From: an uncultured Fodinibius sp.
Lineage (GTDB): Bacteria; Bacteroidota; Rhodothermia; Balneolales; Balneolaceae
Length of the DNA: 64,000 bases
Assembly (NCBI GenBank): GCA_913056235.1
Contig: CAJXMW010000001.1
Coordinates: 1,240,001 to 1,304,000 of the forward strand
Reading direction: 5' to 3'
The position numbers and the translations under genes are program-made. The notes beneath the pieces are model-generated. The model saw only the letters and a list, made by a program, of their open reading frames with translations. It was not told where the DNA came from and searched no databases. Of this stretch, positions 1-64,000 are shown in pieces. Position 1 is the first letter of the stretch. Each line of letters opens with the position of its first letter.

Positions 1-3000
1 GTGTGTATTGCGACAGCCACGATTCTGTTATGTTGTCTGGCCTTGCCTAACCCTTCCGCGGCCCAGCAGAAGGTGGCGACCTACCAGGACTACGACCAGT
101 GGGGGAACCTGCTGAAGGTGACCGAAGCTGACGGACCGACCCTGAACTTTTTTTACGGGTCCAACAGCCAGCCGATGACCCAGACCACATTAAATGGGGT
201 GTCGGGGATATACCTGACGGGTATCCTCACCGAGGGAAGCCCGCCCCTGGAGCAGCAAGCCGAATACAACAGTTTGGGGCAGTTGACGAAGCTCAACGAT
301 CCCAGCGGTACCATCCAGCGGTTTGCATACGATGAGCTGGGCCGGCTGGACACCGTACGCAATGACGCCAACGAGTTGGTGAGCGCCTATGAATATAAGC
401 TAAACTTTACGGGGGGCACCTACAGCGGGAGCAATGCCAACTGGGTGCAGACGCGCCAGCATACTGCCAGCCAAACGCGGTATGCGACCGAATACGTCGA
501 CGGGCTGGGCCGGTCGATCCAGACCCAGCAGCGGGTGGGGGCCGACGATATTGTAGCGAAGACGACGACCTACGATGCCGCCGGCCGTCCCCACAAGACT
601 TATAAAGGGTATAAGGATAATACCGGCCACGGCTACGATGACAGCTTTGACAGCCATGCCAGCACCTTTTACAGCGGAATTACTGGCGGTGGGACCCCCT
701 ACCAAGAAACCGAGTATGAGCTGAGCCCCTTGGGACGGCCTTCAAAGACCATTCCGGCCGGCGGGGAATCCAACAGCGGGGCGGTGACCACCGACTACGA
801 GGTGCGCCAGTGGAACGCCAGCTATTACCAGGTGAGGACCCAAACCGATGAGTCGGGGAAGGTAACGGAGACCTGGACCGACGGCTGGGGACGGAAGGTA
901 CGAACGATTTCCGATCCCGGAAGCATTAATGCCGAAACGATTTTTGAATATGATGAGCTTGATCAGTTAACCGAAGTTACGGCACCGAATAATACCGTTA
1001 CGACCTACGATTATAATGGCAAAGGCGAAGTGGTGGCCAAGGCCACCCCCGATGCCGACGGGGACGGCGACAATGACCCGACCGATGAGACGGCCACGGG
1101 GAGCCCGGATGTCCAATACATCTACGACCGGGCGGGCAACCTGCGGTTTGTCCAGGATGCGGTCCGGGCGTCCGCCGGAGAGGTGGTCTTCTACACCTAC
1201 GACAGCCAGGGGCGGAAAACCGCCGAAGGAGTAGCCAGCGCTAACTTCTCGAATCTCGACGGCGACCAGTCCTACGGATTTGAGTCAACAAACAGCAACC
1301 TGCGCGGGGCCTGGGCCTACGACAGCAAGCCCTCGACCAGCGCGTTCCCGTGGGACCAGTTTAGCTCGCAGCTTACGGGCACATCGGTAAGCAATACAAC
1401 CGGCCGGCTGGTTGCTCGGGCCTGGCGGGTGGACGACGGGAACAGCTCGCAGATGGGGTCGAATCCCTGGCAGCTGGAAGTCCTCAGCTACGACAGCGAA
1501 GGACGGGTGGCCGACAAATGGATTTGGACTGGCAACAATAGCAGCTGGGACACCCACTTGGCCTACGACTACAACCGCCAGGGCGACATTACCAAACGGC
1601 AGGTCACGGTGGGCTCGGAGACCCTCTACCAGTTTTACGAGTACAACCAGCGGGGCCTGCTGAGCAAAGTGTTTGCCAACACTGCTGACTCCCAACCGAG
1701 CCAGGCCGAGGTCACCTACAGCTACACCGCCACCGGTGCCATAGACAACATCGACTACCGGGGCAGCAAAGACGCCGACTATGGCTACACCATCCGCGAT
1801 TGGGTACATACCATAAACAATGTTGGCAGTCCGGGCGGGAATTTTGCAGCTGACTACGATTATACCGATAATGGGAATGTGGACATAGCAACCTTCCATA
1901 ACCCCCAAGTGCAGTCCGGCGGTGGCCCGGCCACCTACCAGTGGGCCTTTGGCTATGACGGGCTCAGCCGATTGACTGGAGCCAATTTTGAAGGCAGTTC
2001 TTCCAAATTTGATGTCGATAACCTGACCTACGACGATGCTGGCAATATCACCGGCCTGCAGCGCAACGATGAGACGGGCAGCCTGATCGATAACCTGAGC
2101 TACAGTTACTCGGGGAGCAATCGCCTGCAGAGCGTTACTGACGGAGTCGGGGCCACCGGCGCCGGCTGGGATGCCGAGGACGCCAGCTTTGGCTACGACG
2201 CGGGTGGCAACCTGACCAGCCAGTCCGGCAAGCTCGATGATGTAGCTTACGAGCATCGCAACCGGCCCACCTATTTTGACCTGTCTAATGGCTCGGACGT
2301 GCGCGCCTTTTACAACGCCGACGGCCAACGGGTCCTCAAGGAAGCCTCCGGCGGGGCCTGGAGCTTCTATGTGACCGATGGCCAACAGACGCTGGCCGTG
2401 GTTGACAACAGCGGCTTTGGCCACTTTAATTTGGTTGGAAACGAGGTCTTTGGCCGGTATACCGATTCCGGGGCAAGGCGGTACTACATCACCGATCACC
2501 TGGGTTCCACGCGGGCGGTCGTTGATAACAGCGGCAATGTATTAGAAACGTTCGACTATTACCCGTTTGGGGCGCCGATGCCGGGCCGCTACTCCCAAAG
2601 TGGCAACACCCTCGAGCGGTTCACCGGCAAGGAACGCGACAACGAAGCCAACCTCAACCTCGACTACTTCGGGGCCCGATACTACGATACCGCCCTCGGG
2701 CGGTGGCACTCCGTGGATCCGAAAGCAAAAGACTATCCGGCATGGAGCCCGTATAATTATACGATGAATAATCCAATGATTTTTATTGATCCTGATGGAC
2801 AAAGTGTTGGGTGTCCAGAAGAGCCTTGTGGTTTAATTGATCGAATAGTTAATTATTTTACGAATAGTGGTAAGGAGTTTAATTCAATTGACTATACGGA
2901 GCAAGTGGCTACTGGTGTTGGTGAAGATCTTGCAAAGGGAGCTCAAAAAATGCCAGGACAGCTGAAGGAAGGTGCTTTTACGGCTGGCGATGCAGTTGTC

Positions 3001-3462
3001 GATGGAACGGCAAGTGTTTCGGATGCAGTTTCAGGAAGCTCCACTGGTGCTGTAGGGGTAGGACTTTCGCTAGTAGCTGCTGGGGGAGCAGTGTCATATT
3101 TAACTGGCTCGCCTTTAGGTGCTTCAATGATAAGCAGTGGTTTGGAAATTACGGGTACTGCGGTTTCGGTTGGAACTAGTGCTGATGTCACCTCAGCAGT
3201 GGCTAAAGGAATTGATGCTGCTGCTTTTGATGGTTCTACTGATAGAGCTATAAATCAGGGAATAAGAGCAGGAGTAAGTTTTGTGGGAGGTAAGGTTTTA
3301 AGAGCTACCAAGGCTGGGGCTTTAAGATATGCTCAAACTGCAACCCAAGCTACGAGAAGCGTACCTGTTTCTGAAGGTATAAAGACTACAACTACAGCTG
3401 TAACAGATGCAACAAAAGTAGCAACACCATTAATTATGGAAAAGATAATTAGAGATAACTAA
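1..3462 (+). CDS. RHS/YD-repeat polymorphic toxin, secreted
   Basis: A 1153-residue protein opening with a signal-peptide-like stretch (ILLCCLALPNPSAAQ), so it probably leaves the cytoplasm. Dozens of YD-type repeats (YDELGRLDTV, YDYNGKGEVV, YDSQGRK) fill residues 30-850 and would form the RHS shell. The conserved RHS core end (DHLGSTRAVVDN ... GARYYDTALGRWHSVDP ... DPDGQ) lies at about residues 830-935. After it the sequence switches to a unique, AT-richer tail rich in Ala, Gly and Ser, the usual place for the toxin. No catalytic motif was recognised in the tail, which could be membrane active. The GTG start coincides with the window edge, so the true start could lie upstream. The last base overlaps the next ATG. 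Confidence 0.85.
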   Translation: MCIATATILLCCLALPNPSAAQQKVATYQDYDQWGNLLKVTEADGPTLNFFYGSNSQPMTQTTLNGVSGIYLTGILTEGSPPLEQQAEYNSLGQLTKLNDPSGTIQRFAYDELGRLDTVRNDANELVSAYEYKLNFTGGTYSGSNANWVQTRQHTASQTRYATEYVDGLGRSIQTQQRVGADDIVAKTTTYDAAGRPHKTYKGYKDNTGHGYDDSFDSHASTFYSGITGGGTPYQETEYELSPLGRPSKTIPAGGESNSGAVTTDYEVRQWNASYYQVRTQTDESGKVTETWTDGWGRKVRTISDPGSINAETIFEYDELDQLTEVTAPNNTVTTYDYNGKGEVVAKATPDADGDGDNDPTDETATGSPDVQYIYDRAGNLRFVQDAVRASAGEVVFYTYDSQGRKTAEGVASANFSNLDGDQSYGFESTNSNLRGAWAYDSKPSTSAFPWDQFSSQLTGTSVSNTTGRLVARAWRVDDGNSSQMGSNPWQLEVLSYDSEGRVADKWIWTGNNSSWDTHLAYDYNRQGDITKRQVTVGSETLYQFYEYNQRGLLSKVFANTADSQPSQAEVTYSYTATGAIDNIDYRGSKDADYGYTIRDWVHTINNVGSPGGNFAADYDYTDNGNVDIATFHNPQVQSGGGPATYQWAFGYDGLSRLTGANFEGSSSKFDVDNLTYDDAGNITGLQRNDETGSLIDNLSYSYSGSNRLQSVTDGVGATGAGWDAEDASFGYDAGGNLTSQSGKLDDVAYEHRNRPTYFDLSNGSDVRAFYNADGQRVLKEASGGAWSFYVTDGQQTLAVVDNSGFGHFNLVGNEVFGRYTDSGARRYYITDHLGSTRAVVDNSGNVLETFDYYPFGAPMPGRYSQSGNTLERFTGKERDNEANLNLDYFGARYYDTALGRWHSVDPKAKDYPAWSPYNYTMNNPMIFIDPDGQSVGCPEEPCGLIDRIVNYFTNSGKEFNSIDYTEQVATGVGEDLAKGAQKMPGQLKEGAFTAGDAVVDGTASVSDAVSGSSTGAVGVGLSLVAAGGAVSYLTGSPLGASMISSGLEITGTAVSVGTSADVTSAVAKGIDAAAFDGSTDRAINQGIRAGVSFVGGKVLRATKAGALRYAQTATQATRSVPVSEGIKTTTTAVTDATKVATPLIMEKIIRDN
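2481..2790 (+). repeat. RHS core-end direct repeat, copy 1
   Basis: This is the 3' end of the RHS core inside the full-length gene. It is nearly identical over roughly 230 bases to 3737-4045, with scattered substitutions, and both copies end where the unique tail begins. Such homology is the expected recombination point for exchanging RHS C-termini. Confidence 0.85.
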
Positions 3463-3704
3463 TGTTTGATCCTAAGGATGATTATGCTAATGATATTAGG
3501 AAATTTCTTGAAGAAATAGGATTGGATCCATTATATACATTAACTATAGTAGTTGATTTGATTGCTCTCAGTTACATTAAAGATTTAAAAAGATGGGAGA
3601 AAATAGAAGATTGGGAAAAGGGAATAGTAATAAGTACTTTTTTGGGAGCTGTTACTTTTACTTTAGCAAGTCTTCTTAGACTGATAGGTTTTTTAAAATT
3701 TTAA
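3462..3704 (+). CDS. small membrane protein, candidate RHS immunity protein
   Basis: An 80-residue protein with two hydrophobic segments, about residues 23-40 (LYTLTIVVDLIALSYI) and 55-78 (VISTFLGAVTFTLASLLRLIGF). Its ATG overlaps the RHS stop codon (TAATG), so the two are translationally coupled. A small membrane protein directly behind an RHS toxin tip fits an immunity role against a membrane-acting toxin. That function is inferred from position only; I do not recognise the family. Confidence 0.55.
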   Translation: MFDPKDDYANDIRKFLEEIGLDPLYTLTIVVDLIALSYIKDLKRWEKIEDWEKGIVISTFLGAVTFTLASLLRLIGFLKF

Positions 3705-3736
3705 AACCAATGTTCCACTAAATCCTCGGCCTAAAG

Positions 3737-4045
3737 GTACTATATCAGCGATCACCCTAGTTTGACTGGGTGGTGGCCGAATTCACTGGCACAGTGCAGG
3801 AAACCTACGACTACTATCCGTTTGGGGCGCCGATGCCGGACCGTTACTCCCAAAGTGGCAACACCCTCGAGCGGTTTACCGGCAAGGAACGCGACACCGA
3901 AGAGAACCTGAACCTCGACTACTTCGGGGCCCGCTACTATGATACCGCCCTCGGGCGCTGGCACTCCGTGGATCCGAAAGCAAAAGACTTCCCGGCATGG
4001 AGTCCATATAATTACACCCTGAATAATCCATTAAATATGGTTGAT
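3737..4045 (+). repeat. RHS core-end direct repeat, copy 2 (displaced)
   Basis: This is a second copy of the RHS core end. It starts with a damaged version of the YITDHLGSTRA segment (TATATCAGCGATCACC followed by out-of-frame bases) and then matches copy 1 closely up to the DPDGQ codons. The broken start shows that it is a displaced fragment and not an intact gene. Confidence 0.85.
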
Positions 4046-4705
4046 CCCGATGGGCAGGCACCCTTGGATGACATCTACTTTGATAGTGAAACTGGTACGA
4101 CAGACATTGTTAGAACTGATGAACCAGATCAATTATTTGTTGATGGTAAGCGTGCGGGTGGAACAGATGTTAGTTTTTGGGAAGAGGGGGCAAAAACATA
4201 CAACAGTTATGATAATATGTTTGCCTCAACCTTTGGTGACCGCTTATTGAATGATTCCTATTATAGTAATTTGATGAGTGGTGCTTCGCGCCCGGAAATA
4301 AGAAAAGGTTTGTTTGATGCAAGAAGGAGTGTTGGGGTGAGCAGGGATTTTGAGGTACTCGGGAAAAGCATGGCTTTAGGAGCAGGTGTATTTTCGGCTA
4401 CAGCTTCAGGAGTTGGTATAGCAATGGGTGGAGTAGAACTGATCGGTGCAGGTACTGCAATCGGCACTGCTGGGAATGCTCTAAACACTGGATTTGAAAT
4501 TAAAGATGGTAATATAGCTAAAGCAAGCTTGAATGCTAGCTATATGTTAATATCGGGTGGTGCAGGAGTAGGTATAAAACACGCAACAAGTAGTATCAAT
4601 TTTTTAAATATTAACAATATAGGGGGGAAAGCTCTGCAAGGAAATAAGGTTGTTGTAGATCAAATTATTTTCTCTACTATTGGAGCTTCTGATAATAAAA
4701 AGTAA
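3770..4705 (+). CDS. orphan RHS tip cassette (displaced toxin C-terminus)
   Basis: The 311-residue reading frame carries only the last ~85 residues of an RHS core (YPFGAPMPDRYSQ ... GRWHSVDPKAKDFPAW) and then a unique tail. The first codon is a GTG within the core with no convincing start context, so it is probably silent until recombined onto the upstream RHS gene through the shared repeat. The tail (about residues 95-311) has a charged part followed by Gly/Ala-rich hydrophobic segments (GAGVFSATASGVGIAMGGVE), again suggesting a membrane-acting toxin. It differs from the tail of the upstream gene. Confidence 0.7.
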   Translation: MVAEFTGTVQETYDYYPFGAPMPDRYSQSGNTLERFTGKERDTEENLNLDYFGARYYDTALGRWHSVDPKAKDFPAWSPYNYTLNNPLNMVDPDGQAPLDDIYFDSETGTTDIVRTDEPDQLFVDGKRAGGTDVSFWEEGAKTYNSYDNMFASTFGDRLLNDSYYSNLMSGASRPEIRKGLFDARRSVGVSRDFEVLGKSMALGAGVFSATASGVGIAMGGVELIGAGTAIGTAGNALNTGFEIKDGNIAKASLNASYMLISGGAGVGIKHATSSINFLNINNIGGKALQGNKVVVDQIIFSTIGASDNKK

Positions 4706-4712
4706 AAATTTG

Positions 4713-4892
4713 ATGGTTAATTTTATTGCAGGAACCATTTTAATTTTGGTCTCTTTAGTTGGTTTAATATTTGGATGTAGAGTTTGGAACCTGCATGATG
4801 ATTCATGGCATAAATCAGAACTTTTAAAGTTATTAGTAGGAGCTTTATTTATGATTATAATTGGGATAATATTAATTACAAAAGAGTTATAA
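4713..4892 (+). CDS. small two-segment membrane protein, candidate immunity
   Basis: About 59 residues from the ATG at 4713 (MVNFIAGTILILVSLVGLIF). An in-frame ATG at 4680 would add 11 residues overlapping the orphan RHS tip. Two hydrophobic helices (residues 4-20 and about 38-56) are separated by a short polar loop. Position directly behind a displaced toxin tip suggests an immunity protein that travels with it. No homologous family is recognised. Confidence 0.45.
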   Translation: MVNFIAGTILILVSLVGLIFGCRVWNLHDDSWHKSELLKLLVGALFMIIIGIILITKEL

Positions 4893-4929
4893 ATATTTGT
4901 ATTTAATGTTTTAAAAGATATGAGCTATT

Positions 4930-5499
4930 ATGCTGAGAACTATTACAGTTTTTTCCCTTTCTTTTTTAATTTTTTTAGTTCAGGATCATAAACTGATACA
5001 TGAACAACCCGAGACAAGTGAGGTCAAAATATTTGAGCAGCAGTTTGGGAGTAAGTTAATTCCCTCCTCATCTGATGTGAGCTACAGTATTAGCCCAGAC
5101 TTGTGTCCTGCGGTTAATGAGTACAAATTTGCCGAACCGATGCGTTTTGCTCGTCCCGGTAAAGGTCTGCCCCCATTTGTAATAGAATATTATTATGCAA
5201 AATCAGATTCATTGGTGCATTGTGCAATTTATACAGTAGTAACGCCCAATGATCCCAGATTTGAAAAACTTGGTATGCCTATTTATGAAAAAATATTCAG
5301 TGATTTGGTTTCGCAGTTAAATAACGAGCTGGGAAAGCCGGATCTGTTGGATAAGGAATTCAAAGAGAGGGAAAACTCTGAAGGAACTATATCTACCCGG
5401 AAAGAGGTTGTTTGGACGAAAAAGAATATGATAGTGGAAGGTAAGTTTTATCAGAGCAACAAGCGGATACGTTTAATTCAGCGTTGGACGGATAATTAG
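4930..5499 (+). CDS. hypothetical exported protein
   Basis: A 189-residue protein with an N-terminal hydrophobic stretch (TITVFSLSFLIFLV) that is either a signal peptide or an anchor, followed by a polar domain with no recognised motif. Two Cys (about residues 57 and 97) could form a disulfide outside the cytoplasm. It is the last gene of the RHS region, 22 bases before the convergent end of the large minus-strand gene. It could be a further immunity protein or unrelated to the RHS genes. Confidence 0.5.
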   Translation: MLRTITVFSLSFLIFLVQDHKLIHEQPETSEVKIFEQQFGSKLIPSSSDVSYSISPDLCPAVNEYKFAEPMRFARPGKGLPPFVIEYYYAKSDSLVHCAIYTVVTPNDPRFEKLGMPIYEKIFSDLVSQLNNELGKPDLLDKEFKERENSEGTISTRKEVVWTKKNMIVEGKFYQSNKRIRLIQRWTDN

Positions 5500-5521
5500 T
5501 AAATTCCTTTTGTTAACTGGT

Positions 5522-8500
5522 TCATTCTAACAAACTTCTAAACTCCTCCATCAGATGAAATCTCCGCTGCGAGATATACTGGATCAGCCCCTTCGCCCTT
5601 TTTGACGATGATTCTTCCTTTTCCAGCAGCTTGCTGAGTATTTCTTTCAGAGGTTCCCGCCATACTTGGATGTCGAGCGTTCGGTCGGTGCTTTTGACCA
5701 TGTTCTCGATGCAGTCCATTACCTTTTCGGGATATTCATCTACATAGTTAGGCAGTTGCTGCATTACTGCCCTGCTGTTTTCAACCTGAGGGGTAATCTT
5801 AAGTACTTCGTGCAGGCGTCCGATGTGTTGCGATTGTTCAAAAGTATCATGGGGGAAGCAATAACCGAAATAGGCTAATTCTTCTTCATAGGAACTATCG
5901 TTTTTGACGGACTTGCCCTTATTGATGCGATAATTCATGAAGTTTTCCAGACGGACGCATATTTCATCATCGAGTTTAGCTTCCATTCTGTCAAGGTTAC
6001 GGCCGATATATTCAAACAGGTACCCCCTGAGCTCTGCTGGTGCATGCTTGAAAAAAGTATCAAGCAATTCGCTGTCCAGTGTCAAATCTCCGTGCCAGTA
6101 ATATCCTAATAGGTGTTCGGCCAATCGGCGGTCCGGCATTAAGCCATTATCCCATGAATCAAACTCTAGGTTCAGTTGCGTTATTGCTTGCTCATAAACT
6201 GGTTGCAGATGGGTAAGCAAAAGTTGATGTGCCCGATGTTGTGTAATAAACCCGTACCAGGCAGCGTAGAACAAAGGTTGTTGTTCGGCTTCTGTGGGAA
6301 ATATGGTGTCCAGATGGCTGTTAAGCCAGTCGGGGTCTGTTTTAATTAGTTGCCAGAGGTGCTGTCCATATACCGAACGGATGGTTAGCGTTGGCTCTTG
6401 GTTGGTATCCAAATGTCGTTCCAGTACTTTTTGGACTTCTGGCATCTTAGCAAAACTTACGGATCCTTCATCTTCGTCATGAGTTCTTACCCAGTACATA
6501 TATTTGAAGACGGCATGCATGGCCTCACCGCGTACCGTGTTGATTGATACGCCCATCGGTTCGCGGTCCTTCTGTTGTTCAAATTCCTCGTCCGGTTGCG
6601 GGTGTTGAGTTAATGGATAAATCAATTCCCATACCTCGTCCCGGTATTGAAACGGAATCGGATGAGAAGTCGCCCGACATCCTACGCCAATCAGATCAGC
6701 AATTCGTTTGTGGATTCGAAGCCAGATAGGATCTCCCAGCCGGTCATCTTGTACATCTTGCTCATCATCTTCTTGTTCCAAAGCATACCTACATAACGAG
6801 AGGACAGTTTGCCAATCGATTTCTGAGCCATTTTTTAGAGCTTCACGGAGCCCGAGGATCAGAGAATAGATATAGTTGGGAAGTAATGTTTTGAAATCGG
6901 CGGCATGCTCAGCATAAGCAGCAGGTTGTTCTTCAATCACCTCTCTCAATACCCGACTGAGTCCTCGTGGTGAAGGACTACCGTAAGTTTCTTCCGGTTC
7001 CCATTCTTTGAGATATGCGATGACTTCTTCTGGGGAATGTTGGCTGAGTTCCTCAACATCCTTGGGTGAAGTTGGTCCGGTATGATACTGTATGTCAAAG
7101 GTATCCTCTTCTTTTTTAGGATTCCCGAAAGTGTCGACGAGTGATTCATATTTATTTTTCCAACTGTTTTCCAAGTACTCCGCGATGGGATGGAGCTTTA
7201 CTAACTTCCAGTGTTTTTGCAGCTTTTCAACTTCTTCATCTGTAGGATCATTCTCTACATGGCGTTTTTTCGCCGTTTCAAAACTGAGGCCTTCATCGAT
7301 CCATCCCAAAATCTGCTGTTGTTCTTCTTCAGCGAGATCTTGATAGAACTTCTCCAAAGTGGACTTATATTCTCGGGATATCCAATATTGGTCAAATAGC
7401 TTGTCATCTAGTAAAATGGGTTTTATTTGTTCCAGATCATCATGCCGCTTGTACAATAGTAGTTTTATTCGATCAAAAAGGTGCCAGTCATAATCATCCA
7501 GGATGGCTACAATATCGGTGTAGCTTGTCCCATCTTTAATGAAATGGTTCATCTCAGAGATGAGGGCTCGTAGAATATTATTTTTGACATGGTGTACACT
7601 TCGGTAGGACTGGTTGGGATCAAGTGAGAGCGATCGCGCCCAGGAGAATGAAGCATCTTTGGGAGACGAGAACTGATCATGTAGAAAATCATCCATTATC
7701 TGAGCTAATAAATTTATAGTCTCTTCGCCCAAATGTTTTCGAAGTTCTTTAATCTGATTGATCAAAAAATCTTCATATGCATAGTTAGAAACCGCCAGGT
7801 CTGAACTGCTATACGGCGTACGTGAAGATTTGTCGTCCGATTTAACGGGACCATATAACTTCCGAATAATTTCAGATGCCTCATCGCTGAAGCCATTTTC
7901 AGCCAAATGAAACACTAAATCCATATATGAATCAGCAGTATGAGAGACGGAGCCCGACTGAATACAATTGATAACCAAATCAATATGACGAGCACTGATA
8001 TCAGCCGGCATGTTGGCAATAGCCCGTATCAGATTTTCATGCACTTGAAAATTATCCGGGACAGGTATCCTTTCGATAATTCGAGTAACCTCTTTGGGTT
8101 TATCTTTAGCCACCTTTTGCAAATAGATACCGGCAGGCCATTGGGGATATTGCATCAAGTCATTTTCATGGTCATAAACACCGCTTGGTGGATGGTCGAA
8201 AAAACCGCGCTCATCAAATCGGGGAAGCCATTTGGGATCATTGCAATGCTGGAAAAGGTAAACGAGCGTCGTTTCATTTTTGGGAATATGGTTGTCGAGC
8301 AGTTTAGCTCGATCCTTGGAAGGAGGTTTATCCAAAATGCGATCAATAAGTTTAATCGTATCAAAGAAGTTGCTTTGAATCTTATCGATGATAACATCTA
8401 ATACGTAAATAAAATCTTCCCAAGCATCTTCAATTTCCTTTTTTCGCTGTTTAGGCTTTTTAAACGATGTACGGTGAGCCAGTTTGTTAAATTGATAGTC

Positions 8501-8830
8501 GTAGTTTTGATCTGTGTATCGTAACCAAATTTCTCTGACGGGGTGGTCTTCCGGTATTTTGAGTCTGGATAAAACTTGTTTTACATCTTTTTTGTGATCT
8601 TCGTCACCACTGTTGGGTTCATCAGCTTTAGTTCTTACGGCATCACGAATGGCGCTTTCAATTTCCCGAAAAAGAAATGCGATAATATGTGTTTCAGATT
8701 CCAGATTGTAGTCTCTGCTATCTAATAACCTGCAAATATCTCGAAAGAAGGCAGCGGGTCCTTCACCGATAAACTTAAGCTTCTCATGAACATCTTCGTA
8801 CAGCTGATCCTGGAATTGAACAGATTCCAT
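5522..8830 (-). CDS. very large helical protein of unknown function
   Basis: A 1102-residue soluble protein with no signal peptide, membrane segment or recognisable nucleotide-binding or nuclease motif. The whole chain is rich in amphipathic helices and acidic residues and looks like a helical solenoid. Near the N-terminus, the segment HIIAFLFREIESAIRDAV resembles stretches I have seen in large uncharacterised proteins with HEPN-like N-termini, but this is a weak resemblance. It is a single gene, divergent from the secretion operon and convergent with the RHS region. A stand-alone conflict or scaffold protein is possible. Function is unknown. Confidence 0.6.
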   Translation of the reverse strand: MESVQFQDQLYEDVHEKLKFIGEGPAAFFRDICRLLDSRDYNLESETHIIAFLFREIESAIRDAVRTKADEPNSGDEDHKKDVKQVLSRLKIPEDHPVREIWLRYTDQNYDYQFNKLAHRTSFKKPKQRKKEIEDAWEDFIYVLDVIIDKIQSNFFDTIKLIDRILDKPPSKDRAKLLDNHIPKNETTLVYLFQHCNDPKWLPRFDERGFFDHPPSGVYDHENDLMQYPQWPAGIYLQKVAKDKPKEVTRIIERIPVPDNFQVHENLIRAIANMPADISARHIDLVINCIQSGSVSHTADSYMDLVFHLAENGFSDEASEIIRKLYGPVKSDDKSSRTPYSSSDLAVSNYAYEDFLINQIKELRKHLGEETINLLAQIMDDFLHDQFSSPKDASFSWARSLSLDPNQSYRSVHHVKNNILRALISEMNHFIKDGTSYTDIVAILDDYDWHLFDRIKLLLYKRHDDLEQIKPILLDDKLFDQYWISREYKSTLEKFYQDLAEEEQQQILGWIDEGLSFETAKKRHVENDPTDEEVEKLQKHWKLVKLHPIAEYLENSWKNKYESLVDTFGNPKKEEDTFDIQYHTGPTSPKDVEELSQHSPEEVIAYLKEWEPEETYGSPSPRGLSRVLREVIEEQPAAYAEHAADFKTLLPNYIYSLILGLREALKNGSEIDWQTVLSLCRYALEQEDDEQDVQDDRLGDPIWLRIHKRIADLIGVGCRATSHPIPFQYRDEVWELIYPLTQHPQPDEEFEQQKDREPMGVSINTVRGEAMHAVFKYMYWVRTHDEDEGSVSFAKMPEVQKVLERHLDTNQEPTLTIRSVYGQHLWQLIKTDPDWLNSHLDTIFPTEAEQQPLFYAAWYGFITQHRAHQLLLTHLQPVYEQAITQLNLEFDSWDNGLMPDRRLAEHLLGYYWHGDLTLDSELLDTFFKHAPAELRGYLFEYIGRNLDRMEAKLDDEICVRLENFMNYRINKGKSVKNDSSYEEELAYFGYCFPHDTFEQSQHIGRLHEVLKITPQVENSRAVMQQLPNYVDEYPEKVMDCIENMVKSTDRTLDIQVWREPLKEILSKLLEKEESSSKRAKGLIQYISQRRFHLMEEFRSLLE

Positions 8831-8897
8831 CAGATAATTTTTTTAATGGGGATATTTAACGGACTAGTCTAAAATAAAGGATCTACTTCTTGGATGA

Positions 8898-9009
8898 TAG
8901 AAGCTGGCTTCTAAACTACCTAGGTACTTGTTTTGATAAATGAGTAGTTGTGCTCATTTATTATCCCCGTCCCATCAATTAATGTTGCAATAGGCTTAAG
9001 ATAAGCCTA
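8898..9009. promoter_or_regulatory. three inverted repeats in a divergent intergenic region
   Basis: Between the large minus-strand gene and the gspE-like gene are three separate inverted repeats. They are TAGAAGC-tg-GCTTCTA (8898-8913), ATAAATGAG-8nt-CTCATTTAT (8936-8961) and TAGGCTTA-aga-TAAGCCTA (8991-9009). The first and third have short spacers and look like operators for dimeric regulators. The second could be a hairpin in either transcript. Which gene they control cannot be told from sequence. Confidence 0.4.
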
Positions 9010-9085
9010 CATAATTCCCCTGAATACTGATCCTCAAAGTCAATGAAAACGACGTTGATCAAGGATCAGAGCTTATCTAATACAT

Positions 9086-10312
9086 ATGGAGCAATCTGAG
9101 CAAGATCCCTTGGAGATAAAGGGAGGACATTTTAACAGTTCCGGCGGGAATAATAACCATTTTGGGAGAGGTTCGGTTGTTCAGCAGGTTAACAATATTA
9201 TTCATAAAGCCATAGATAATGGTATAAGTGATATTCATTTTGAGCCTTACGAAGATTTTTTTCGTGTTCGCTATCGATTAGATGGTGTGCTCCAAAAGGT
9301 TGGTGAGCTTAGGCTGAGACAGAAAGATGCGGTAATATCCCGTATCAAAATAATGGCCAACCTGGATATAGCCGAGAAGCGCCGACCTCAGGATGGCCGA
9401 ATAAAATTTGACCAAAAGGACAATTCTGTTGATTTAAGAGTTTCAACTCTCCCAACCAATTTTGGGGAAAAAATAGTATTACGGATTCTCGATAAGAGTA
9501 ACCAGCGCTTGGAGTTGGATGTCTTGGGATTTACTCAAAAGAATCTAGAGAGTTTTAGAAGGGCTTTAGGCTATCCTTATGGAATGATTTTGGTTACAGG
9601 TCCGACTGGCAGCGGTAAGACGACTACCTTGTATTCGGCACTTAACGAGCTGAATACAGAAGAGGTAAATATTACTACGATTGAAGACCCGATCGAATAT
9701 AATTTGCAGGGTATTAATCAGATGCATGTAAGGAGTGATATTGGATTAGACTTTTCTCAAGCTCTGAGGGCCATCCTGCGCCAAGATCCAAATATCATTA
9801 TGGTCGGAGAGATTCGGGATCGAGAAACAGCAGAAATTGCTATCCGGGCAGCACTAACAGGCCATTTAGTTTTTTCAACTTTACATACCAACGATGCTCC
9901 TTCTGCAGTAACACGTTTATTAGATATGGGTATCGAACCTTTTTTGGTTGCTTCCTCAGTCAGGCTGGTTATTGCTCAACGTTTGGTCCGAAAGGTATGT
10001 CTGAATTGTAAAAATATAACTGAGACTGATCCAGACTTGTTACAAGAATTGGGCATGGAGCAGGAGACAACGAAAGTTGGTGAAGGCTGCGAACAGTGTA
10101 GCGATACGGGATACCAGGGACGTACGGCACTTATTGAGCTAATAGAGTCCAGTTCAAAATTACAAGAACTAATAAATGATCGATCAGGAGCGGCTAAATT
10201 AAAGGAACAAGCTGTTAGGGAGGGGATGACAACGTTGCGTGAAAAAGGTATTCAAAAAATTAAGGAAGGAATTACCACTCCTAGTGAAGTGCTACGAGAA
10301 ACCCGTTTATGA
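9086..10312 (+). CDS. gspE: GspE/PilB-type secretion ATPase
   Basis: This is the cytoplasmic ATPase that powers pseudopilus assembly. The 408 residues include the N2E-like domain (SDIHFEPYEDFFRVRYRLDG), Walker A GPTGSGKTTT (about residue 172), the Asp box, Walker B IIMVGEIRDRET, the His box STLHTNDA and a zinc tetracysteine (CLNC ... CEQC). It is shorter than typical GspE (about 500-570) because the N-terminal N1E domain is missing. A short Gly/Asn-rich leader replaces it, so its contact with the GspL-like partner may differ. First gene of the operon. Confidence 0.92.
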   Translation: MEQSEQDPLEIKGGHFNSSGGNNNHFGRGSVVQQVNNIIHKAIDNGISDIHFEPYEDFFRVRYRLDGVLQKVGELRLRQKDAVISRIKIMANLDIAEKRRPQDGRIKFDQKDNSVDLRVSTLPTNFGEKIVLRILDKSNQRLELDVLGFTQKNLESFRRALGYPYGMILVTGPTGSGKTTTLYSALNELNTEEVNITTIEDPIEYNLQGINQMHVRSDIGLDFSQALRAILRQDPNIIMVGEIRDRETAEIAIRAALTGHLVFSTLHTNDAPSAVTRLLDMGIEPFLVASSVRLVIAQRLVRKVCLNCKNITETDPDLLQELGMEQETTKVGEGCEQCSDTGYQGRTALIELIESSSKLQELINDRSGAAKLKEQAVREGMTTLREKGIQKIKEGITTPSEVLRETRL

Positions 10313-10388
10313 TAGATATTTTACAAAGACATATGGCTATTTTTCATATACCTGAAAAAAATCATTCAGGGGAAAGAGGGGCGCTATC

Positions 10389-12383
10389 TTGGGCTTTATG
10401 TTCCTTCTACTCATCATTTCTCAGTTAACCCAGGCCCAGTCTAATGGTAGTAAAATAATATCAGTTGATACTTCCTCATCAGGCGGAGAAAATAGTCAGT
10501 TAAAAAATACGCTTCGTCCAATGATTGACAGCACTCAAATTATGTTGAATTTGGAGGAGCTTCCGGAATCGGCGAATAATAGTGTTAAAAAATTGAATGT
10601 GCGGAGAATGGATGTCAAGAATCTGCTTCGGGGATTGGGCCGTGAATATGATCTCAATATGATTGTAGATAATGACATAAAACAACGAGCTACCGTCCGA
10701 TTATCAAATTTACCTGCTATGGAGGCCGTCGTACATATTTGTGAGGAATATGGGTTGCAGATATCGCAATCTGGGCAGGTCTTTCGAATTGGTAAGTACA
10801 CGCCACCAAAGCCCAAGAAGAAGCCACGAATTCCAGATATCACCAGAACAGACAGCTTGCTTACTTTCGACCTTAAGGGAAATGAACTCAAAAATGTGGT
10901 GCGGAGGGTCTCAGAGATAACCGGGGAGAATATTGTGATCCGAAATGGAGTATCTGGCCGAGTATCGGGTTTTTTGCAAGATGTGCCATTTCAGCAGGGT
11001 ATGAATACTATCCTTAAAAATAGTGGTTTTATAATTCGTGAACGTGAGGGTATCTATACGGTAGATCGTTCTGGAAGATCGATGTCCAAAAATGGAGAGG
11101 ACAATGGTAAATCCTTCTGGGTGAATGTGAATGATGGATTAATCAGTATGGATGTAACCAAGGCTAAGATTCCTGCCCTGATTAGAGAGATTGCCTTTCA
11201 GACGAATGTAAACTTGATCAACTATGAATTACCACAGGGGCGCATTACCGCGAAGACAACGGATTTGACCTTGGAGGAAACCTTGGCTTATCTCTTTCGA
11301 GGAACCAATGTAACCTATCGCAAAGAGAATGATATATATATAATCGGTGATAAAAGTACTAGTGGTATTGCTACCAATGAGCTGATTGAATTACAACATA
11401 TTCGTGCTGATGTGGCAATTGGATTAATACCACAATCCATTATACAAGGAGCAACAGTCAAAGTTGTAAAGGAACAAAATGGGCTGATGGTCATAGGGAC
11501 GAATGATATAATTCTGGAATTGAAAAGTTTCATCGAAGAAATTGATCACCCCACGCCTCAAATATTAATAGAAGCACTTGTTGTTGATTTAAAGTCGACA
11601 GACTTATTTGAGCTTGGTGCAACATTGGGATATTCACAGCAACCAGACAGTGGTTTTGCTAGTGGAACGTTTGCTACTTTTATGGAAGATGGGTTAACGA
11701 TACAGGGGGATGGACCGTCTGCAAATAGTTTGTTTGAGATTGATGGGGATCTTTTTGGTATAAATAATCTCGGAGTCCTACCTGACGACTTTTATTATCG
11801 GATAAATGCTTTAAGTCAAGAAGGGGTGATGAATGTACGTTCACGTCCTCAAATATCTACATTAAATGGGCATAAAGCGAGTATCGAAATAGGGACGACT
11901 CAATATTACATCCTAAAATCTAGTACTCCTTTAAAATCGCAGCAGGATGTTGTAGTCCAGGAAGATGAGCGTTTTGAAACTATTGAAGCTAATGTGAGCC
12001 TTGAGATTACGCCGTGGGTAAGTGCATCAGGTGGAGTTACGACTGAGATTCATCCTGAATTTAATACCCCAGTTGGAGACCTGAATTCTGATGTTCCTCC
12101 TACAATACAAAGTCGTGTTTTGGATTCTACTGTTCGCTTAAAAGACGGAGAAACCATTGTGCTTGGAGGGCTAATCCAAGAAAAGAAAATTCGAAACCTG
12201 AACAAAGTACCAATTCTGGGAGATATTCCATTGCTCGGGAAATTATTTACAAACCGAAGTACTGATAAACAGAAGTCCGAACTAGTCATCTTTTTAACTC
12301 CACATGTTTTTTATGGTGATGACTCAGATAGCAGGCGATGGAGAGAACTTCGTGAAGACTTAGATGTAGACATAGAAAAGTAA
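10389..12383 (+). CDS. gspD: GspD/PilQ-type secretin
   Basis: This is the outer-membrane channel of the secretion/pilus system, 664 residues. The N-terminus is a signal peptide (LLLIISQLTQAQ). Several STN/N-type domains follow (about residues 60-330, e.g. VRRMDVKNLLRGLGREYDL). The C-terminal secretin domain ends with the hallmark VPILGDIPLLGKLF and LVIFLTPHV. I keep the TTG start at 10389 because the purine-rich GGAAAGAGG lies about 10 bases upstream; the alternative ATG is at 10398. No dedicated pilotin was seen nearby. Confidence 0.9.
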   Translation: MGFMFLLLIISQLTQAQSNGSKIISVDTSSSGGENSQLKNTLRPMIDSTQIMLNLEELPESANNSVKKLNVRRMDVKNLLRGLGREYDLNMIVDNDIKQRATVRLSNLPAMEAVVHICEEYGLQISQSGQVFRIGKYTPPKPKKKPRIPDITRTDSLLTFDLKGNELKNVVRRVSEITGENIVIRNGVSGRVSGFLQDVPFQQGMNTILKNSGFIIREREGIYTVDRSGRSMSKNGEDNGKSFWVNVNDGLISMDVTKAKIPALIREIAFQTNVNLINYELPQGRITAKTTDLTLEETLAYLFRGTNVTYRKENDIYIIGDKSTSGIATNELIELQHIRADVAIGLIPQSIIQGATVKVVKEQNGLMVIGTNDIILELKSFIEEIDHPTPQILIEALVVDLKSTDLFELGATLGYSQQPDSGFASGTFATFMEDGLTIQGDGPSANSLFEIDGDLFGINNLGVLPDDFYYRINALSQEGVMNVRSRPQISTLNGHKASIEIGTTQYYILKSSTPLKSQQDVVVQEDERFETIEANVSLEITPWVSASGGVTTEIHPEFNTPVGDLNSDVPPTIQSRVLDSTVRLKDGETIVLGGLIQEKKIRNLNKVPILGDIPLLGKLFTNRSTDKQKSELVIFLTPHVFYGDDSDSRRWRELREDLDVDIEK

Positions 12384-12388
12384 TTATC

Positions 12389-13831
12389 ATGAAGATTCCT
12401 TTTTTACAAAAAAAGAGTGTTGGAATTCATATTACTTATCGGGCCATACGATGGGTCGAGTTGTCCCGAATTAGAAATGGTTTATCTCTTGATTGCGTTG
12501 AGACCTCCACTGTCAAAGAGGGCAACATTGCTGAATGTCTCAATCAAATTGTTGATAAAGCTAACCCATCGTTTCCTTATGTAATATCAAATTTAGATGG
12601 TAGTGAAGTACATCAGGAAATTATAGAAGTGCCTTTTCAAGAGGATGACTATTTAAATGAATGGGTGGAAGAGACTCCGAAAGAAATTATCCCTGAAGGT
12701 TCTGAGATCGACGAATTTCAAGTTGCCCATCATATAATAGGAGACAAGGATGAAAGAAGGAGCTGTTTGTTTGTAATGGCACCTAAAGAAGCCGTTGCCT
12801 CTCGAGTAGAACTTTTGGAATCAGTGGGTTTGCAGCCAATTGCTTTAACCACTGGCGATTTTGAGGCTGGATATGGACTTCTTTTTGACTCAGATTTCAT
12901 TAATGAAGATCCAATGCTCCTAAAAGCATTTGAGGATCGTGCCTGTTTATTGTCATATGAGGATGGTTTAGTATGTGACTTTTTTCCTCTTCCAGTTGTA
13001 AATGATGTGGAAGATCTGCTATCCGAAGTAGAATCATTGGTAGTGAGTCGACCAAATTATAAGGAAAGTAAATCAAGTCAGCTATTATATACTGCCCTAA
13101 GCAAAAACTTGAAGAATGCCGGCAATAATAAAGTCAGGTTAAAAATTCGGGAGTTACATCCCTTGCCGGATTTGAATTTGAAAGGTAAGAGATTGTCAAT
13201 GGATGAGTCTATAGCCTGTGGGATGGCGGTCAAACAACTTTATCCTGCTTTGGATCGTATTAATTTACTTGATGAAGAGAATGTACGGTTAAATGCAGAT
13301 GAGGTTGAAAAAAAGGACGCTTTTCTTACCACCGGGGTACTAGTTGGCTTTATTTTACTGGCATTTTTTTGCCTCAATCTACTCGAGTGGAACATGGAGC
13401 GTAGAAAATCAGATCTTGATAAGCAGGTTGCCCAAGTACAAGATAAAATCACTTCAGTTACAGATGCTCGTCAAAGAGTCCAAAATTTGAAGTCAACTAT
13501 TTCAGATGTTCGCCGGTTAGTGGCAGAGCGAACATCTATGGTAAAAGATTTGGAATCTATAAGCCGGTCTATACCGAATAGAATTTGGTTGGATGTCCTG
13601 CAATTGACTAACGAGTCTAAAAAGCCTCGCGTAATCTTAAAGGGGTATGCTAAAGATGAGTCAAGGGTTTCTTTATTACTTAGGAGATTAGAAAGATTGA
13701 AGGAGGTGAATAACGTTCGCCTGCTGTATTCTAAACAACTCAAGACGAGTGCTATTTATGATAAGAAGTATCAAGAAGATCTTATTACAAGTTATAAGGT
13801 CCAACTAAAAACAACCCAAGGTAGTGAATGA
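12389..13831 (+). CDS. PilM-PilN-like fusion (GspL-like) assembly protein
   Basis: 480 residues. The N-terminal ~300 begin VGIHITYRAIRWVELSR and resemble the actin-like fold of PilM/GspL, the cytoplasmic link to the ATPase. A single transmembrane helix follows at about residue 312-332 (GVLVGFILLAFFCLNLLEW), then a coiled coil and a small periplasmic domain like PilN. One chain therefore covers PilM and PilN, as in GspL. It lies 5 bases after gspD and overlaps the next gene. Confidence 0.75.
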   Translation: MKIPFLQKKSVGIHITYRAIRWVELSRIRNGLSLDCVETSTVKEGNIAECLNQIVDKANPSFPYVISNLDGSEVHQEIIEVPFQEDDYLNEWVEETPKEIIPEGSEIDEFQVAHHIIGDKDERRSCLFVMAPKEAVASRVELLESVGLQPIALTTGDFEAGYGLLFDSDFINEDPMLLKAFEDRACLLSYEDGLVCDFFPLPVVNDVEDLLSEVESLVVSRPNYKESKSSQLLYTALSKNLKNAGNNKVRLKIRELHPLPDLNLKGKRLSMDESIACGMAVKQLYPALDRINLLDEENVRLNADEVEKKDAFLTTGVLVGFILLAFFCLNLLEWNMERRKSDLDKQVAQVQDKITSVTDARQRVQNLKSTISDVRRLVAERTSMVKDLESISRSIPNRIWLDVLQLTNESKKPRVILKGYAKDESRVSLLLRRLERLKEVNNVRLLYSKQLKTSAIYDKKYQEDLITSYKVQLKTTQGSE

Positions 13832-14372
13832 GTTGTATATAAAATATCGGTGGAAGGGGGTAGGAGTATTAAGCGTTTTTTTGACCACGTACATCTTGTT
13901 TACCGTCTTTGTGCCTCAGGTAAATCGATTATTTGATACCTATAGTTCAATTCAAGGCCAAAAGGAGAAGATTAATACTGTTGCAAATTGGGAGTCAAAG
14001 TTAGAGAGTTACAATGCAAAGCTGAAAAGGTTAGAAAAATTTTCATCGAAGCTTTTTGTAAGTGTTTCGAGTAATGACGAGATGTCTGCGATTGTGGAAA
14101 TGGTTTATTCTCACGGGCAGGATTCTGGGGTAGATGTTCAAAGTATGGAACCCTTGGAGTCAGTGGATCGAAAAGTTGTTACTGAAATTCCCGTTTTGAT
14201 TATGGCATCTGGAGAATTTCATGCAATCATCGATTTCGTAAATAGCTTGGAACAAGCTAACCACTTAATACAAGTTAGTCGATTAGATATTAGATCAAAC
14301 AGTAAGGAGGATAGAATGAAACTATCTGCAAAAATTCAGTTGAATGTGATGATAATTCGAAAGAATAGTTAA
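13824..14372 (+). CDS. PilO/GspM-like inner-membrane protein
   Basis: 182 residues with one N-terminal transmembrane helix (GVLSVFLTTYILFTVFVPQV), a coiled coil (KLESYNAKLKRLEKF) and a small periplasmic alpha/beta domain. Length, topology and position right after the PilM-PilN-like gene match PilO/GspM, which dimerises with PilN/GspL. The GTG start overlaps the preceding stop by 8 bases, and a downstream ATG is not needed. The assignment rests on topology and order, as sequence in this family is poorly conserved. Confidence 0.7.
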   Translation: MNELYIKYRWKGVGVLSVFLTTYILFTVFVPQVNRLFDTYSSIQGQKEKINTVANWESKLESYNAKLKRLEKFSSKLFVSVSSNDEMSAIVEMVYSHGQDSGVDVQSMEPLESVDRKVVTEIPVLIMASGEFHAIIDFVNSLEQANHLIQVSRLDIRSNSKEDRMKLSAKIQLNVMIIRKNS

Positions 14373-14380
14373 TAGCTGTC

Positions 14381-14842
14381 ATGCGCAAATTATTGGAAAA
14401 GCGTAGCATACAGCTTGTACTTGGAATTACTGTGATAGTAATCTGGGGCTTCAATATGTTGCAAATTGTAGATATGTCTAAAGATTCTGAAGAAACAAAT
14501 AAGTCCACAAAAATCGAATTCAGTAAGGCTTTTTTTACATTGCCGAATTTTCGTGAATATCAATATAAAGGTGATTACAAGGACCCGTTTGAAATCAAAC
14601 TCAGTAAAATTAAAAGGGAACCTAATATCCCCAAATCAAAGAAGTCAAATAAGAAAACAGTTAGGCCTCCTCAGCTCAAACTTACTGGAATTATTGAAGG
14701 AACTGCCTTAATACAAAATAACAATCAAACTGTTTTTTTTGTGGGAGTTGGTGATACAGTTGAAGGGGCACGAATCGAATCTATTGTTCAGGATTCTGTA
14801 ACACTGGTTTTTAAGCAAAGGACGTTTTCAATTAAGCTTTAA
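14381..14842 (+). CDS. GspC/PilP-like periplasmic connector
   Basis: 153 residues: an N-terminal membrane helix (LVLGITVIVIWGFNMLQIV), a Lys/Pro-rich linker, and a C-terminal small beta domain with LKLTGIIEGTALIQNN and FFVGVGDTVEGARI. That pattern is typical of the HR/PilP domain that touches the secretin. Known GspC/PilP proteins connect the inner-membrane platform to the secretin. It lies between the PilO-like gene and the major pseudopilin. Confidence 0.7.
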   Translation: MRKLLEKRSIQLVLGITVIVIWGFNMLQIVDMSKDSEETNKSTKIEFSKAFFTLPNFREYQYKGDYKDPFEIKLSKIKREPNIPKSKKSNKKTVRPPQLKLTGIIEGTALIQNNNQTVFFVGVGDTVEGARIESIVQDSVTLVFKQRTFSIKL

Positions 14843-14863
14843 TTTTTAAGAAGGAGGGGTATA

Positions 14864-15277
14864 ATGAAGTGGATACAGTCAATAAAAAAAGAAGAAGGGT
14901 TTACACTGCCAGAATTGCTTATCGTTCTGGTAATTATTGGGATACTGGTAATGATTGCAATCCCGATTTATCAAAATATAACTACAAAAGCGAAGACTAC
15001 TGAAGCTAAACTTATGCTTGGACAGGTGGAGACTCTTCAAAAAGCATATTACATGGAATACGACTATTACGCCAGTGACCTTGCCGCTATTGGTTTTGAA
15101 CAAAACAAGTTGGTAACGGATGGGGGCAAAGCACGTTATGTGATTGAAATTGAAAAAGCCAATGAAAAAAGCTTTATAGCTACGGCTACTTCAGTAATAG
15201 ATTTTGATAAGGATGGAGCCTATAACGTTTGGGTCGTGAACGAAGATGGCGTCATAAAACAGAAAGTACCTGACTAA
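14864..15277 (+). CDS. gspG: major pseudopilin, GspG type
   Basis: 137 residues with a class III prepilin leader and cleavage site (KEEG/FTLPELLIVLVIIG) including Glu5. The hydrophobic helix is followed by a globular domain with the Gly/Tyr-rich C-terminal calcium-loop-like region (DFDKDGAYNVWVVNEDG) seen in GspG. A strong Shine-Dalgarno (AAGGAGG) precedes the ATG, stronger than for its neighbours, which fits the high expression needed for a main fibre subunit. The stop overlaps the next start. Confidence 0.88.
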   Translation: MKWIQSIKKEEGFTLPELLIVLVIIGILVMIAIPIYQNITTKAKTTEAKLMLGQVETLQKAYYMEYDYYASDLAAIGFEQNKLVTDGGKARYVIEIEKANEKSFIATATSVIDFDKDGAYNVWVVNEDGVIKQKVPD

Positions 15278-15861
15278 TGAATATACAATCGAGTTCCAAG
15301 TTCCAAATCCAATTAAGTACCAGAGGTATACAAAAGGTTGGGTTTATTGTAGGGATGATTTTGTTACAATTTTTTCTGGCGAAATCTTTTGGCATCATCT
15401 TGGTTATTGATCTAACGCTTATTCTCTTGTTGGCCGCTTCCGTGTGGACTGATATTCTGTATGGTGTAATTCCCAATTTCATTATTGGATGTGGTCTTGT
15501 TTCTGCGGGTGTATTTCTGATACTAGGCGAGTTGAAATTGACTAAAACACTTATTGCCGCCGCTTCAATTCTAGTACTCTTGCTTTTAATTTGCTGGTTA
15601 AGCGAAAAGTTTTTTGGTCAGCCAGGATTAGGAATGGGCGATCTTAAATTATTCTTTGTACTGGGTTTATATTTGGGTTGGGAGATTTTTTGGGTTCTAT
15701 ATATAGCAGTAATGGTTGGTGGCCTATTTGCTATCTGTGGAATTATAGTTAAGTATTTAAGTCGAAAGAGTCGTCTTCCATTTGCGCCATTTATAGCCAT
15801 TGCCTTTCTGGTGACTCATTATTTTCTGCCATTGAGTTTGGTTATGGGGTATTTGAGATGA
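15277..15861 (+). CDS. prepilin peptidase (A24 family), short form
   Basis: 194-residue polytopic membrane aspartyl protease that cleaves prepilin leaders. The two catalytic Asp sites are visible: WTDILYGVIPN (about residue 53) and GLGMGDLKLFF (GxGD motif, about residue 120). The N-terminal cytoplasmic methyltransferase domain of PilD/GspO is absent, as in TadV/FlaK-type short peptidases. Whether mature pseudopilins are methylated here is therefore open. Start and stop overlap both neighbours. Confidence 0.85.
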   Translation: MNIQSSSKFQIQLSTRGIQKVGFIVGMILLQFFLAKSFGIILVIDLTLILLLAASVWTDILYGVIPNFIIGCGLVSAGVFLILGELKLTKTLIAAASILVLLLLICWLSEKFFGQPGLGMGDLKLFFVLGLYLGWEIFWVLYIAVMVGGLFAICGIIVKYLSRKSRLPFAPFIAIAFLVTHYFLPLSLVMGYLR

Positions 15862-17219
15862 ATACAGCTAAGCGATTAATAAAGGTTGAAAAAGGGTCTG
15901 TTCTACCAGCGGTATTGATTACAATTTTTATTATAACCCTGATGGTTGGAATGATTATGGCTGGTACGGTTATGCAAGGGCGTTTCATTCAACAGGATAT
16001 AAAGGAAGTTCAGGCAAGATATACTGCAGAAGGGGCTGTATTTCAGTATTTATCTAGTGATTCTATCATTTTAAAAGACAGTATGGAAGTGGTGCTTCCG
16101 GACAGCCAGAAAGCAATTGTATATGCCGAACCATTTGGCGGGTATTTGAAAATGATGTCAAAGGTGAAACGGAGACATCAAGACAAGAAAATTCGAATGT
16201 TGATAGGGCATAAACCTAAACAGTCATTTAAAAAGGCTGTTATTTTGGGAGATATTAGTTCCAAACTAAACTTAACCGGATCAGCTATTATAAAAGGTGA
16301 TATAACAACGGGTCCCCATGGAGTTAAGAAAAGAGCGTTTAAAGGAGAATTGTTTAGTGGATCAATACAAGGTCACATTCATAAGCAAGATTCATCAGGA
16401 TTACCAACGTTTGATAGTCAGATGTTAAGGGATGAGATAAAGCATTATGACAAGTTAATAAGGAGCCCGCCTGAAAATGCTAAAATCTTTAAAAGAAACC
16501 GTTTTAGAGCTGAAGATATTTTGAACAGTGGAAATGAATCTCAGATACTTTTTTTCCTTGGGGATGTTGAAATTTTCTCTAGAAAGCCAGTTGAATGGCC
16601 TGAGTCTTTAATTATAGTTTCAAAAGGTACTATCAGGTTAAACGGAAATATTGAATTTGGGGCATTTAGTAAATTTATCGCTGGGGAGAAAATAGTGTTA
16701 CAGGGAGAAATTAAAGGGAAACAAGCACTTTTTTATGCTGCTAAAGAAATTAGTTTGAAAGGTAAAGTCAATTGTTCTGCCCAATTTTTATCCCAGAAAA
16801 AGATTACTCTAAATGACAAGACTTATCTACACTACCCGTCTTTTTTATATGTAAACGGAACCACTAAATCAGGTACTCGATCAGGGAGTATTACTCTTAA
16901 AGATAAAAGTATTTTGGATGGCATTGCTTTAATCCCAAATCCTCAAAAAAAGGTTACCGATAGCAAAATAAAAATAACAATCGGAGAACGAGCTAGAATA
17001 AGAGGGGCTTTATATAATTCAGGACAGACAGAATTGTTAGGCAGTATTTTAGGGTCTGTACAAACATTTCAATTTTATTTTTATAAATCACCGACCTCGT
17101 ATATAAACTGGATAAAGGATGCTGTCATAAACGTAGATAAACGCCCCCAAAAATTTGCTGTGCCTATTGGCTTTATTCAAGATAATTCTTACGAAATATT
17201 AGCTTGGAGGGAGTTATGA
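15858..17219 (+). CDS. PilX-like membrane-anchored beta-solenoid-type protein
   Basis: 453 residues. The N-terminus (EKGSVLPAVLITIFIITLMVGMIM) resembles a prepilin-like anchor but lacks Glu5. The remainder has repeated short beta-strand units (KLNLTGSAIIKGDITT, TIRLNGNIEFGAF, KIVLQGEIKGK, EISLKGKVN), suggesting a right-handed beta-helix or bactofilin-like fold. Position among pseudopilin genes suggests a minor, PilX-like pilin or a tip component. It overlaps the peptidase gene by 4 bases and the next ATG by 4. Confidence 0.6.
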   Translation: MNTAKRLIKVEKGSVLPAVLITIFIITLMVGMIMAGTVMQGRFIQQDIKEVQARYTAEGAVFQYLSSDSIILKDSMEVVLPDSQKAIVYAEPFGGYLKMMSKVKRRHQDKKIRMLIGHKPKQSFKKAVILGDISSKLNLTGSAIIKGDITTGPHGVKKRAFKGELFSGSIQGHIHKQDSSGLPTFDSQMLRDEIKHYDKLIRSPPENAKIFKRNRFRAEDILNSGNESQILFFLGDVEIFSRKPVEWPESLIIVSKGTIRLNGNIEFGAFSKFIAGEKIVLQGEIKGKQALFYAAKEISLKGKVNCSAQFLSQKKITLNDKTYLHYPSFLYVNGTTKSGTRSGSITLKDKSILDGIALIPNPQKKVTDSKIKITIGERARIRGALYNSGQTELLGSILGSVQTFQFYFYKSPTSYINWIKDAVINVDKRPQKFAVPIGFIQDNSYEILAWREL

Positions 17220-17494
17220 GTAAATGTAAGAAGCAGAGATGGATACAAAGGCTAGTGTCATCTTCAAAAGGGACTACTTTGGTAGAAGTATTGGTGTCAT
17301 TAGCTCTTCTTTTGAGTGTTTTGCTACCTGCAAGCATTTTTCTTGGTTATATAGCTAATTATCCAGATAACAGAAATAAAGTTATTGCGCTTAGCAGAGC
17401 GCAAACGTCGATGGAGCAACTGTTAAAGGAGGGGAAGTTTATCAAGATGAAGGATATAAGTAAGCAACCACTTATTTGTTTAGTGAGGCGCTAG
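17216..17494 (+). CDS. minor pseudopilin, GspI/PilV-like (truncated C-terminus?)
   Basis: About 92 residues from the ATG at 17216; the ORF track starts at an earlier GTG at 17204. A clear prepilin site, KG/TTLVEVLVSLALLLSVLL with Glu5, is present. The body is short for GspI and ends in a non-domain-like QPLICLVRR. The next frame continues immediately with a pseudopilin-like body that has no leader, so a deletion or frameshift at about 17460-17495 is suspected. Confidence 0.6.
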   Translation: MSKCKKQRWIQRLVSSSKGTTLVEVLVSLALLLSVLLPASIFLGYIANYPDNRNKVIALSRAQTSMEQLLKEGKFIKMKDISKQPLICLVRR

Positions 17495-17886
17495 TTAACG
17501 ATTGGGAACGAAATATCCGTCTTGAGAATAAACTGCACACTCTGATCCACGGGATGTCGGAAGATGTTTATGAAGCTCAAACAATAAACAACCTTGAAAA
17601 GCAAGCGCTTTCAATGAAAATGCCAGGAGGCGTTACGCGAGAATATGGTTTCGTTGATGGGAAACTCACAAGAAATCAAACCACATTATTAGATAAGAGT
17701 TATAAGATCATCGATTTTGAAATATCATCGAATCTCTTTTTAACATCTCAAATGGATTTTTCTCCCAAAAAGTTGAAAGTAATAAATATCAAAATTGCAT
17801 TAACAGATGGAAGGGATACACTACAGGCTATACGTGCTGTACGATTACGGGCACCTTCTACCTGGAACTCTTTAAGGAAAGAATAG
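17464..17886 (+). CDS. leaderless GspJ/PilW-like pseudopilin body
   Basis: The open frame runs from 17464; the ORF track start is a TTG at 17476. The 136 residues (ERNIRLENKLHTLIHGM, then LSMKMPGGVTREYGFVDGKLTRN) resemble the globular part of a GspJ/PilW minor pseudopilin, but there is no prepilin leader. It overlaps the preceding GspI-like gene in another frame. Either a deletion fused the front of gspI to the back of gspJ out of frame, or a single-base change split one gene. It may be non-functional. Confidence 0.5.
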   Translation, partial: ATTYLFSEALVNDWERNIRLENKLHTLIHGMSEDVYEAQTINNLEKQALSMKMPGGVTREYGFVDGKLTRNQTTLLDKSYKIIDFEISSNLFLTSQMDFSPKKLKVINIKIALTDGRDTLQAIRAVRLRAPSTWNSLRKE

Positions 17887-17889
17887 CTT

Positions 17890-19032
17890 ATGGCACAATT
17901 ACCACCAGCTCTTTCCCAGACGGGAAACAATACAGATAACAGTTGTAGCGGGGAATCATCATCCATTAAAAATGTTCTATCCTCTTTTTCATTAAGATCT
18001 ATATCTGAAAAAAATGTAATTGATTTTACAAGAGGATTTGCGGTGATGCTCAAAGCTCGGCTCTCTCTGATCCAAGCACTTGATACCTCTATCGGTCAAG
18101 AAGAAAATGCAAGATTTAAAGAGGTTCTCATGGATATTCGTAAAAATGTTCGAGGAGGAGAAAGTCTTGCTACTAGCCTCTCTAAACATCCTGATGTCTT
18201 TGATACATTTTATGTTAACTTGGTCAAAGTTGGAGAGTTAGCGGGGATTTTAGGGGATGTTTTGCTACGTCTGGCAGATTATATGTTGAAGCGTCATACT
18301 CTTAAGAAAAAAGTAAAGATGGCAATGCTTTATCCTGCCATGATATTGGGAGTTGCTGTATCTGCAATTCTATTTTTATTATTGATAATTATACCAACTT
18401 TTGCAGAAATGTATAGAGATTTTGATGCTGAATTGCCAGAGCTAACCCAGCTTGTATTATCAGCCAGTCAATGGCTGAGCAATTATTTTTGGTTGTTGCT
18501 GCTAGTATTAATTGGGATGATTTTAACAATCAAATACGTACTACAAAGACCAAAATTTAGATATAAGTTTGATCGGATAAAATTAAAGGTTCCTTTTTTA
18601 GGTACATTATTTACTGAAAATATTGTTGCTCGTTTTTGCCAAACTTTGGGGACATTATTAAAGAGTGGCATTTCATTAGTGGAAGCTTTATCAATAATTC
18701 AGAAAGCTACCAAAAATTTATTGGTTCAAGATGCAATAAAGGGCATGTTAGTAACTATTAAAAAAGGAGAAAGCCTTGGGGAAGCTATGAGGAAGAAAAA
18801 TGTTTTTCCGCCTATTGTCCTTCAAATGATTAGTGTTGGTGAGGAGACTGCTGAGCTTGACAGGATGTTACTACACGTAGCAGATCATTTTCGGGAAGAG
18901 ATTGACTTAAAAGTGGAAAACTTGACTTCAATTATAGAGCCTACTCTTATTATTATTCTAGGCATAGTTCTAGGTTTCTTAATTGTCGCAATGTATCTGC
19001 CAATGTTTGAGCTGATGAATGTAATTGGTTAG
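17890..19032 (+). CDS. gspF: GspF/PilC-type platform protein
   Basis: 380-residue polytopic inner-membrane protein that forms the platform on which the ATPase acts. Both GspF repeats are present: FTRGFAVMLKARLSLIQAL (about residue 45) and FCQTLGTLLKSGISLVEAL (about residue 255). Membrane helices lie at about 150-175, 195-215 and 350-372. It is the last gene of the operon, 4 bases after the preceding ORF, and is followed by a clear hairpin terminator. Confidence 0.92.
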   Translation: MAQLPPALSQTGNNTDNSCSGESSSIKNVLSSFSLRSISEKNVIDFTRGFAVMLKARLSLIQALDTSIGQEENARFKEVLMDIRKNVRGGESLATSLSKHPDVFDTFYVNLVKVGELAGILGDVLLRLADYMLKRHTLKKKVKMAMLYPAMILGVAVSAILFLLLIIIPTFAEMYRDFDAELPELTQLVLSASQWLSNYFWLLLLVLIGMILTIKYVLQRPKFRYKFDRIKLKVPFLGTLFTENIVARFCQTLGTLLKSGISLVEALSIIQKATKNLLVQDAIKGMLVTIKKGESLGEAMRKKNVFPPIVLQMISVGEETAELDRMLLHVADHFREEIDLKVENLTSIIEPTLIIILGIVLGFLIVAMYLPMFELMNVIG

Positions 19033-19050
19033 ATCTTGGGGATTTATAAC

Positions 19051-19077
19051 AAAAGCCGTAAAAATTTACGGCTTTTG
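19051..19077 (+). terminator. hairpin terminator after gspF-like gene
   Basis: AAAAGCCGTAAA-aa-TTTACGGCTTTT forms a long, near-perfect stem that reads as a terminator in both directions. It separates the plus-strand secretion operon from the converging minus-strand late operon of the provirus. Confidence 0.85.
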
Positions 19078-19139
19078 TATTGGAATGTTTGCACCTTTAA
19101 CCAGCTATAAAACTATTTTATCTGTTCAATAACTAGCTT

Positions 19140-19511
19140 TTAGATTAATCGGAGTAGGGTACTGAATACCTTTCGAACAAATCCTCCAACCCGAATCAAG
19201 ATACGACTACCAAATTGATCTAGGACAATTCGTAGTTCATGTAGAAACAGGTCAAGCAGACGCTCCTTTTCTTGTGGGGAGAGTTTTCTTCCTTCTTCAC
19301 TATTTCGGTTGGTATATTGGGCATACAACCGAAGGATATTTTGGGCTTTCTCAAACAGGCTACGGATTTGAACGGAGGCCGATAGGGCAATTATTCCTAG
19401 AATAACCACGCCAATTTCGGCCAAGTTATTTGGAACCAGTAAGCCTGATAGCCAGTCTGCAGGGATTAGAATCAATGTGGCAGCGAATAAAAAAGATAGA
19501 ATTGTAATCAT
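19140..19511 (-). CDS. small membrane protein, possible holin
   Basis: 123 residues with two N-terminal membrane helices (ITILSFLFAATLILIPADWL and IGVVILGIIALSASVQI), then a charged helical cytoplasmic part. It is the last gene of the virion/lysis operon, overlapping its upstream neighbour by 4 bases and two genes after the peptidase. The location suggests a holin or other lysis protein. No family is recognised. Confidence 0.5.
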   Translation of the reverse strand: MITILSFLFAATLILIPADWLSGLLVPNNLAEIGVVILGIIALSASVQIRSLFEKAQNILRLYAQYTNRNSEEGRKLSPQEKERLLDLFLHELRIVLDQFGSRILIRVGGFVRKVFSTLLRLI

Positions 19512-19972
19512 AGGTTTTTCTTTGATTTATGGGGTTTGAATTGGGAAATTTTTTTGGCTTCGATTTTGAGGTCAGAGTAATCCTCATCAAACAAGGAGTT
19601 TCCAGGAATCTTGTGACTTTGATTCTTCTGTATCTGCTTCAGCCACTTTTGTCCTAACCCTTTAGCCTGCTTATTGGATAACCCATCCCCCTTTCCTTGA
19701 AGCAAATCATAAACAGGATTGGTTTGTGTGGCTCCTGATGAGATAGCGATCAAACCATAGAGGTATCCGACAATCTCAAGGATCGAAAGGATAAGCAGTA
19801 GGGTCGTATCAATTCCAGAGGCTGATAGCCTGCCGGTTGACAAAAGTCCAGATATGGTGAGGCTAGCGATCCCGCTTTTTACAATGCCCCTACCTTTTTC
19901 AGGGGTTTTGCTTTTGAATAAGCCAATTAAGGTAGGGACTGCCTTAATGATGGGTTTTAGTATTTTCAGCAT
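19508..19972 (-). CDS. membrane protein of unknown function
   Basis: I take the ATG at 19972 (MLKILKPIIKAVPTLIGLF), giving 154 residues. The ORF-track start at 20092 would overlap the upstream gene almost completely. There are two or three hydrophobic segments between residues 10 and 95 (e.g. TLLLILSILEIVGYLYGLIA), then a Lys-rich tail. It overlaps both neighbours (29 and 4 bases), so it is part of the same transcript and a likely lysis or virion-membrane protein. Confidence 0.5.
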   Translation of the reverse strand: MLKILKPIIKAVPTLIGLFKSKTPEKGRGIVKSGIASLTISGLLSTGRLSASGIDTTLLLILSILEIVGYLYGLIAISSGATQTNPVYDLLQGKGDGLSNKQAKGLGQKWLKQIQKNQSHKIPGNSLFDEDYSDLKIEAKKISQFKPHKSKKNL

Positions 19973-20303
19973 CAGTAGTGTCTTGTTTGGTTGGGGATTT
20001 ATATTGGTGGATCCGGCGGGGGATGATTTCAAATTCAATCGATCGGATTCGCTGGTTATGATCTTCAAAGCGTCCGTTTGTACGCCGGACATGCGTTTCC
20101 AAGCTTTCTTCCAATTTGCTTAGGTTGTTAGCCTGTACTTTCACTTTCTCATTGATGCCAATCATCAGCTCATACCACTTTTTAATTTCGGCGGTCTGGT
20201 TATTGATCGAATCGTAGATGCCGGTCAAAAACAGGCAGATAATCGTGGTAACAATCAACTCCTTGTACTTTTGAAAGAAGCCATCTGTTTGGAATTTGCT
20301 CAT
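19944..20303 (-). CDS. membrane-anchored coiled-coil protein (lysis-associated?)
   Basis: 119 residues: one N-terminal membrane helix (LIVTTIICLFLTGIYDSI) followed by a coiled coil (VQANNLSKLEESLETHVRRT) and a polar tail. The layout resembles haemolysin XhlA-type or spanin-like phage lysis proteins, but without a diagnostic motif. It lies directly after the M15-like peptidase with a 4-base overlap. Confidence 0.5.
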   Translation of the reverse strand: MSKFQTDGFFQKYKELIVTTIICLFLTGIYDSINNQTAEIKKWYELMIGINEKVKVQANNLSKLEESLETHVRRTNGRFEDHNQRIRSIEFEIIPRRIHQYKSPTKQDTTDAENTKTHH

Positions 20304-20833
20304 GGGTCGTACCTCCTTATTGCCTCATCCAGCGTTACGGATTGCTTGTTCGATTTGCAGTAAAAGAGGCCACTGGTTAGGGATTGGTAATAATATTGGC
20401 CGTCGATTCGGAGCCACCGCAGTGGGCGCCGGGACCGGTCGTTCCCGGACCATCCATCAACATGTAGCCCAATGGCAGGTACCGATGCTCCTTGCTTGTT
20501 GATATAGTTCCAGTCAAAGTATAGGCCTACGCCTTGGAATCCCCAGGTAGTGGCCAGTAGCCAGTGCCGGAGCGCGGAAGGTTGAGTAGTTAGCCACCGG
20601 TTAAAAAGAAGCACATCAAAGGCAAACCCTTGGCCGTGGGATTTGGGATCTCCCTTTCGCCAGGCCGAGGAGACTAGGGTGGGAAGGCGGTGCCACTGGC
20701 GCCAGGCTAGAAATGAGCGAAGAAAACCAATATCCATACGCTTCAGTGATCCCGGCCTCTGAATTTCGAGTTCCTTGATCGAGAAGTGGTTGCAGTAGCT
20801 GTCCAGCAGTGCGCTGTAATCTTGGGTATTCAT
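20300..20833 (-). CDS. M15-like D,D-carboxypeptidase/endolysin
   Basis: 177 residues. KSHGQGFAFDVLLF matches the zinc-binding SxHxxGxAxD pattern of the M15/VanY/Hedgehog-type peptidases, and IGLHVDGW supplies the second His. This fold cleaves peptidoglycan stem peptides. In the provirus it is the best endolysin candidate, with membrane proteins next to it completing a lysis cassette. It has no signal peptide, so export would need a holin. Confidence 0.7.
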   Translation of the reverse strand: MNTQDYSALLDSYCNHFSIKELEIQRPGSLKRMDIGFLRSFLAWRQWHRLPTLVSSAWRKGDPKSHGQGFAFDVLLFNRWLTTQPSALRHWLLATTWGFQGVGLYFDWNYINKQGASVPAIGLHVDGWSGNDRSRRPLRWLRIDGQYYYQSLTSGLFYCKSNKQSVTLDEAIRRYDP

Positions 20834-21105
20834 TATTTGTTCCCTCTTGTGGCTACAAGCAATAGGCCAACGACTGCTATCCCGGCAACAACTTTTATGG
20901 GCGTGGGTATTTCGCTGTTAATGTACTTTTTGGCTTCCTTCATGAGATCTTCTTGGGTTTCAGTGTTAGTTTCGTCCTGGTTTGATTCACCCAGGCCAGG
21001 GTGGCATCCGCAATCGCTTTGCAGGTACCCGGAACCGTTACCTAATGCGTGATCCTTACAGCCACAATTGCACGAATTTTCGGAGAGTTGTGATATATTT
21101 TCCAT
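20833..21105 (-). CDS. Cys-rich tail-anchored small protein
   Basis: 90 residues. The N-terminal half holds two Cys clusters (SCNCGC and DCGCHPG) that could bind metal or form disulfides. The C-terminus is a single membrane helix with a short basic end (PIKVVAGIAVVGLLLVATRGNK). One of ten tail-anchored proteins in the late block. A virion-membrane role is inferred from that pattern. Confidence 0.5.
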   Translation of the reverse strand: MENISQLSENSCNCGCKDHALGNGSGYLQSDCGCHPGLGESNQDETNTETQEDLMKEAKKYINSEIPTPIKVVAGIAVVGLLLVATRGNK

Positions 21106-21142
21106 GGTGGGTTGGTAATTAGTTTGTTATCGTTGAATTGGG

Positions 21143-21601
21143 TTAAAAGAGGAGTTTCCAAAGTATTAGGCCGGATATTGTTGCTCCACCTGCTGCGGCA
21201 TGTGTTTTCTTGATCTCCATGCCACCTATATTCACGGTTCCATGCAGATAACCGCCGTTGGTATTCACTGAGCTATTTTGCGTAGATGTTTTTGCAGCTG
21301 GTTTCTGGTTGGGCTTCGCTTGCTCTTTCGTAGGGACCGGTGGTTTTTTCGGCAGTGTTACATTGATATAGCGAGGTGCTGGAATAGGGCTGCGATGTTC
21401 AATTACGGGATTTAAAACTGGCCTCCCGGCCGGTTTGGCAACTGTTGGTTTTGGGGGCAAAGTTTTGGACCCAGCAATGGTTCTGGCTGGTTTTCTGATT
21501 TCAACGGCGGGGCGTAGTTGGTGGCGGCGGATAGCTGGCAGGCGACCTAAGCCTTTCGGATTAGTCTGTTCGGCATCGATATAATGGGAGTCAGTGGTCA
21601 T
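21143..21601 (-). CDS. Pro-rich tail-anchored protein
   Basis: 152 residues. A long basic, Pro/Ala-rich extended region (about residues 30-110) is followed by HAAAGGATISGLILWKLLF at the very C-terminus, a short membrane anchor. It could be an extended peg linking the virion membrane to capsid or genome. It overlaps the transglycosylase gene by 4 bases. No family is recognised. Confidence 0.5.
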   Translation of the reverse strand: MTTDSHYIDAEQTNPKGLGRLPAIRRHQLRPAVEIRKPARTIAGSKTLPPKPTVAKPAGRPVLNPVIEHRSPIPAPRYINVTLPKKPPVPTKEQAKPNQKPAAKTSTQNSSVNTNGGYLHGTVNIGGMEIKKTHAAAGGATISGLILWKLLF

Positions 21602-22158
21602 ACTTTCTGTGGGTTGATGTAGTTATAAGTTAGAAAGCCAACTGTGGCTAATGGCAGTAGATACGCCGATAGGCTAATGGCTTTAGAGGGACCCATCAGT
21701 TGGCCAATAAGCTCTTTGCGACTGAAGACATCGGTGCTATAATCTCCACCGGTCGTGACCGAATCCGGTGGAAGCCCTGCGTAAACAGCGCTTCGGACCT
21801 TGAAGGGCCCGGCATTATAGGCTGCAACTGCTTGGCTGATATTTCCGTTAAACTCCTTGATGATGTGCGCCAAATACTGAGCTCCGTAAGCGATATTTGA
21901 CTGGTGATCCAGTGGGTTGTGGCTATTGGTAAAGGTGGGGTGATGGCGTTTGTCGATCTGCATAATGCCGATTCCATTCCCATGGTCGCCGGTGCCGTCA
22001 GCAGAAAGGGCAAGTCCCATCCGGCTTTCTCGGGAGGCAATGGCCAACAGAAGATGCAAGGGAATCCCCTGTTGGGTGGATGCATCTGCGAAAAGGGAAA
22101 GAATACCGCGGAGCCGGATATACGTCAGCTCCGTTGATATGGATAGCGAGCTTGCCAT
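21598..22158 (-). CDS. membrane-anchored lytic transglycosylase
   Basis: 186 residues with an SLT-type lysozyme-like domain. LAIASRESRMG carries the catalytic Glu, GIGIMQID is the GxxQ motif, and AVAAYNAGPFKV is the conserved AYNAG stretch. A C-terminal membrane helix (AYLLPLATVGFLTYNYI) anchors it. In PRD1-like phages a membrane-associated transglycosylase in the virion opens the cell wall during DNA entry, and the anchor here supports the same role instead of free lysis. Confidence 0.8.
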   Translation of the reverse strand: MASSLSISTELTYIRLRGILSLFADASTQQGIPLHLLLAIASRESRMGLALSADGTGDHGNGIGIMQIDKRHHPTFTNSHNPLDHQSNIAYGAQYLAHIIKEFNGNISQAVAAYNAGPFKVRSAVYAGLPPDSVTTGGDYSTDVFSRKELIGQLMGPSKAISLSAYLLPLATVGFLTYNYINPQKV

Positions 22159-23612
22159 CAGGCCACCATTTTGATTTTATAGTTGACCTTCCGCATTTGC
22201 CCGGCCATAATCGTGAACTGATCTGCTGGCGCTAGAGCCTTGCGAGCAACGAGTTTGGGGGAGAATCGATAGGTGCTGTCATCATTTTTTGCGTACAGAC
22301 CAATCTCTTTAACCGTAATATCGGTTGTTCCTTTATTTTCGAATACTCGGGAAAGGTTATAATACGCCTCGTTATTGGTTTCATCGATGGTCACATTATC
22401 ATCAATCATCATGCCGTGATGAAGCAGTTGGCCGTCCCCGAATCCGTGGGTAATGCCACCCAGATTGTAGGGGGTATCGGGGGTCGCATCGGGGGAAAGA
22501 TCGGTGTCGGTCATCGAGACGAATTTGTTGCTTTGGCCAACCCGCAGCCCGAGTTGCCAACCTTTGTCACTGGTCGAAGCATTGTCCTCCAGCGAACACA
22601 TCGAGGTTCCCCCACCACCGATGCACATGAGCATCCGCGCCCAACCCGAATGGGTTGTTTCAACAGCTTGCCGCCGTAGTGCTTTGGCAAATTCGGCCAA
22701 AAATCCGCCGTTGGTTCCATTTAGGTCAGTATCTTGGTTGAAGTTTTCGAGCTCAAACCGGCATTCATAGTCTAGGGTTAGGGTCTTGCTGTCGGGCAGG
22801 TTAATAGCAGATTGGAGAATATCCCGAGCATGCAGGCTGCCTATCGTCTTCAGGGCATACCGGGACAGATCGATGTAGGTAACGAGTCCCATTTCACGGA
22901 TAGTGATGTCCCCACCCGTGGCATTGGTAAAGGGAGCAGAAATCGTAAAGATCGATTTTTCTTGGTCGGTAACGACACCGGAAACGGATACAGAACCCCG
23001 CGAGAGTAGGGCATCAATGGGATTTTCTAGGCCAACATCGGAAATGCTCAGTGGCCTTGTTCCGGCCCCAAGGGTAGGATATACTTTCCGGAAAGGCATG
23101 CAATACCGCTGGGTAGTAGCAATGTTCTTGTAGGTTTTGGAGATGCAGGTCGCATCATCGGCGACATAAGTTGAAGGATCAATCGTCGTGGGCGCGTCTT
23201 TGAGGCGAATATAGTCATTGTTGGTATGGGCACTTTCGACTTCCCACGTACCATTAAGCTCGGGGACGGACTGGCATCCCCAAATATGGACCCATACCGG
23301 TTCTTCTCCGTTTGGATTTCCTGAGTGAGAGCCGTTAAACACGTTACGCAGGTAGCTGCGATAGATTTCTAGGGCACCATCGACAATGTGAAGGCTGGTG
23401 ATCTTGTAATCAGGAACATACTGTTCTAGCGGAGATATGAGCCGCTGGGTTCGACCGCCGTGCATCATCCCGTGAATATCCCTGAGAAATCCTCCGACAA
23501 ATGACTCGCTGTGCAATCTAAGTAGGTGTTTACCGTCCATTCGAATATTACAGAACAGATCCATCCCGGATTTGGGTGTCCCAATTGATAAGGTGTGATT
23601 AATGGTATCCAT
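22158..23612 (-). CDS. large virion surface/spike-like protein with duplicated domain
   Basis: I take the ATG at 23612 (MDTINHTLSIGTPKSG), giving 484 residues. The longer ORF-track start lies in another gene's frame and reads low-complexity nonsense. Two related beta-rich segments occur: GGDITIREMGLVTYIDLSRY (about residue 250) and TTDITVKEIGLYAKND (about residue 425). Each is followed by an ARxxL and a terminal strand ending like VNYKIK, so the domain is duplicated. It is probably a receptor-binding or vertex protein of the virion. It overlaps the transglycosylase start. Confidence 0.55.
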   Translation of the reverse strand: MDTINHTLSIGTPKSGMDLFCNIRMDGKHLLRLHSESFVGGFLRDIHGMMHGGRTQRLISPLEQYVPDYKITSLHIVDGALEIYRSYLRNVFNGSHSGNPNGEEPVWVHIWGCQSVPELNGTWEVESAHTNNDYIRLKDAPTTIDPSTYVADDATCISKTYKNIATTQRYCMPFRKVYPTLGAGTRPLSISDVGLENPIDALLSRGSVSVSGVVTDQEKSIFTISAPFTNATGGDITIREMGLVTYIDLSRYALKTIGSLHARDILQSAINLPDSKTLTLDYECRFELENFNQDTDLNGTNGGFLAEFAKALRRQAVETTHSGWARMLMCIGGGGTSMCSLEDNASTSDKGWQLGLRVGQSNKFVSMTDTDLSPDATPDTPYNLGGITHGFGDGQLLHHGMMIDDNVTIDETNNEAYYNLSRVFENKGTTDITVKEIGLYAKNDDSTYRFSPKLVARKALAPADQFTIMAGQMRKVNYKIKMVA

Positions 23613-23616
23613 GTAG

Positions 23617-24168
23617 TTAAGCGATTGTAGTGATAATATTAGTGTAGGCGTTTCCGGTCTGGGGCCGCTGCTCTTCTCCAATAGCCGGATCTGTTTGCAG
23701 GGTAGCTGATATCGGTCCGGAGCGGGAGATAGGGTCATAGTTTGCGGCAGGAGTAGTGAGAGCCGCCGGACGGAACTCGAATTGGGTAGCGTCGATTGGC
23801 GTAATATCAAGGGCGACGATTCCGAATGGGGTTTCGTTGATCTTCTGGACGTCATCGGGGGTGATGACCGAATAGATGGGGGACTGGCCGATGATTCCGC
23901 TGGATGTTTTCGAACGCACGCGGAAATAGTGGCGGGCATCCAGGTACGTAATGGGAAAATAAAGGGTGTGGTAACGAACCATCTCCGCTGGCTCCCGGTG
24001 ATACTCGGGGGTCCTAGCCAGGTTGCCCGGATCCAGTCCCCAATCCATCTGGGAAGAGGCCTTTTTGCCGGTGGCCCATGAGACCTGGATGGAGCCGTCG
24101 ACCAGCATACCGCTGACGACACGCATTTTAAATCCTTCGTTAAACTCTTTACCGGTGATTTCGCTCAT
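23617..24168 (-). CDS. beta-rich virion protein candidate
   Basis: 183 residues, no membrane segment. The first ~105 residues (IQVSWATGKKASSQMDWGL ... HYFRVRSKTSSG) look like a fibronectin-type III or similar Ig-like beta sandwich, with the typical YxxRVR strand near the end. The remainder is extended. It sits between the spike candidate and the vertex candidate. A fibre or decoration protein is the likely role, inferred from fold impression and position. Confidence 0.5.
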   Translation of the reverse strand: MSEITGKEFNEGFKMRVVSGMLVDGSIQVSWATGKKASSQMDWGLDPGNLARTPEYHREPAEMVRYHTLYFPITYLDARHYFRVRSKTSSGIIGQSPIYSVITPDDVQKINETPFGIVALDITPIDATQFEFRPAALTTPAANYDPISRSGPISATLQTDPAIGEEQRPQTGNAYTNIITTIA

Positions 24169-24169
24169 G

Positions 24170-24589
24170 TCAGGCGCTCCAAAAGATTTCGGTTACGAGA
24201 GCTTTTGAGGTTTCCAGGGCTCCAGAGTTCTCATCCCATAGCCCCATCATGCCACCTTTGTAGAGTTCTTTGAACTGGCGCTCGTCCATGTGAAGCGTTT
24301 CACCGGGCTTGAGCTTGAAGGTATAGTGTCGGTCGTCAATACGACTGGTATCAAGGGCAATCATAAATTCTCCATCGCTGCTATTATGGATGATGACGCC
24401 CAGCCGCATGGGATTGCCGTTGACCAGTTTTACCGGATTGGTTCCCTGTTTGAGAACGGGCGAAATAGCGGTTCCAATTCGTTTGCCTCCCTGTGGGGCC
24501 GATGAGATATTTTGTCCACGAAGTTCAAGCAGCAGGCTATCCAGCTTTTGGGTTAGATCGCATAGGGATGTGATTAAGGCATTCCACAT
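24170..24589 (-). CDS. small beta-barrel virion protein, vertex/penton candidate
   Basis: 139 residues: a short N-terminal helix, then a beta-rich domain (NPMRLGVIIHNSSDGEFMIAL, TFKLKPGETLHMDE). The pattern resembles small barrels used in phage spike bases or penton proteins. It lies immediately downstream of the two capsid candidates with 3-4 base spacing, so it is translated with them. No family is recognised; the assignment is contextual. Confidence 0.45.
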   Translation of the reverse strand: MWNALITSLCDLTQKLDSLLLELRGQNISSAPQGGKRIGTAISPVLKQGTNPVKLVNGNPMRLGVIIHNSSDGEFMIALDTSRIDDRHYTFKLKPGETLHMDERQFKELYKGGMMGLWDENSGALETSKALVTEIFWSA

Positions 24590-24592
24590 AGG

Positions 24593-25372
24593 TTATATCT
24601 CCAGTGGTTTGCTATCAGTTTGTTGGACCGCATATGCTTCACAGAGAAAACTTACGTTGGCCTGTGAGGGGCCTCTGTTGGAAGCATATACTTGAAACGG
24701 CATGTTGGAGCCAATGATAAACGGCACGTTGGCATAGAATTGGCTGAATTCATCATTGAGTTGTTCCAAGTAGATCTCATTGCGAATAGTCGTGTTATAG
24801 ACCTTCAGGCTGGTAGTGATATCACCGGGCCGGTCGCTGCTCATTGCCACCCGTCGAGCTTCCACATCAATACTTTTGGCTTTAACGCCTAGGTCTATAT
24901 TAACGGCCCCCGTTGGTAAGGTTGCCTGGCCATATAAGAAACGAGGTTGTGGCATCAGGGAACCGATGTCCTCGTAAATCGCGGAAAGTTTAGCCAGCCC
25001 AAAGTGATCGAATCCGACCACTTCCATATTAATGTTCTGCGAGGCGCTATGGGTATTGGTAAGTTCAAAGACGAGACTGTTGCTTTTCTGAATGATAAAT
25101 GGGGCAAGCAGGCCCTCGATGCGCTGGAAAAGTCGGTAGACGACGGCAAGCTGCAGGTCTCGAAACAGGTACAGGTCTTCATTTAGCCGTGCTGATACCA
25201 GCACCTTGTCCATGTTGGGGGCATAGGGGAGAATCCGGCGAACCCCGAAGCTTTCCCCGCCCATCCCGTTCATGATAATATGCCCACTTGCTCCCGCCGG
25301 AAGATCAACCGATTTGGCTGGATTGAAGGGCGTAGATTCGGTAGGTGGAATAAAATTCTTTACAATCTTCAT
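24593..25372 (-). CDS. major capsid protein candidate, larger of pair
   Basis: 259 residues without membrane segment or catalytic motif. The composition is beta-rich with alternating hydrophobic strands throughout (GHIIMNGMGG, SLVFELTNTHSASQNINMEV, TGAVNIDLGVKAKSIDVEARR, FLCEAYAV). Size and its place next to the 206-residue candidate match the pair of single-jelly-roll capsid proteins of SH1/P23-77-like viruses (roughly 170-230 and 230-290 residues). The fold is inferred and needs structure prediction. Confidence 0.5.
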   Translation of the reverse strand: MKIVKNFIPPTESTPFNPAKSVDLPAGASGHIIMNGMGGESFGVRRILPYAPNMDKVLVSARLNEDLYLFRDLQLAVVYRLFQRIEGLLAPFIIQKSNSLVFELTNTHSASQNINMEVVGFDHFGLAKLSAIYEDIGSLMPQPRFLYGQATLPTGAVNIDLGVKAKSIDVEARRVAMSSDRPGDITTSLKVYNTTIRNEIYLEQLNDEFSQFYANVPFIIGSNMPFQVYASNRGPSQANVSFLCEAYAVQQTDSKPLEI

Positions 25373-25445
25373 CGCTGGTACGTTAAAGGATTAGAGCAAT
25401 ATTGAATAACCGGCAGCGGCACGGTACCGCTGCCGGTTGGAGAGG

Positions 25446-26066
25446 TTATTTTTCAGGCTTCATTTCGGCGACGACAATGCTTGCTCGCAGGTACAGCAGG
25501 CCTTGGCCGGAGGTGGTCCAGTTCTCATCGCTGGGAAACACCGAGGCGTCATCAAAGTGAACCGACAGCGATAAGGTTTGGTTAACCGCCAAGTCAAAAG
25601 GATCAGCTAGGCGATACTCATCAGCAGATTTGAGCGAGGCAATACGCTTGAAGACCACGGGAGCATCTACGGTATTGGCCGTACCTGCTACCATATGCAT
25701 GCCCGTGCCGGAAAAATTGGAGTGCTTGGAGATCGGCACGCGCAGGAATTCTTTGTTGTCATTGTCGGCCTGCAAAATAACTCCGGCATCTTTCAGGGAG
25801 TTGACAATGCCTCGCGAGTCGATGCCATTGGCATCATCATCCTCGATAAACTGCTTCGTGACTTCGAACGATAGCGCCAGAATACGTCGCTTCAGCTCTC
25901 CCGGGAAGGGGTTGCCCACGTAATTGTTGCGGGTAATTTTCCGCGTCGAGTTGGGCGGGAAAAAGTTTACGACCGCCCCATTTTGTTCCACCTTTTGCGT
26001 GTCAAAATAGGTTTTGATGCGGGCACTGGCGGGTACAATTGCTTTTTTAGTAATTTGGTTGCTCAT
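25446..26066 (-). CDS. major capsid protein candidate, smaller of pair
   Basis: 206 residues, beta-rich, no membrane segment. The C-terminal half (DPFDLAVNQTLSLSVHFDDA ... LLYLRASIVVAEM) reads as a run of beta strands. It is set off from its neighbours by intergenic gaps of 74 and 100 bases, unlike the overlapping genes around it. Such spacing can allow its own strong ribosome site or promoter, as expected for a highly made capsid subunit. Function is inferred. Confidence 0.5.
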   Translation of the reverse strand: MSNQITKKAIVPASARIKTYFDTQKVEQNGAVVNFFPPNSTRKITRNNYVGNPFPGELKRRILALSFEVTKQFIEDDDANGIDSRGIVNSLKDAGVILQADNDNKEFLRVPISKHSNFSGTGMHMVAGTANTVDAPVVFKRIASLKSADEYRLADPFDLAVNQTLSLSVHFDDASVFPSDENWTTSGQGLLYLRASIVVAEMKPEK

Positions 26067-26166
26067 AGCTTGTAGTGTTAAAGAGATTTTAGTTGGGCCA
26101 TATGGCGATTTAGCTTATTCCCGTAAGCAGTCTCTGGGCAGTGAGAGCTATGAGTAGAAAGAGGGG

Positions 26167-26688
26167 TTATACCTCCACGGTTTCCTCAAATGCGTTTTCG
26201 ATTTGGGTTACATGGCCGGTTTGCGGGGGGAGTTGGGCTGCAGGCGCGGTTGGCGCGGGGAGGTCTTGATCATCCCACAGGTATTCACTTCCTTCCATCA
26301 GTCCTTGAGAGGGCGTCCAGTCGGGCATGACGAACTTGATCAGTTCCATGACGCCTTGCACGCCGAGACCCATAGCCAGGCCGCGAAGGTGGGGGTTTTT
26401 GGTAAACATGGTAAAGACCATGCCGAGCGTGAGGGGCAGGCCAACGCGGGCCGCTTGCTGGACAGTAGCTGAGCTGCCGCCAAGAATAGCGGGAACGGCC
26501 AGCCCGTTCAGCTGCGCGCCAATGGCCTGGCCGCCCACAATATATCCGGCAGTGATAAGCTGTTGCTTGAATTCGCCGACAGCCTTTTCGGTAGTTGTTT
26601 GTTTTGCCATAGTTGCAGGTTTTGGAGTTGTTGGGTTTTCGATTATATCCAAGTGGGTTGGATTTTTTGCAAATATTCGTTGGGTCAT
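26167..26688 (-). CDS. virion membrane protein candidate
   Basis: 173 residues. The central part (about 45-140) has Gly/Ala-rich hydrophobic helices (GGQAIGAQLNGLAVPAILGG, GLPLTLGMVFTMFTK), then an acidic, Pro-rich tail. An alternative start is the internal MAKQTTTEKAV (residue 27). The N-terminal extension contains KNPTH and IENPTTP, echoing the RENP motifs in the neighbouring giant protein. It is probably an integral protein of the internal membrane. Confidence 0.5.
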   Translation of the reverse strand: MTQRIFAKNPTHLDIIENPTTPKPATMAKQTTTEKAVGEFKQQLITAGYIVGGQAIGAQLNGLAVPAILGGSSATVQQAARVGLPLTLGMVFTMFTKNPHLRGLAMGLGVQGVMELIKFVMPDWTPSQGLMEGSEYLWDDQDLPAPTAPAAQLPPQTGHVTQIENAFEETVEV

Positions 26689-26706
26689 GGTAGGGCTATG
26701 ATGGGA

Positions 26707-29700
26707 TTAGTTGAGAATTCCTCGTTCGTCAATATTTAAACTGGTAATGATATACACGTCACCGTATTGAAAGATGGGACGCATTCCGTCATCGAAATAG
26801 TGATAGTACTGGTGGTTCTCACCTTTCTTGTCGCCCGGGTATATCACCTTGTCACTGCCGTACATAATACGTTCGGCATGGCCGACCGATACTAATTCCG
26901 CACCCATGGGAGGAAACAGTTCGAAGTCGTAGCCGTCGGCCGGGAAATGGTGAAATTCCTGGTACATTTGTTCGGCCTCGTCGCTGTCAAAGGCTCCTTT
27001 AAGCAACTTCATCCGGTGGGTAGGGAATCCGAACAGCGTCGTTCCCTCTCCGTCGATGATCATGGCAAGTTGGTCAGACTGGATCCGCTGCATGAAGCCT
27101 TTGGTGTCAATAAACTCCAGCTCCCCCACGGTTCCGGCATATACCAGTGGTTCACCAAATAACGTCTTGAGAGGCTGTGGAAGATTTTCTAGTTGCTGGG
27201 GTTGGCTATATTCTGCTCTGTTGGGGCGGGCCTGTTTGGGTTTGGTCCCGTCCCGATAAATCCCCACTTCTCTTGCCCGGACCGTTCCTTTTATCCCATA
27301 GGTAGGGGCGATACGATTGAGCTCTTCGTATAGCTCTGCGCGGTCGGTGAATTTAGTTTTGACCAGCTCGTTGACGACATCTTGCAATTTGGTGACGGTG
27401 TCTTGGTTGGTTTTTAGATTGACCTGAGCTTGCCCGAGTTCCTTGCGGGTTTGCTCGTGGGTAATCTCCAGTTCTTTCAAGGTTTTCTTCGAGCGGCCGA
27501 GCTCCGAGGTAATCTGCTGGATACGGGCCTGGGCGGACTGCTGCCACCCTTTTTCGAGGGCTAAGAATAGGTCGGCCAATTTGGTTTTGATGATCGGCAG
27601 CCAACGCTGGAGCTTATACATGCCAAGTTGTTGCTTGATTTGATCGTAGGTAACATCGCTGTCGTCCGTGTTTGAGGTCTGTTTTTCGGCGTCGATATCT
27701 ATCTCGTAATGAGCGTAAAAATCAGATTCATCGGCAATAATATTGCCTTTGTTACCGGCCAGGCTTCGGCCCGATTGCACCGGCTCATCCATGCTCCACC
27801 CGAATGTTTCATTCAGCTGGTCACCAGCCATCTGTTTGATGGAGCTCCATTTGATCTTGTTATAAAAGCTCCGGTTGGGAGCGTTGGGATCAGGGATGAG
27901 ATTAAACAGTACCCGGCCGTTGGCGTTATTTTTAGGAACCTCCAGGGTTAGCTCGTGGCGGAATCGGGGAATGCGCTTACCGTCGGAAGACAGGTTGTTT
28001 TCGATAGTCCCGATCTCTCCGCTATAGTCCAGCCAGCCGATCCGAATGAGTCCGTTCTCTAGAGCCTCTGCTCCCGAGTTCGGAAGCTCCGAGTCAATAA
28101 GGGCTTGCTCTCGTTGGATGGCCGATTCCATCCGCTCGGAGCGTTTGGTTACGTCCCCGCTTGCTTGCGCCAGTGATGACTCCAGGCGCTGGGTTTCGCT
28201 GAGCAAGGACTCAATGCGGGCTTTCAATACCTTGGTCTGCGCTTTGGACTGGAAAAACTCTTTGACTCTGGGATCGGAGTTGGTGGCGGCTACCATCTGC
28301 TCGTACTCCAAAGATTCACCGTCGGAATCGGCGGAAGTTTCCCGTGCGTCTCCAAAGAAGAGCTCATCAATCCAACTTTGCTTCTTGCTGACCAGCTCCA
28401 GGCGGTACTGATCGAAAGAATCTTTCATCAGGTAGAAGTGAATATTTACTTTTCCGTGCTGGTTGCCTTGGCGGAGCCCGCGCCCGTTGCGCTGTTGAAT
28501 TTGGGAGGGCGTATAAGGCACATCCATGTGATGCAGGTCAGTGGTCCATTTCTGCAGGTTCATGCCTTCGGCAATCGACTGGTTGCCAATGAGCACCCGG
28601 TACTTGCCAACATTGAAATCGTCCTGCACCTCTTTTTTAAGGGCCTCCTTGTCATCGGAAGAAGAAATAAAATAGTCATCACCTTTCTTGTCGGTGCCAA
28701 TGATAGAGCCGTTAATAATGGCTATTTCTTTGGCCGGAATGCCTGCTTTTGTCAGTTCCTCCTTGATGAGCTGGTGGTAACTGCCACCTTTTTGGCCTTC
28801 TACGGAGATCCAGTCGCAGAAAATAATTTGATTGCGGAATATGGGAGTCGTGGGATTCTCGCGGCTTGCGTATAAGGCCTCGACAATCATAATAGCCTTA
28901 TCAAAGGTTTCTTCTATTTGATCACTACCGTCGGAGAATTTCTCTCGCTGTTTCTCAATTTTATTAAGCAAGAATTGCTTGCCTACCGGCACCGCATGCA
29001 GGTTTCCTTCGGTGGCTTTAATTTCTTGGGCAACCTCTTCGAAGTATGCAAGGGATTTGAGCTCTTTAATAAGGTTATGTCGGGACCGGCTTTCGTATGG
29101 ATTTGGATTTTCTCGGGCAGACGGTACTTTCGAAAAGAAATCCCCATAGATGCTTTCCGGAACTCTGCTTGGAGCAGGATTTTCTCGGTGGGCGTAGCTT
29201 TCGGCTACGTTTTCCACCAGGGTTCCGAGTTTCAGAAATTTCCCATCGACGCCCTTAAAACTGTTATCATACACGCGAAGGTCGGTCGCAATCTTGCTGC
29301 CATCCCCGGTGATCACCAGGAAGTTGTCCTTGGTCTGGCATCCGCGCTGACGCATGCAATCTAGGATATTATCGGCTCGGAGTATGATATCGTCAAAGAG
29401 TAGCTTATGAATTTCGCTGGGCTGGATGACTTGTTGTTTTGTTTCGGCTTCGGGTCGCTTGAATTTTGGTTTTAATGTTTTGGGGTTGCCTTTTTCGTCC
29501 ACTTCGAGGTTCCCAGCCTCATCTTTGAGTAGATCCGGAAACTTATCGTAGAATCCCACCAGCTGATCATAACTTTTAATATCCATGACCTCATCGATAA
29601 TGGAGCGCATCTCTGGGAGATTGTAATACCCGCCGACCACGCGCTCAGTCCGGTATTCGCCGTTGGTCTTTTTGACGATTTTTTCCTCCTCGCGGACAAA

Positions 29701-32700
29701 CTGGTTAATAAAGTTGTCGAGATTCGCAATTTGGTATTTCTCTAGCAGGTCTGGGGCACAGAGGTTGAGCATGTGCCAAACCTCGACGGGGGAATTCACC
29801 ACCGGCGTAGCGGTTAGGACAAATACGTTTTTAAACCCTATTTTTGAAAACAGCCACTTCGTTTTTTGGAGGGCATCTTCGGCTCGTTGGGACGGTTTAT
29901 TAGCGGCAATGCCAAGCTTGGCTGCTTTGGCGCTACCAAGCGCGTTTTTGTAGAAATGGGCCTCATCAAAAAACAGGGCATCAACCCCGAGCTCATCAAA
30001 AAAGATGTCGGTGTCCAGCCGCTTGGCATTTGCCACATTACGGAGTTTGGCTTCCCATTCTTCTTTCATCTTCTCCAGGCGGGTGACCATCGACTTTTTG
30101 GCCGTGGAACTGAGCGCGTCGTCCTCTTCGATCAGTTCGTCGAAGTGTTCAATCATTTGATCAAAGTATTCGACGCGATCGGAATACATCTGTTGTTGCA
30201 CGGCCGGGGACAGGGGCAGGCTCTTGAACGCATGATCGGCGATAAAGATCGCATCCCAGTTATACAGCTGGGCCATGGTGAGCTCCCTGTGGCGCTCGGG
30301 GCCGGCCATTTTCATGTTGAGGATCTTCGCATCGGGGAACAGCATCGAATATTCTTCCACCCATTTTTCCTGCACTTTACCGGGTACCACAAACATCGGT
30401 TTGCGGCAGGCGCCTTGCTGGGCCAATACCTGAGAAGTGATAATGGAGGCGAGCGTCTTACCGGCGCCGACGTCGTGGCAATTGGCTCCCCGTCCGTTCC
30501 AGACCAACTTTTCGGCTACCGCGCGATTATGTTTGTACACCGAAAAGTCCTTGACCCCGTAGAAGGTATCCGACATGCCGCGCACGCGAAGGGTGGCTCC
30601 ATCAAATTGCGGGTTGATATGAGCGTTATATTCGTGGTTATAGGCCTCTTCGATGAGCTCGCGGATTTCTGTGGAGGTTTTGGTGCGGACCCACTGGTTG
30701 AACTTTTGGGGGACCCGCGTCAGCATCTGGTCATTATGGGTTCGCTGCTTGGCGCGGGCTCGTTCGATCAGCGCTTGCTGGCCGGTTTGCTCGGCTCGTT
30801 TGAGCGTCATATTCGGCAGCACGTTGTCGTCCTCATCGTAGAAGACCAGCGGGAAGCTGGAATCCTGGATATAGTTATTAATAATCTTGCTGAAAGGCGT
30901 CTCGCCCCATCCTTGGTTCCAGTCGTCAGCCGTTTCCTCGCCATTTTTAATATATCGCCCGCCTTTGCGGAGTTTCATGTAGAAGCGGTTGCCGAGATCA
31001 GCTTTATCTTTGACGAGTCCGATGTGGACGTCCCGATAGCCGAGTTCATCTTTTATCCACTGGGTGAGCACTTTCGTGGGCAGATAGGTAAAAATGTGGT
31101 GGGGATCCACGGTGATCGAATATGCGTCAATCCATTCGGGAAGGACGGCTTTCAGGGCTTTGGTATTCTTTTCCAGCTGATTGTCTTCCGCCACTTGGAG
31201 TTTATGGCGTACATTGCCGGCCAGATATTGATAGCGAAATTCGTAGCCATTAGACTCGGGGTTATAGAAGAAATCCGGGTGCTCCTCGATGGCTTGGGTG
31301 AGCTCGGCCCGGTTGGCTGTACCGCCTTTGTAGGTAGACTGGTAGAAATCTAGCGTTAGCTCTTCGCCAATGGAGCGGCCATACATGGCTATTTCAGCCA
31401 AATCATCGGAGTCCGAGACCGCCGGCACGTAGTTATCGTTGAACATCGAATCCGCATCAATGATATCAGCGTACACCAGCTCCCCGCTGATCGGATCGCG
31501 TTTTACAAAGGTCGTTAGTTTATATAGGCGGTTGTCGTAGCGGAATACCTGGCGGATGTCTTCGTCTTCATCGGGAATGCCGTAGGTGTCGATATGGGTC
31601 CCGAGAAGTTGCTTAAACTCCCCGCGCAGCGGCTCTTTTTGGGCGGTATCCTGGGCCAGTGCGGTCACGAAATCATCATAGGTGTCGAGCATTTGGCAGG
31701 CCGAGCTGATCTTGGCCCGCAGTCCTTCGCCCGTTTTGTCGCTGGTACCTACGGTTATGGGTTTGAAGTAGTGTCGCTGTTTTTCATAGAAGGTTCCTTC
31801 ATGGTAAATAATATTACCCGCGTGATAGTCGCGGCCGGTGTCCAATCTAATTCCTTCATCAGGTATTCGGTAGAATGGTAGCTGCTTAGGGAGGGGGTAG
31901 GGAAACTGGAGATCATCTCCAATCACGCGGTCGGTAAGCTTGTTATTGACCTGACCTTTGACACCCATGCGCGTCAGAAACTGCATGTCGTGGCCTTGAA
32001 TATGCTCACCTAATACCTGGTTGGGATATTTTTGGAAATAGGGGTTGTAGTAGGCTCCATAAGATTCCCCGTTATGTTCGGTGATACTGACGGCCAGTTC
32101 CTCATAGGCAAACAGTTGGTTTAGCTTACTGGTGACGTCAGGGTGTTGTTCCCCGTCAATGTCCGGATACTTTTGAAATAAGATCAAATCCGTGGTTACC
32201 AGCGTATCGGCATTATCTTTAAAAGCAGTTGAGGGGAGTCGGTAGGCGCCCACAAATCGGGCCCGCTGGACCATGGCCTGTCGGATGGCCGGATCTTTTT
32301 TGTCCATCGTACCGACTGAGGTAATCGCCGCCATAAAACCGCCAGGCTGGAGCGCATCCAAAGACTTTAGAATGAAATAGTCGTGGATACGGGGATTCAA
32401 GTGGGCTAAGGGATCGCGCTGGGTATGAACTTTTATATCCCCAAAGGGGACGTTGCCGATAGCGCCGGTAAGATTATATAGCGACAGATCGGTCTCAGCA
32501 AAGTTTTGGTGCCTGACTAACTGGGTAGGATACAATAATTTTGCAATGCGAGAGCTCACTGCCGATCGTTCTACCATCAGCATGCGATAGTGGTCAGAAT
32601 TGGGGAGGAATCCCGCAAAGTTGCCAATGCCCGCCCCGGGCTCTAATATGTTGCCGCCTTCCACGCCCATAGCCTGAAGCTTCTTCCAAATTAGCTGTAC

Positions 32701-33957
32701 TAACGGGTAGGAGGTGTAATGCTCGTTGAGTAGGCCGCGCTCAGTGCCGGTTCGGTCCTCGCCGTACCCCAATCCACCAGCTCCGGTGTACCGGCGAAGA
32801 ATGTCCAGGTCCGATTCGGTGATGGCCCGATTTTCTTTTTCCAAGACCGCTAGGGCCGCTTCGTTGGCCCGGCGTCGCTCGGATTTCGAAAGTTTTATAG
32901 GAGTAAAATTTTCAAGTTGGAGGCCGGAAAAATTGCTTCCATATTCGGCTTCTCCCGGCCGATCTCCGGGGGCTTGGTATGATTGGTCGCCGTTTTTTTC
33001 AGGGCTTTTCGATTTCTTTTGGGCGACGGAAAATACCTCGTCGAAATCGACGCCAACCGCTTCCCCATGTTCGCGAAATAGTTTCAACGCCTGCTCGCGA
33101 TGTTCCTTGGGAAACTTATCGAGCGAAAAGGCCAGAGCCAGTTTCTGTACCGTCTGGGTGAAAGAATCTTGGAGCGCCTGCAATTCACTCGAAGGGTTTT
33201 CGCGGGAGGTTAGTTGCTCTGTCAATTTTGTGGGGTTGTCCAGAAGAGCATCGATTTTATTTGCGGCAGCTTCATCCCCTTGGTCCGCTTGCCAGGCCAG
33301 ATCAGTGAGATGGTTCATTCGTTGGGTATTGAGGGCGCCATTTTTGTACGGGGTGTGAGCTGCACTGGCTATTTGGGCCATACGCTTGGTCTTTACCTGT
33401 ACCTCAACAGGGATATCTCCCTCTTGACCAGCCATGACAATAAAGTGGTGGGCCCGATAACCGCCAACCGGATTGGCGTATTTATTTTCATGTTCAAATA
33501 CGTTGCCAATGGTTCCTGAAGCAATTTTTTGGGCTACCTGATCCAGCTCAGCTTGTCCGTCCAATACAATCATGCACCCGGCCATATCGGTCAGGCCTTG
33601 GGTATAGAGCTGGCCGGTGCCAGCTTGCTTAATATCGGCTTTAGTACGCTTGCGCCGCAATTTGTTGATGACCGAATAGGGGGATTTCACGCGGCCCTTG
33701 ACGGTGGCGGTCGGGTGCAAGTCTTTGAGCGAAGCTATTACTTCATCCAAAGCCTGCTGGTAGTCCCCGCGAAGGGCAATCAGCTGTTTAATTTCTTCGG
33801 TGAGTTTGGTCTCCTCAACAGTCTCGGTGTCCCCGTCTCGTTGTGGATTAGGATCGTCGGCATTCGGGATCCCGTCTTCATCGAAGTCGCCAAAAATGCC
33901 GGGATAGTCCTCGGTTGTAATGTCTTCAAAAGGCGTAACAGTCGGATTGTCTCGCAT
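26707..33957 (-). CDS. polyvalent protein: RelA/SpoT-like domain + DarB-like methyltransferase-helicase
   Basis: 2416 residues. Residues 24-38 hold a calcium-binding-like DFDEDGIPNADDPNP. Residues about 88-205 match a RelA/SpoT synthetase: RVKSPYSVINKLRRK, LTDMAGCMIV, GYRAHHFIV, VEVQVKT with the catalytic Glu, and SAAHTPYK. An N6-adenine methyltransferase follows, with EPGAGIGNF (about 440) and GNVPFGD (about 501). Then comes an SF2/SNF2-like helicase: GAGKT (about 1164), FFDEAHFYKN (about 1328), LTATPVVNSP and QQRNGRGLRQG (about 1825). Coiled coils lie at about 1930-2200. Known phage polyvalent proteins of this type (DarB of P1) protect incoming DNA from restriction. The fused alarmone-type domain may act on the host. 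Confidence 0.85.
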   Translation of the reverse strand: MRDNPTVTPFEDITTEDYPGIFGDFDEDGIPNADDPNPQRDGDTETVEETKLTEEIKQLIALRGDYQQALDEVIASLKDLHPTATVKGRVKSPYSVINKLRRKRTKADIKQAGTGQLYTQGLTDMAGCMIVLDGQAELDQVAQKIASGTIGNVFEHENKYANPVGGYRAHHFIVMAGQEGDIPVEVQVKTKRMAQIASAAHTPYKNGALNTQRMNHLTDLAWQADQGDEAAANKIDALLDNPTKLTEQLTSRENPSSELQALQDSFTQTVQKLALAFSLDKFPKEHREQALKLFREHGEAVGVDFDEVFSVAQKKSKSPEKNGDQSYQAPGDRPGEAEYGSNFSGLQLENFTPIKLSKSERRRANEAALAVLEKENRAITESDLDILRRYTGAGGLGYGEDRTGTERGLLNEHYTSYPLVQLIWKKLQAMGVEGGNILEPGAGIGNFAGFLPNSDHYRMLMVERSAVSSRIAKLLYPTQLVRHQNFAETDLSLYNLTGAIGNVPFGDIKVHTQRDPLAHLNPRIHDYFILKSLDALQPGGFMAAITSVGTMDKKDPAIRQAMVQRARFVGAYRLPSTAFKDNADTLVTTDLILFQKYPDIDGEQHPDVTSKLNQLFAYEELAVSITEHNGESYGAYYNPYFQKYPNQVLGEHIQGHDMQFLTRMGVKGQVNNKLTDRVIGDDLQFPYPLPKQLPFYRIPDEGIRLDTGRDYHAGNIIYHEGTFYEKQRHYFKPITVGTSDKTGEGLRAKISSACQMLDTYDDFVTALAQDTAQKEPLRGEFKQLLGTHIDTYGIPDEDEDIRQVFRYDNRLYKLTTFVKRDPISGELVYADIIDADSMFNDNYVPAVSDSDDLAEIAMYGRSIGEELTLDFYQSTYKGGTANRAELTQAIEEHPDFFYNPESNGYEFRYQYLAGNVRHKLQVAEDNQLEKNTKALKAVLPEWIDAYSITVDPHHIFTYLPTKVLTQWIKDELGYRDVHIGLVKDKADLGNRFYMKLRKGGRYIKNGEETADDWNQGWGETPFSKIINNYIQDSSFPLVFYDEDDNVLPNMTLKRAEQTGQQALIERARAKQRTHNDQMLTRVPQKFNQWVRTKTSTEIRELIEEAYNHEYNAHINPQFDGATLRVRGMSDTFYGVKDFSVYKHNRAVAEKLVWNGRGANCHDVGAGKTLASIITSQVLAQQGACRKPMFVVPGKVQEKWVEEYSMLFPDAKILNMKMAGPERHRELTMAQLYNWDAIFIADHAFKSLPLSPAVQQQMYSDRVEYFDQMIEHFDELIEEDDALSSTAKKSMVTRLEKMKEEWEAKLRNVANAKRLDTDIFFDELGVDALFFDEAHFYKNALGSAKAAKLGIAANKPSQRAEDALQKTKWLFSKIGFKNVFVLTATPVVNSPVEVWHMLNLCAPDLLEKYQIANLDNFINQFVREEEKIVKKTNGEYRTERVVGGYYNLPEMRSIIDEVMDIKSYDQLVGFYDKFPDLLKDEAGNLEVDEKGNPKTLKPKFKRPEAETKQQVIQPSEIHKLLFDDIILRADNILDCMRQRGCQTKDNFLVITGDGSKIATDLRVYDNSFKGVDGKFLKLGTLVENVAESYAHRENPAPSRVPESIYGDFFSKVPSARENPNPYESRSRHNLIKELKSLAYFEEVAQEIKATEGNLHAVPVGKQFLLNKIEKQREKFSDGSDQIEETFDKAIMIVEALYASRENPTTPIFRNQIIFCDWISVEGQKGGSYHQLIKEELTKAGIPAKEIAIINGSIIGTDKKGDDYFISSSDDKEALKKEVQDDFNVGKYRVLIGNQSIAEGMNLQKWTTDLHHMDVPYTPSQIQQRNGRGLRQGNQHGKVNIHFYLMKDSFDQYRLELVSKKQSWIDELFFGDARETSADSDGESLEYEQMVAATNSDPRVKEFFQSKAQTKVLKARIESLLSETQRLESSLAQASGDVTKRSERMESAIQREQALIDSELPNSGAEALENGLIRIGWLDYSGEIGTIENNLSSDGKRIPRFRHELTLEVPKNNANGRVLFNLIPDPNAPNRSFYNKIKWSSIKQMAGDQLNETFGWSMDEPVQSGRSLAGNKGNIIADESDFYAHYEIDIDAEKQTSNTDDSDVTYDQIKQQLGMYKLQRWLPIIKTKLADLFLALEKGWQQSAQARIQQITSELGRSKKTLKELEITHEQTRKELGQAQVNLKTNQDTVTKLQDVVNELVKTKFTDRAELYEELNRIAPTYGIKGTVRAREVGIYRDGTKPKQARPNRAEYSQPQQLENLPQPLKTLFGEPLVYAGTVGELEFIDTKGFMQRIQSDQLAMIIDGEGTTLFGFPTHRMKLLKGAFDSDEAEQMYQEFHHFPADGYDFELFPPMGAELVSVGHAERIMYGSDKVIYPGDKKGENHQYYHYFDDGMRPIFQYGDVYIITSLNIDERGILN

Positions 33958-33961
33958 AGGG

Positions 33962-35245
33962 TTATCCCAGTATTTTGGTTAGGAAGTCGTCCAGTTTGGC
34001 CTGGCTTTCTTTGGCCGCTTCAATGTCGATGGGTTGCCGGGTTTCTGCATCAGAAGAAGTGTCTTTCTCTTTTGGCGCAGTCTTGACTTGTTTCTCGGCA
34101 GTGGTAGGCTTGCTTTTGGTAGGTTGCTTTTTGGTTTTCGATGGAGGTGAGCTGGGTGGGGTAGGTTTGGGTTCCTTTTTGGCCAGGGCCCGTTCCTGGC
34201 GCTTGTATTCCTTGGCGCCCAGTACCACTTTGGCGTGATCTTGCTTGAAGATTCGGATCTCGAGGTCGCCGTATTTGTTGACCAATTTTTTCCAGCATGC
34301 TTTTAATCCGCCACCAGTACCTTCGGTACAGGCTTGGTACTCCAGGTGGCCATCGAGGAGCAGGTCCATGATATATCGCTTTTTGGGATAGTCGGCCGTA
34401 TAACGAATCGACAGGTGGGCGTTTTCAGATTCCCCGGAATGCCGTGGGGCATAGCAGGGCATCTTGCTACCGAACATCGAGTTGATGCGTTTCCAGGAGC
34501 GAATTTTGTGGAGATTGTCTAATTTTTTGAGGGTGATTTTAAACGGAGTATCTACGGGGTTTTCGCGGTTGTCGGGCGACGCTTGTTTCGAGGATTTAGG
34601 TTTTGGTGACACTTTTCGGTCGGCGGCCGTAAATGGCACGGCAATGGCCGTAAGTTCCCGGTAGCGGTTCTTCTCGGTTTCGGCGCCACCTTCTTTGGTA
34701 ACCTTGATTTCAATATCACATTCGTGGGCAATGCTGGTGTTGCCTTTGTATTGCCCGTCTTTGGTGGCATGGGAAACCATCACAAACATGATCCCGTTTT
34801 CGCGGCACCACTGGGCTAGTTCCACGGTTTCCTTCGCGTTGGCATCAATGACGGAGATGGAATCCAGGATGCACCCGAACGACCGGTTTTTGAGCAGTAT
34901 TTCTTTAAGGGACTGAATGGATTTCCACTTCGTAAAATTGAGGTTCCGGTGGGTAGCTCCCAGTCGCTTCACGCGGTCGACCAGTGTTTTGCCAAAATGT
35001 TCTTCGGCGGGGATATATTCGATGCGCCCATGGGCGGCCAGCGCGTCGGCCAGTCCCAGACTCATGGTTGATTTACCGGCTCCTTTTTCGCCCCAGATAA
35101 AGATTACGGCATTTTTTTCGGGCTCACCGAGCAGTCGTCCGTAGGGCGGGGCTATTTTTATGCCTTTAATGTTCAACTTGGAAAGCTGCTGAGCAGTCAT
35201 TGATTCCATATTATTGTCGTCTGATAGTTTTAATTGCGATTCCAA
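33962..35245 (-). CDS. RecA/RadA-superfamily ATPase
   Basis: 427 residues. An N-terminal RecA-like core has Walker A GEKGAGKST (about residue 50) and Walker B SFGCILDSISVID, with MFVMVSHATKDG as the sensor strand. A second small domain (about 255-345) and a long Lys/Pro/Ser-rich tail follow. The core resembles Sak4/RadA-type recombination ATPases. With no HerA/FtsK-type packaging ATPase visible, a packaging role is also possible. One RENP tetrapeptide lies in the interdomain linker. It starts inside the preceding gene's end and ends 5 bases before the giant protein. Confidence 0.65.
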   Translation of the reverse strand: MESQLKLSDDNNMESMTAQQLSKLNIKGIKIAPPYGRLLGEPEKNAVIFIWGEKGAGKSTMSLGLADALAAHGRIEYIPAEEHFGKTLVDRVKRLGATHRNLNFTKWKSIQSLKEILLKNRSFGCILDSISVIDANAKETVELAQWCRENGIMFVMVSHATKDGQYKGNTSIAHECDIEIKVTKEGGAETEKNRYRELTAIAVPFTAADRKVSPKPKSSKQASPDNRENPVDTPFKITLKKLDNLHKIRSWKRINSMFGSKMPCYAPRHSGESENAHLSIRYTADYPKKRYIMDLLLDGHLEYQACTEGTGGGLKACWKKLVNKYGDLEIRIFKQDHAKVVLGAKEYKRQERALAKKEPKPTPPSSPPSKTKKQPTKSKPTTAEKQVKTAPKEKDTSSDAETRQPIDIEAAKESQAKLDDFLTKILG

Positions 35246-35534
35246 TGGCGATAATAGTCAGGCTGCCAAAAAGCAGCACCTTGTGGTTTACCGATGTCGG
35301 TGGTGGCCCTTGGGTTATGGCTTTCGGGTTAATGCCAAGTTTTTGTAGTAGCTCCTGACCCGCTATGCCGCTGGTTGGGAGTCCCAGTTGTTGTTGGGCT
35401 TGCTTGACGGCTGCCTGCGTTTCCGGGCCAAAGATGCCGTCAACGCCATATTTTGGGAGCTCGATACCAAGAGCTTTCAATGCTGATTGCAGGTGCATGA
35501 CCTGCGGTCCTTTATCACCTATTTTGAGGGTCAT
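35211..35534 (-). CDS. peptidoglycan-binding, tail-anchored protein
   Basis: 107 residues. Residues 1-65 form a PG_binding_1 domain (LKIGDKGPQVMHLQSALKAL ... DGIFGPETQAAVKQAQ). A C-terminal membrane helix (KVLLFGSLTIIAIGIAIKTI) ends in RRQ. A membrane-held wall-binding module would position the virion membrane or its transglycosylase against peptidoglycan during entry. It overlaps the genes on both sides. Confidence 0.75.
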   Translation of the reverse strand: MTLKIGDKGPQVMHLQSALKALGIELPKYGVDGIFGPETQAAVKQAQQQLGLPTSGIAGQELLQKLGINPKAITQGPPPTSVNHKVLLFGSLTIIAIGIAIKTIRRQ

Positions 35535-35941
35535 GATGAAGATCGTTGTTGGTTTATGACGGTGAGTCCGGCAATGCCGATGGCGATGCCAACGGATAGC
35601 AGGCCGGCGTGTTTGAGTGCGGCTACGGGTTTGCTGCTTGCTACGGTTTCCTGAAGACCCACAAGATCACTTACCGCCTGCAGGTCGACATATTCGAAGT
35701 ACTGGTTGATCACCTCGGCATTTCGGTTGTAGACAGTATTTAACCCCTCTTTATCGGTCGTTAGATCGGCCATAATTATTGCGGTCGTAGCCGCTTTTCC
35801 TTTCTTGCCGCTTAAGGCCCGATCGGCAAGGCCAATGGCTTTGCGAAACGCATTCTTGCCGGTCTGACGCAGGTAGCTGCTAAGATCGCCCATGCCATCA
35901 TCAACAATCTGATAATCGCGGCCTTCAATTAACTCATGCAT
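35531..35941 (-). CDS. tail-anchored virion protein candidate
   Basis: I choose the ATG at 35941 (MHELIEGRDYQIV), giving 136 residues; the ORF-track start reads 66 implausible residues through the upstream gene. A helical soluble part is followed by a C-terminal membrane helix (LLSVGIAIGIAGLTVI) and a short polar end. It overlaps the upstream gene by 8 bases and the downstream one by 4. No family is recognised. Confidence 0.5.
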   Translation of the reverse strand: MHELIEGRDYQIVDDGMGDLSSYLRQTGKNAFRKAIGLADRALSGKKGKAATTAIIMADLTTDKEGLNTVYNRNAEVINQYFEYVDLQAVSDLVGLQETVASSKPVAALKHAGLLSVGIAIGIAGLTVINQQRSSS

Positions 35942-36617
35942 CCGGTTTCTCCTTCTGTGTGCTCTTTGATAGTTGTTTGATGCTATCACGCAAACCCGGC
36001 ATGAGGGGAGCCAGGAAGTACGCTCCGGCTCCGAGGCCCACCAGCCACAATGCTTTGGTGAGGGTACTGTTGACACCGTTGAATGCACTTTGCGGGCTCG
36101 GCAAGCTAATCTGATACCACGGTTCGGTGGGAGGAGCATATACCCCGCTTTGTTGGCCTTGGTCGATATCCAAATCCAGCGTCATAACCTTAGAGGCTGC
36201 AAGCGGTTTGGCCTCGGATATATTGGTTTCCGTAACATTGCTGGGATGCAGCTCAAAGATGACTGGGTGATTGCGGTCCGGGCGAAACGATCGCCCGAAG
36301 ACCAGTCGCGTTTGCCCACGGCATCCGTCCCACATGCTGGTCAGGATGCGGGATATGGCCAATATCTTTCGGGATTGTGGATCGAGAGCGGCTATTACAG
36401 CATCCGGACATGATATAAGCAGAAACGAATTCCAAATGTTGCGGTACCGGTCGATTTCAATATCAACGGAAAAGGGCACCCCGTTTTTGGGTAGTCCGCG
36501 CTCCGGATACCGCCCGATAATGCGAACTTCACCTGCCTCAGAGCTAATAATATTTCCTGTAATGCCGGCCGAGCCTAGCCCGTGATCGCTATATGCGGAG
36601 TGTATGGTCTGTGTCAT
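35934..36617 (-). CDS. beta-rich protein with C-terminal membrane helix
   Basis: 227 residues. About residues 20-150 are beta-rich (GVPFSVDIEIDRYRNIWNS, TRLVFGRSFRPD, MTLDLDIDQG), and a membrane helix lies at about 185-205 (ALWLVGLGAGAYFLAPLM). It could be a minor capsid or vertex protein held in the internal membrane. Position is within the tail-anchored gene series, one base from its upstream neighbour. Confidence 0.45.
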   Translation of the reverse strand: MTQTIHSAYSDHGLGSAGITGNIISSEAGEVRIIGRYPERGLPKNGVPFSVDIEIDRYRNIWNSFLLISCPDAVIAALDPQSRKILAISRILTSMWDGCRGQTRLVFGRSFRPDRNHPVIFELHPSNVTETNISEAKPLAASKVMTLDLDIDQGQQSGVYAPPTEPWYQISLPSPQSAFNGVNSTLTKALWLVGLGAGAYFLAPLMPGLRDSIKQLSKSTQKEKPDA

Positions 36618-36618
36618 G

Positions 36619-36927
36619 TTATCTTCGTCTGGTTAAGATTCGAAATCCGATGTATCCGCCAGCAATCCATCCTAAGGTTTTACTGTTCCGGCTAAACCAT
36701 TCCCGGATCTCACCGGTGGGGTGAGGACCGGAAAGCCGCTGGCAGATTGATTGCTTTTCGGAGGATTTAATCTCGGCCCCTTTGGGGATTTCCTGCACCT
36801 GGATAGCCGGTTGCAGGTAGATCGTTTCTTCCGATGGGGAGGGGTTTGGATAGCGGCCGTTGGGAATATGGCCATCGAGATAATGAGAAATTCCTACCGG
36901 ATGGGCGGGATAAGTGACTTCGATCAT
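36619..36927 (-). CDS. small tail-anchored protein
   Basis: 102 residues. A Pro-rich polar N-terminal part is followed by the C-terminal helix LGWIAGGYIGFRIL and a TRRR end. It has the same design as its neighbours (soluble part, short helix, basic last residues) and is probably a virion-membrane protein. No family is recognised. Confidence 0.45.
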   Translation of the reverse strand: MIEVTYPAHPVGISHYLDGHIPNGRYPNPSPSEETIYLQPAIQVQEIPKGAEIKSSEKQSICQRLSGPHPTGEIREWFSRNSKTLGWIAGGYIGFRILTRRR

Positions 36928-36928
36928 A

Positions 36929-37294
36929 TTAGGATTTCTTTTTTAATAAGGTGTACATGACTGTTCCCCCAACGGCCACTACGCCGCCAATGAGTAAGAT
37001 AGATGTCATGCTGTCTCCACTGGATTTCTGGGATTGCATCAGCGCCATTTGCTGCTCAGGCGTAAGTCCTGGATGTCCAGAGTTATTGTTACCTCCATTG
37101 ATCACCCCATCAACGGTTACGGCCGTATCGGCCGCAGTCGTAAGAAAGCTTGACAGGTCATTTAAAATGCTGCCAAACTTGGTTTTCTTTGAGGTGGTGG
37201 ACCTCGTAGGAGGTAGTGAGGGACTTGTTAAGCTATAGTTAAACGGTCGGGTGGTTTGCAAGAAATCAATTTGATCGAAAGAGCTGCTGTTCAT
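36929..37294 (-). CDS. small tail-anchored protein
   Basis: 121 residues. A Ser/Thr-rich N-terminus, a central helical segment (SFLTTAADTAVTVDGVI), a polar linker (NPEQQMALMQS-like in composition) and a C-terminal helix (SILLIGGVVAVGGTVMYTLL) ending in KKKS. It belongs to the tail-anchored series; function is unknown. Confidence 0.45.
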   Translation of the reverse strand: MNSSSFDQIDFLQTTRPFNYSLTSPSLPPTRSTTSKKTKFGSILNDLSSFLTTAADTAVTVDGVINGGNNNSGHPGLTPEQQMALMQSQKSSGDSMTSILLIGGVVAVGGTVMYTLLKKKS

Positions 37295-37303
37295 AGTGGC
37301 AGG

Positions 37304-37726
37304 TTACGCAGGTTGAGAGTTAGTTTTTTTCTTTTTGGCAATAAGCAAAATGGCCGTTCCCAGGATGGCTACGCCACCAACGGCGGCTCCCGCTATCATG
37401 GCCGTAGAAGCCGTCTGCTGTTTTTCCGCGGTATCGGTCACGTTATGCTGAAGGGCCGTCATGAGCTGCTGTTTCTCCTGCTCCATGGTTTTCTTTTCGG
37501 CCAGCTTGCGCTCGTGGGCTTTGCAGAGGGCTTGCGATTTTTCGCGTTTCCGCCGGCACCTCTTTAATGCCCCAAACATCTTGCCCCGGCAGCTTTGGTT
37601 GGCATACCGGCAGGGATCATCTTGTTCCCATCCGGCAAATCCACTTGGACTAGTCAGGTTGTTTGTAATGATCAACTGATCATCATCGCTTGTTATCGCT
37701 ACTGGTTGTATGTACGAACTGCTCAT
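37304..37726 (-). CDS. small tail-anchored protein with Cys/Arg-rich centre
   Basis: 140 residues. A basic Cys-containing region (CRYANQSCRGKMFGALKRC) and a charged helix (LCKAHERKLAEKKTMEQEKQ) precede a C-terminal membrane helix (IAGAAVGGVAILGTAILLI) with a KKKK stop-transfer end. The basic segment could touch DNA inside the virion. It belongs to the tail-anchored series and no family is recognised. Confidence 0.45.
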   Translation of the reverse strand: MSSSYIQPVAITSDDDQLIITNNLTSPSGFAGWEQDDPCRYANQSCRGKMFGALKRCRRKREKSQALCKAHERKLAEKKTMEQEKQQLMTALQHNVTDTAEKQQTASTAMIAGAAVGGVAILGTAILLIAKKKKTNSQPA

Positions 37727-37731
37727 AAAGG

Positions 37732-38763
37732 TCAGGAGTGGTTAAGGGCCCAATATCCGGCGCCGGTAAATGCGATTAGACCTACCGATAGCCCGCCGTA
37801 GAGGAGCCATTTCTTGGTTGTTCGTTGCTGTTGGTCTGCAAAAAAATTGTTGTCCAGACTACCAAATCTGTTCAGGTAGTCAACGGCTGGCTGTCCGTAA
37901 TTTTGGATAACTTGAGCGTACTGTTGGAGCACGGCGTTATCTTTTTGAGAAAATGAAATAACATCCGATCGAACGCCTCGGGCCATCAGATAGTCTCGCC
38001 ATTTTCCGCGCTGGATGCGCTCGTCCTTATCCTTGGCGCCAAACCATTTTGAAAACATGCTTTTCATGGTGATGCCTGTTTGCAGAGCCGTGGTTGCAGC
38101 CGTTGCAGCAGTAATCGGATCAATCCCTAAATGATTAGGCATCTTGTTGAGGAGATGATTAGATTTTTTGATAAGGGTTTCATCGAAGGCAAACCCAGGA
38201 TATTTGGCTACGGTCGTATCAAAAGATTTCCATCCATCGGGGGAGCGAAAGACGGTATAGATATGATCGTAGTTTCGCCCGGTTCGGCTTAAAATCCGAA
38301 ATCCAGTTTGAATGCCCAGGGTTTGTAGCAACGCGGCCGACAATATCGCGTGATCGTCGCAATCACCCGCCTTTTGTTTGAGCGTTACATCCGGGGATTG
38401 AATGCGTTCAATGTTCCAGGGATCCCGAACGTAGTTGATATTGTGGGTTATCCATCGGTACAGGGCCTCGGCAACCTGTTGGGTATTTCGAAGGTTAGGA
38501 AGTCCGGTGTCTCGGTTGGGGCGTATGCGACGAGTAATGGAAAGGGCCAACTTCCGAAGGTCTTCGTGGCCGGTGTATTTCGTTACAAGTCCGGAGGCTA
38601 GCCCGAGTACATGGTTAATGCCCGGATATGTCCGGCGCTGGGAAAAAATAGGGGCGGCAGCATTACCGTGTGTGGGATTTGCTGCCGCCTTATTGCTCAT
38701 CACTAAACCGTCGGTAGTGACTGCTTTTCGGGAAGGGGTGATATGAGGATAATGGCTGCTCAA
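37732..38763 (-). CDS. transglutaminase-like cysteine peptidase, tail-anchored
   Basis: 343 residues. A transglutaminase-core triad is visible: Cys in AGDCDDHAILSAALLQTLG, His in YDHIYTVF, Asp in KSFDTTVAK (about residues 130-200). Preceding NINYVRDPWNIE is typical of this fold. The C-terminal helix (WLLYGGLSVGLIAFTGAGYWAL) anchors it to a membrane. It may act as a wall peptidase or maturation protease of the virion. It overlaps the upstream gene by 4 bases. Confidence 0.7.
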   Translation of the reverse strand: MSSHYPHITPSRKAVTTDGLVMSNKAAANPTHGNAAAPIFSQRRTYPGINHVLGLASGLVTKYTGHEDLRKLALSITRRIRPNRDTGLPNLRNTQQVAEALYRWITHNINYVRDPWNIERIQSPDVTLKQKAGDCDDHAILSAALLQTLGIQTGFRILSRTGRNYDHIYTVFRSPDGWKSFDTTVAKYPGFAFDETLIKKSNHLLNKMPNHLGIDPITAATAATTALQTGITMKSMFSKWFGAKDKDERIQRGKWRDYLMARGVRSDVISFSQKDNAVLQQYAQVIQNYGQPAVDYLNRFGSLDNNFFADQQQRTTKKWLLYGGLSVGLIAFTGAGYWALNHS

Positions 38764-38987
38764 GAGCGGTAGGTGATATAGTCAAGTAAAAGTTGCAGGC
38801 CGTGCTCGGGATTACGGGTTGTTACATTACCCAGGCGCTTTGCCAATTTTGGGTCAAGGTCGCCCAAACTGATAAGTACACCTGCGAATTGACGGGAGCG
38901 TGTGATAGTCGTTATTCCCGGGTCATCCAATTCCTTGTAGATATTATCCCGAAGGCTCGTAACAGTTTGTTGGGTAATGGTTGGCAT
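38760..38987 (-). CDS. small helical hypothetical protein
   Basis: 75 residues, soluble, helical (SLRDNIYKELDDPGITTITRS), containing the tetrapeptide TRNP. It sits between the transglutaminase-like gene and a 134-residue protein with short spacing, so it is part of the late operon. No family or function is recognised. Confidence 0.4.
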   Translation of the reverse strand: MPTITQQTVTSLRDNIYKELDDPGITTITRSRQFAGVLISLGDLDPKLAKRLGNVTTRNPEHGLQLLLDYITYRS

Positions 38988-38996
38988 AGCTGTTGA

Positions 38997-39401
38997 TTAT
39001 GGTTTGGGTCCGTTGGACGTGACCAGTTTTTGCAATTCAATAATGATTTCTGTGAGGAGCGCTTTGATCTGATTGCTCACGGTGATACCGCTGAAGCGTA
39101 GCAGCTGGTCGGTAGCGAAAGGGGCAGGGATATAGGCAAGCGTAGTAGCGTGTTGCCCTAATCCATCCACAAGGGGATATACGGTTTTTGCAATGCGTTC
39201 GGCTCCTATATCCCTGCTTATCGCTTCTTCAGAAAGTAGTTTAGCCATGCGTGTCCAATCCTGTATCGTAATCGGGCGTCCATAAGACTGCATCAGTGCC
39301 AGTTGTGATTTGATGCGTTTTGCGTAGCGTCCGTAGGGCTGCGGGTAGTCGCCTAGATATTCGAGGGCCATTTTGAGTAAGGGGATATGATCAGGATTCA
39401 T
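38997..39401 (-). CDS. hypothetical late-operon protein
   Basis: 134 residues, mostly helical, no clear membrane segment or catalytic motif (KMALEYLGDYPQPYGRYAKR at the N-terminus). It is the second gene of the late block, 20 bases after the coiled-coil protein. Assembly or structural roles are possible; nothing in the sequence decides. Confidence 0.4.
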   Translation of the reverse strand: MNPDHIPLLKMALEYLGDYPQPYGRYAKRIKSQLALMQSYGRPITIQDWTRMAKLLSEEAISRDIGAERIAKTVYPLVDGLGQHATTLAYIPAPFATDQLLRFSGITVSNQIKALLTEIIIELQKLVTSNGPKP

Positions 39402-39421
39402 GGCAGAGATGGGTATGATAA

Positions 39422-40423
39422 CTAAAGGGTTATGTTTGGCTGGTGGTGTCCATTGACAGCTGGAGGAGTAAAACTGCCGTTAAGAGTAGGGCCCTCTACG
39501 TCTCCGCCTTGCGGCTCCAGATGGCTGGGCATATCGGCGGGAAGGTGCCGAGGAGTCTCCTCCCCGGCACCTTTGGATTGTTCGGCTTCGTTGTTGAGGA
39601 GGGCATCTTGTTGGGGTAGGGAAGAGTTTTGTTTGGCCTGTATGCTGTTGGCTATCGAGGCTTTTAAAGCATTGGCTTGTTCGGCAGATAGTTGGTCTTG
39701 TCCGCCACCGGTCCGTTGGGCAAAGAGTCCTGAGATGACGCTAAAAAACAATGGCGCATTTTCCTCAAGCATATCTAACATGCGACTTCCGGCATCACGG
39801 CCGCCCGCTCGCTGTTCCATTTCCATGCGGAATTTTACCTTTTCCAGTTCTCCGAGCTCTTTTTCAAGGTCTTTGAGGTCTGTTCGGTGAAGTTCTTTGA
39901 GGCGGTCGATCTCATTGCGGTGGGACTCTTTCAGGTCGCCCAGCTCTTTCTGATGGGTGAGTAAGGTCGTGGTTTTGTCCTCGGCAAGTTCCCGCTTCAG
40001 ATTCATAATTTCATCGACCTGCTGGCGGATCTTACGGTCCGCATCGTGAAGTTCTCCTTCCAACCGAAGAATACGATTGCTGTAATAGTCCTCATCTTTG
40101 GTCTCCCTGGAGCCCATTGGTTGCTCGAACAGATCAGCAGCTACTTCAGCGTGTTTATTGGGTCCGTCAATCCGGAAATTAATTTCGATATCCTGGTCGG
40201 CACCGGTATGCAGGGTATAGATGCCGGGCTGGAGGCGACACATGGCCTTGGCCACGTTAAAAGGAGATCGAATATTGAACGGAATGTCCTTTTCGACGTC
40301 GATAAAGTCATCGGTTCTACCGGAAATGCGCCCGAAAATAGGCATGCCATCTTGCATTTCCTGGAGCGTGGTAGCAAAATCGCGTTGCTGGGTTTCTAAG
40401 GTATCTGGCAAATGTTCAGGCAT
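39422..40423 (-). CDS. coiled-coil protein, first gene of the late block
   Basis: 333 residues. A small N-terminal beta-rich domain (about 20-100) is followed by a long coiled coil (about 115-205: ILRLEGELHDADRKIRQQ, LKESHRNEIDRLKELHRTD) and a Gln/Pro-rich flexible tail. It resembles scaffold-like or internal virion proteins. It opens the minus-strand series, with a 375-base gene-free stretch upstream that should contain the late promoter. Confidence 0.5.
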   Translation of the reverse strand: MPEHLPDTLETQQRDFATTLQEMQDGMPIFGRISGRTDDFIDVEKDIPFNIRSPFNVAKAMCRLQPGIYTLHTGADQDIEINFRIDGPNKHAEVAADLFEQPMGSRETKDEDYYSNRILRLEGELHDADRKIRQQVDEIMNLKRELAEDKTTTLLTHQKELGDLKESHRNEIDRLKELHRTDLKDLEKELGELEKVKFRMEMEQRAGGRDAGSRMLDMLEENAPLFFSVISGLFAQRTGGGQDQLSAEQANALKASIANSIQAKQNSSLPQQDALLNNEAEQSKGAGEETPRHLPADMPSHLEPQGGDVEGPTLNGSFTPPAVNGHHQPNITL

Positions 40424-40798
40424 CGGTCCCGGCTTGGTTAATTTGTCGTGATTGTATCATTTTAGGCAATCACCGATGCTAACGTAACACTATTTTAAAT
40501 TAGGAAAAATACCCCGGGATGGGCTGGAATAGCCTGCAATAAGCTGCCAGAGATTGGGACAGGATGGGAAAAGAAGAAACAAGAAGTGCTAATGAGAAGA
40601 GTATTTCTGAGGAAGGGAATATAGATAGATAATATTATGTGTAAGTGTTATTTGTACTACATGAAGAGCCCCGCTAGTATAAAGAATATGATGCTAAACC
40701 CTCTTAGAAAAATTGAAGGGCAATATTGCATGTAAGGATGACAATGAATAGTATTTGAACTGTATGTATAAAACGAGGTTATATCCAAACTTTCAGCT
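40424..40798. other. gene-free junction between late operon and cassette array
   Basis: 375 bases with no convincing ORF. The left part should hold the promoter of the minus-strand late operon, but no clear box pair was found. At 40778-40784 GTTATAT occurs just before the first cassette ORF. It matches the 3' core seen in the array (GTTATAC at 44136), so it could be the entry site or the edge of a lost attC. No integron integrase gene is present here. Confidence 0.4.
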
Positions 40799-41491
40799 AT
40801 GAATGAAGAAGAGAAGAAACAAATTCAAAAAGAGCTAAATGAGATACTCGATTCTCGTGAAGATGAAATTATAGAAAATTATCCAAAAGTACGTGAGGCT
40901 TTTCAAACACCATATGGGTGGCCTGAAATAGACACTTTGAGGCACGAAGCAAGCTTATGTATAATTTTTGGTTTACATCAAGCTGCTATCACATTCATAA
41001 ATCATATGCTCGAAAATTTTTTAAAAAATTGCTTAGGATATAAAGAAGCATTTGACAACTATGATGAATCCGATCACGATACTCCTAGTGTTGACAATCT
41101 CGCTAAGTGGTTAAAACCAAATTTTGAAAAGCACGATGATAAAAACCTCCATGACACAATTGAGTTATCATTCAAAAAAGACATAATCACAGAGGGTCAA
41201 AAAGACAAACTGCACCAAATTAGAGAAAAGCTTAGAAATGCATATAGCCATGCGCAGAAGGGGAAAATTCATGGAGATACTGAAATACCAATTCAAGGCC
41301 TACATTTAAATGATGATAACCAGTTTGAAGTAGAACCAGAATCTGATCAACTGATCACTGCTCTACCTTTTATCCAAGGTCAATCCCAATACTATCATGC
41401 TAAAGCAAACTCAGTTCCATATTTTAAGTATGTAGACAATTTGGTAAGGGAAACAATGCCGAAAATTTTCCCTGATGCTGAAAATGAATGA
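40799..41491 (+). CDS. cassette protein with HEPN-like motif
   Basis: 230 residues, acidic and helical. The segment EKLRNAYSHAQKG (about residue 143) fits the Rx4H signature of HEPN ribonucleases, with a preceding helical bundle (LHQAAITFINHMLENFLKN) of the right kind. HEPN proteins often act as RNases in toxin or abortive-infection roles. The assignment is tentative. The gene fills the first cassette and ends 7 bases before its attC-like element. Confidence 0.5.
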   Translation: MNEEEKKQIQKELNEILDSREDEIIENYPKVREAFQTPYGWPEIDTLRHEASLCIIFGLHQAAITFINHMLENFLKNCLGYKEAFDNYDESDHDTPSVDNLAKWLKPNFEKHDDKNLHDTIELSFKKDIITEGQKDKLHQIREKLRNAYSHAQKGKIHGDTEIPIQGLHLNDDNQFEVEPESDQLITALPFIQGQSQYYHAKANSVPYFKYVDNLVRETMPKIFPDAENE

Positions 41492-41497
41492 GTTTGG

Positions 41498-41624
41498 ACA
41501 TAACCGCACATTAATGGGACAGGCATTGCCTATTCTTGCCAACCTCTCTTTTTATAGTTACTCTTTCATTTGTAAACAATTTCAAAACGTTGGTGCTTGC
41601 ACTTTATGCGCGATGCCATTAGGT
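41498..41624 (+). other. attC-like site A
   Basis: The 5' end ACATAAC..CGCACATTAA pairs with the 3' end TTTATGCGCGATGCCATTAGGT as an imperfect stem. The spacing is 127 bp and it lies directly between two cassette ORFs. The ATTAGGT 3' core deviates from GTTRRRY at one position. Confidence 0.65.
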
Positions 41625-41646
41625 GGTTGAAATTCAAGAGATTAAC

Positions 41647-42477
41647 ATGGTAGAAAAAATTAGATTGGTAATAAGAGTTTTCTTTTTAAAAACTTGGATC
41701 CAAATTACTGGATTGCCAGTGTTTCTGTTTTTGTGCTATTTGGTTGCACAATTGTTACAAAAGCTTCAAAAATTAGGTTTAATAACAATTAGTTTTAGTT
41801 TTGGGACACTCAATAGCTACTTGCAAATAATCTCTTCTATCACCGGTACAATAGGAGCAATCCTTATTGGATTTTTCTTTTTTAGATTTCAAACAATTCA
41901 ATCTGACCTTAAAGACTGGTATATAGAAATACAGAGAGAAGTAGATAAGTTCACAAAAATATTACATGAAATACCTAATAGATACTTTGAACTTAAACCT
42001 ATCTTAGATCGAGCTATCAAGCATCTTGAAAGCATTAAATTATATGATTATCCATTTCTTGAAGAAGAGGATTGGGAAATTATCCAACGACCATCAAACA
42101 CAATTTTCGATAGCCAAGAAATAAATTCAACAGATGAATGTCCTTATAAGATAATTGCTTCAACAGTAAGAATAGAGGAATATTTTAAACAGCTAAATAT
42201 CTCCACTATAGAAATTATCATTTCAGAATTTATTTTACACCTAATTTATAAGCTTTTTGCAATATTGATAACATCTTTAGCTTTGATGTTAATATTTAGC
42301 GTAATAAAAATTACTCATTCATCAGCTAATTATATCTACTCAGCTATTGTATTATCACTTTCATATTTTACTTTTATTGTAATCGCAGAAACTGTTTTCC
42401 ATTTTAAAGAATATTATAAAAACGTTTCTCCAGCAGAAGAAAGTGAAAAATTAACAACCACCTACCCCGCGCATTAA
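41647..42477 (+). CDS. cassette membrane protein
   Basis: I prefer the ATG at 41647 (MVEKIRLVIRVFF), 276 residues, because the ORF-track GTG at 41623 lies within the attC core. Hydrophobic segments occur at about 20-40, 55-85 (SSITGTIGAILIGFFFFRF) and two near 205-255 (LFAILITSLALMLIFSV, SAIVLSLSYFTFIVIAE), with a cytoplasmic acidic domain between. Function is unknown; membrane proteins are common in abortive-infection cassettes, but that is only a possibility. Confidence 0.55.
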   Translation: MVEKIRLVIRVFFLKTWIQITGLPVFLFLCYLVAQLLQKLQKLGLITISFSFGTLNSYLQIISSITGTIGAILIGFFFFRFQTIQSDLKDWYIEIQREVDKFTKILHEIPNRYFELKPILDRAIKHLESIKLYDYPFLEEEDWEIIQRPSNTIFDSQEINSTDECPYKIIASTVRIEEYFKQLNISTIEIIISEFILHLIYKLFAILITSLALMLIFSVIKITHSSANYIYSAIVLSLSYFTFIVIAETVFHFKEYYKNVSPAEESEKLTTTYPAH

Positions 42478-42586
42478 GGAGACATGCCTCGCCAATTCTA
42501 TGCTGCTCTTGGTTTTAAGCCTCTTCTTTCGTTAGTTGCCAAATAAGCAGTAATACGTATGCAGCTTATTCGCAAGGTCGTTAGGT
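42460..42586 (+). other. attC-like site B
   Basis: The start ACCTACC..GCGCATTAAG is complementary to the end CTTATTCGC..GTTAGGT, and the 3' core GTTAGGT fits GTTRRRY exactly. It overlaps the last codons of the preceding ORF, as is common for cassettes. The centre TTTCGTTAGTTGCC is shared with site C. Confidence 0.75.
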
Positions 42587-42600
42587 AAAAATTTCTAGCA

Positions 42601-44010
42601 ATGGATAATAAACCTTTCATCCAAGAGATAGATCGGCTATTTAATGTTACCAATGGAGATAAGACCGCTGAGAATATAAGGTTTAAAGTTACTTTTGATT
42701 ATTTGAGTGAAGGTTTATTAGAATGTGAGCTAATAGGTAATCAAACCCATTTCGATAAAGTTTCTGAACTGTATTTCCCAGGGATTAAAGAAAAAAGTTT
42801 GAAAGTTTATTCCCCCAAGGATTCCAATCGAGATATTTCTTTTGACATTATTAGTATTCCTAGTATCCCATTGATGTCAGGAGGAAGAGATATAGTTCAA
42901 ACCTATGATCATATCTCAATTGAAATAGATAATCTGAGAATGGTTAATAGTTATTCAAACGATATTGAAAATCCTAAGATCCATTATCATTTCACTAAAC
43001 CAAATTCTTACTGGCATTACATTAACAGTTATAAACTAAATGAAGAAACAGGAGATGTCGAATATGAGAATCCTCTATTGAAGAATCATGATTTTCCAGG
43101 TCTGATATCTTTTAAAAGACAAAAAATTAAGGACGTATATGAGTTTAGGGATAATTCAGCAATTATTGAGACATCGCAAAATGCTCTTGTTTTTGAACCA
43201 AATAAACATTTTTCTCCTGAAGAATTGATTAAGCTTAGTGATCCAATCGTCAATATTATTGAGAAGCAATTTTCATTACTTCAAAGGAGACGTTCAGTTT
43301 GGTATAAGTATGTAATAGAGCTAGACGATAGGGCTATTATCTTTATCAAGAATTATGAGAGGTCAAAAGACCCGAAAGTTCCCCATCACCGGTTTATAGT
43401 TGATATCAGCGATTCGCGAGAATTTTTGAATAAGACATTTCCACAATTTCAACAGTATTTAAATAATGGCTTAGATCTTATTTCGCCGATCAATTATTAT
43501 TTATCTGCTCTAGAAGTAAAGTATATAGAGGCAGCTTTCGGTATGTTATTTTTTGCCTTAGAAAAGCTTAAAGATGAAATCTGTAAGGCCTATCCAAATA
43601 AATTCAGAAGTCAAATATTCACTGAAGAATCAAATATAAGTTTTGATGAATACCGTGCTTTATTCAAAGATTTAACAAAAGAATATATTGATGATAAAGA
43701 GACAAGGAAACTACTTTATGAAAAGTTGTTGGGGCTAAACCGCCCTTCTTTTAAACAAAGTTTGAAAGAGATATTATCTCAATTTCAGGTTAAATGGAAA
43801 GATCTATATGTATTAGACGATGATTTGAATTTTATAGACCTTAGAAATAAACTTTTCCATTCAAATACTGACATAGACAATAATCTACTATTTAAGGAAA
43901 AAGTAAGGCTTAAAGCTGTTTTTGAAAGAATTATACTTAGTCTACTTGGATGGGAAAATATTGAAAAAGTGCCTCAAGAAAGCCTACTAGACATCTTAAA
44001 TGAAACATGA
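42601..44010 (+). CDS. ApeA-like protein with C-terminal HEPN-like motif
   Basis: 469 residues. The N-terminal ~250 are beta-rich; the rest is helical and ends with IDLRNKLFHSNTD (about residue 423), an Rx4H motif typical of HEPN domains. A beta-rich sensor domain followed by HEPN resembles ApeA-type anti-phage abortive-infection proteins. It is soluble and starts 14 bases after attC-like site B. Family assignment is by overall plan and motif, not alignment. Confidence 0.55.
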   Translation: MDNKPFIQEIDRLFNVTNGDKTAENIRFKVTFDYLSEGLLECELIGNQTHFDKVSELYFPGIKEKSLKVYSPKDSNRDISFDIISIPSIPLMSGGRDIVQTYDHISIEIDNLRMVNSYSNDIENPKIHYHFTKPNSYWHYINSYKLNEETGDVEYENPLLKNHDFPGLISFKRQKIKDVYEFRDNSAIIETSQNALVFEPNKHFSPEELIKLSDPIVNIIEKQFSLLQRRRSVWYKYVIELDDRAIIFIKNYERSKDPKVPHHRFIVDISDSREFLNKTFPQFQQYLNNGLDLISPINYYLSALEVKYIEAAFGMLFFALEKLKDEICKAYPNKFRSQIFTEESNISFDEYRALFKDLTKEYIDDKETRKLLYEKLLGLNRPSFKQSLKEILSQFQVKWKDLYVLDDDLNFIDLRNKLFHSNTDIDNNLLFKEKVRLKAVFERIILSLLGWENIEKVPQESLLDILNET

Positions 44011-44013
44011 TTT

Positions 44014-44142
44014 TTATAACTAGTTCGCGCATTAAGGGGACACCTCGTCTACTGGTTGCAGCTCTTTGGTTTAAAGCTCCTCTTTCGTTAGTTGCTAATT
44101 CAACATTTATGTATGTGCACCTTATGGGCAAGGTCGTTATAC
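44014..44142 (+). other. attC-like site C
   Basis: The start TTATAAC..CGCGCATTAAGG is complementary to the end CCTTATGGGC..GTTATAC, with the outer seven bases nearly perfect. 129 bp. It begins four bases after the preceding stop codon. This is the clearest palindrome of the array. Confidence 0.78.
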
Positions 44143-44164
44143 TACCTAAAAGCTAAATCAATAA

Positions 44165-45235
44165 ATGATCGTCATGAGAAAAGTACTCTTAAGTTCATTA
44201 TTTGTTTTCCTATTTGTAACCCAAGTTCAAGGCCAAGATTGGCTTGATGTTGAATGGGGAAGTTCAAGAGAAGAAGTTCACTATTCAGAAACAGGTCAGT
44301 TAATTCAGTGGAAATTAGGAGGGATTTACTATGAAGAAACAATTAATGGCCAAAGATATGCTAGAAAATATCGTTTTATTGAGGATTCACTCGTTGCTGC
44401 TACACGTTATCCCACAATAGATCGAACCAAATTAGAATCAAAAAATTTGATGGAGCGCATAAAAAAAATTCGAGATAAACAGAGCCAATATATTAAAAAC
44501 TTGGGTGAACCAGATTTTATTGATAATTCAGATGAGCTTTCAGTTAAACACTATGGTTGGAATTTAGATAGCACATTTGCAATTGCTGAAGTAGATAAAG
44601 ACGATGAATCTGGCAATGTCTGGTATTCCATTGGTCAGTTATCAGGAAACGAGCGAAGAAAACGATATAAAAATGATAAAGGCGCTCTACGTAAAAAATT
44701 CCGTCAATTAACTGAAGATGAATTTTCTTTCGAGGAAGACCCAGACGTACCAGCAGATCTGAAAGACAACCCTTCTTTATCAATTGAAGATAAATTATTG
44801 GCAATTCATGATGAAATGGAAGGAAGGACTATTTATCGAGACCCTTCCACAGGAAATGAGAAGTCCGATAATGAATTATCTCTTATTCTTATTGAAAAAG
44901 AGAATAACCTGAATCTTATTCTCAATAAAACCTACAGCGCCTCTGATTGGCTCTTCATAAATTCTATGATTGTTTTAGCTGATGGTGAACGCTTTGAGTT
45001 TAATGACATTTCAAATCGAGTCAATCGTGAAACGACAAGCATTGGTATAAAAGAAACGTACCAAACATCTGTTCAAGGTAAATTAGACAAAGCAGTACGG
45101 GCCATTGCCAATGCGGACGAAGCAAAAATCAGACTTAAAGGGAAGAGTTCATACAGAGATATTGAAATTTCCGAGAGAGAAAAAAGGGCAATGGAAAATA
45201 TCTTAGCTTTATATGACAAAAAACAAAATGACTAG
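44165..45235 (+). CDS. exported cassette protein of unknown function
   Basis: A signal peptide is evident when started at the ATG at 44174 (KVLLSSLFVFLFVTQVQGQ). An ATG three codons earlier is also available. About 353 residues, acidic, without recognised domains. The first half is beta-rich (DWLDVEWGSSREEVHYSET), the rest helical. It shares its cassette with the next small ORF, 2 bases downstream, so the pair is probably co-transcribed. Periplasmic location is inferred from the signal peptide. Confidence 0.55.
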   Translation: MIVMRKVLLSSLFVFLFVTQVQGQDWLDVEWGSSREEVHYSETGQLIQWKLGGIYYEETINGQRYARKYRFIEDSLVAATRYPTIDRTKLESKNLMERIKKIRDKQSQYIKNLGEPDFIDNSDELSVKHYGWNLDSTFAIAEVDKDDESGNVWYSIGQLSGNERRKRYKNDKGALRKKFRQLTEDEFSFEEDPDVPADLKDNPSLSIEDKLLAIHDEMEGRTIYRDPSTGNEKSDNELSLILIEKENNLNLILNKTYSASDWLFINSMIVLADGERFEFNDISNRVNRETTSIGIKETYQTSVQGKLDKAVRAIANADEAKIRLKGKSSYRDIEISEREKRAMENILALYDKKQND

Positions 45236-45237
45236 AT

Positions 45238-45477
45238 ATGTCTGAAGACGAAGATTTAGAGATAGAAATCTTGCAGCATATTGATGCTATGGATAAAGAA
45301 GAGCTTTATAAAAATAACCAAAACCTTGAAATACAGGGATATGAAGATAAGACAGTCACTTATAAAGCTTTTGAAATGAAAAAAGATGGTCTAATTGAAG
45401 CCTTTACTAAGGATCATAACACTGGAGTAGATGGTGTCATAGTTAAAGGTCTAACCCAAAAAGGGAAACAGTTTTAA
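45238..45477 (+). CDS. small cassette protein, winged-helix-like, apparently frameshifted
   Basis: 79 residues, acidic, ending VKGLTQKGKQF, a phrase typical of the end of small winged-helix domains. Right at the stop the -1 frame continues without interruption (REYRETWFEKLFPLF ... IYLIFLGIGVLIGYFL) to 45620, giving an amphipathic helix and a membrane anchor. A lost T in the TTTT run at the junction would explain the split. Original product about 127 residues, tail-anchored. Confidence 0.5.
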   Translation: MSEDEDLEIEILQHIDAMDKEELYKNNQNLEIQGYEDKTVTYKAFEMKKDGLIEAFTKDHNTGVDGVIVKGLTQKGKQF

Positions 45478-45620
45478 GAGAATATAGAGAAACATGGTTC
45501 GAAAAATTATTTCCTCTTTTCAAAGAAAAATTTTGGGAGGAATTGGCTGAAAACTTAGCCAAATGGACGATATATCTCATTTTTCTCGGAATTGGAGTTT
45601 TAATCGGCTATTTCTTGTGA
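45474..45620 (+). pseudogene. out-of-frame C-terminal extension with membrane anchor
   Basis: This is an open frame with no start of its own that encodes an amphipathic helix and a final transmembrane stretch (WTIYLIFLGIGVLIGYFL). It begins exactly where the preceding ORF stops at a T run. It is most simply the separated C-terminus of that gene, through mutation, sequencing error or recoding. Confidence 0.45.
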
Positions 45621-45640
45621 AGATTTATTGAATTTAAACC

Positions 45641-45774
45641 GGTAATATATCTCGTGCATTTAAGGGAGCGGACCTCGCCTATTATTTGCCCGTTTTTGGT
45701 TTTTCAGCTCTCCATTCGTTATTTATCAATTTAATTTTCTTTTCGCGAGCTCTTTAAGCACAATGCTATTAGGC
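45641..45774 (+). other. attC-like site D
   Basis: The start TAATATATCTCGTGCATTTAA is complementary to the end TTTAAGCACAATGCTATTA. 3' core ATTAGGC, 134 bp. It sits between a two-ORF cassette and the next cassette. Confidence 0.7.
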
Positions 45775-45797
45775 ACATATAAAATATTCATTAATTC

Positions 45798-46550
45798 ATG
45801 GAAGAGACTAGTTCGTTAATAATTTCCCAAGCAACTGGAAAAGCACTTGATAAAATTTGGGACAAGTTTAAGGAGTCAGTTTTATACCGTTATTCTAGAT
45901 ATCGATCATTACGGTTTTTCTACACTTTCTTAGGAATATATAAAGAAGAAATTGAAGCAGACGACTTTGAGAATCGAATTTTCACAAATGATAAATTGGA
46001 AAAAATTCTAGAAGATGATAATAAAAGTAAAATATTATTTGAAGCATATCGAAGGGTAGCTTTTTCTGCTTCTAAGGATCTTGGACCTGCAATTATTGGG
46101 TTATTGACATCGGAATTAATTTTAGAAAATCGCTTTGCTACAGAGGAAGAAGAAAGGATATTTCAAGCAGCTGAATCCTTATCAGATCAGGAATTAATAG
46201 AATTTGAAAGACATTGTGCAAAAGAGTTTGAAGAAGGCCAAGATGATTTTGAATTAGAGTTAGATAAAAAATGGATTGACTCTAATTGGAATAAGAATGA
46301 ACAGGTTTATATATCTCCAGTTAATCTCGGTTCAGTTTTGGGAACTTGGGCCTTAAAACTAAAAAATATCGGAATTATTACAGAATTTACCACTGATAAA
46401 ACTACTGAGTATTTTGAGGATTCAGAACGTCATATAGACGAAGATGGTGAAGTCAGGGAAATAAAATCATTTATTAAAATTGATCACGAATATAATAAGT
46501 TTTGTAAACTTATAAGCCGGTCTCGAGACTATTTGAATTTCAAACAATAA
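45798..46550 (+). CDS. cassette protein of unknown function
   Basis: 250 residues, helical and acidic, no membrane segment. An N-terminal short hydrophobic helix (SSLIISQATGKALDKIWDKF) is followed by a helical middle and a more beta-rich end. No motif was recognised. It occupies one cassette alone and stops three bases before attC-like site E. Confidence 0.5.
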   Translation: MEETSSLIISQATGKALDKIWDKFKESVLYRYSRYRSLRFFYTFLGIYKEEIEADDFENRIFTNDKLEKILEDDNKSKILFEAYRRVAFSASKDLGPAIIGLLTSELILENRFATEEEERIFQAAESLSDQELIEFERHCAKEFEEGQDDFELELDKKWIDSNWNKNEQVYISPVNLGSVLGTWALKLKNIGIITEFTTDKTTEYFEDSERHIDEDGEVREIKSFIKIDHEYNKFCKLISRSRDYLNFKQ

Positions 46551-46552
46551 AT

Positions 46553-46659
46553 GTGACTAATCCGCCTTAACCCCCCCTTAACTTGCCAATTTTTGGCTTT
46601 TTAGTTCTCCGTTAATTATTTAGAAGAGAAACATTTTTTCGTGAGGAATGTCGCTACAC
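46553..46659 (+). other. attC-like site E (degenerate)
   Basis: It shares the array landmarks (CCGCCTTAA near the start, ACTTGCC, TTCTCCGTTAATTA centre). Its 3' core GCTACAC resembles GTTATAC of site C and pairs with GTGACTA at the start only imperfectly. Like site C it is followed by CCTAAAAG. Probably a diverged or inactive site. Confidence 0.45.
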
Positions 46660-46694
46660 CTAAAAGATCAAAATTTTAAATCGAATACACGGTA

Positions 46695-47348
46695 ATGAAA
46701 TTTTATTATCTACTGGCTTTTTCCTTGTTAATGATCAGTTCTTGTGGCAAAGAGGTTAGGGAGGAAGTGACAAATCGATATGAAGGTGGCGAGAAAAAAG
46801 TTGTTGTGAAGTATCAGGGAACTGGATCAGAAGAAAAAATTTTAGAGAGGCTGACCTACAGTAAAAGCGGAGAATTAATAAAATTTGAAGATTTAGAATC
46901 TGATTCAGTAAAAAACTACATTGATTTAAATCCGGAGCTACAAAAAGCTGCAGGATTAAAAAAATATTTGCAAGGTACTTGGCACAAAGAACTTTCATCA
47001 AGTGATGATTTAAAAAGAATAGTTTTCAACGCAGATACCCTGAAAGTTTACAATACATTCATTGACCCTATTTTAGGGGAACCGGAAAGAAAAGATACAT
47101 CAAGAGCAAAAAAGGTTTGGTTAGTTAATTATCTAGATGATCAAAAATTGGTCGTGAAAGAAAGGTTTTCTGAAACTTATAAGGATTTTTCTCCAGCTAT
47201 GCCCGACACGACGGTGACTTATGATAGTGATGATCCGGAAAGAATTTTAGATCCCCAAGATGATTGGGTAATAGAAATTGTATTTATTGATTCAGGCTCT
47301 TTTAAAAGCGAACTTTTAGACAAATCTAAAAGTACTTATTCAAAATAG
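46695..47348 (+). CDS. cassette lipoprotein
   Basis: 217 residues with a lipoprotein signal peptide and lipobox (LLAFSLLMISSC/G). The mature part is polar, with a repeated charged pattern (TNRYEGGEKKVVVKYQ, LTYSKSGELIKFEDLE) that recalls MORN-like or toxin-antitoxin-repeat strands, then a small beta domain (GTWHKELSSSDDLKRIVF). Location would be the outer or inner membrane surface. It is the last ORF of the array. Confidence 0.6.
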   Translation: MKFYYLLAFSLLMISSCGKEVREEVTNRYEGGEKKVVVKYQGTGSEEKILERLTYSKSGELIKFEDLESDSVKNYIDLNPELQKAAGLKKYLQGTWHKELSSSDDLKRIVFNADTLKVYNTFIDPILGEPERKDTSRAKKVWLVNYLDDQKLVVKERFSETYKDFSPAMPDTTVTYDSDDPERILDPQDDWVIEIVFIDSGSFKSELLDKSKSTYSK

Positions 47349-47429
47349 GTGTGTAGGTACAGCCCGCCATTTTATTACACCGCTTATTTCTTTACTTAAA
47401 ACTCTAAATTTTAGAATAGAAGTGTTCCC

Positions 47430-47499
47430 ACCTAACGGGTCTTTCCCTGTTACTCTTTAAGAGTAAGAATCAGGGTTTAACAAAGGGCGCGAGTTAATA
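47430..47499 (+). other. attC-like site F (short)
   Basis: It starts with ACCTAAC and ends near GTTAAT. The arms CTTTCCCTG and CAGGG..CAAAGGG pair, with an inner ACTCTT/AAGAGT stem. At 70 bp it is shorter than the other sites. It closes the array 81 bases after the last cassette ORF. Confidence 0.5.
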
Positions 47500-47502
47500 A
47501 AA

Positions 47503-47552
47503 TTAATCTTTCGGGTTTTAATATGCGATTAATTTAAACTATCGGGACTTAA
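47503..47552. repeat. paired TTAAa.CCCGA repeats, downstream of Fic gene
   Basis: Two copies of a roughly 19-base motif: TTAATCTTTCGGGTTTTAA (47503-47521) and TTAAACTATCGGGACTTAA (47534-47552). The same motif occurs twice more upstream of the Fic gene at 49079-49128. Each copy is flanked by TTAA on both sides. Confidence 0.65.
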
Positions 47553-47567
47553 GGCATATGTATGGAA

Positions 47568-49052
47568 CTAGTAAGGCAGGCGTAACCGAATACCCTCCTG
47601 GTCAGCTTCGGTTGGATCCATAAAGGCATTGGTGGCTTCCATCTGAGCTCGTGCTTCATCGTAATTGTCCCAACTGATAGCTTGCACATACTTTTGACCA
47701 AAGTCGAGGGTTCGGATCAAAGCATCTGATTGCTGGTTGTGAGTTAAAGCTTTTAAGGCAGCCAAGTAGTTATTACGGTAAACCGTGGGGATAATAATTT
47801 TTTGTTGATCGGCGGCAACGAGTTCTGCATTCATCATGATGCGAGCTATACGACCATTGCCGTCCGTGAACGGATGCACTTCGCTAACCAGGAACATCAT
47901 AAATACCGCTTTCTGGAAGGGGTATTCCAAACCGCGATAAATTTCAAATCCACGTTCCAGGGTAGCCGGGACTAGCTCAGGCTTTACAAACTGAGTGCTG
48001 CCGGCCACATTCGTTTTGGTTTTAAATTCTCCAGGTTTTTTGTCTTTCCGCAGAGCCATCACGGTAGAATGCCGATTCTTTAACGAGGCAATAAACTCGT
48101 CGAAATTCTCGGGTGTTTTTGCCATTTCCGAGTAGTTGGAAACAATCCGAAAGGTCCCCATTACATCATGGGCATCTTCGGGACGCTCAGCTGGTATCGC
48201 GTTGTTAAAAACGATATCGGCCGCCTCATCTACTTCAAATTCGGTTCCTTCAATAAAATTGGAGAAATAGGCTTCGAAGAATGAGAGGTTTATTCGTTTG
48301 TCCTGCGAAAGGTTGGACGCAGAACGAGTGTGAGGAGCAAAATCCGACAGATCTTCAAAAAGTTTGAGAAACAGATCTACGCGATCGGGGTCATACGGCT
48401 TTTTAGATTTCCGGGCTTTACCGACATCTGATTTAATATTGGAGTCGCGCGTGCCCTGCAGGCTACCAATAAGATCGTCAAGCTTTTCATATTCTTCTTG
48501 CATATCCAGCTGTTGGGCAATTTCTCGGGCTCGGTCGCGGATACTATTGACATGGTCGGCGCCGCGCACCCGAAAGAGTTTATCCAAGCGCTCTTCTATC
48601 TCTTCTTGTCGAAGGGTTCTTGGAACCGATCCCTTGCGGGCTCGGGAAGGGCGCATGTTTTCAATATAGGCTCTGGGTTCGGAGCTAATGTGGAGTCCGT
48701 TAATAAAAGGACGGTCGCTTTCTAACGGGTCATGTCCTTTACGCGGATTGAAAATCAAGCCGGGAATTTCCGTTATACGCTTTTTGGATGAGACGATAAA
48801 AACCGAACCATCTTCCGCCGGTTTATTTTCCAATGCCGTCCGGTCGGCAATGAGTGCATCGGGATAATATTCTGATAGCAGATTGACCCAATGCCGTTTG
48901 ACAATAACTTCTGGATCATCGGTCAGATTCTTCGTGTATAGGCGGGACCCGATCTTTTTAAGTTCTCCGCTTGATACAGCCTGTGATACCTGGGAAGAAA
49001 TATCCGTATGGGAGACGAATACTTCCGGCATGTCATCTAAAAAATTTGCCAT
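47568..49052 (-). CDS. Fic-domain protein with AbiEi-like N-terminal domain
   Basis: 494 residues. The Fic motif HPFTDGNGRIARIMM (about residue 393) contains the catalytic His and anion-binding GNGR. Fic enzymes transfer AMP or related groups to proteins. The N-terminus (VSHTDISSQVSQAVSSGELKKIGSRLYTK) resembles the helix-turn-helix of AbiEi-type regulators, so the protein may bind its own promoter. Paired repeats lie on both sides of the gene. It could be a toxin, a regulator or a defence effector. It lies just outside the cassette array, on the opposite strand. Confidence 0.8.
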   Translation of the reverse strand: MANFLDDMPEVFVSHTDISSQVSQAVSSGELKKIGSRLYTKNLTDDPEVIVKRHWVNLLSEYYPDALIADRTALENKPAEDGSVFIVSSKKRITEIPGLIFNPRKGHDPLESDRPFINGLHISSEPRAYIENMRPSRARKGSVPRTLRQEEIEERLDKLFRVRGADHVNSIRDRAREIAQQLDMQEEYEKLDDLIGSLQGTRDSNIKSDVGKARKSKKPYDPDRVDLFLKLFEDLSDFAPHTRSASNLSQDKRINLSFFEAYFSNFIEGTEFEVDEAADIVFNNAIPAERPEDAHDVMGTFRIVSNYSEMAKTPENFDEFIASLKNRHSTVMALRKDKKPGEFKTKTNVAGSTQFVKPELVPATLERGFEIYRGLEYPFQKAVFMMFLVSEVHPFTDGNGRIARIMMNAELVAADQQKIIIPTVYRNNYLAALKALTHNQQSDALIRTLDFGQKYVQAISWDNYDEARAQMEATNAFMDPTEADQEGIRLRLPY

Positions 49053-49078
49053 TTAAGCTACCTTTTTAAGGTAATTTA

Positions 49079-49128
49079 TTAAACTTTCGGGATTTAATAA
49101 ATTATTTATTTAAATAATCGGGTTTTAA
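49079..49128. repeat. paired TTAAa.CCCGA repeats, upstream of Fic gene
   Basis: Two motif copies, TTAAACTTTCGGGATTTAA (49079-49097) and TTTAAATAATCGGGTTTTAA (49109-49128), lie 27-76 bases upstream of the Fic start. They could be operators bound by the helix-turn-helix N-terminus of the Fic protein. The same pair also lies downstream of the gene. Confidence 0.65.
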
Positions 49129-49192
49129 TATCGGTAATGGAGGAGGGGTAAACATACAAAAACTGCGAAAACTATCTATGTGTGGTAGCTGT

Positions 49193-49295
49193 CTAAACTT
49201 GCTTTGGTTGCACGATTGGTACATCAATATCAAAAAAATCCATTATTGATTGCTATGGCATCCCGAAAGGTTTCGGCGTCTTCGTGTAGGTTCAT
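49193..49295 (-). pseudogene. remnant of AbiEii-type nucleotidyltransferase toxin
   Basis: Directly abutting the antitoxin stop (TAGATG), an ATG opens MNLHEDAETFRDAIA, which resembles the conserved start of AbiEii toxins (MNLHxxxxxFxxxI). After 22 codons it stops. In another frame DFFDIDVPIVQPKQV then runs to TAG and looks like a protein C-terminus. The middle of the toxin appears to have been deleted, leaving the two ends joined. Confidence 0.5.
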
Positions 49296-50021
49296 CTAAA
49301 CAATATTCCAGTTTTGAGCTGTAGGTAAGCTATTGCCAAGACTACCGAATTCATAACTCGATAAGGGATTCAAGCTATTCTTCAATTTTGGAAAAGTGTT
49401 ATTGAACTCCTGGTAGGTAAGCAAGGCTCCCAGCAACGCGCGAACCCGGGGAGGGTATTGCAAGGCAAAGGTAATTAGCGTATTTCTATCGGGTGTACTC
49501 AAATCATTGATGCGGCTTTGGAGTTGCCTGATAGCATTATCGATATCAAGGTCTGGAATTTTCTTAAAATCCTTTATGGCATCCAGAATCTCTAGGAAAC
49601 GGATATTCTTGTCCGTAGGATCTACGTAACTTTTGACCGATTTTATTTTCAGGTTATCGATCTTTGTATTGATCCTTTTTTTATTGCAGGCCAGAGTAAC
49701 GGTTTTGGGCACCTGGGTCGTAAGCCCCATTCGATTGTACAAGGATAAACCGGTGATATAAGCAATACGATTGTTACCTTCGTACATATAGGGTTTGAGC
49801 AGCTGCTCTTCATTGGGCTTTAAATCGCCAAACAACGACTTCTTGGGCTTATAAAATAGACCTTTGGAAATCCTTTTTACGACACCCTTGGATATCAACC
49901 GCTCGATGGCCTTGGTTGCAGCCCCATATTCGCTATTATCTATGCCGAGCTGGTCATATTTAAATGTGGTTCCTTCGTCAAAGGAGGAAACTTTGTCTTT
50001 TATTCTTTTTGCAGTACTCAT
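49296..50021 (-). CDS. AbiEi-type antitoxin/transcriptional regulator (DUF6088-like)
   Basis: 241 residues. The N-terminal winged helix (YGAATKAIERLISKGVVKRISKGLFYKPK) and the following IAYITGLSLYNRMGLTTQVP segment are typical of AbiEi_3/DUF6088 antitoxins, which repress their own promoter and counter AbiEii nucleotidyltransferases. The partner toxin is only a fragment here, so the antitoxin is orphaned. A good sigma70 promoter overlapped by a 9-base inverted repeat lies upstream. Confidence 0.75.
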   Translation of the reverse strand: MSTAKRIKDKVSSFDEGTTFKYDQLGIDNSEYGAATKAIERLISKGVVKRISKGLFYKPKKSLFGDLKPNEEQLLKPYMYEGNNRIAYITGLSLYNRMGLTTQVPKTVTLACNKKRINTKIDNLKIKSVKSYVDPTDKNIRFLEILDAIKDFKKIPDLDIDNAIRQLQSRINDLSTPDRNTLITFALQYPPRVRALLGALLTYQEFNNTFPKLKNSLNPLSSYEFGSLGNSLPTAQNWNIV

Positions 50022-50061
50022 AATACCTAGTTATGCTAATGGCCTTTCAACAGCTTGTATA

Positions 50062-50116
50062 AATATAGTATTTAATCTTTAAGAATGTCAAGTTTTTTAC
50101 GTTATTTACTTGACAT
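50062..50116 (-). promoter_or_regulatory. promoter and operator of the AbiEi-type gene
   Basis: On the minus strand, TTGACA (50086-50091) and TATATT (50062-50067) are 18 bases apart, 41 bases before the ATG. ACTTGACAT/ATGTCAAGT forms a perfect 9-base inverted repeat (50085-50093 and 50108-50116) whose inner arm covers the -35 box. This fits autorepression by the encoded AbiEi-type regulator. Confidence 0.65.
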
Positions 50117-50258
50117 AGTGAAGGTATAAATTTCCCGTTTAGGTGTTTTAGATATAAACGCATGTGGAATGCTAGTAAGGTGAATTTTAAATCAATAGGC
50201 GGGACAGTTCTGCAGTGTTAGCAGGTGCATTATTCTGTTAAAAGGTAAAGAATAATTC

Positions 50259-50714
50259 TTATTCTAACTCATAAAATTTGTTTCCTGTCTCTGAAACTAA
50301 TGAGCATGATTGCCTATAAATTTCTTCAGTATTAAAATCGATTGCTCCAATTATTACCAATAGAGCAAAATTGTTATGTGATGATGCAATCTCTAAAAGA
50401 GATGATATATCTTTATAGCTGGGTTTGGGTATTTTTTGGGGATGTGAGTGCCATTCTCCCAAGTACTTTATATTTTCAGCCGAATTTGCTAGCTCCATTT
50501 CCAAAAACATATCAATGTAGTCAGGATCAGCTCTAAAGTATTCCCTTCTATGAATAGCTTTTGGACCTCCATCGCTAGCTTTCTTAACATGTACAATATC
50601 TTTTTTTGTGGCACCTAACAAAACTCCTCCTGTTTCTTTCAAGCCAAATTTCCGGATTTCTGCTTCGAAGAGCTCTAGGACTTGTTTGTTAAAGATTATT
50701 CCTGAGTACTGCAT
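50259..50714 (-). CDS. JAMM/JAB deubiquitinase-like peptidase
   Basis: 151 residues. A complete JAMM zinc signature is present: Glu27 (KETGGVLLG), then GEWHSHPQKIPKPSYKD with His89, His91, Ser99 and Asp102 in HxHx7Sx2D spacing. Bacterial members process ubiquitin-like proteins or remove them from targets (Cap3, BilC). It is the last gene of the ubiquitin-like operon and overlaps the E2-E1 gene by 19 bases. The short Ubl tail after its Gly is a plausible substrate. Confidence 0.85.
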   Translation of the reverse strand: MQYSGIIFNKQVLELFEAEIRKFGLKETGGVLLGATKKDIVHVKKASDGGPKAIHRREYFRADPDYIDMFLEMELANSAENIKYLGEWHSHPQKIPKPSYKDISSLLEIASSHNNFALLVIIGAIDFNTEEIYRQSCSLVSETGNKFYELE

Positions 50715-52327
50715 ATATTACACTCTGCGTCTAGCTCATGGTTGGTGATTTCCCACTTAAAAGGTTTCATTTCTTTTGATCCCATAGGCCCATGCCAATA
50801 ATATTGATTTCCATTTGAAGAAGGATAAGTCGATTCTTCTTCACTAAGTAATTCCTGTAATGCAATACGACTTGCTTGAAGTGCAATCTCTTTAGTATCA
50901 ATTTCTGAGCCTGGTAAAGGCGGACTCGAGCAACTCCCATATTCCGGAGAGAGTTCGTTTAATTCAAACTCTCCATCAGGCTTTGGTAACGTATCAAGGT
51001 TTTGATTCGCTAAGCATCTTAAACAAGGAGTTTCTTGGTATTTCACAACCTGTATAGAACCTGAAAACCCCCCTTGCGAAACTCTGCCAAAAATAAATGG
51101 TATATCAAATTGGGGAGTATATAAATCATTGATCATATAGTCTACAGAATCTTCCGCTGTAAGTACCAAGCAAAGATCACTACTTGAAAGACTTTTTTCT
51201 AACAGACCATCGTCATCTAAAACATTTACGTGATAGCAATTAACATTAATATTTGGATTAGATCTTAATATAAGACGTTTCCCAACTTGAACCTTAGGCT
51301 CACCAATATAAAATAGATCAGCGGCATGCCGTACGGAATTGCCTATCTCAAAAGTATCTTTGTCAATTAAATCAAAATTACCAACCCCGTTTCTTGCAAG
51401 TGACCTCGAAACTTCACTTCCTATCGCTCCAATCCCAATTACTGTAACCTTTTTATCTTTTAAAATTTGATCATCGAACAGATCTTTTGTGCGATGGTAA
51501 AGCTCTCGGTCAATATTCCGGCACAACAAATAATTTAATTGTACTCCTCTTTGATTTCTAGCAGTTTTAAAGAAGTGCCACGGGTTAGGATCATCCGGTA
51601 AATACAAACCAATATTTGGTATGGCTCCCTGATTGAAATCTTCACCAAAATTATTTTTTAGGATTTTAAATAGTTTTTTCCCATTAGATGATTCAAATAA
51701 ATTTTTGAACGTAATTCCATTATCAAACTTATACCATTTGAAGACTTCCTGGCCTACTTGTAAACCAAATGTCTTGTCTTGCAAGACATTAGTTTCGAGG
51801 ATATAATAGTTAGGCTTAAATTGTGTAAGAACAAATTTCCCCGTCCTAGCATAACTTGGGAAATTAAAATCCTCTGGTAAAAGTACTTGTCCAACCTGCT
51901 TAAGTGGGGCAGTGGCTTCGTCTACAATCTCATCTGGGGAAAACCCTTCCTCTGAATGAACTGAAGAAAGCCATTTCTGTGATCTCTTCAAAACCCGACC
52001 AACGTTATGGGTTTTACTATTCCAGTCAGCGGTTCGCATTAAGCACATGGCCCCATCCTGGTACTGATTACCCTTATTAAAATGTTTTACATTACCATTA
52101 TCTATTGGTAAAACTTTAGGCGGAGCTGCTGGATATTTGGTCGGAAAAACTATTCTTAGAGTTTGGTATTTATTTTCATCAAACTCTAAACGTCCCGATA
52201 CGACAATCCTACCATTCTTTTCTTCAAGACTCGAAAGTTCAAATATCCCTTCTAAACCTTCTTTTAGTGTACTTTTCTCTGCCTTAAAGAGATTTTTCCT
52301 AGATTCATGCCATCTGTAAGTCTCCAT
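50696..52327 (-). CDS. E2-E1 fusion for a ubiquitin-like protein (Cap2-like)
   Basis: 543 residues. The N-terminal E2 fold (about 1-125) has FPTKYPAAPPKVLP and catalytic Cys95 in DGAMCLMRTADW. The C-terminal E1/ThiF domain (about 290-543) has the nucleotide loop VIGIGAIGSEVSRSLARNG, VLTAEDSVDY, a candidate catalytic Cys466 (GSCSSPPLPG) and two CxxC zinc pairs (CLRC, CNIC). The architecture equals CBASS Cap2, but there is no nucleotidyltransferase here; a ubiquitin-like gene lies 2 bases upstream instead. It should activate and conjugate that protein. Confidence 0.88.
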   Translation of the reverse strand: METYRWHESRKNLFKAEKSTLKEGLEGIFELSSLEEKNGRIVVSGRLEFDENKYQTLRIVFPTKYPAAPPKVLPIDNGNVKHFNKGNQYQDGAMCLMRTADWNSKTHNVGRVLKRSQKWLSSVHSEEGFSPDEIVDEATAPLKQVGQVLLPEDFNFPSYARTGKFVLTQFKPNYYILETNVLQDKTFGLQVGQEVFKWYKFDNGITFKNLFESSNGKKLFKILKNNFGEDFNQGAIPNIGLYLPDDPNPWHFFKTARNQRGVQLNYLLCRNIDRELYHRTKDLFDDQILKDKKVTVIGIGAIGSEVSRSLARNGVGNFDLIDKDTFEIGNSVRHAADLFYIGEPKVQVGKRLILRSNPNINVNCYHVNVLDDDGLLEKSLSSSDLCLVLTAEDSVDYMINDLYTPQFDIPFIFGRVSQGGFSGSIQVVKYQETPCLRCLANQNLDTLPKPDGEFELNELSPEYGSCSSPPLPGSEIDTKEIALQASRIALQELLSEEESTYPSSNGNQYYWHGPMGSKEMKPFKWEITNHELDAECNICSTQE

Positions 52328-52329
52328 GG

Positions 52330-52605
52330 TTACGCAAACCCTTTATCTCGATCTGGTTTATCTTTCACTTTTTCAAATAGCCTAAGTGTTTCACCATCTC
52401 GAATACCGGTCTCCTCAATAGTTTGGGTAAGATCTTCAAGAGGGGTTCCATCTTCCCTTCTTAAAGTTCGATCTTCGAGATCAATATTTAGTTTTGCCTT
52501 TGCCTTGTTTAGGATAACCTTGAGTTTTTGTTTAGAAACGTACTCCTCCTCAAAAACTTGATCATCCTCAATTAATACACTAAGTGATAATTTATCAGAA
52601 CTCAT
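52330..52605 (-). CDS. ubiquitin-like beta-grasp protein
   Basis: 91 residues. The order of strands and helix fits ubiquitin: LSLSVLIEDD, then the helix KLKVILNKAKAKLNI, then LRREDGTPLEDLTQTIEETG and GETLRLFEKV, the last echoing ubiquitin's 'dG.tL.L' ending. The tail DKGFA puts a Gly at residue 89 with two extra residues, so trimming by the JAMM peptidase would expose a C-terminal Gly for conjugation. It lies directly before the E2-E1 gene. Confidence 0.8.
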   Translation of the reverse strand: MSSDKLSLSVLIEDDQVFEEEYVSKQKLKVILNKAKAKLNIDLEDRTLRREDGTPLEDLTQTIEETGIRDGETLRLFEKVKDKPDRDKGFA

Positions 52606-52720
52606 AACGCTGAATATTTCTGTTTTAATTAGTTAGTAAATCAGAGTTTAAAAAAATAATCCAGTGCTTTAACGCATGGATTTCTGTTTTATTATATAAG
52701 AAAATCAGAATTAAGTCAAA

Positions 52721-53323
52721 TTAGACGAAAACTGACTTGTTCATATAGATAGGACCTCCTGAAGGACTAGTCTCTTTGACTCTCGTAATTAATCTATTAT
52801 CCTCCAAATTCTTGAGGATCCTATTTGTGTAAGGCAACTTCAAATTTACAGCTTCAGCAATATCATTAGTAAAAGCTTCCTTTTGCTTGAGTATATATTC
52901 TAATACAGATCTTTGCTTCTTTTTTTTACTAATTTCTTTTTTTGAATCTCGAGGATCAGAAGATGATAAATAACCTAATATCTGAGGCTGCTGAAAACTT
53001 TCACTAACTAAAAATGTAGAATACCCTTTTTGATTTAAAGCATAAATTAAACCATCAAAAACCTTTTCATAATCCGACTCATCATACCTTAAACATATAC
53101 AATAAAAACTATATTGGTCTGTGATAAGGTTCGACAAAACTTTTCTGATTGTCTGTTTTGCATATGAATAGCCAATATAACTTACGCCATTGGCATTCAG
53201 TGTTATTACATTCTCCTTACCAATACTTTTTAACTTTTTATGTAAAAGTGGATAATCCTGATCTTGTGCTTTATCAACATCATTTAATTGGGCACCAAAT
53301 AATTTTTTCAAAGGGATTTCCAT
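52721..53323 (-). CDS. STAS-like (DUF4325) protein with winged-helix C-terminus
   Basis: 200 residues. The N-terminal ~110 look like a STAS-like DUF4325 domain (NVITLNANGVSYIGYSYAKQ with the typical 'Igysyak' helix start). After a Lys-rich linker, residues about 135-200 form a winged helix (SVLEYILKQKEAFTNDIAEA, NRILKNLEDNRLITRVKE). It is likely a regulator or adaptor. It lies between the STAS-HATPase gene (63 bases) and the Ubl gene (115 bases) on the same strand, so it links the two parts of the cluster. Confidence 0.65.
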   Translation of the reverse strand: MEIPLKKLFGAQLNDVDKAQDQDYPLLHKKLKSIGKENVITLNANGVSYIGYSYAKQTIRKVLSNLITDQYSFYCICLRYDESDYEKVFDGLIYALNQKGYSTFLVSESFQQPQILGYLSSSDPRDSKKEISKKKKQRSVLEYILKQKEAFTNDIAEAVNLKLPYTNRILKNLEDNRLITRVKETSPSGGPIYMNKSVFV

Positions 53324-53386
53324 AGAATCTTCTGATTTACCATTATAGTGAAAGAGAATATATTGTTTATACTATTCTCTTACAAA

Positions 53387-54253
53387 TCAGTTCCACAAAA
53401 ATACTTGGGTCCCAGGATAAAACGGGGTCTTTTGAATCTTAAAGTTTTGATCACCTTTTAATCGTTTGATTTCTGCTGTACCAGACCTATAGCAACAGTG
53501 TAATTTTAAATCCCTACATTTTTCAAAAATAAACCTTGCTCCCCCTCCACGATCTTCATTATGTGCGAACCTTGATTTCTCTTCAATTATTGCCGCCTTA
53601 ATGGCTTCCTCGTCGTTTTCAAAATTATAATGGGTATTCAAACTACGCTTTATTCCTACCCCGCAATCACCAATAGCAACTACAATTTTTGGTTTCGTTT
53701 TTTGATATACTTGAGATTGGGCACAAAAATAGGCGTATTCCTTATTAGGATTTGAATGATTACGGTGATTTAAAAAGGCTTCCTCAAAAACATTGCGGTA
53801 TAAAGTTTCTTTGTTTTTCCTAATAAGACCATTCTCCTCTAAAAAATTTACTAGTACAAAGACTAGGTCATTCATCTTGGTTTTTAGATCATATTTTTGT
53901 GTATCAATGATTGATGTGTGGGTTAGGCTGTTCTTTTCCTCTGGTAAAAACTTACCTGTCAAATGGTAAATTTTATCTTTTATTTGTAGAGAAAGATCTA
54001 AACCGCTAAACATATTTATATGGACTAAGTATCTACGCACATTATACTTACCACTTTCACTGTCGGGTAGTATTATCTTTACATCTCTTTCATTCTGTGA
54101 GCTAATCCTATGCAAAATTAATCTAAATAATACTACCCCATCTGGTGTTGCAAATTCCAGGTTAGATAAATCAAAGACTTGATCCTCTTCATAGTCAATA
54201 CTTCCTAAACCTAAAATTGAATTATAATCTAATTTGGATAAAGAATATTTCAT
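53387..54253 (-). CDS. STAS-like N-terminus fused to GHKL ATPase
   Basis: 288 residues. The first ~100 (QVFDLSNLEFATPDGVVLFR) look STAS-like. The second half is a GHKL/histidine-kinase-type ATPase: N box YRNVFEEAFLNHRNHS (about 152-167), G1 box IGDCGVGI (about 194-201) and G2 box RGGGARFIF (about 235-243). There is no phospho-accepting His or response regulator. Such pairs recall anti-sigma/STAS switches, here possibly sensing infection. It begins 7 bases after the restriction-modification gene ends. Confidence 0.7.
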   Translation of the reverse strand: MKYSLSKLDYNSILGLGSIDYEEDQVFDLSNLEFATPDGVVLFRLILHRISSQNERDVKIILPDSESGKYNVRRYLVHINMFSGLDLSLQIKDKIYHLTGKFLPEEKNSLTHTSIIDTQKYDLKTKMNDLVFVLVNFLEENGLIRKNKETLYRNVFEEAFLNHRNHSNPNKEYAYFCAQSQVYQKTKPKIVVAIGDCGVGIKRSLNTHYNFENDEEAIKAAIIEEKSRFAHNEDRGGGARFIFEKCRDLKLHCCYRSGTAEIKRLKGDQNFKIQKTPFYPGTQVFLWN

Positions 54254-54260
54254 CTAATTA

Positions 54261-57200
54261 CTAATTTCTTGAAATGGAGCCTTCCACAATCCCAATCTCC
54301 TCCTCACTCAATCCATAAAGCTCATAAACAAGCTGGTCTATTTCCTCCTCCAGCTCGCTGATGTCAGCTTCCGGATCCTTATCTTTAGTACTAAGGATTT
54401 GATCAACTTTCTTTTTAATTTCGTCAGTTTGTGGTTTAACTATTGGGAATTGTTCAATATAGAATGGCTTAATTTCATAATATCCACCACGTCTCCCCGC
54501 TGTTGTATTTGACAAGAAGAACCACCCTAAATTTGAATTTAGTATCCCAATTAATTCAAATTCATCTGTGGGTATGAATACCGAAGGAGCATTTATATAA
54601 TGTTTCCTTTTATCAAACGTAAACTCACCCCTCGATTGCAAATTTCGCCAACATATTTTTTCTTCTTCAAAACTTTCAAGGTACGCACATGCACGTAATT
54701 CCCACCAATATTCACCTTGATCATAACGTTTTTTTGCTGCCTTTTTGTATTTACTCAAGTAATCTGCTATAGCAGGTAATTCTTCCTGAACGGCTTCCCA
54801 TTTATCATCTCTATTACTGAACTTTTTATCGGTCCAACCATTTGGAATATTGATTAGATATTTATCTGAATTTGGTGGGATAAATCTATTAATATCTTTA
54901 CCCGATAAATATTTTTGAATTACTTTTTCACTACTTTTGTGTTTGTTAATTAGTTTCTCCCGAGTTTCTTCATCAATTACGAAGGCATCATTTAAACCAG
55001 TAATTAACCCACGATATATTTCACCATTCACATGTTCTTTAAGTTTAATGCCTGAATTACCGAGCTTAGATAAAATTGATTGAGATTCTTTATCTAAAAG
55101 TGTCCAAACTTCTTTGCTTAACTTTTCTTGATCTGATTCAAAGCAACTTTCTCCCAAATAATGTTCTAAGTCTGTAAAATCTAAACTTTCAACTTCACAG
55201 GCTTGAAAAAGATCATCTGGCAATTTCTTATTTATTTCAAGTAAACAAGGATAAACAGTTGCTTCCTCAAATACTGGAAGATCCCCAAAATCAATAATTG
55301 ATTGAATTTGGAAGTTCTGTAGCCATTCTCGCAGGGGTTTTCCATAGCTTGCCCTCATCCATTTATTGGATACGATATAATGGAAACATCCATTAGTTGA
55401 TAAAACTTCAATACCCTTTTGGACAAAGTATTGATATAGATCGGCATAACCGCTGTAAACCTCATACTTTTCTTTTAGATAGGGTTTAATTTCCTTTAGG
55501 AGTTCTTGCCGTATATATGGCGGATTTCCAATCACCGCATCAAAGCCGGTATAGTAGCCGTCCTCGTCCAGTACCTCGGGGAATTCAAAGCGCTATTCAA
55601 AAGCTTGGTCGTAAAAGCTGGCGGTTTCCAACTCCTTAAGCTCCTCTTCCAGCTCGGCAATTTTCTTCTCGGTCTTTTTGATCTTCTTTTTCTCTTTCTT
55701 GCTCTTCTTGTCTCCTTCAAACAGATCCAGCTTAGCCTCTTCCTTAATCAGCAGTTCACGTTGTTTTTTCAGTTTCTGTCGGACGGGGTGTAGCTCTTTG
55801 AGACCCACCGAAAAGCTCTCTTTAATAGAGTTAATTTGTTCCTTTAATGCTCGTTTGTCTTCACGATCCCCGGTTTCTTTGTAGCTTCGTACGGCCTCTT
55901 TATATTCTTTAATAGTCAAATCGTCGTTGTTGGCCAGGATCTGCGAAAGATCCGCATCCAGATCAAAGCGGCTGACCAGCGAGTTCCCCTGTTTGATATT
56001 GATATCAATATTGGGCAGCACTTCGAGCTGTTGGAAGTCCGTACTTTCCTTGTAATAGGCATGCTTCAGTAACTCAATCCACAAGCGCAGCCGACAGATA
56101 TTTACCGAATTGGGGTTGATATCCACCCCGAACAGGCAGTTTTCAATGAGGACATTCTTTTCCCGGAACAGGGCTTTCTGCAGGCGCTGGGTGTCGGGAC
56201 CCACGGTACGTTCAATGGTTCCATTTTCTTTCCACTCCGAATGCACGCGGTATTCGAAAAAGGGATCTTGTCCCACCGAGATACTGAGTTCATCATTGTC
56301 CACGCTGATTTCTACATCCCGAATGCGGTGGTTATCCTCATCCACAAAGATGCGGAGATCACTTTTAACAGCTATCAACTCATTAAGGGCCGAAACCAGA
56401 AAGTGTCCGGATCCAACGGCCGGATCACAAATGGTGATGCTATTTACAATTTCGTTGGCCTTATCGTAAGGAACTTCATGGCGGGATATCTTACCGGCCA
56501 CGTCATCGATATCCTCACAATCCCAATCCTCATAGATCTCGTTAAACTTTTGTACTACCGCCCGACGAATGGTTTCCCGGCACATATACTCCGTGATATA
56601 ACCGGGTGTAAAGAAGGAGCCATCCTTGTAGCCGTTAATCTTCTCAAAAATGCGTCCCAGAACCGAAGCGTTAATAAGCGTTTTGGCTTCTTTCTGGACC
56701 TCGGCCGTACCTTCGGTATTAAAGTTATAGGCATCAAGAAAACGTAGCAGGTATTCGAGAGCAGACAGCTGTTCTCCTTTGAGGCGCTCCCCGTCCCGGT
56801 TGCGAATTTTACTACGACTGTACACCGGCATTTGTAGTCCGTCCTCCAGTTCTGAGATGCGAATCGTATCTTGCTCGATATCGGCCACATCAAACAGGGA
56901 GCTGTTTAGATAGGGGATATGGCCAAAGTGGGTGTTTATGCGATCGGAACGATCTTCCACAGGTACGGCCAAAACCTGGAAGAAGAGTTTATTGAGTCCA
57001 TCATATTCCTCAATATCGCGATGGCTTAAAAACCGGTACCGGTCGTCTTCCCGGTGATACTTGAAGAGTTGGGCTTCCAGCAGTTTCAAAAAGAGAATGC
57101 GATTAATCCAGGTGATCAAGAGCTGGATAGCCACGTTAAATAGCTGCTCTTCTTCATCTTCACCAAACTCTGATCGGTTCGGAAGGCGCGAAATTACGTT

Positions 57201-58103
57201 CAGACTTTTAAGCTGGGTGATAGTATTTTCAATCAGGGAAGCGTGCTGGCGGTTTTCCTCATCCAGCCGGGTAATATAGTGGGTGCCTTTCTCCTTGTAT
57301 TCTTTCAGGCCCATGATATAGAGCAACTCGCGGTAAAACGCTTTGTTAAGCTCATTGCTGTCGCTGGCAAATGGTTGTTTGAGCAGGTGCGTTGGCGTAA
57401 ATAGTTTAAAGATCGGCACCAGCTTTTTTTGCTCGTCCCGGCTCAACTCATCTTTTTCCAGCAGTTTTCTATAGCTACTCAGGTCTAATTCGGCTGCTGT
57501 AATGCTCACGTCGAGCTCTTCGACAAATTCCGAAAGATGATCATAGACAAACTGGGTGCGGGAACTCACTTTTTGTCCCTGTTTCCACTCTTCATACCAG
57601 CCGGTCAGTTTCTTGGATTCATAGAAATGCCGTTCGAAATCCTGAGCATCGAAGACATACCAGTTATATACATCGGTAATTATGATATGTTTGATATCTT
57701 CGTTGCCGTTATCGATACGTTCCCGAAGGTAGTAGAGGATGGATTCGTGAAATGCCTTACGGTTTAGGTCATCCCCGGTAATCATTTCCGAGCTGTTAGA
57801 CGGACGCTTGGCTTCTATGATAACACCTACGTTCGACTTGCGGGTTTTCCCATTATGGATAGCCAGATCCTGTCGCTCCTTGGTGTTGATGTAGTGGTCT
57901 TCCTCAAAGTTGGTATTGCTGAAAAAAGGCTTGATCAGGTTTTTGAGGTGCTCCTCGGATTCGCCTTCCTCGACCGCATCATCAGCTTGGCTCAATAGCT
58001 TCAACAGTCGTTGGCGAAAGGTTTCGAATTCGGTCTCGGTGATCGATTCTTGAAGGAAGGCATTGTCAACAGCTCGTCGTGCGGAGGTCGTCTCTATCTG
58101 CAT
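54261..58103 (-). pseudogene. type IIG restriction-modification enzyme with in-frame amber stop
   Basis: Reading through one TAG (55593-55595) gives a single 1280-residue protein. The N-terminus has a PD-(D/E)xK-like nuclease (DLAIHNG ... VGVIIEAKRP). The methyltransferase has motif I ICDPAVGSGHFLVSALNEL and, after the stop, GNPPYIRQ. A target-recognition-like region and a coiled coil follow. The frame is intact on both sides (FYDQAFE-stop-RFEFPEVLDEDG), so one TGG-to-TAG change explains it. Without readthrough the product ends just before NPPY and cannot methylate. The downstream ORF could start at an internal GTG (55535). It heads the minus-strand series leading into the Ubl genes. Confidence 0.82.
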
Positions 58104-58190
58104 GTTTATTTATTTACTAACCAACTTTTTGTTTGACCTCATTCTAAGCACTGGAAGGGGAACAAGCAAAAACACATATAGCTATTGAAG

Positions 58191-58523
58191 TTAAGCAAGT
58201 TGTATCCCAAATTTTTTGAACAGTTCTTTTAGAAAGCGCACTAGTTTTCCAAAGGGGAAACTGTCTTCATTTAGATTGTACTTATGCCAGAGCTTAATAA
58301 TATGTTGTGCTTCTCGACTAAATGCTTCAATTGGTTTGCCACTACCTGATCCACCACAAGCACCACTTGATAAAGACACTTTTGCGTTTTCATGTTCAAT
58401 TATAACCTGAACACAAACGTTACCTGAATTATTTAGGCTTTCTTTGTAAGCATGTCGAACCGATGCAGTTGTTATATTTGGGGTACTAAGTTTCTTATTC
58501 CCTCCGAAATCAATAGTAATCAT
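58191..58523 (-). CDS. hypothetical protein
   Basis: 110 residues. A beta-rich front (NVCVQVIIEHENAKVSLS) is followed by a Gly/Ser/Cys loop (SSGACGGSGSGKP) and an amphipathic helix end (LVRFLKELFKKFGIQ). It is not a Walker A in a usual context, although SGSGK is reminiscent. It lies between the replication block and the restriction-modification gene, same strand. Function is unknown. Confidence 0.4.
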   Translation of the reverse strand: MITIDFGGNKKLSTPNITTASVRHAYKESLNNSGNVCVQVIIEHENAKVSLSSGACGGSGSGKPIEAFSREAQHIIKLWHKYNLNEDSFPFGKLVRFLKELFKKFGIQLA

Positions 58524-58630
58524 AATATTGTCTCTTGTTGTTAGTCATTACTCATTTCGATACATAAGCAGCTTAACCGACAACATTATGTCACCCCATT
58601 TAATTAGAAAGCTTTCATAGAAAAGAGGTA

Positions 58631-59152
58631 TTAATAATTAACTGGCAAAGATTTCATTCCAATTTGTTTAGCCACAAAATAGGTCGAATTGCCATCCACA
58701 ATATCAAAAAGACCTATTTCTTCTGCATTTGACCTAATAGAAATAGGTTTTCTTCTGGGTATTATTCCCTGATAAGCTTGTCGCATTTTGGTAAACCCGT
58801 TGGCAATTCCATTAGGACGCTTTCTGGTTGGACGAAGACAAAGGATAGGTACAATGGCTGTAGCTTCATGCATATCGAAAAAACGATCTAGACAGTTGGG
58901 ATCCAGGCAGAACATACGCTGGTAATTTTGGAGGTACGTCCCAACTTGTTCCATATTGAGCCAACCGGTCAGTGGGACCTCAAAACCATCCTCATTTATA
59001 TAATTCACCCTAATAAGGTGGCCTAATTCATCAACAGATAGATGAAGTTCGTTGAAATCATGATACTGACGGTTGATTTTATCTATCTGCTTTGTGTAAT
59101 GGCCCAACAAAGTAGATGGATTACTGTCATCAGTTGCTTTCATATATCCCAT
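58631..59152 (-). CDS. hypothetical protein of the replication block
   Basis: 173 residues, soluble, no recognised motif. It has two Cys near the middle (MFCLDPNCLD) that could be structural. Its ATG adjoins the stop of the preceding DNA-binding-like gene, so it is co-expressed with it. A possible replication accessory protein, by position only. Confidence 0.45.
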   Translation of the reverse strand: MGYMKATDDSNPSTLLGHYTKQIDKINRQYHDFNELHLSVDELGHLIRVNYINEDGFEVPLTGWLNMEQVGTYLQNYQRMFCLDPNCLDRFFDMHEATAIVPILCLRPTRKRPNGIANGFTKMRQAYQGIIPRRKPISIRSNAEEIGLFDIVDGNSTYFVAKQIGMKSLPVNY

Positions 59153-59467
59153 CTATAGGTTTTCCGCCTGTGGATTATCCCTAATGAGCCTAATTATGTT
59201 ATCCACTTCCGACTTTTTGCAAAGCTTAATAGCTTTTCGACCATTTTGGATATTTCGACCATAGCTTCGGACCGTTAACAGCTCGCGATATCCGCATCGA
59301 TAGAAAGAGGTGCGGGAAATACGGCCCAGCTGCTCACACATATAACTGATCGCTTCTCCAATCGTCATGAAATCCTCGCTTTGGGAGGGATTGTTTGGGA
59401 CTGGAGAAGGCTGGTTTTCAGGATTTTCAAAATTAGACATAACCTTTCTTATTTTCTTAGACGCCAT
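59153..59467 (-). CDS. small DNA-binding-like protein next to iterons
   Basis: 104 residues. FMTIGEAISYMCEQLGRISRTSFYRCGYRELLTVRSYG looks like an excisionase/MerR-type helix-turn-helix, preceded by a disordered Pro/Asn-rich stretch. An internal Met at residue 10 is an alternative start. The gene begins about 45-55 bases from the TCTTAG repeat array, so it may bind it as an initiator or regulator. Confidence 0.5.
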   Translation of the reverse strand: MASKKIRKVMSNFENPENQPSPVPNNPSQSEDFMTIGEAISYMCEQLGRISRTSFYRCGYRELLTVRSYGRNIQNGRKAIKLCKKSEVDNIIRLIRDNPQAENL

Positions 59468-59510
59468 AGTTAAGTGTAGTAAAAACTGATAGTTAACCGC
59501 CTAAGAAATT

Positions 59511-59658
59511 GCCAAAGATTAATCTTAGATGTCTTAGGCCAATCTTAGAGTTCTTAGGCGTTTCTTAGGTGATTTCTTAGATATATTATTATTAACTAAC
59601 TTATTATTTATTATATACTTGCAGGGTGTTGTTTTGTGGAATAAATGAGGATCTAAGA
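59511..59658. other. iteron-like array with AT-rich tract (origin or operator)
   Basis: Six direct copies of TCTTAG start at 59523, 59532, 59543, 59552, 59563 and 59575 (9-12 base steps, about one helical turn). They are flanked by inverted CTAAGA at 59511 and 59653. An almost pure AT tract (59580-59620) follows. This is the layout of an iteron origin with an unwinding region, placed next to a replication helicase gene. It also overlaps the upstream region of the small DNA-binding gene. Confidence 0.6.
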
Positions 59659-59713
59659 AAATAAGACGCTTTTTAACAATTCTTGGATAATCTCATATTT
59701 CCCAAAAAAACTC

Positions 59714-61852
59714 CTAAAATGGGGGTTCAGTTTTTGAACCATTCGTTGCAATGTGTTTGTCGTTTTGTTGGGATTGTTGTTTCATCATGATTACTGCTTC
59801 TTCTCGTTTGCCAAAGGCCCGAAGCCAGGAGGGGGTTAGGTTTTTTCTGGGCAGGTGATACCCGTGTCGGTTTTCCTGGACGGTTCCTTTTATGGGATCC
59901 TCATAGCTGTAATAATTGGTTTTTGCCTTTCCGTGCAGGTCTAAGGCTTCTATTTCTTCCCGGACAATATCCTGGCTGATATACTCACGTCCTTTATTGT
60001 AATTGGTGTAAGCGTCCCAGATGCCACTCCAATACATGACGAGTCCATCTTTGCTGTTCCATCCGTAGTAGCGTTTCGGCAGCTCCCCGTTATCATTCAT
60101 GATCTCAATACTGGCCAAGAATTGTTGCAGGGGTGTTTGGTGGACTTCCTTTTCAGCTGAATTAGCTAAAAAAGTTACGCCATAGCGGAATATCTCTGTA
60201 GAGGTGCGATTCTCACGGAGCAGTTGTTGCATTTCCTGCCGATCTTCTGGGCTTACCGTATGTTTGTTCTCCTCCTCCAGGGATTGTTGAACAAATTCAG
60301 CGAATTCTACATCGCTGGGCCGACAGACAAATAGATCCACCGTAATAAGGGCCGCCATATTTTCAATTTGACGGTCTTTAATCTGGAATCGCACGCCTTC
60401 CTGGTCACTTCTCCGTCCCAGCTCATCTTCTACCGCTTCGGTCAGCAGGCGTTTGGTCCAGAGCAACTCGCTTTTAAACAGCTCCCGATTAAAGTCATTA
60501 AACTTGTAGAGCAAGGACAGAAAGAGTTGCTGCATTTCCTTTTTATGGTTATCAAACCACCACAAATTGTGAACTGAACCCCGTTTGTCTTTGGCATATT
60601 CAATCATAATACACCGCGACCGAAAGTGATCTTCCGTAGGTTTATAGTTTGAGATGAACATGAGTTGCGACCGTACCGGGCTCCAGGCGTTTTTAGATCG
60701 ATCATGGGAGGCACTAACTCCACGTTGTCTCAACTCGTACCACATGTTAAATACTTGTGGTGTGATCTTACCTTTGCCGGGGACAAACTCATCCATGATC
60801 ACGGGAATCTTACTGTGGTTGGCCAGTTTGTTTTCAGCCGATTTAAGTGTTGGATTGGAATCTACATCTGTAAACGACTGCCCAAAGAAATTGAGCATAA
60901 TTTGAGATAATTGTCCTTTACCCGTGGAGGGCTCTCCATAGAGGTATAGAAAAACCACATGTTTAAATACATCGTAGGTCTCGTCGAAAAACAGAAAGGA
61001 GAGCATATAGGAGAAAATAAGATAGCCCTCAGCCTTCTTTTCAGGTTGTTGCCCAGCAATTAGTTCTCCGAATTTATCACGGACCGTGTCAGTAAAATAC
61101 CGGAGCTCATTACCGGTAAAAAGCTGATGTTCGTCGTCGGTATGGAATCCATCCTTGGCTGGGAGCAAATCTAACAGTGGCGCCGGTTCAATACGCCCGG
61201 GTTTAACGTAAAAGGTAGTGTCGGCAGCTACCATGGGGAATAGCCCGGAATCCGGATTAGGGGCAATAATATATTGGGGTTCACGCAGGTGATCACTTGG
61301 AATGTTGATCAAGGCATTGCGGGTCAGATAAAACTTGTAGCCATGGTGCTCGACAAATCCATAGTAGTTAAATTCATAGACGGTCTGCGGTTGCCACCGG
61401 TTACAGAGGAAACTCATAAAGAACAGAATTTCATCATCAGACTTGAACCGGGCCGACTGGTAGGAATGTTTAAAGATCTGGATCTGGAAGGCCTTCTTGG
61501 ACAGCAGGTCCTCTGGCTCCAGGACAAAGAGTTCGCTTTGAGTTAAGGTTCGCGTCTCCGGGGTGAGCCAGCTTACCTGGCATTCATAGAGAGTAGAATC
61601 CCATTTTAGGGTCTCGGGATTATAGCGGATGATCTTGGAGTGTATTTCGATATCGAAGGTGCCGATTCGGCGACTAGTGCCGTCGGTTTCATTGCGATAC
61701 CAGCCAAAGTCCAGGGGATCGGAGCTGTCGATATATTCAAAAGGTGCTTTTTGAGAATCGGAAACTGCAGTTGGCTCAAATTCTTCCGGGCTGTTTCGAC
61801 TGTTAGGTGATAATAGCTTTAGAGAGCCTTCCCTGTTTTTGCTGCTGCTCAT
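59714..61852 (-). CDS. phage/plasmid replication NTPase (primase-helicase C-terminal type)
   Basis: 712 residues. The NTPase core at about residue 310-355 has VFLYLYGEPSTGKGQLSQIM (Walker A of the GKG form seen in D5/DUF5906-like helicases) and IPVIMDEFVPGKG (Walker B). LMFISNYKP looks like the sensor strand. The N-terminal ~250 residues lack an obvious primase motif. It should unwind DNA at the element's origin. It overlaps the upstream small gene by 50 bases and is followed by the iteron array. Confidence 0.7.
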   Translation of the reverse strand: MSSSKNREGSLKLLSPNSRNSPEEFEPTAVSDSQKAPFEYIDSSDPLDFGWYRNETDGTSRRIGTFDIEIHSKIIRYNPETLKWDSTLYECQVSWLTPETRTLTQSELFVLEPEDLLSKKAFQIQIFKHSYQSARFKSDDEILFFMSFLCNRWQPQTVYEFNYYGFVEHHGYKFYLTRNALINIPSDHLREPQYIIAPNPDSGLFPMVAADTTFYVKPGRIEPAPLLDLLPAKDGFHTDDEHQLFTGNELRYFTDTVRDKFGELIAGQQPEKKAEGYLIFSYMLSFLFFDETYDVFKHVVFLYLYGEPSTGKGQLSQIMLNFFGQSFTDVDSNPTLKSAENKLANHSKIPVIMDEFVPGKGKITPQVFNMWYELRQRGVSASHDRSKNAWSPVRSQLMFISNYKPTEDHFRSRCIMIEYAKDKRGSVHNLWWFDNHKKEMQQLFLSLLYKFNDFNRELFKSELLWTKRLLTEAVEDELGRRSDQEGVRFQIKDRQIENMAALITVDLFVCRPSDVEFAEFVQQSLEEENKHTVSPEDRQEMQQLLRENRTSTEIFRYGVTFLANSAEKEVHQTPLQQFLASIEIMNDNGELPKRYYGWNSKDGLVMYWSGIWDAYTNYNKGREYISQDIVREEIEALDLHGKAKTNYYSYEDPIKGTVQENRHGYHLPRKNLTPSWLRAFGKREEAVIMMKQQSQQNDKHIATNGSKTEPPF

Positions 61853-62060
61853 GTAGTTTTTGTTGAGATATTAAAATTTTGTGTTCGCTCACGTAGTTGA
61901 GCCTGTAGAGGTCTTTTCCATACCCATAGATCACCCAAAGGTCGTAGCCTTCGACGATCTGTGTTTCAATGAGCCGGACGGTTTCGGTGCGCTGGATACC
62001 ATCGCTGTCAAGAAATGCAATGGTATCACCAAGGGTATATCGTGTACGTATAGTAGCCAT
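61803..62060 (-). CDS. small beta-rich protein before the replication gene
   Basis: 85 residues. Beta strands (RYTLGDTIAFLDSDGIQRTET, IVEGYDLWVIYGYG) suggest a small SH3-like or KOW-like barrel, then a Gln-rich helical end. It overlaps the replication NTPase start, indicating coupled translation. An accessory replication or regulatory protein is likely; family unknown. Confidence 0.45.
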   Translation of the reverse strand: MATIRTRYTLGDTIAFLDSDGIQRTETVRLIETQIVEGYDLWVIYGYGKDLYRLNYVSEHKILISQQKLHEQQQKQGRLSKAIIT

Positions 62061-62069
62061 GGTAATGTG

Positions 62070-62369
62070 TCAGGTGGATAGTTGAATGCCTTTGGTCTTC
62101 CGAAGTGCTTCAATAGAAAGATCGAACTCATTGGTAAGCCGAGAGGTGAGCGTCTGCTCTGAAATCCCTAATGCTTGTTCCATGTTGCACAAGCGTTGGT
62201 CGGAAATGTAGTATGGTTTTTTGAACCACTGCCGAAAAGTGTTAAGCTTTATCTGAGGGTAAAGCGCCCGGCGAAACTCATCAATGGTGTCGTATTGATT
62301 GATTATCTGACCTTTGATGATGCCGAGCCGAAGCCGGTTTATATCATATTTGGTTATGGCTGGATACAC
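62070..62369 (-). CDS. small putative regulator at start of early operon
   Basis: 99 residues, helical and basic (LNTFRQWFKKPYYISDQRLC, MEQALGISEQTLTSRLTNE), with a likely helix-turn-helix in the second half. It is transcribed away from the repressor gene across a shared operator region, like a Cro-type regulator at a lysogeny switch. The function is inferred from position and fold impression. Confidence 0.5.
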   Translation of the reverse strand: MYPAITKYDINRLRLGIIKGQIINQYDTIDEFRRALYPQIKLNTFRQWFKKPYYISDQRLCNMEQALGISEQTLTSRLTNEFDLSIEALRKTKGIQLST

Positions 62370-62422
62370 TGAAAAATTCTCTTTTTAATAATTGTCGGTT
62401 AGCAGTATTATAAGCGCGTTAT

Positions 62423-62491
62423 CGGTAAACATTACCGTTACCGCGGGGTCTAATTTAGTGACGTGATAACATCGAAACAACAAAATATTGT
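62423..62491. promoter_or_regulatory. operator-like palindromes in the lysogeny switch region
   Basis: The 196-base divergent region contains CGGTAA-aca-TTACCG (62423-62437) and the near-palindrome AACAAAATATTGTT (about 62477-62490). Both lie between the repressor and the early operon and are good candidates for repressor binding. Confidence 0.45.
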
Positions 62492-62565
62492 TACTATTGC
62501 ATCACTATTCTATAAAGAGAGAGTGTAAGTGCGGCTAAAACAATTACTTAAGTAAGGACAAAAAA

Positions 62566-62976
62566 GTGGAAGAAATTGAACAAGACATCCTACAGGAAAA
62601 TATTCAGTATTTACTCGATGAATATTATGACGGGAACGTTTCAAAAATGCAGCGCCAAACAGGAGCGAATCGCTCTGTCATATCTGAGCTAAAGAATGGC
62701 AGTAAAAATGAAGTCAACAGCTCGACGTTACGTCATTTTGCCCAGGCAGGGATCAACATCAATTGGCTATTGACCGGGGTAGGACCTCATTTTGTGATCG
62801 GCAATGAAGAGGAGCTGAAAACCGAGCTGAAGCAAAAGCAGTTGCTTGAGAATAGGATGGCTGAGATCAAAGAATTGGTGTCAGAAATTGATCAGCAGCT
62901 GGAGGAACATCCAGAGCTAAAGTTGGATCCGGATGTTATGTCAGCTTTGTTGGACTTGCTGAAAAGAGCAATATAG
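62566..62976 (+). CDS. CI-like phage repressor (no peptidase domain)
   Basis: 136 residues. The N-terminal helix-turn-helix (NVSKMQRQTGANRSVISELKNG) is followed by the phrase ININWLLTGVGPHF typical of phage repressor N-domains. The rest is a coiled coil (about 85-135) for dimerisation, and the LexA-like peptidase domain is missing. The GTG start follows AAGGA by 8 bases. It is the only plus-strand gene in the block and divergent from the early operon, so it most likely maintains lysogeny. Confidence 0.75.
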   Translation: MEEIEQDILQENIQYLLDEYYDGNVSKMQRQTGANRSVISELKNGSKNEVNSSTLRHFAQAGININWLLTGVGPHFVIGNEEELKTELKQKQLLENRMAEIKELVSEIDQQLEEHPELKLDPDVMSALLDLLKRAI

Positions 62977-62991
62977 CATCTAATGGTGATG

Positions 62992-63273
62992 CTAGCCGTT
63001 CTGTTTGAACATTCGTTCTATTACACGCCGCTCAAAGTATTTTCGACGCGCCCCGGCCTGAAAGCTTGGAATATGCTTTTTATGACCCGGAAGGAAATTG
63101 CTCCGGTTTAAGATCGTGCGGTGCGAGATTCCAAACTCGGCCTGAATTTCTTGCGCCGTCATATATTTCGATTTATCAGGTTTGACCATGATGGAGTCTA
63201 AAACAAAATCCAGCTTGGCTTCTAGGGTAGCGATTGTCTGGAGAAGAGAATCCTTGGGGTCTTGTGCTGTCAT
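62992..63273 (-). CDS. excisionase-like helix-turn-helix protein
   Basis: I take the ATG at 63273 (MTAQDPKDSLLQ; AAGGAA lies 7 bases upstream), giving 93 residues instead of the ORF-track 114. The C-terminal MTAQEIQAEFGISHRTILNR ... RRKYFERRVIERMF is an AlpA/excisionase-type winged helix. Located just downstream of the integrase gene on the same strand, it probably directs excision. Confidence 0.65.
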   Translation of the reverse strand: MTAQDPKDSLLQTIATLEAKLDFVLDSIMVKPDKSKYMTAQEIQAEFGISHRTILNRSNFLPGHKKHIPSFQAGARRKYFERRVIERMFKQNG

Positions 63274-63364
63274 GATATTCCTTTGCTGCGATATTTTTTG
63301 CCGCAAAAAGAAATGACTTTTCAGAATAAAATGCACTTTTTAAATCAACATTTTTTAAAAAATT

Positions 63365-64000
63365 TTAATCTTTCACTTCAGTGATAAGTCCATTGCGATT
63401 TGCCGTATTGAGCAAGTCATTAGCAACCAGGTGGACATATTTGTTGGTTACCTCTAAACTTTTGTGTCCTAGCATATTTTTTACCTCAATCACATTGAAT
63501 CCGTTGCGAAGCAGGAAGGTAGCACAGGAATGCCGGAGGCCGTGAAAGTGTATTGAATCTTTTAGTTTCGCCTCTTCGGTTGCATAATATTTGAACCGTT
63601 TTGATACATAACCCCCTCTGAGAGCTTTCTCACCACCGGGTACTGACATTGGACTTGTGAAAACGAGTCCCTTCTTAGGATTACCGTTGAACTCTTTCCA
63701 TCGTTTAAGCTCGGTATATAGTTTATCAAAAATGGGTACCGTGCGTTCGTATCCGTTTTTTGTGTCGGTAACTCTGAGAAATCGATCTTTGATATTTACA
63801 TGCTCCCACCGAAGCTGAATAATTTCCTTTCTACGTAGGCCGGTATAAAAAGCTAGCGTAATAAGTGGGATAAACCAGTGTTGTTTCTGCTGATCCGTTG
63901 AAATTGCTCCCGACTCTTGGTGCTTTTTCTGATACGCTTTAAACTTTTTAAAGATGTAGTTGAGTTGTTCCTCATCGATAATTTTATCAACAAGGTTATC
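63365..64000 (-). CDS. tyrosine recombinase/integrase (N-terminus beyond window)
   Basis: The frame is open from the window edge to 63365; the ORF-track entry (63365-63649) is only its last part. Catalytic features are visible: FYTGLRRKEIIQLRWEHV (first Arg), HFHGLRHSCATFLL (HxxR), and LGHKSLEVTNKYVHL with the nucleophilic Tyr. It is a phage-type integrase and lacks the extra helix region expected of IntI, so it is not the missing integron integrase. It should insert the provirus at an attachment site beyond the window. Confidence 0.9.
   Translation of the reverse strand, partial: DNLVDKIIDEEQLNYIFKKFKAYQKKHQESGAISTDQQKQHWFIPLITLAFYTGLRRKEIIQLRWEHVNIKDRFLRVTDTKNGYERTVPIFDKLYTELKRWKEFNGNPKKGLVFTSPMSVPGGEKALRGGYVSKRFKYYATEEAKLKDSIHFHGLRHSCATFLLRNGFNVIEVKNMLGHKSLEVTNKYVHLVANDLLNTANRNGLITEVKD

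Follow-up and report, generated by a model that had tools for sequence, protein, structure and literature searches.

A giant protein of a Fodinibius provirus with SSIP-1-like virion genes joins a RelA/SpoT-type domain to a DarB-like methyltransferase-helicase

RelA/SpoT, ART, ArdC, MPTase, ddrB-ParB and DarB modules have all been catalogued as components of polyvalent proteins (Iyer et al. 2017, PMC5512222), and polyvalent proteins with a RelA/SpoT module were reported from spirochaete and epsilonproteobacterial (pro)phages. Most phage carriers of polyvalent proteins are described in the same survey, from which Salisaeta is absent, as unified by portal-terminase packaging. Published work describes SSIP-1 (NC_017983) as a phage that contains a membrane and has two types of major capsid protein (PMC6356626). 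Among RelA/SpoT-type synthetases, the SxH motif is said to recognise guanosine, while the Apk2 (p)ppApp synthetases have GxN at syn3 (PMC12226406).

The giant gene and its provirus

A stretch of 64,000 nucleotides from an uncultured, salt-loving Fodinibius sp. (contig CAJXMW010000001.1, hereafter the window) contains one minus-strand reading frame of 2416 codons, running from 33957 down to 26707. Its product, P0001, joins a RelA/SpoT-type synthetase domain to a DarB-like methyltransferase-helicase (Table 1). A preliminary description had proposed this fusion, and the Pfam, PHROG and AlphaFold2/Foldseek matches given below bear it out. The frame is not a chance one, because 19 homologous loci encode the full-length fusion and the omega of its RelA part is 0.07-0.13.

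Table 1. Features of the giant gene and the surrounding provirus (window coordinates; residues refer to P0001)
Feature	Position	Strand	Basis or remark
Provirus, about 45 kb	19140..64000	.	left edge ~19.1 kb; right edge ~64.6 kb, just outside window
SLT lytic transglycosylase with C-terminal membrane segment	21598..22158	-	membrane segment by eye
Putative capsid protein 2, homolog of SSIP-1 gp47 (structural)	24593..25372	-	hhalign 99.5%
Putative capsid protein 1, homolog of SSIP-1 gp46 (structural)	25446..26066	-	hhalign 98.4%
173-aa protein with N-terminal AKNP, conserved in block	26167..26688	-	region comparison
Giant polyvalent protein P0001, 2416 aa	26707..33957	-	19 homologous full-length loci
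Conserved C-terminal domain ending ERGILN, residues 2264-2416	26710..27168	-	common to SSIP-1 gp43 and otherwise different payload proteins
Helicase lobe 2 (Helicase_C, QRNGRGLRQG), residues 1706-1930	28168..28842	-	Pfam, PHROG
Inter-lobe insert with three R-x-N-P motifs (residues 1591, 1615, 1699)	28852..29187	-	motif search
SNF2/SF2 helicase lobe 1 (GAGKT, DEAH, LTATP), residues 1151-1450	29608..30507	-	Pfam, motifs
DarB-type N6-adenine methyltransferase (LEPGAG.GNF, GNVPFG), residues ~360-700	31858..32880	-	PHROG, motifs
R-E-N-P motif, residues 252-255, RelA domain/methyltransferase joint	33193..33204	-	motif in homologs
RelA/SpoT-type synthetase domain, residues 49-245 (Pfam core 88-207)	33223..33813	-	Pfam, profile, AlphaFold2, Foldseek, omega
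D-x-D-x-DG..N.DDPNP segment, residues 22-43	33829..33894	-	alignment of homologs
Virion ATPase, homolog of SSIP-1 gp40 (structural)	33962..35245	-	stops 4 nt before giant gene; contains NRENPV
Peptidoglycan-binding protein with C-terminal membrane segment	35211..35534	-	membrane segment by eye
Transglutaminase-fold (cysteine-peptidase-like) protein, homolog of SSIP-1 structural gp34	37732..38763	-	E=7e-36
Replication protein, distant homolog of related proviruses' primase/helicase-like protein	59714..61852	-	30% to G067 protein; no Pfam match
Tyrosine integrase	63365..64000	-	continues to 64531 past window

The RelA-DarB-tail architecture of these 19 loci emerged from successive genome searches (14, then four more, then one more), and the genome scan names Fodinibius/Aliifodinibius, Gracilimonas, Rhodohalobacter and Balneola as hosts. 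Outside Balneolota, alignments among the matches listed begin at residue 309 or later and thus lack the RelA domain; two further plasmid matches, beginning at residue 295-320, also start past it. The exception is a partial match on a 9.6-kb contig binned as Spirochaetaceae (L064), which covers residues 593-1784 only and is uninformative on RelA. This contig is 68% identical to the DarB part and is possibly a misbinned Balneolota contig.

The giant gene lies in a provirus of about 45 kb (SSIP-1 has 43.8 kb), within a conserved block (~19.1 to 40.8 kb) in which every gene is on the minus strand. The adjoining ATPase is 34% identical to SSIP-1 gp40 (E=4e-23), a homolog of the 259-aa capsid protein 2 matches gp47 (E=8e-13), and in profile comparisons the 206-aa protein matches gp46 (98.4%) and the 259-aa protein gp47 (99.5%). 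All four of the SSIP-1 proteins gp34, gp40, gp46 and gp47 are annotated as structural in GenBank, and the packaging ATPase and the two capsid proteins are homologous between the two elements in identical order. The viral setting proposed earlier also holds in its late-gene context: SSIP-1 gp43, annotated as structural (GenBank), occupies the equivalent gene position. The carrier would be a temperate, tailless, membrane-containing virus related to SSIP-1. Tail genes gave no match in the element, where many small proteins have a hydrophobic C-terminus by eye, and portal/terminase gave none among the structural ORFs scanned in the provirus. Many small virion-cluster proteins of two related elements, G067 and G069 (L034-L037), have SG[FY]LxD near one end and a C-terminal hydrophobic segment. 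The transglutaminase-fold virion protein is kept in all SSIP-1-like elements examined and is a candidate maturation protease.

The same genome encodes a second full-length copy of P0001 (88% identical, C1:422939-430201), in an element that also has an integrase (70% identical) and a replication gene (93% identical) of its own, and a third element on contig C5 has a C-terminal match to P0001. As several members of the genus carry intact copies near similar right-hand genes, a domesticated, vertically inherited (gene-transfer-agent-like) element was considered. This reading was rejected: the host genes flanking the element in the window do not correspond to those beside the copies elsewhere, and each of the two copies in this genome comes with a separate integrase and replication gene. 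A convincing direct repeat (att sites) was not found between the provirus ends, and a circularity check of a 22.3-kb Fodinibius contig was negative.

The variable region of the provirus (window 40799-58103) is rich in defence-like genes (HEPN-Apea, Fic, a ThiF/E2-like fusion and Eco57I-type restriction-modification). Just right of the window, adjoining the integrase, lies a BREX-like defence island, along with a tRNA-like 3' fragment; both were named by reading the sequence (L050). The third provirus of the genome (G000:C5, SSIP-1-like) contains a diversity-generating retroelement (L157 1357-4243) with an RT-like frame bearing YMDD and a 388-aa, lectin/FGE-like target gene product; template and variable repeats are identical at 97/115 positions, and 18/18 differences fall at template adenines.

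The RelA/SpoT-type domain and the DarB-like part

The N-terminal domain of P0001 has the RelA/SpoT synthetase fold. The preliminary description had let its claim depend on a profile search for this fold, and the search found it: Pfam RelA_SpoT matches residues 88-207 with 50.1 bits (cut-off 27 bits; E=3.9e-13). A profile of 13 homologs, compared with solved structures, matches alarmone synthetases (RelP 6fgj, E=1.9e-10, RelQ/YjbM, RelSeq, RelA and CapRel). With the AlphaFold2 model of residues 36-260 (pLDDT 79.6), Foldseek ranks RelP/SAS2 and SAS1 at the top (E=4.9e-9) and finds CapRel at E=1.3e-7. The synthetase hallmarks named earlier are located at residues 89-100 (RVKSPYSVINKL), 166-172 (GYRAHHF) and 184-190 (VEVQVKT).

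The active-site environment can be compared residue by residue with FaRel2, whose residue roles are taken from PMC11782079. The counterparts of the ATP triphosphate-binding residues R64, K66, S70, K74 and R77 are R89, K91, S95, K99 and R102; the Mg-binding Asp D90 corresponds to D124 and G93 to G127, while the acceptor Tyr and the Glu-x-Gln pair (Y128, E145 and Q147) correspond to Y167, E185 and Q187. All of these P0001 residues are invariant in 14/14 homologs. Two other positions depart from the (p)ppGpp synthetase signature (syn2 Arg plus syn3 Ser-x-His) in the same 14/14 homologs: Met129 stands where FaRel2 has the adenine-contacting and stacking R95 (the AVR Arg of syn2), and syn3 reads Ala169-x-His171 instead of Ser-x-His. 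The domain thus matches neither the SxH of (p)ppGpp synthetases nor the GxN of Apk2. To judge from its sequence, the domain is probably enzymatically active. The product of the predicted synthetase is uncertain because Met129 and Ala169 replace signature residues; it could be (p)ppGpp, (p)ppApp or a pyrophosphorylated tRNA, or the domain may make no product at all.

Between Fodinibius copies, omega is 0.07-0.13 in the RelA domain versus 0.01-0.04 in the helicase lobes, and the RelA domain is under strong purifying selection. The faster divergence relative to the helicase (omega ~0.1 versus ~0.02), together with the exchange of Arg for Met129 and of Ser for Ala169 in all homologs, would suit a catalytically dead domain kept for folding or for binding, for example of tRNA or nucleotide. 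Against this, R89, K91, S95, K99, R102, D124, Y167, E185 and Q187, which correspond to catalytic and ATP-binding positions of FaRel2 (PMC11782079), are invariant; this explanation is judged quite improbable. A CapRel-like role in the lysogen, as a module for defence or superinfection exclusion rather than as a delivered effector, is very improbable: the domain lies within a structural operon, fused to a DarB module and a shared virion tail, and the annotation of the conserved block revealed no antitoxin or small alarmone hydrolase, even though the fold matches CapRel and the candidate defence family PDC-S33, and the provirus also has defence-like genes.

Directly N-terminal of the RelA domain, the segment at residues 22-43 (D-x-D-x-DG..N.DDPNP) is invariant in 14/14 homologs. 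By eye it resembles a TSP3-type Ca-binding repeat, with no Pfam match.

The remainder of the enzymatic region is an N6-methyltransferase plus SF2 helicase of DarB type with intact motifs, as had been claimed. PHROG 10089 ('DarB-like antirestriction') matches residues 406-1948 (E=1.7e-169), and Pfam places SNF2 at residues ~1370-1426 and Helicase_C at 1770-1831. The methyltransferase motifs LEPGAG and GNVPFG are intact, a form present in 58/66 related loci; in the helicase, GAGKT and DEAH are kept, and LTATP and QRNGRGLRQG were read in the translation. The DarB part (residues ~312-1960) shows about 25-29% identity to phage and plasmid DarB-like proteins.

Shared C-terminal domain, payloads and R-x-N-P motifs

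The 2319-aa structural protein gp43 of SSIP-1, which like P0001 is encoded between the ATPase and capsid genes, carries an N6-methyltransferase and a ParB domain. In BLASTP, it resembles P0001 only in the C-terminal stretch (P0001 residues 2329-2416, 35%, E=2.7e-11), and both proteins terminate in IDERGILN. The tail domain of ~150 residues also closes proteins with quite different payloads: ART-PolyVal plus DarB (G067), DarB alone with no extra module (G069), virion ATPase plus ddrB-ParB (G000:C5), and virion ATPase plus ArdcN, MPTase and ddrB-ParB (G007:C4), with the same module order and the tail, by reading, in G328. In the G067 relative (L131 2306-8473), the ART-PolyVal ADP-ribosyltransferase fills the N-terminal slot that corresponds to the RelA position in P0001. 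Of 395 genomes sampled across the phylum, 15 contain the tail, 14 of them in one family and one in the same order. A scan of IMG/VR with the tail matched SSIP-1 only, and a scan of it with the giant protein gave no match.

The tail homologs collected are 14 mostly close sequences, and the AlphaFold model of the tail is uninformative (pLDDT 52). Matches of the tail profile to PDB were set aside as weak (best Scone-E E=7e-6, no stretch passing alone), and an hhalign comparison of alignment A2 with gp43 was discarded as circular, since A2 contains gp43.

This previously unnamed domain stays the same in sequence and place while the payloads ahead of it change, and gp43 is in the particle. A packaging signal would look like this, and the tail is possibly one. 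Alternatively, it might be a working part of the packaging or ejection machine, a partner of the ATPase, with payloads accreting on a structural component. The G000:C5, G007:C4 and G328 polypeptides begin with the virion ATPase and end with the tail, and elsewhere the ATPase gene adjoins the payload gene or lies two genes away (SSIP-1). Where the genes are separate, however, the tail is found on the payload protein and not on the ATPase, and ERGILN is retained as the last residues of the chain, in the manner of a terminal signal; the ATPase-partner role is considered unlikely.

Short R/K-x-N-P motifs are enriched in the structural proteins of eight elements (44 observed versus 13.2 expected from shuffles, about 3.3-fold; Poisson about 2e-11, uncorrected for homology between elements), compared with about 1.3-fold for other x-x-N-P and 3 versus 2.1 expected in host proteins. 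Those at P0001 positions 252, 1591, 1615 and 1699 are nearly all conserved in homologs. Sites lie at joints: after RelA, between the two helicase lobes, behind the ATPase where this is part of a fusion, ahead of ArdC, and directly in front of the tail in SSIP-1, G067 and G007:C4; the homolog G378 has an additional N-terminal segment with RKNP at the joint. The simplest reading of the motif is a putative processing site. A mere effect of linker composition would account for the many sites in disordered-looking Pro/Asn-rich linkers and for the giant protein of G069, in which no R-x-N-P motif was found, and its chance falls only a little short of even. The excess over other x-x-N-P and over the host argues against it, as does the retention of the motif whether a module is separate or fused: SSIP-1 gp41, a separate ORF, starts with MRENP, and its fused counterpart in C5 and G007:C4 (39-42% identity) follows RENP. 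A DNA-level recombination seam or DNA motif was rejected, as codons vary among sites.

On balance, P0001 is probably a virion-packaged polyvalent protein of a tailless internal-membrane virus, with exchangeable payloads placed before a packaging tail and delivered with the DNA. It would be synthesised late, from an operon that also encodes the packaging ATPase and the capsid proteins, recruited to the particle through its C-terminal domain (residues ~2264-2416, ...ERGILN), and carried into the new host together with the viral DNA. There, the methyltransferase-helicase would shield or modify the incoming genome against restriction, while the RelA/SpoT domain might use ATP to pyrophosphorylate an acceptor, either a nucleotide or a tRNA CCA end, in a short pulse that could throttle host translation or defences. 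Related viruses would exchange the payload in front of the tail, and the R-x-N-P motifs may mark joints, perhaps cut after assembly or delivery.

This explanation is preferred because the RelA part combines synthetase fold and residues with purifying selection; because SSIP-1 structural proteins have homologs here in identical order, namely the ATPase, the two capsid proteins and the transglutaminase-fold protein; because structural gp43, in the equivalent place, has only the C-terminal domain in common with P0001; because the tail is found behind other payloads (G067, G069, G000:C5, G007:C4 and G328); and because the giant gene lies 4 nt from the ATPase gene and R-x-N-P, retained in separate and fused modules alike, is in excess. 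Counting against it, the activity or product of the RelA domain could differ because all 14 homologs have Met129 and Ala169; some non-RelA architectures are fused to the ATPase, so that the tail could work for the ATPase and not for packaging; and the G069 protein is devoid of R-x-N-P. A further-reaching and more tentative suggestion, on the doubtful side, is that tailless, internal-membrane phages use the ERGILN domain to load their virions, as a signal not described before, so that any effector ahead of it would be packaged and delivered. Such effectors may include RelA/SpoT, ADP-ribosyltransferase, DarB, ArdC-MPTase and ParB, and the R-x-N-P joints would be cut, perhaps by the transglutaminase-fold virion protein, freeing the modules in the new host.

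Comparison with known systems

Like the polyvalent proteins of Iyer et al. 2017 (PMC5512222), P0001 holds several conflict enzymes in one protein encoded near virion genes. The polyvalent logic suggested at the outset is borne out: at least two conflict domains, RelA/SpoT and DarB, reside in one mobile-element protein encoded beside virion genes. The portal-terminase context, typical of phage polyvalent proteins though not strictly defining, is not seen among the structural ORFs scanned here, and unlike those proteins, P0001 has a predicted tailless membrane virus as carrier and a previously unnamed C-terminal domain. Structural searches also brought up RelA/SpoT-like domains in uncultured tailed phages, within long proteins that in some cases have DdrB or ART-PolyVal domains annotated. 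The combination of module and carrier is new but the principle is not, because RelA/SpoT polyvalent proteins are known from other phages.

Polyvalent proteins and RelA-type effectors have so far come mostly from portal-terminase phages and conjugative elements. The present locus would extend the polyvalent strategy to tailless membrane-containing temperate viruses, in a form where a single tail is conserved and the payloads, a RelA/SpoT enzyme among them, can be exchanged. The shared tail provides a direct test case for protein selection in packaging and a candidate tag to load enzymes into particles. P0001 may also represent a natural case of alarmone or pyrophosphorylated-tRNA synthesis at virus entry, a chemistry that hosts turn on phages (CapRel, toxSAS).

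Small alarmone synthetases (RelP/SAS2, RelQ/SAS1) and toxSAS (CapRel, FaRel2) share with P0001 the fold, the donor-site R/K/S/K/R, the Mg Asp, the acceptor Tyr and Glu-x-Gln. They differ in having the adenine-stacking Arg where P0001 has Met129 and Ser-x-His where it has Ala-x-His, and the P0001 domain resides within a 2416-aa viral protein, with no antitoxin gene recognised in the block. In the Apk2 MuF prophage toxins (PMC12226406), which are adenosine 3'-pyrophosphokinases, a phage structural protein likewise carries a RelA/SpoT-type domain, and syn2 is again devoid of the AVR Arg; however, they have GxN at syn3 and YH at syn4, in place of AxH and VK in P0001, for which there is no Pfam MuF match and no IapK/Aph1 neighbour was recognised. 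Phage P1 DarB and the PHROG 10089 proteins have the same N6-methyltransferase plus SF2 helicase, while the DarB-like proteins of the matched phages and plasmids lack both the RelA domain and the ERGILN tail. SSIP-1 differs in host genus and accessory genes and in the payload of gp43, an N6-methyltransferase plus ParB-like domain without RelA or DarB helicase; it agrees with this provirus in the equal order of the gp40, gp46, gp47 and gp34 homologs, in the giant structural gp43 between the ATPase and capsid genes, and in the common C-terminal domain.
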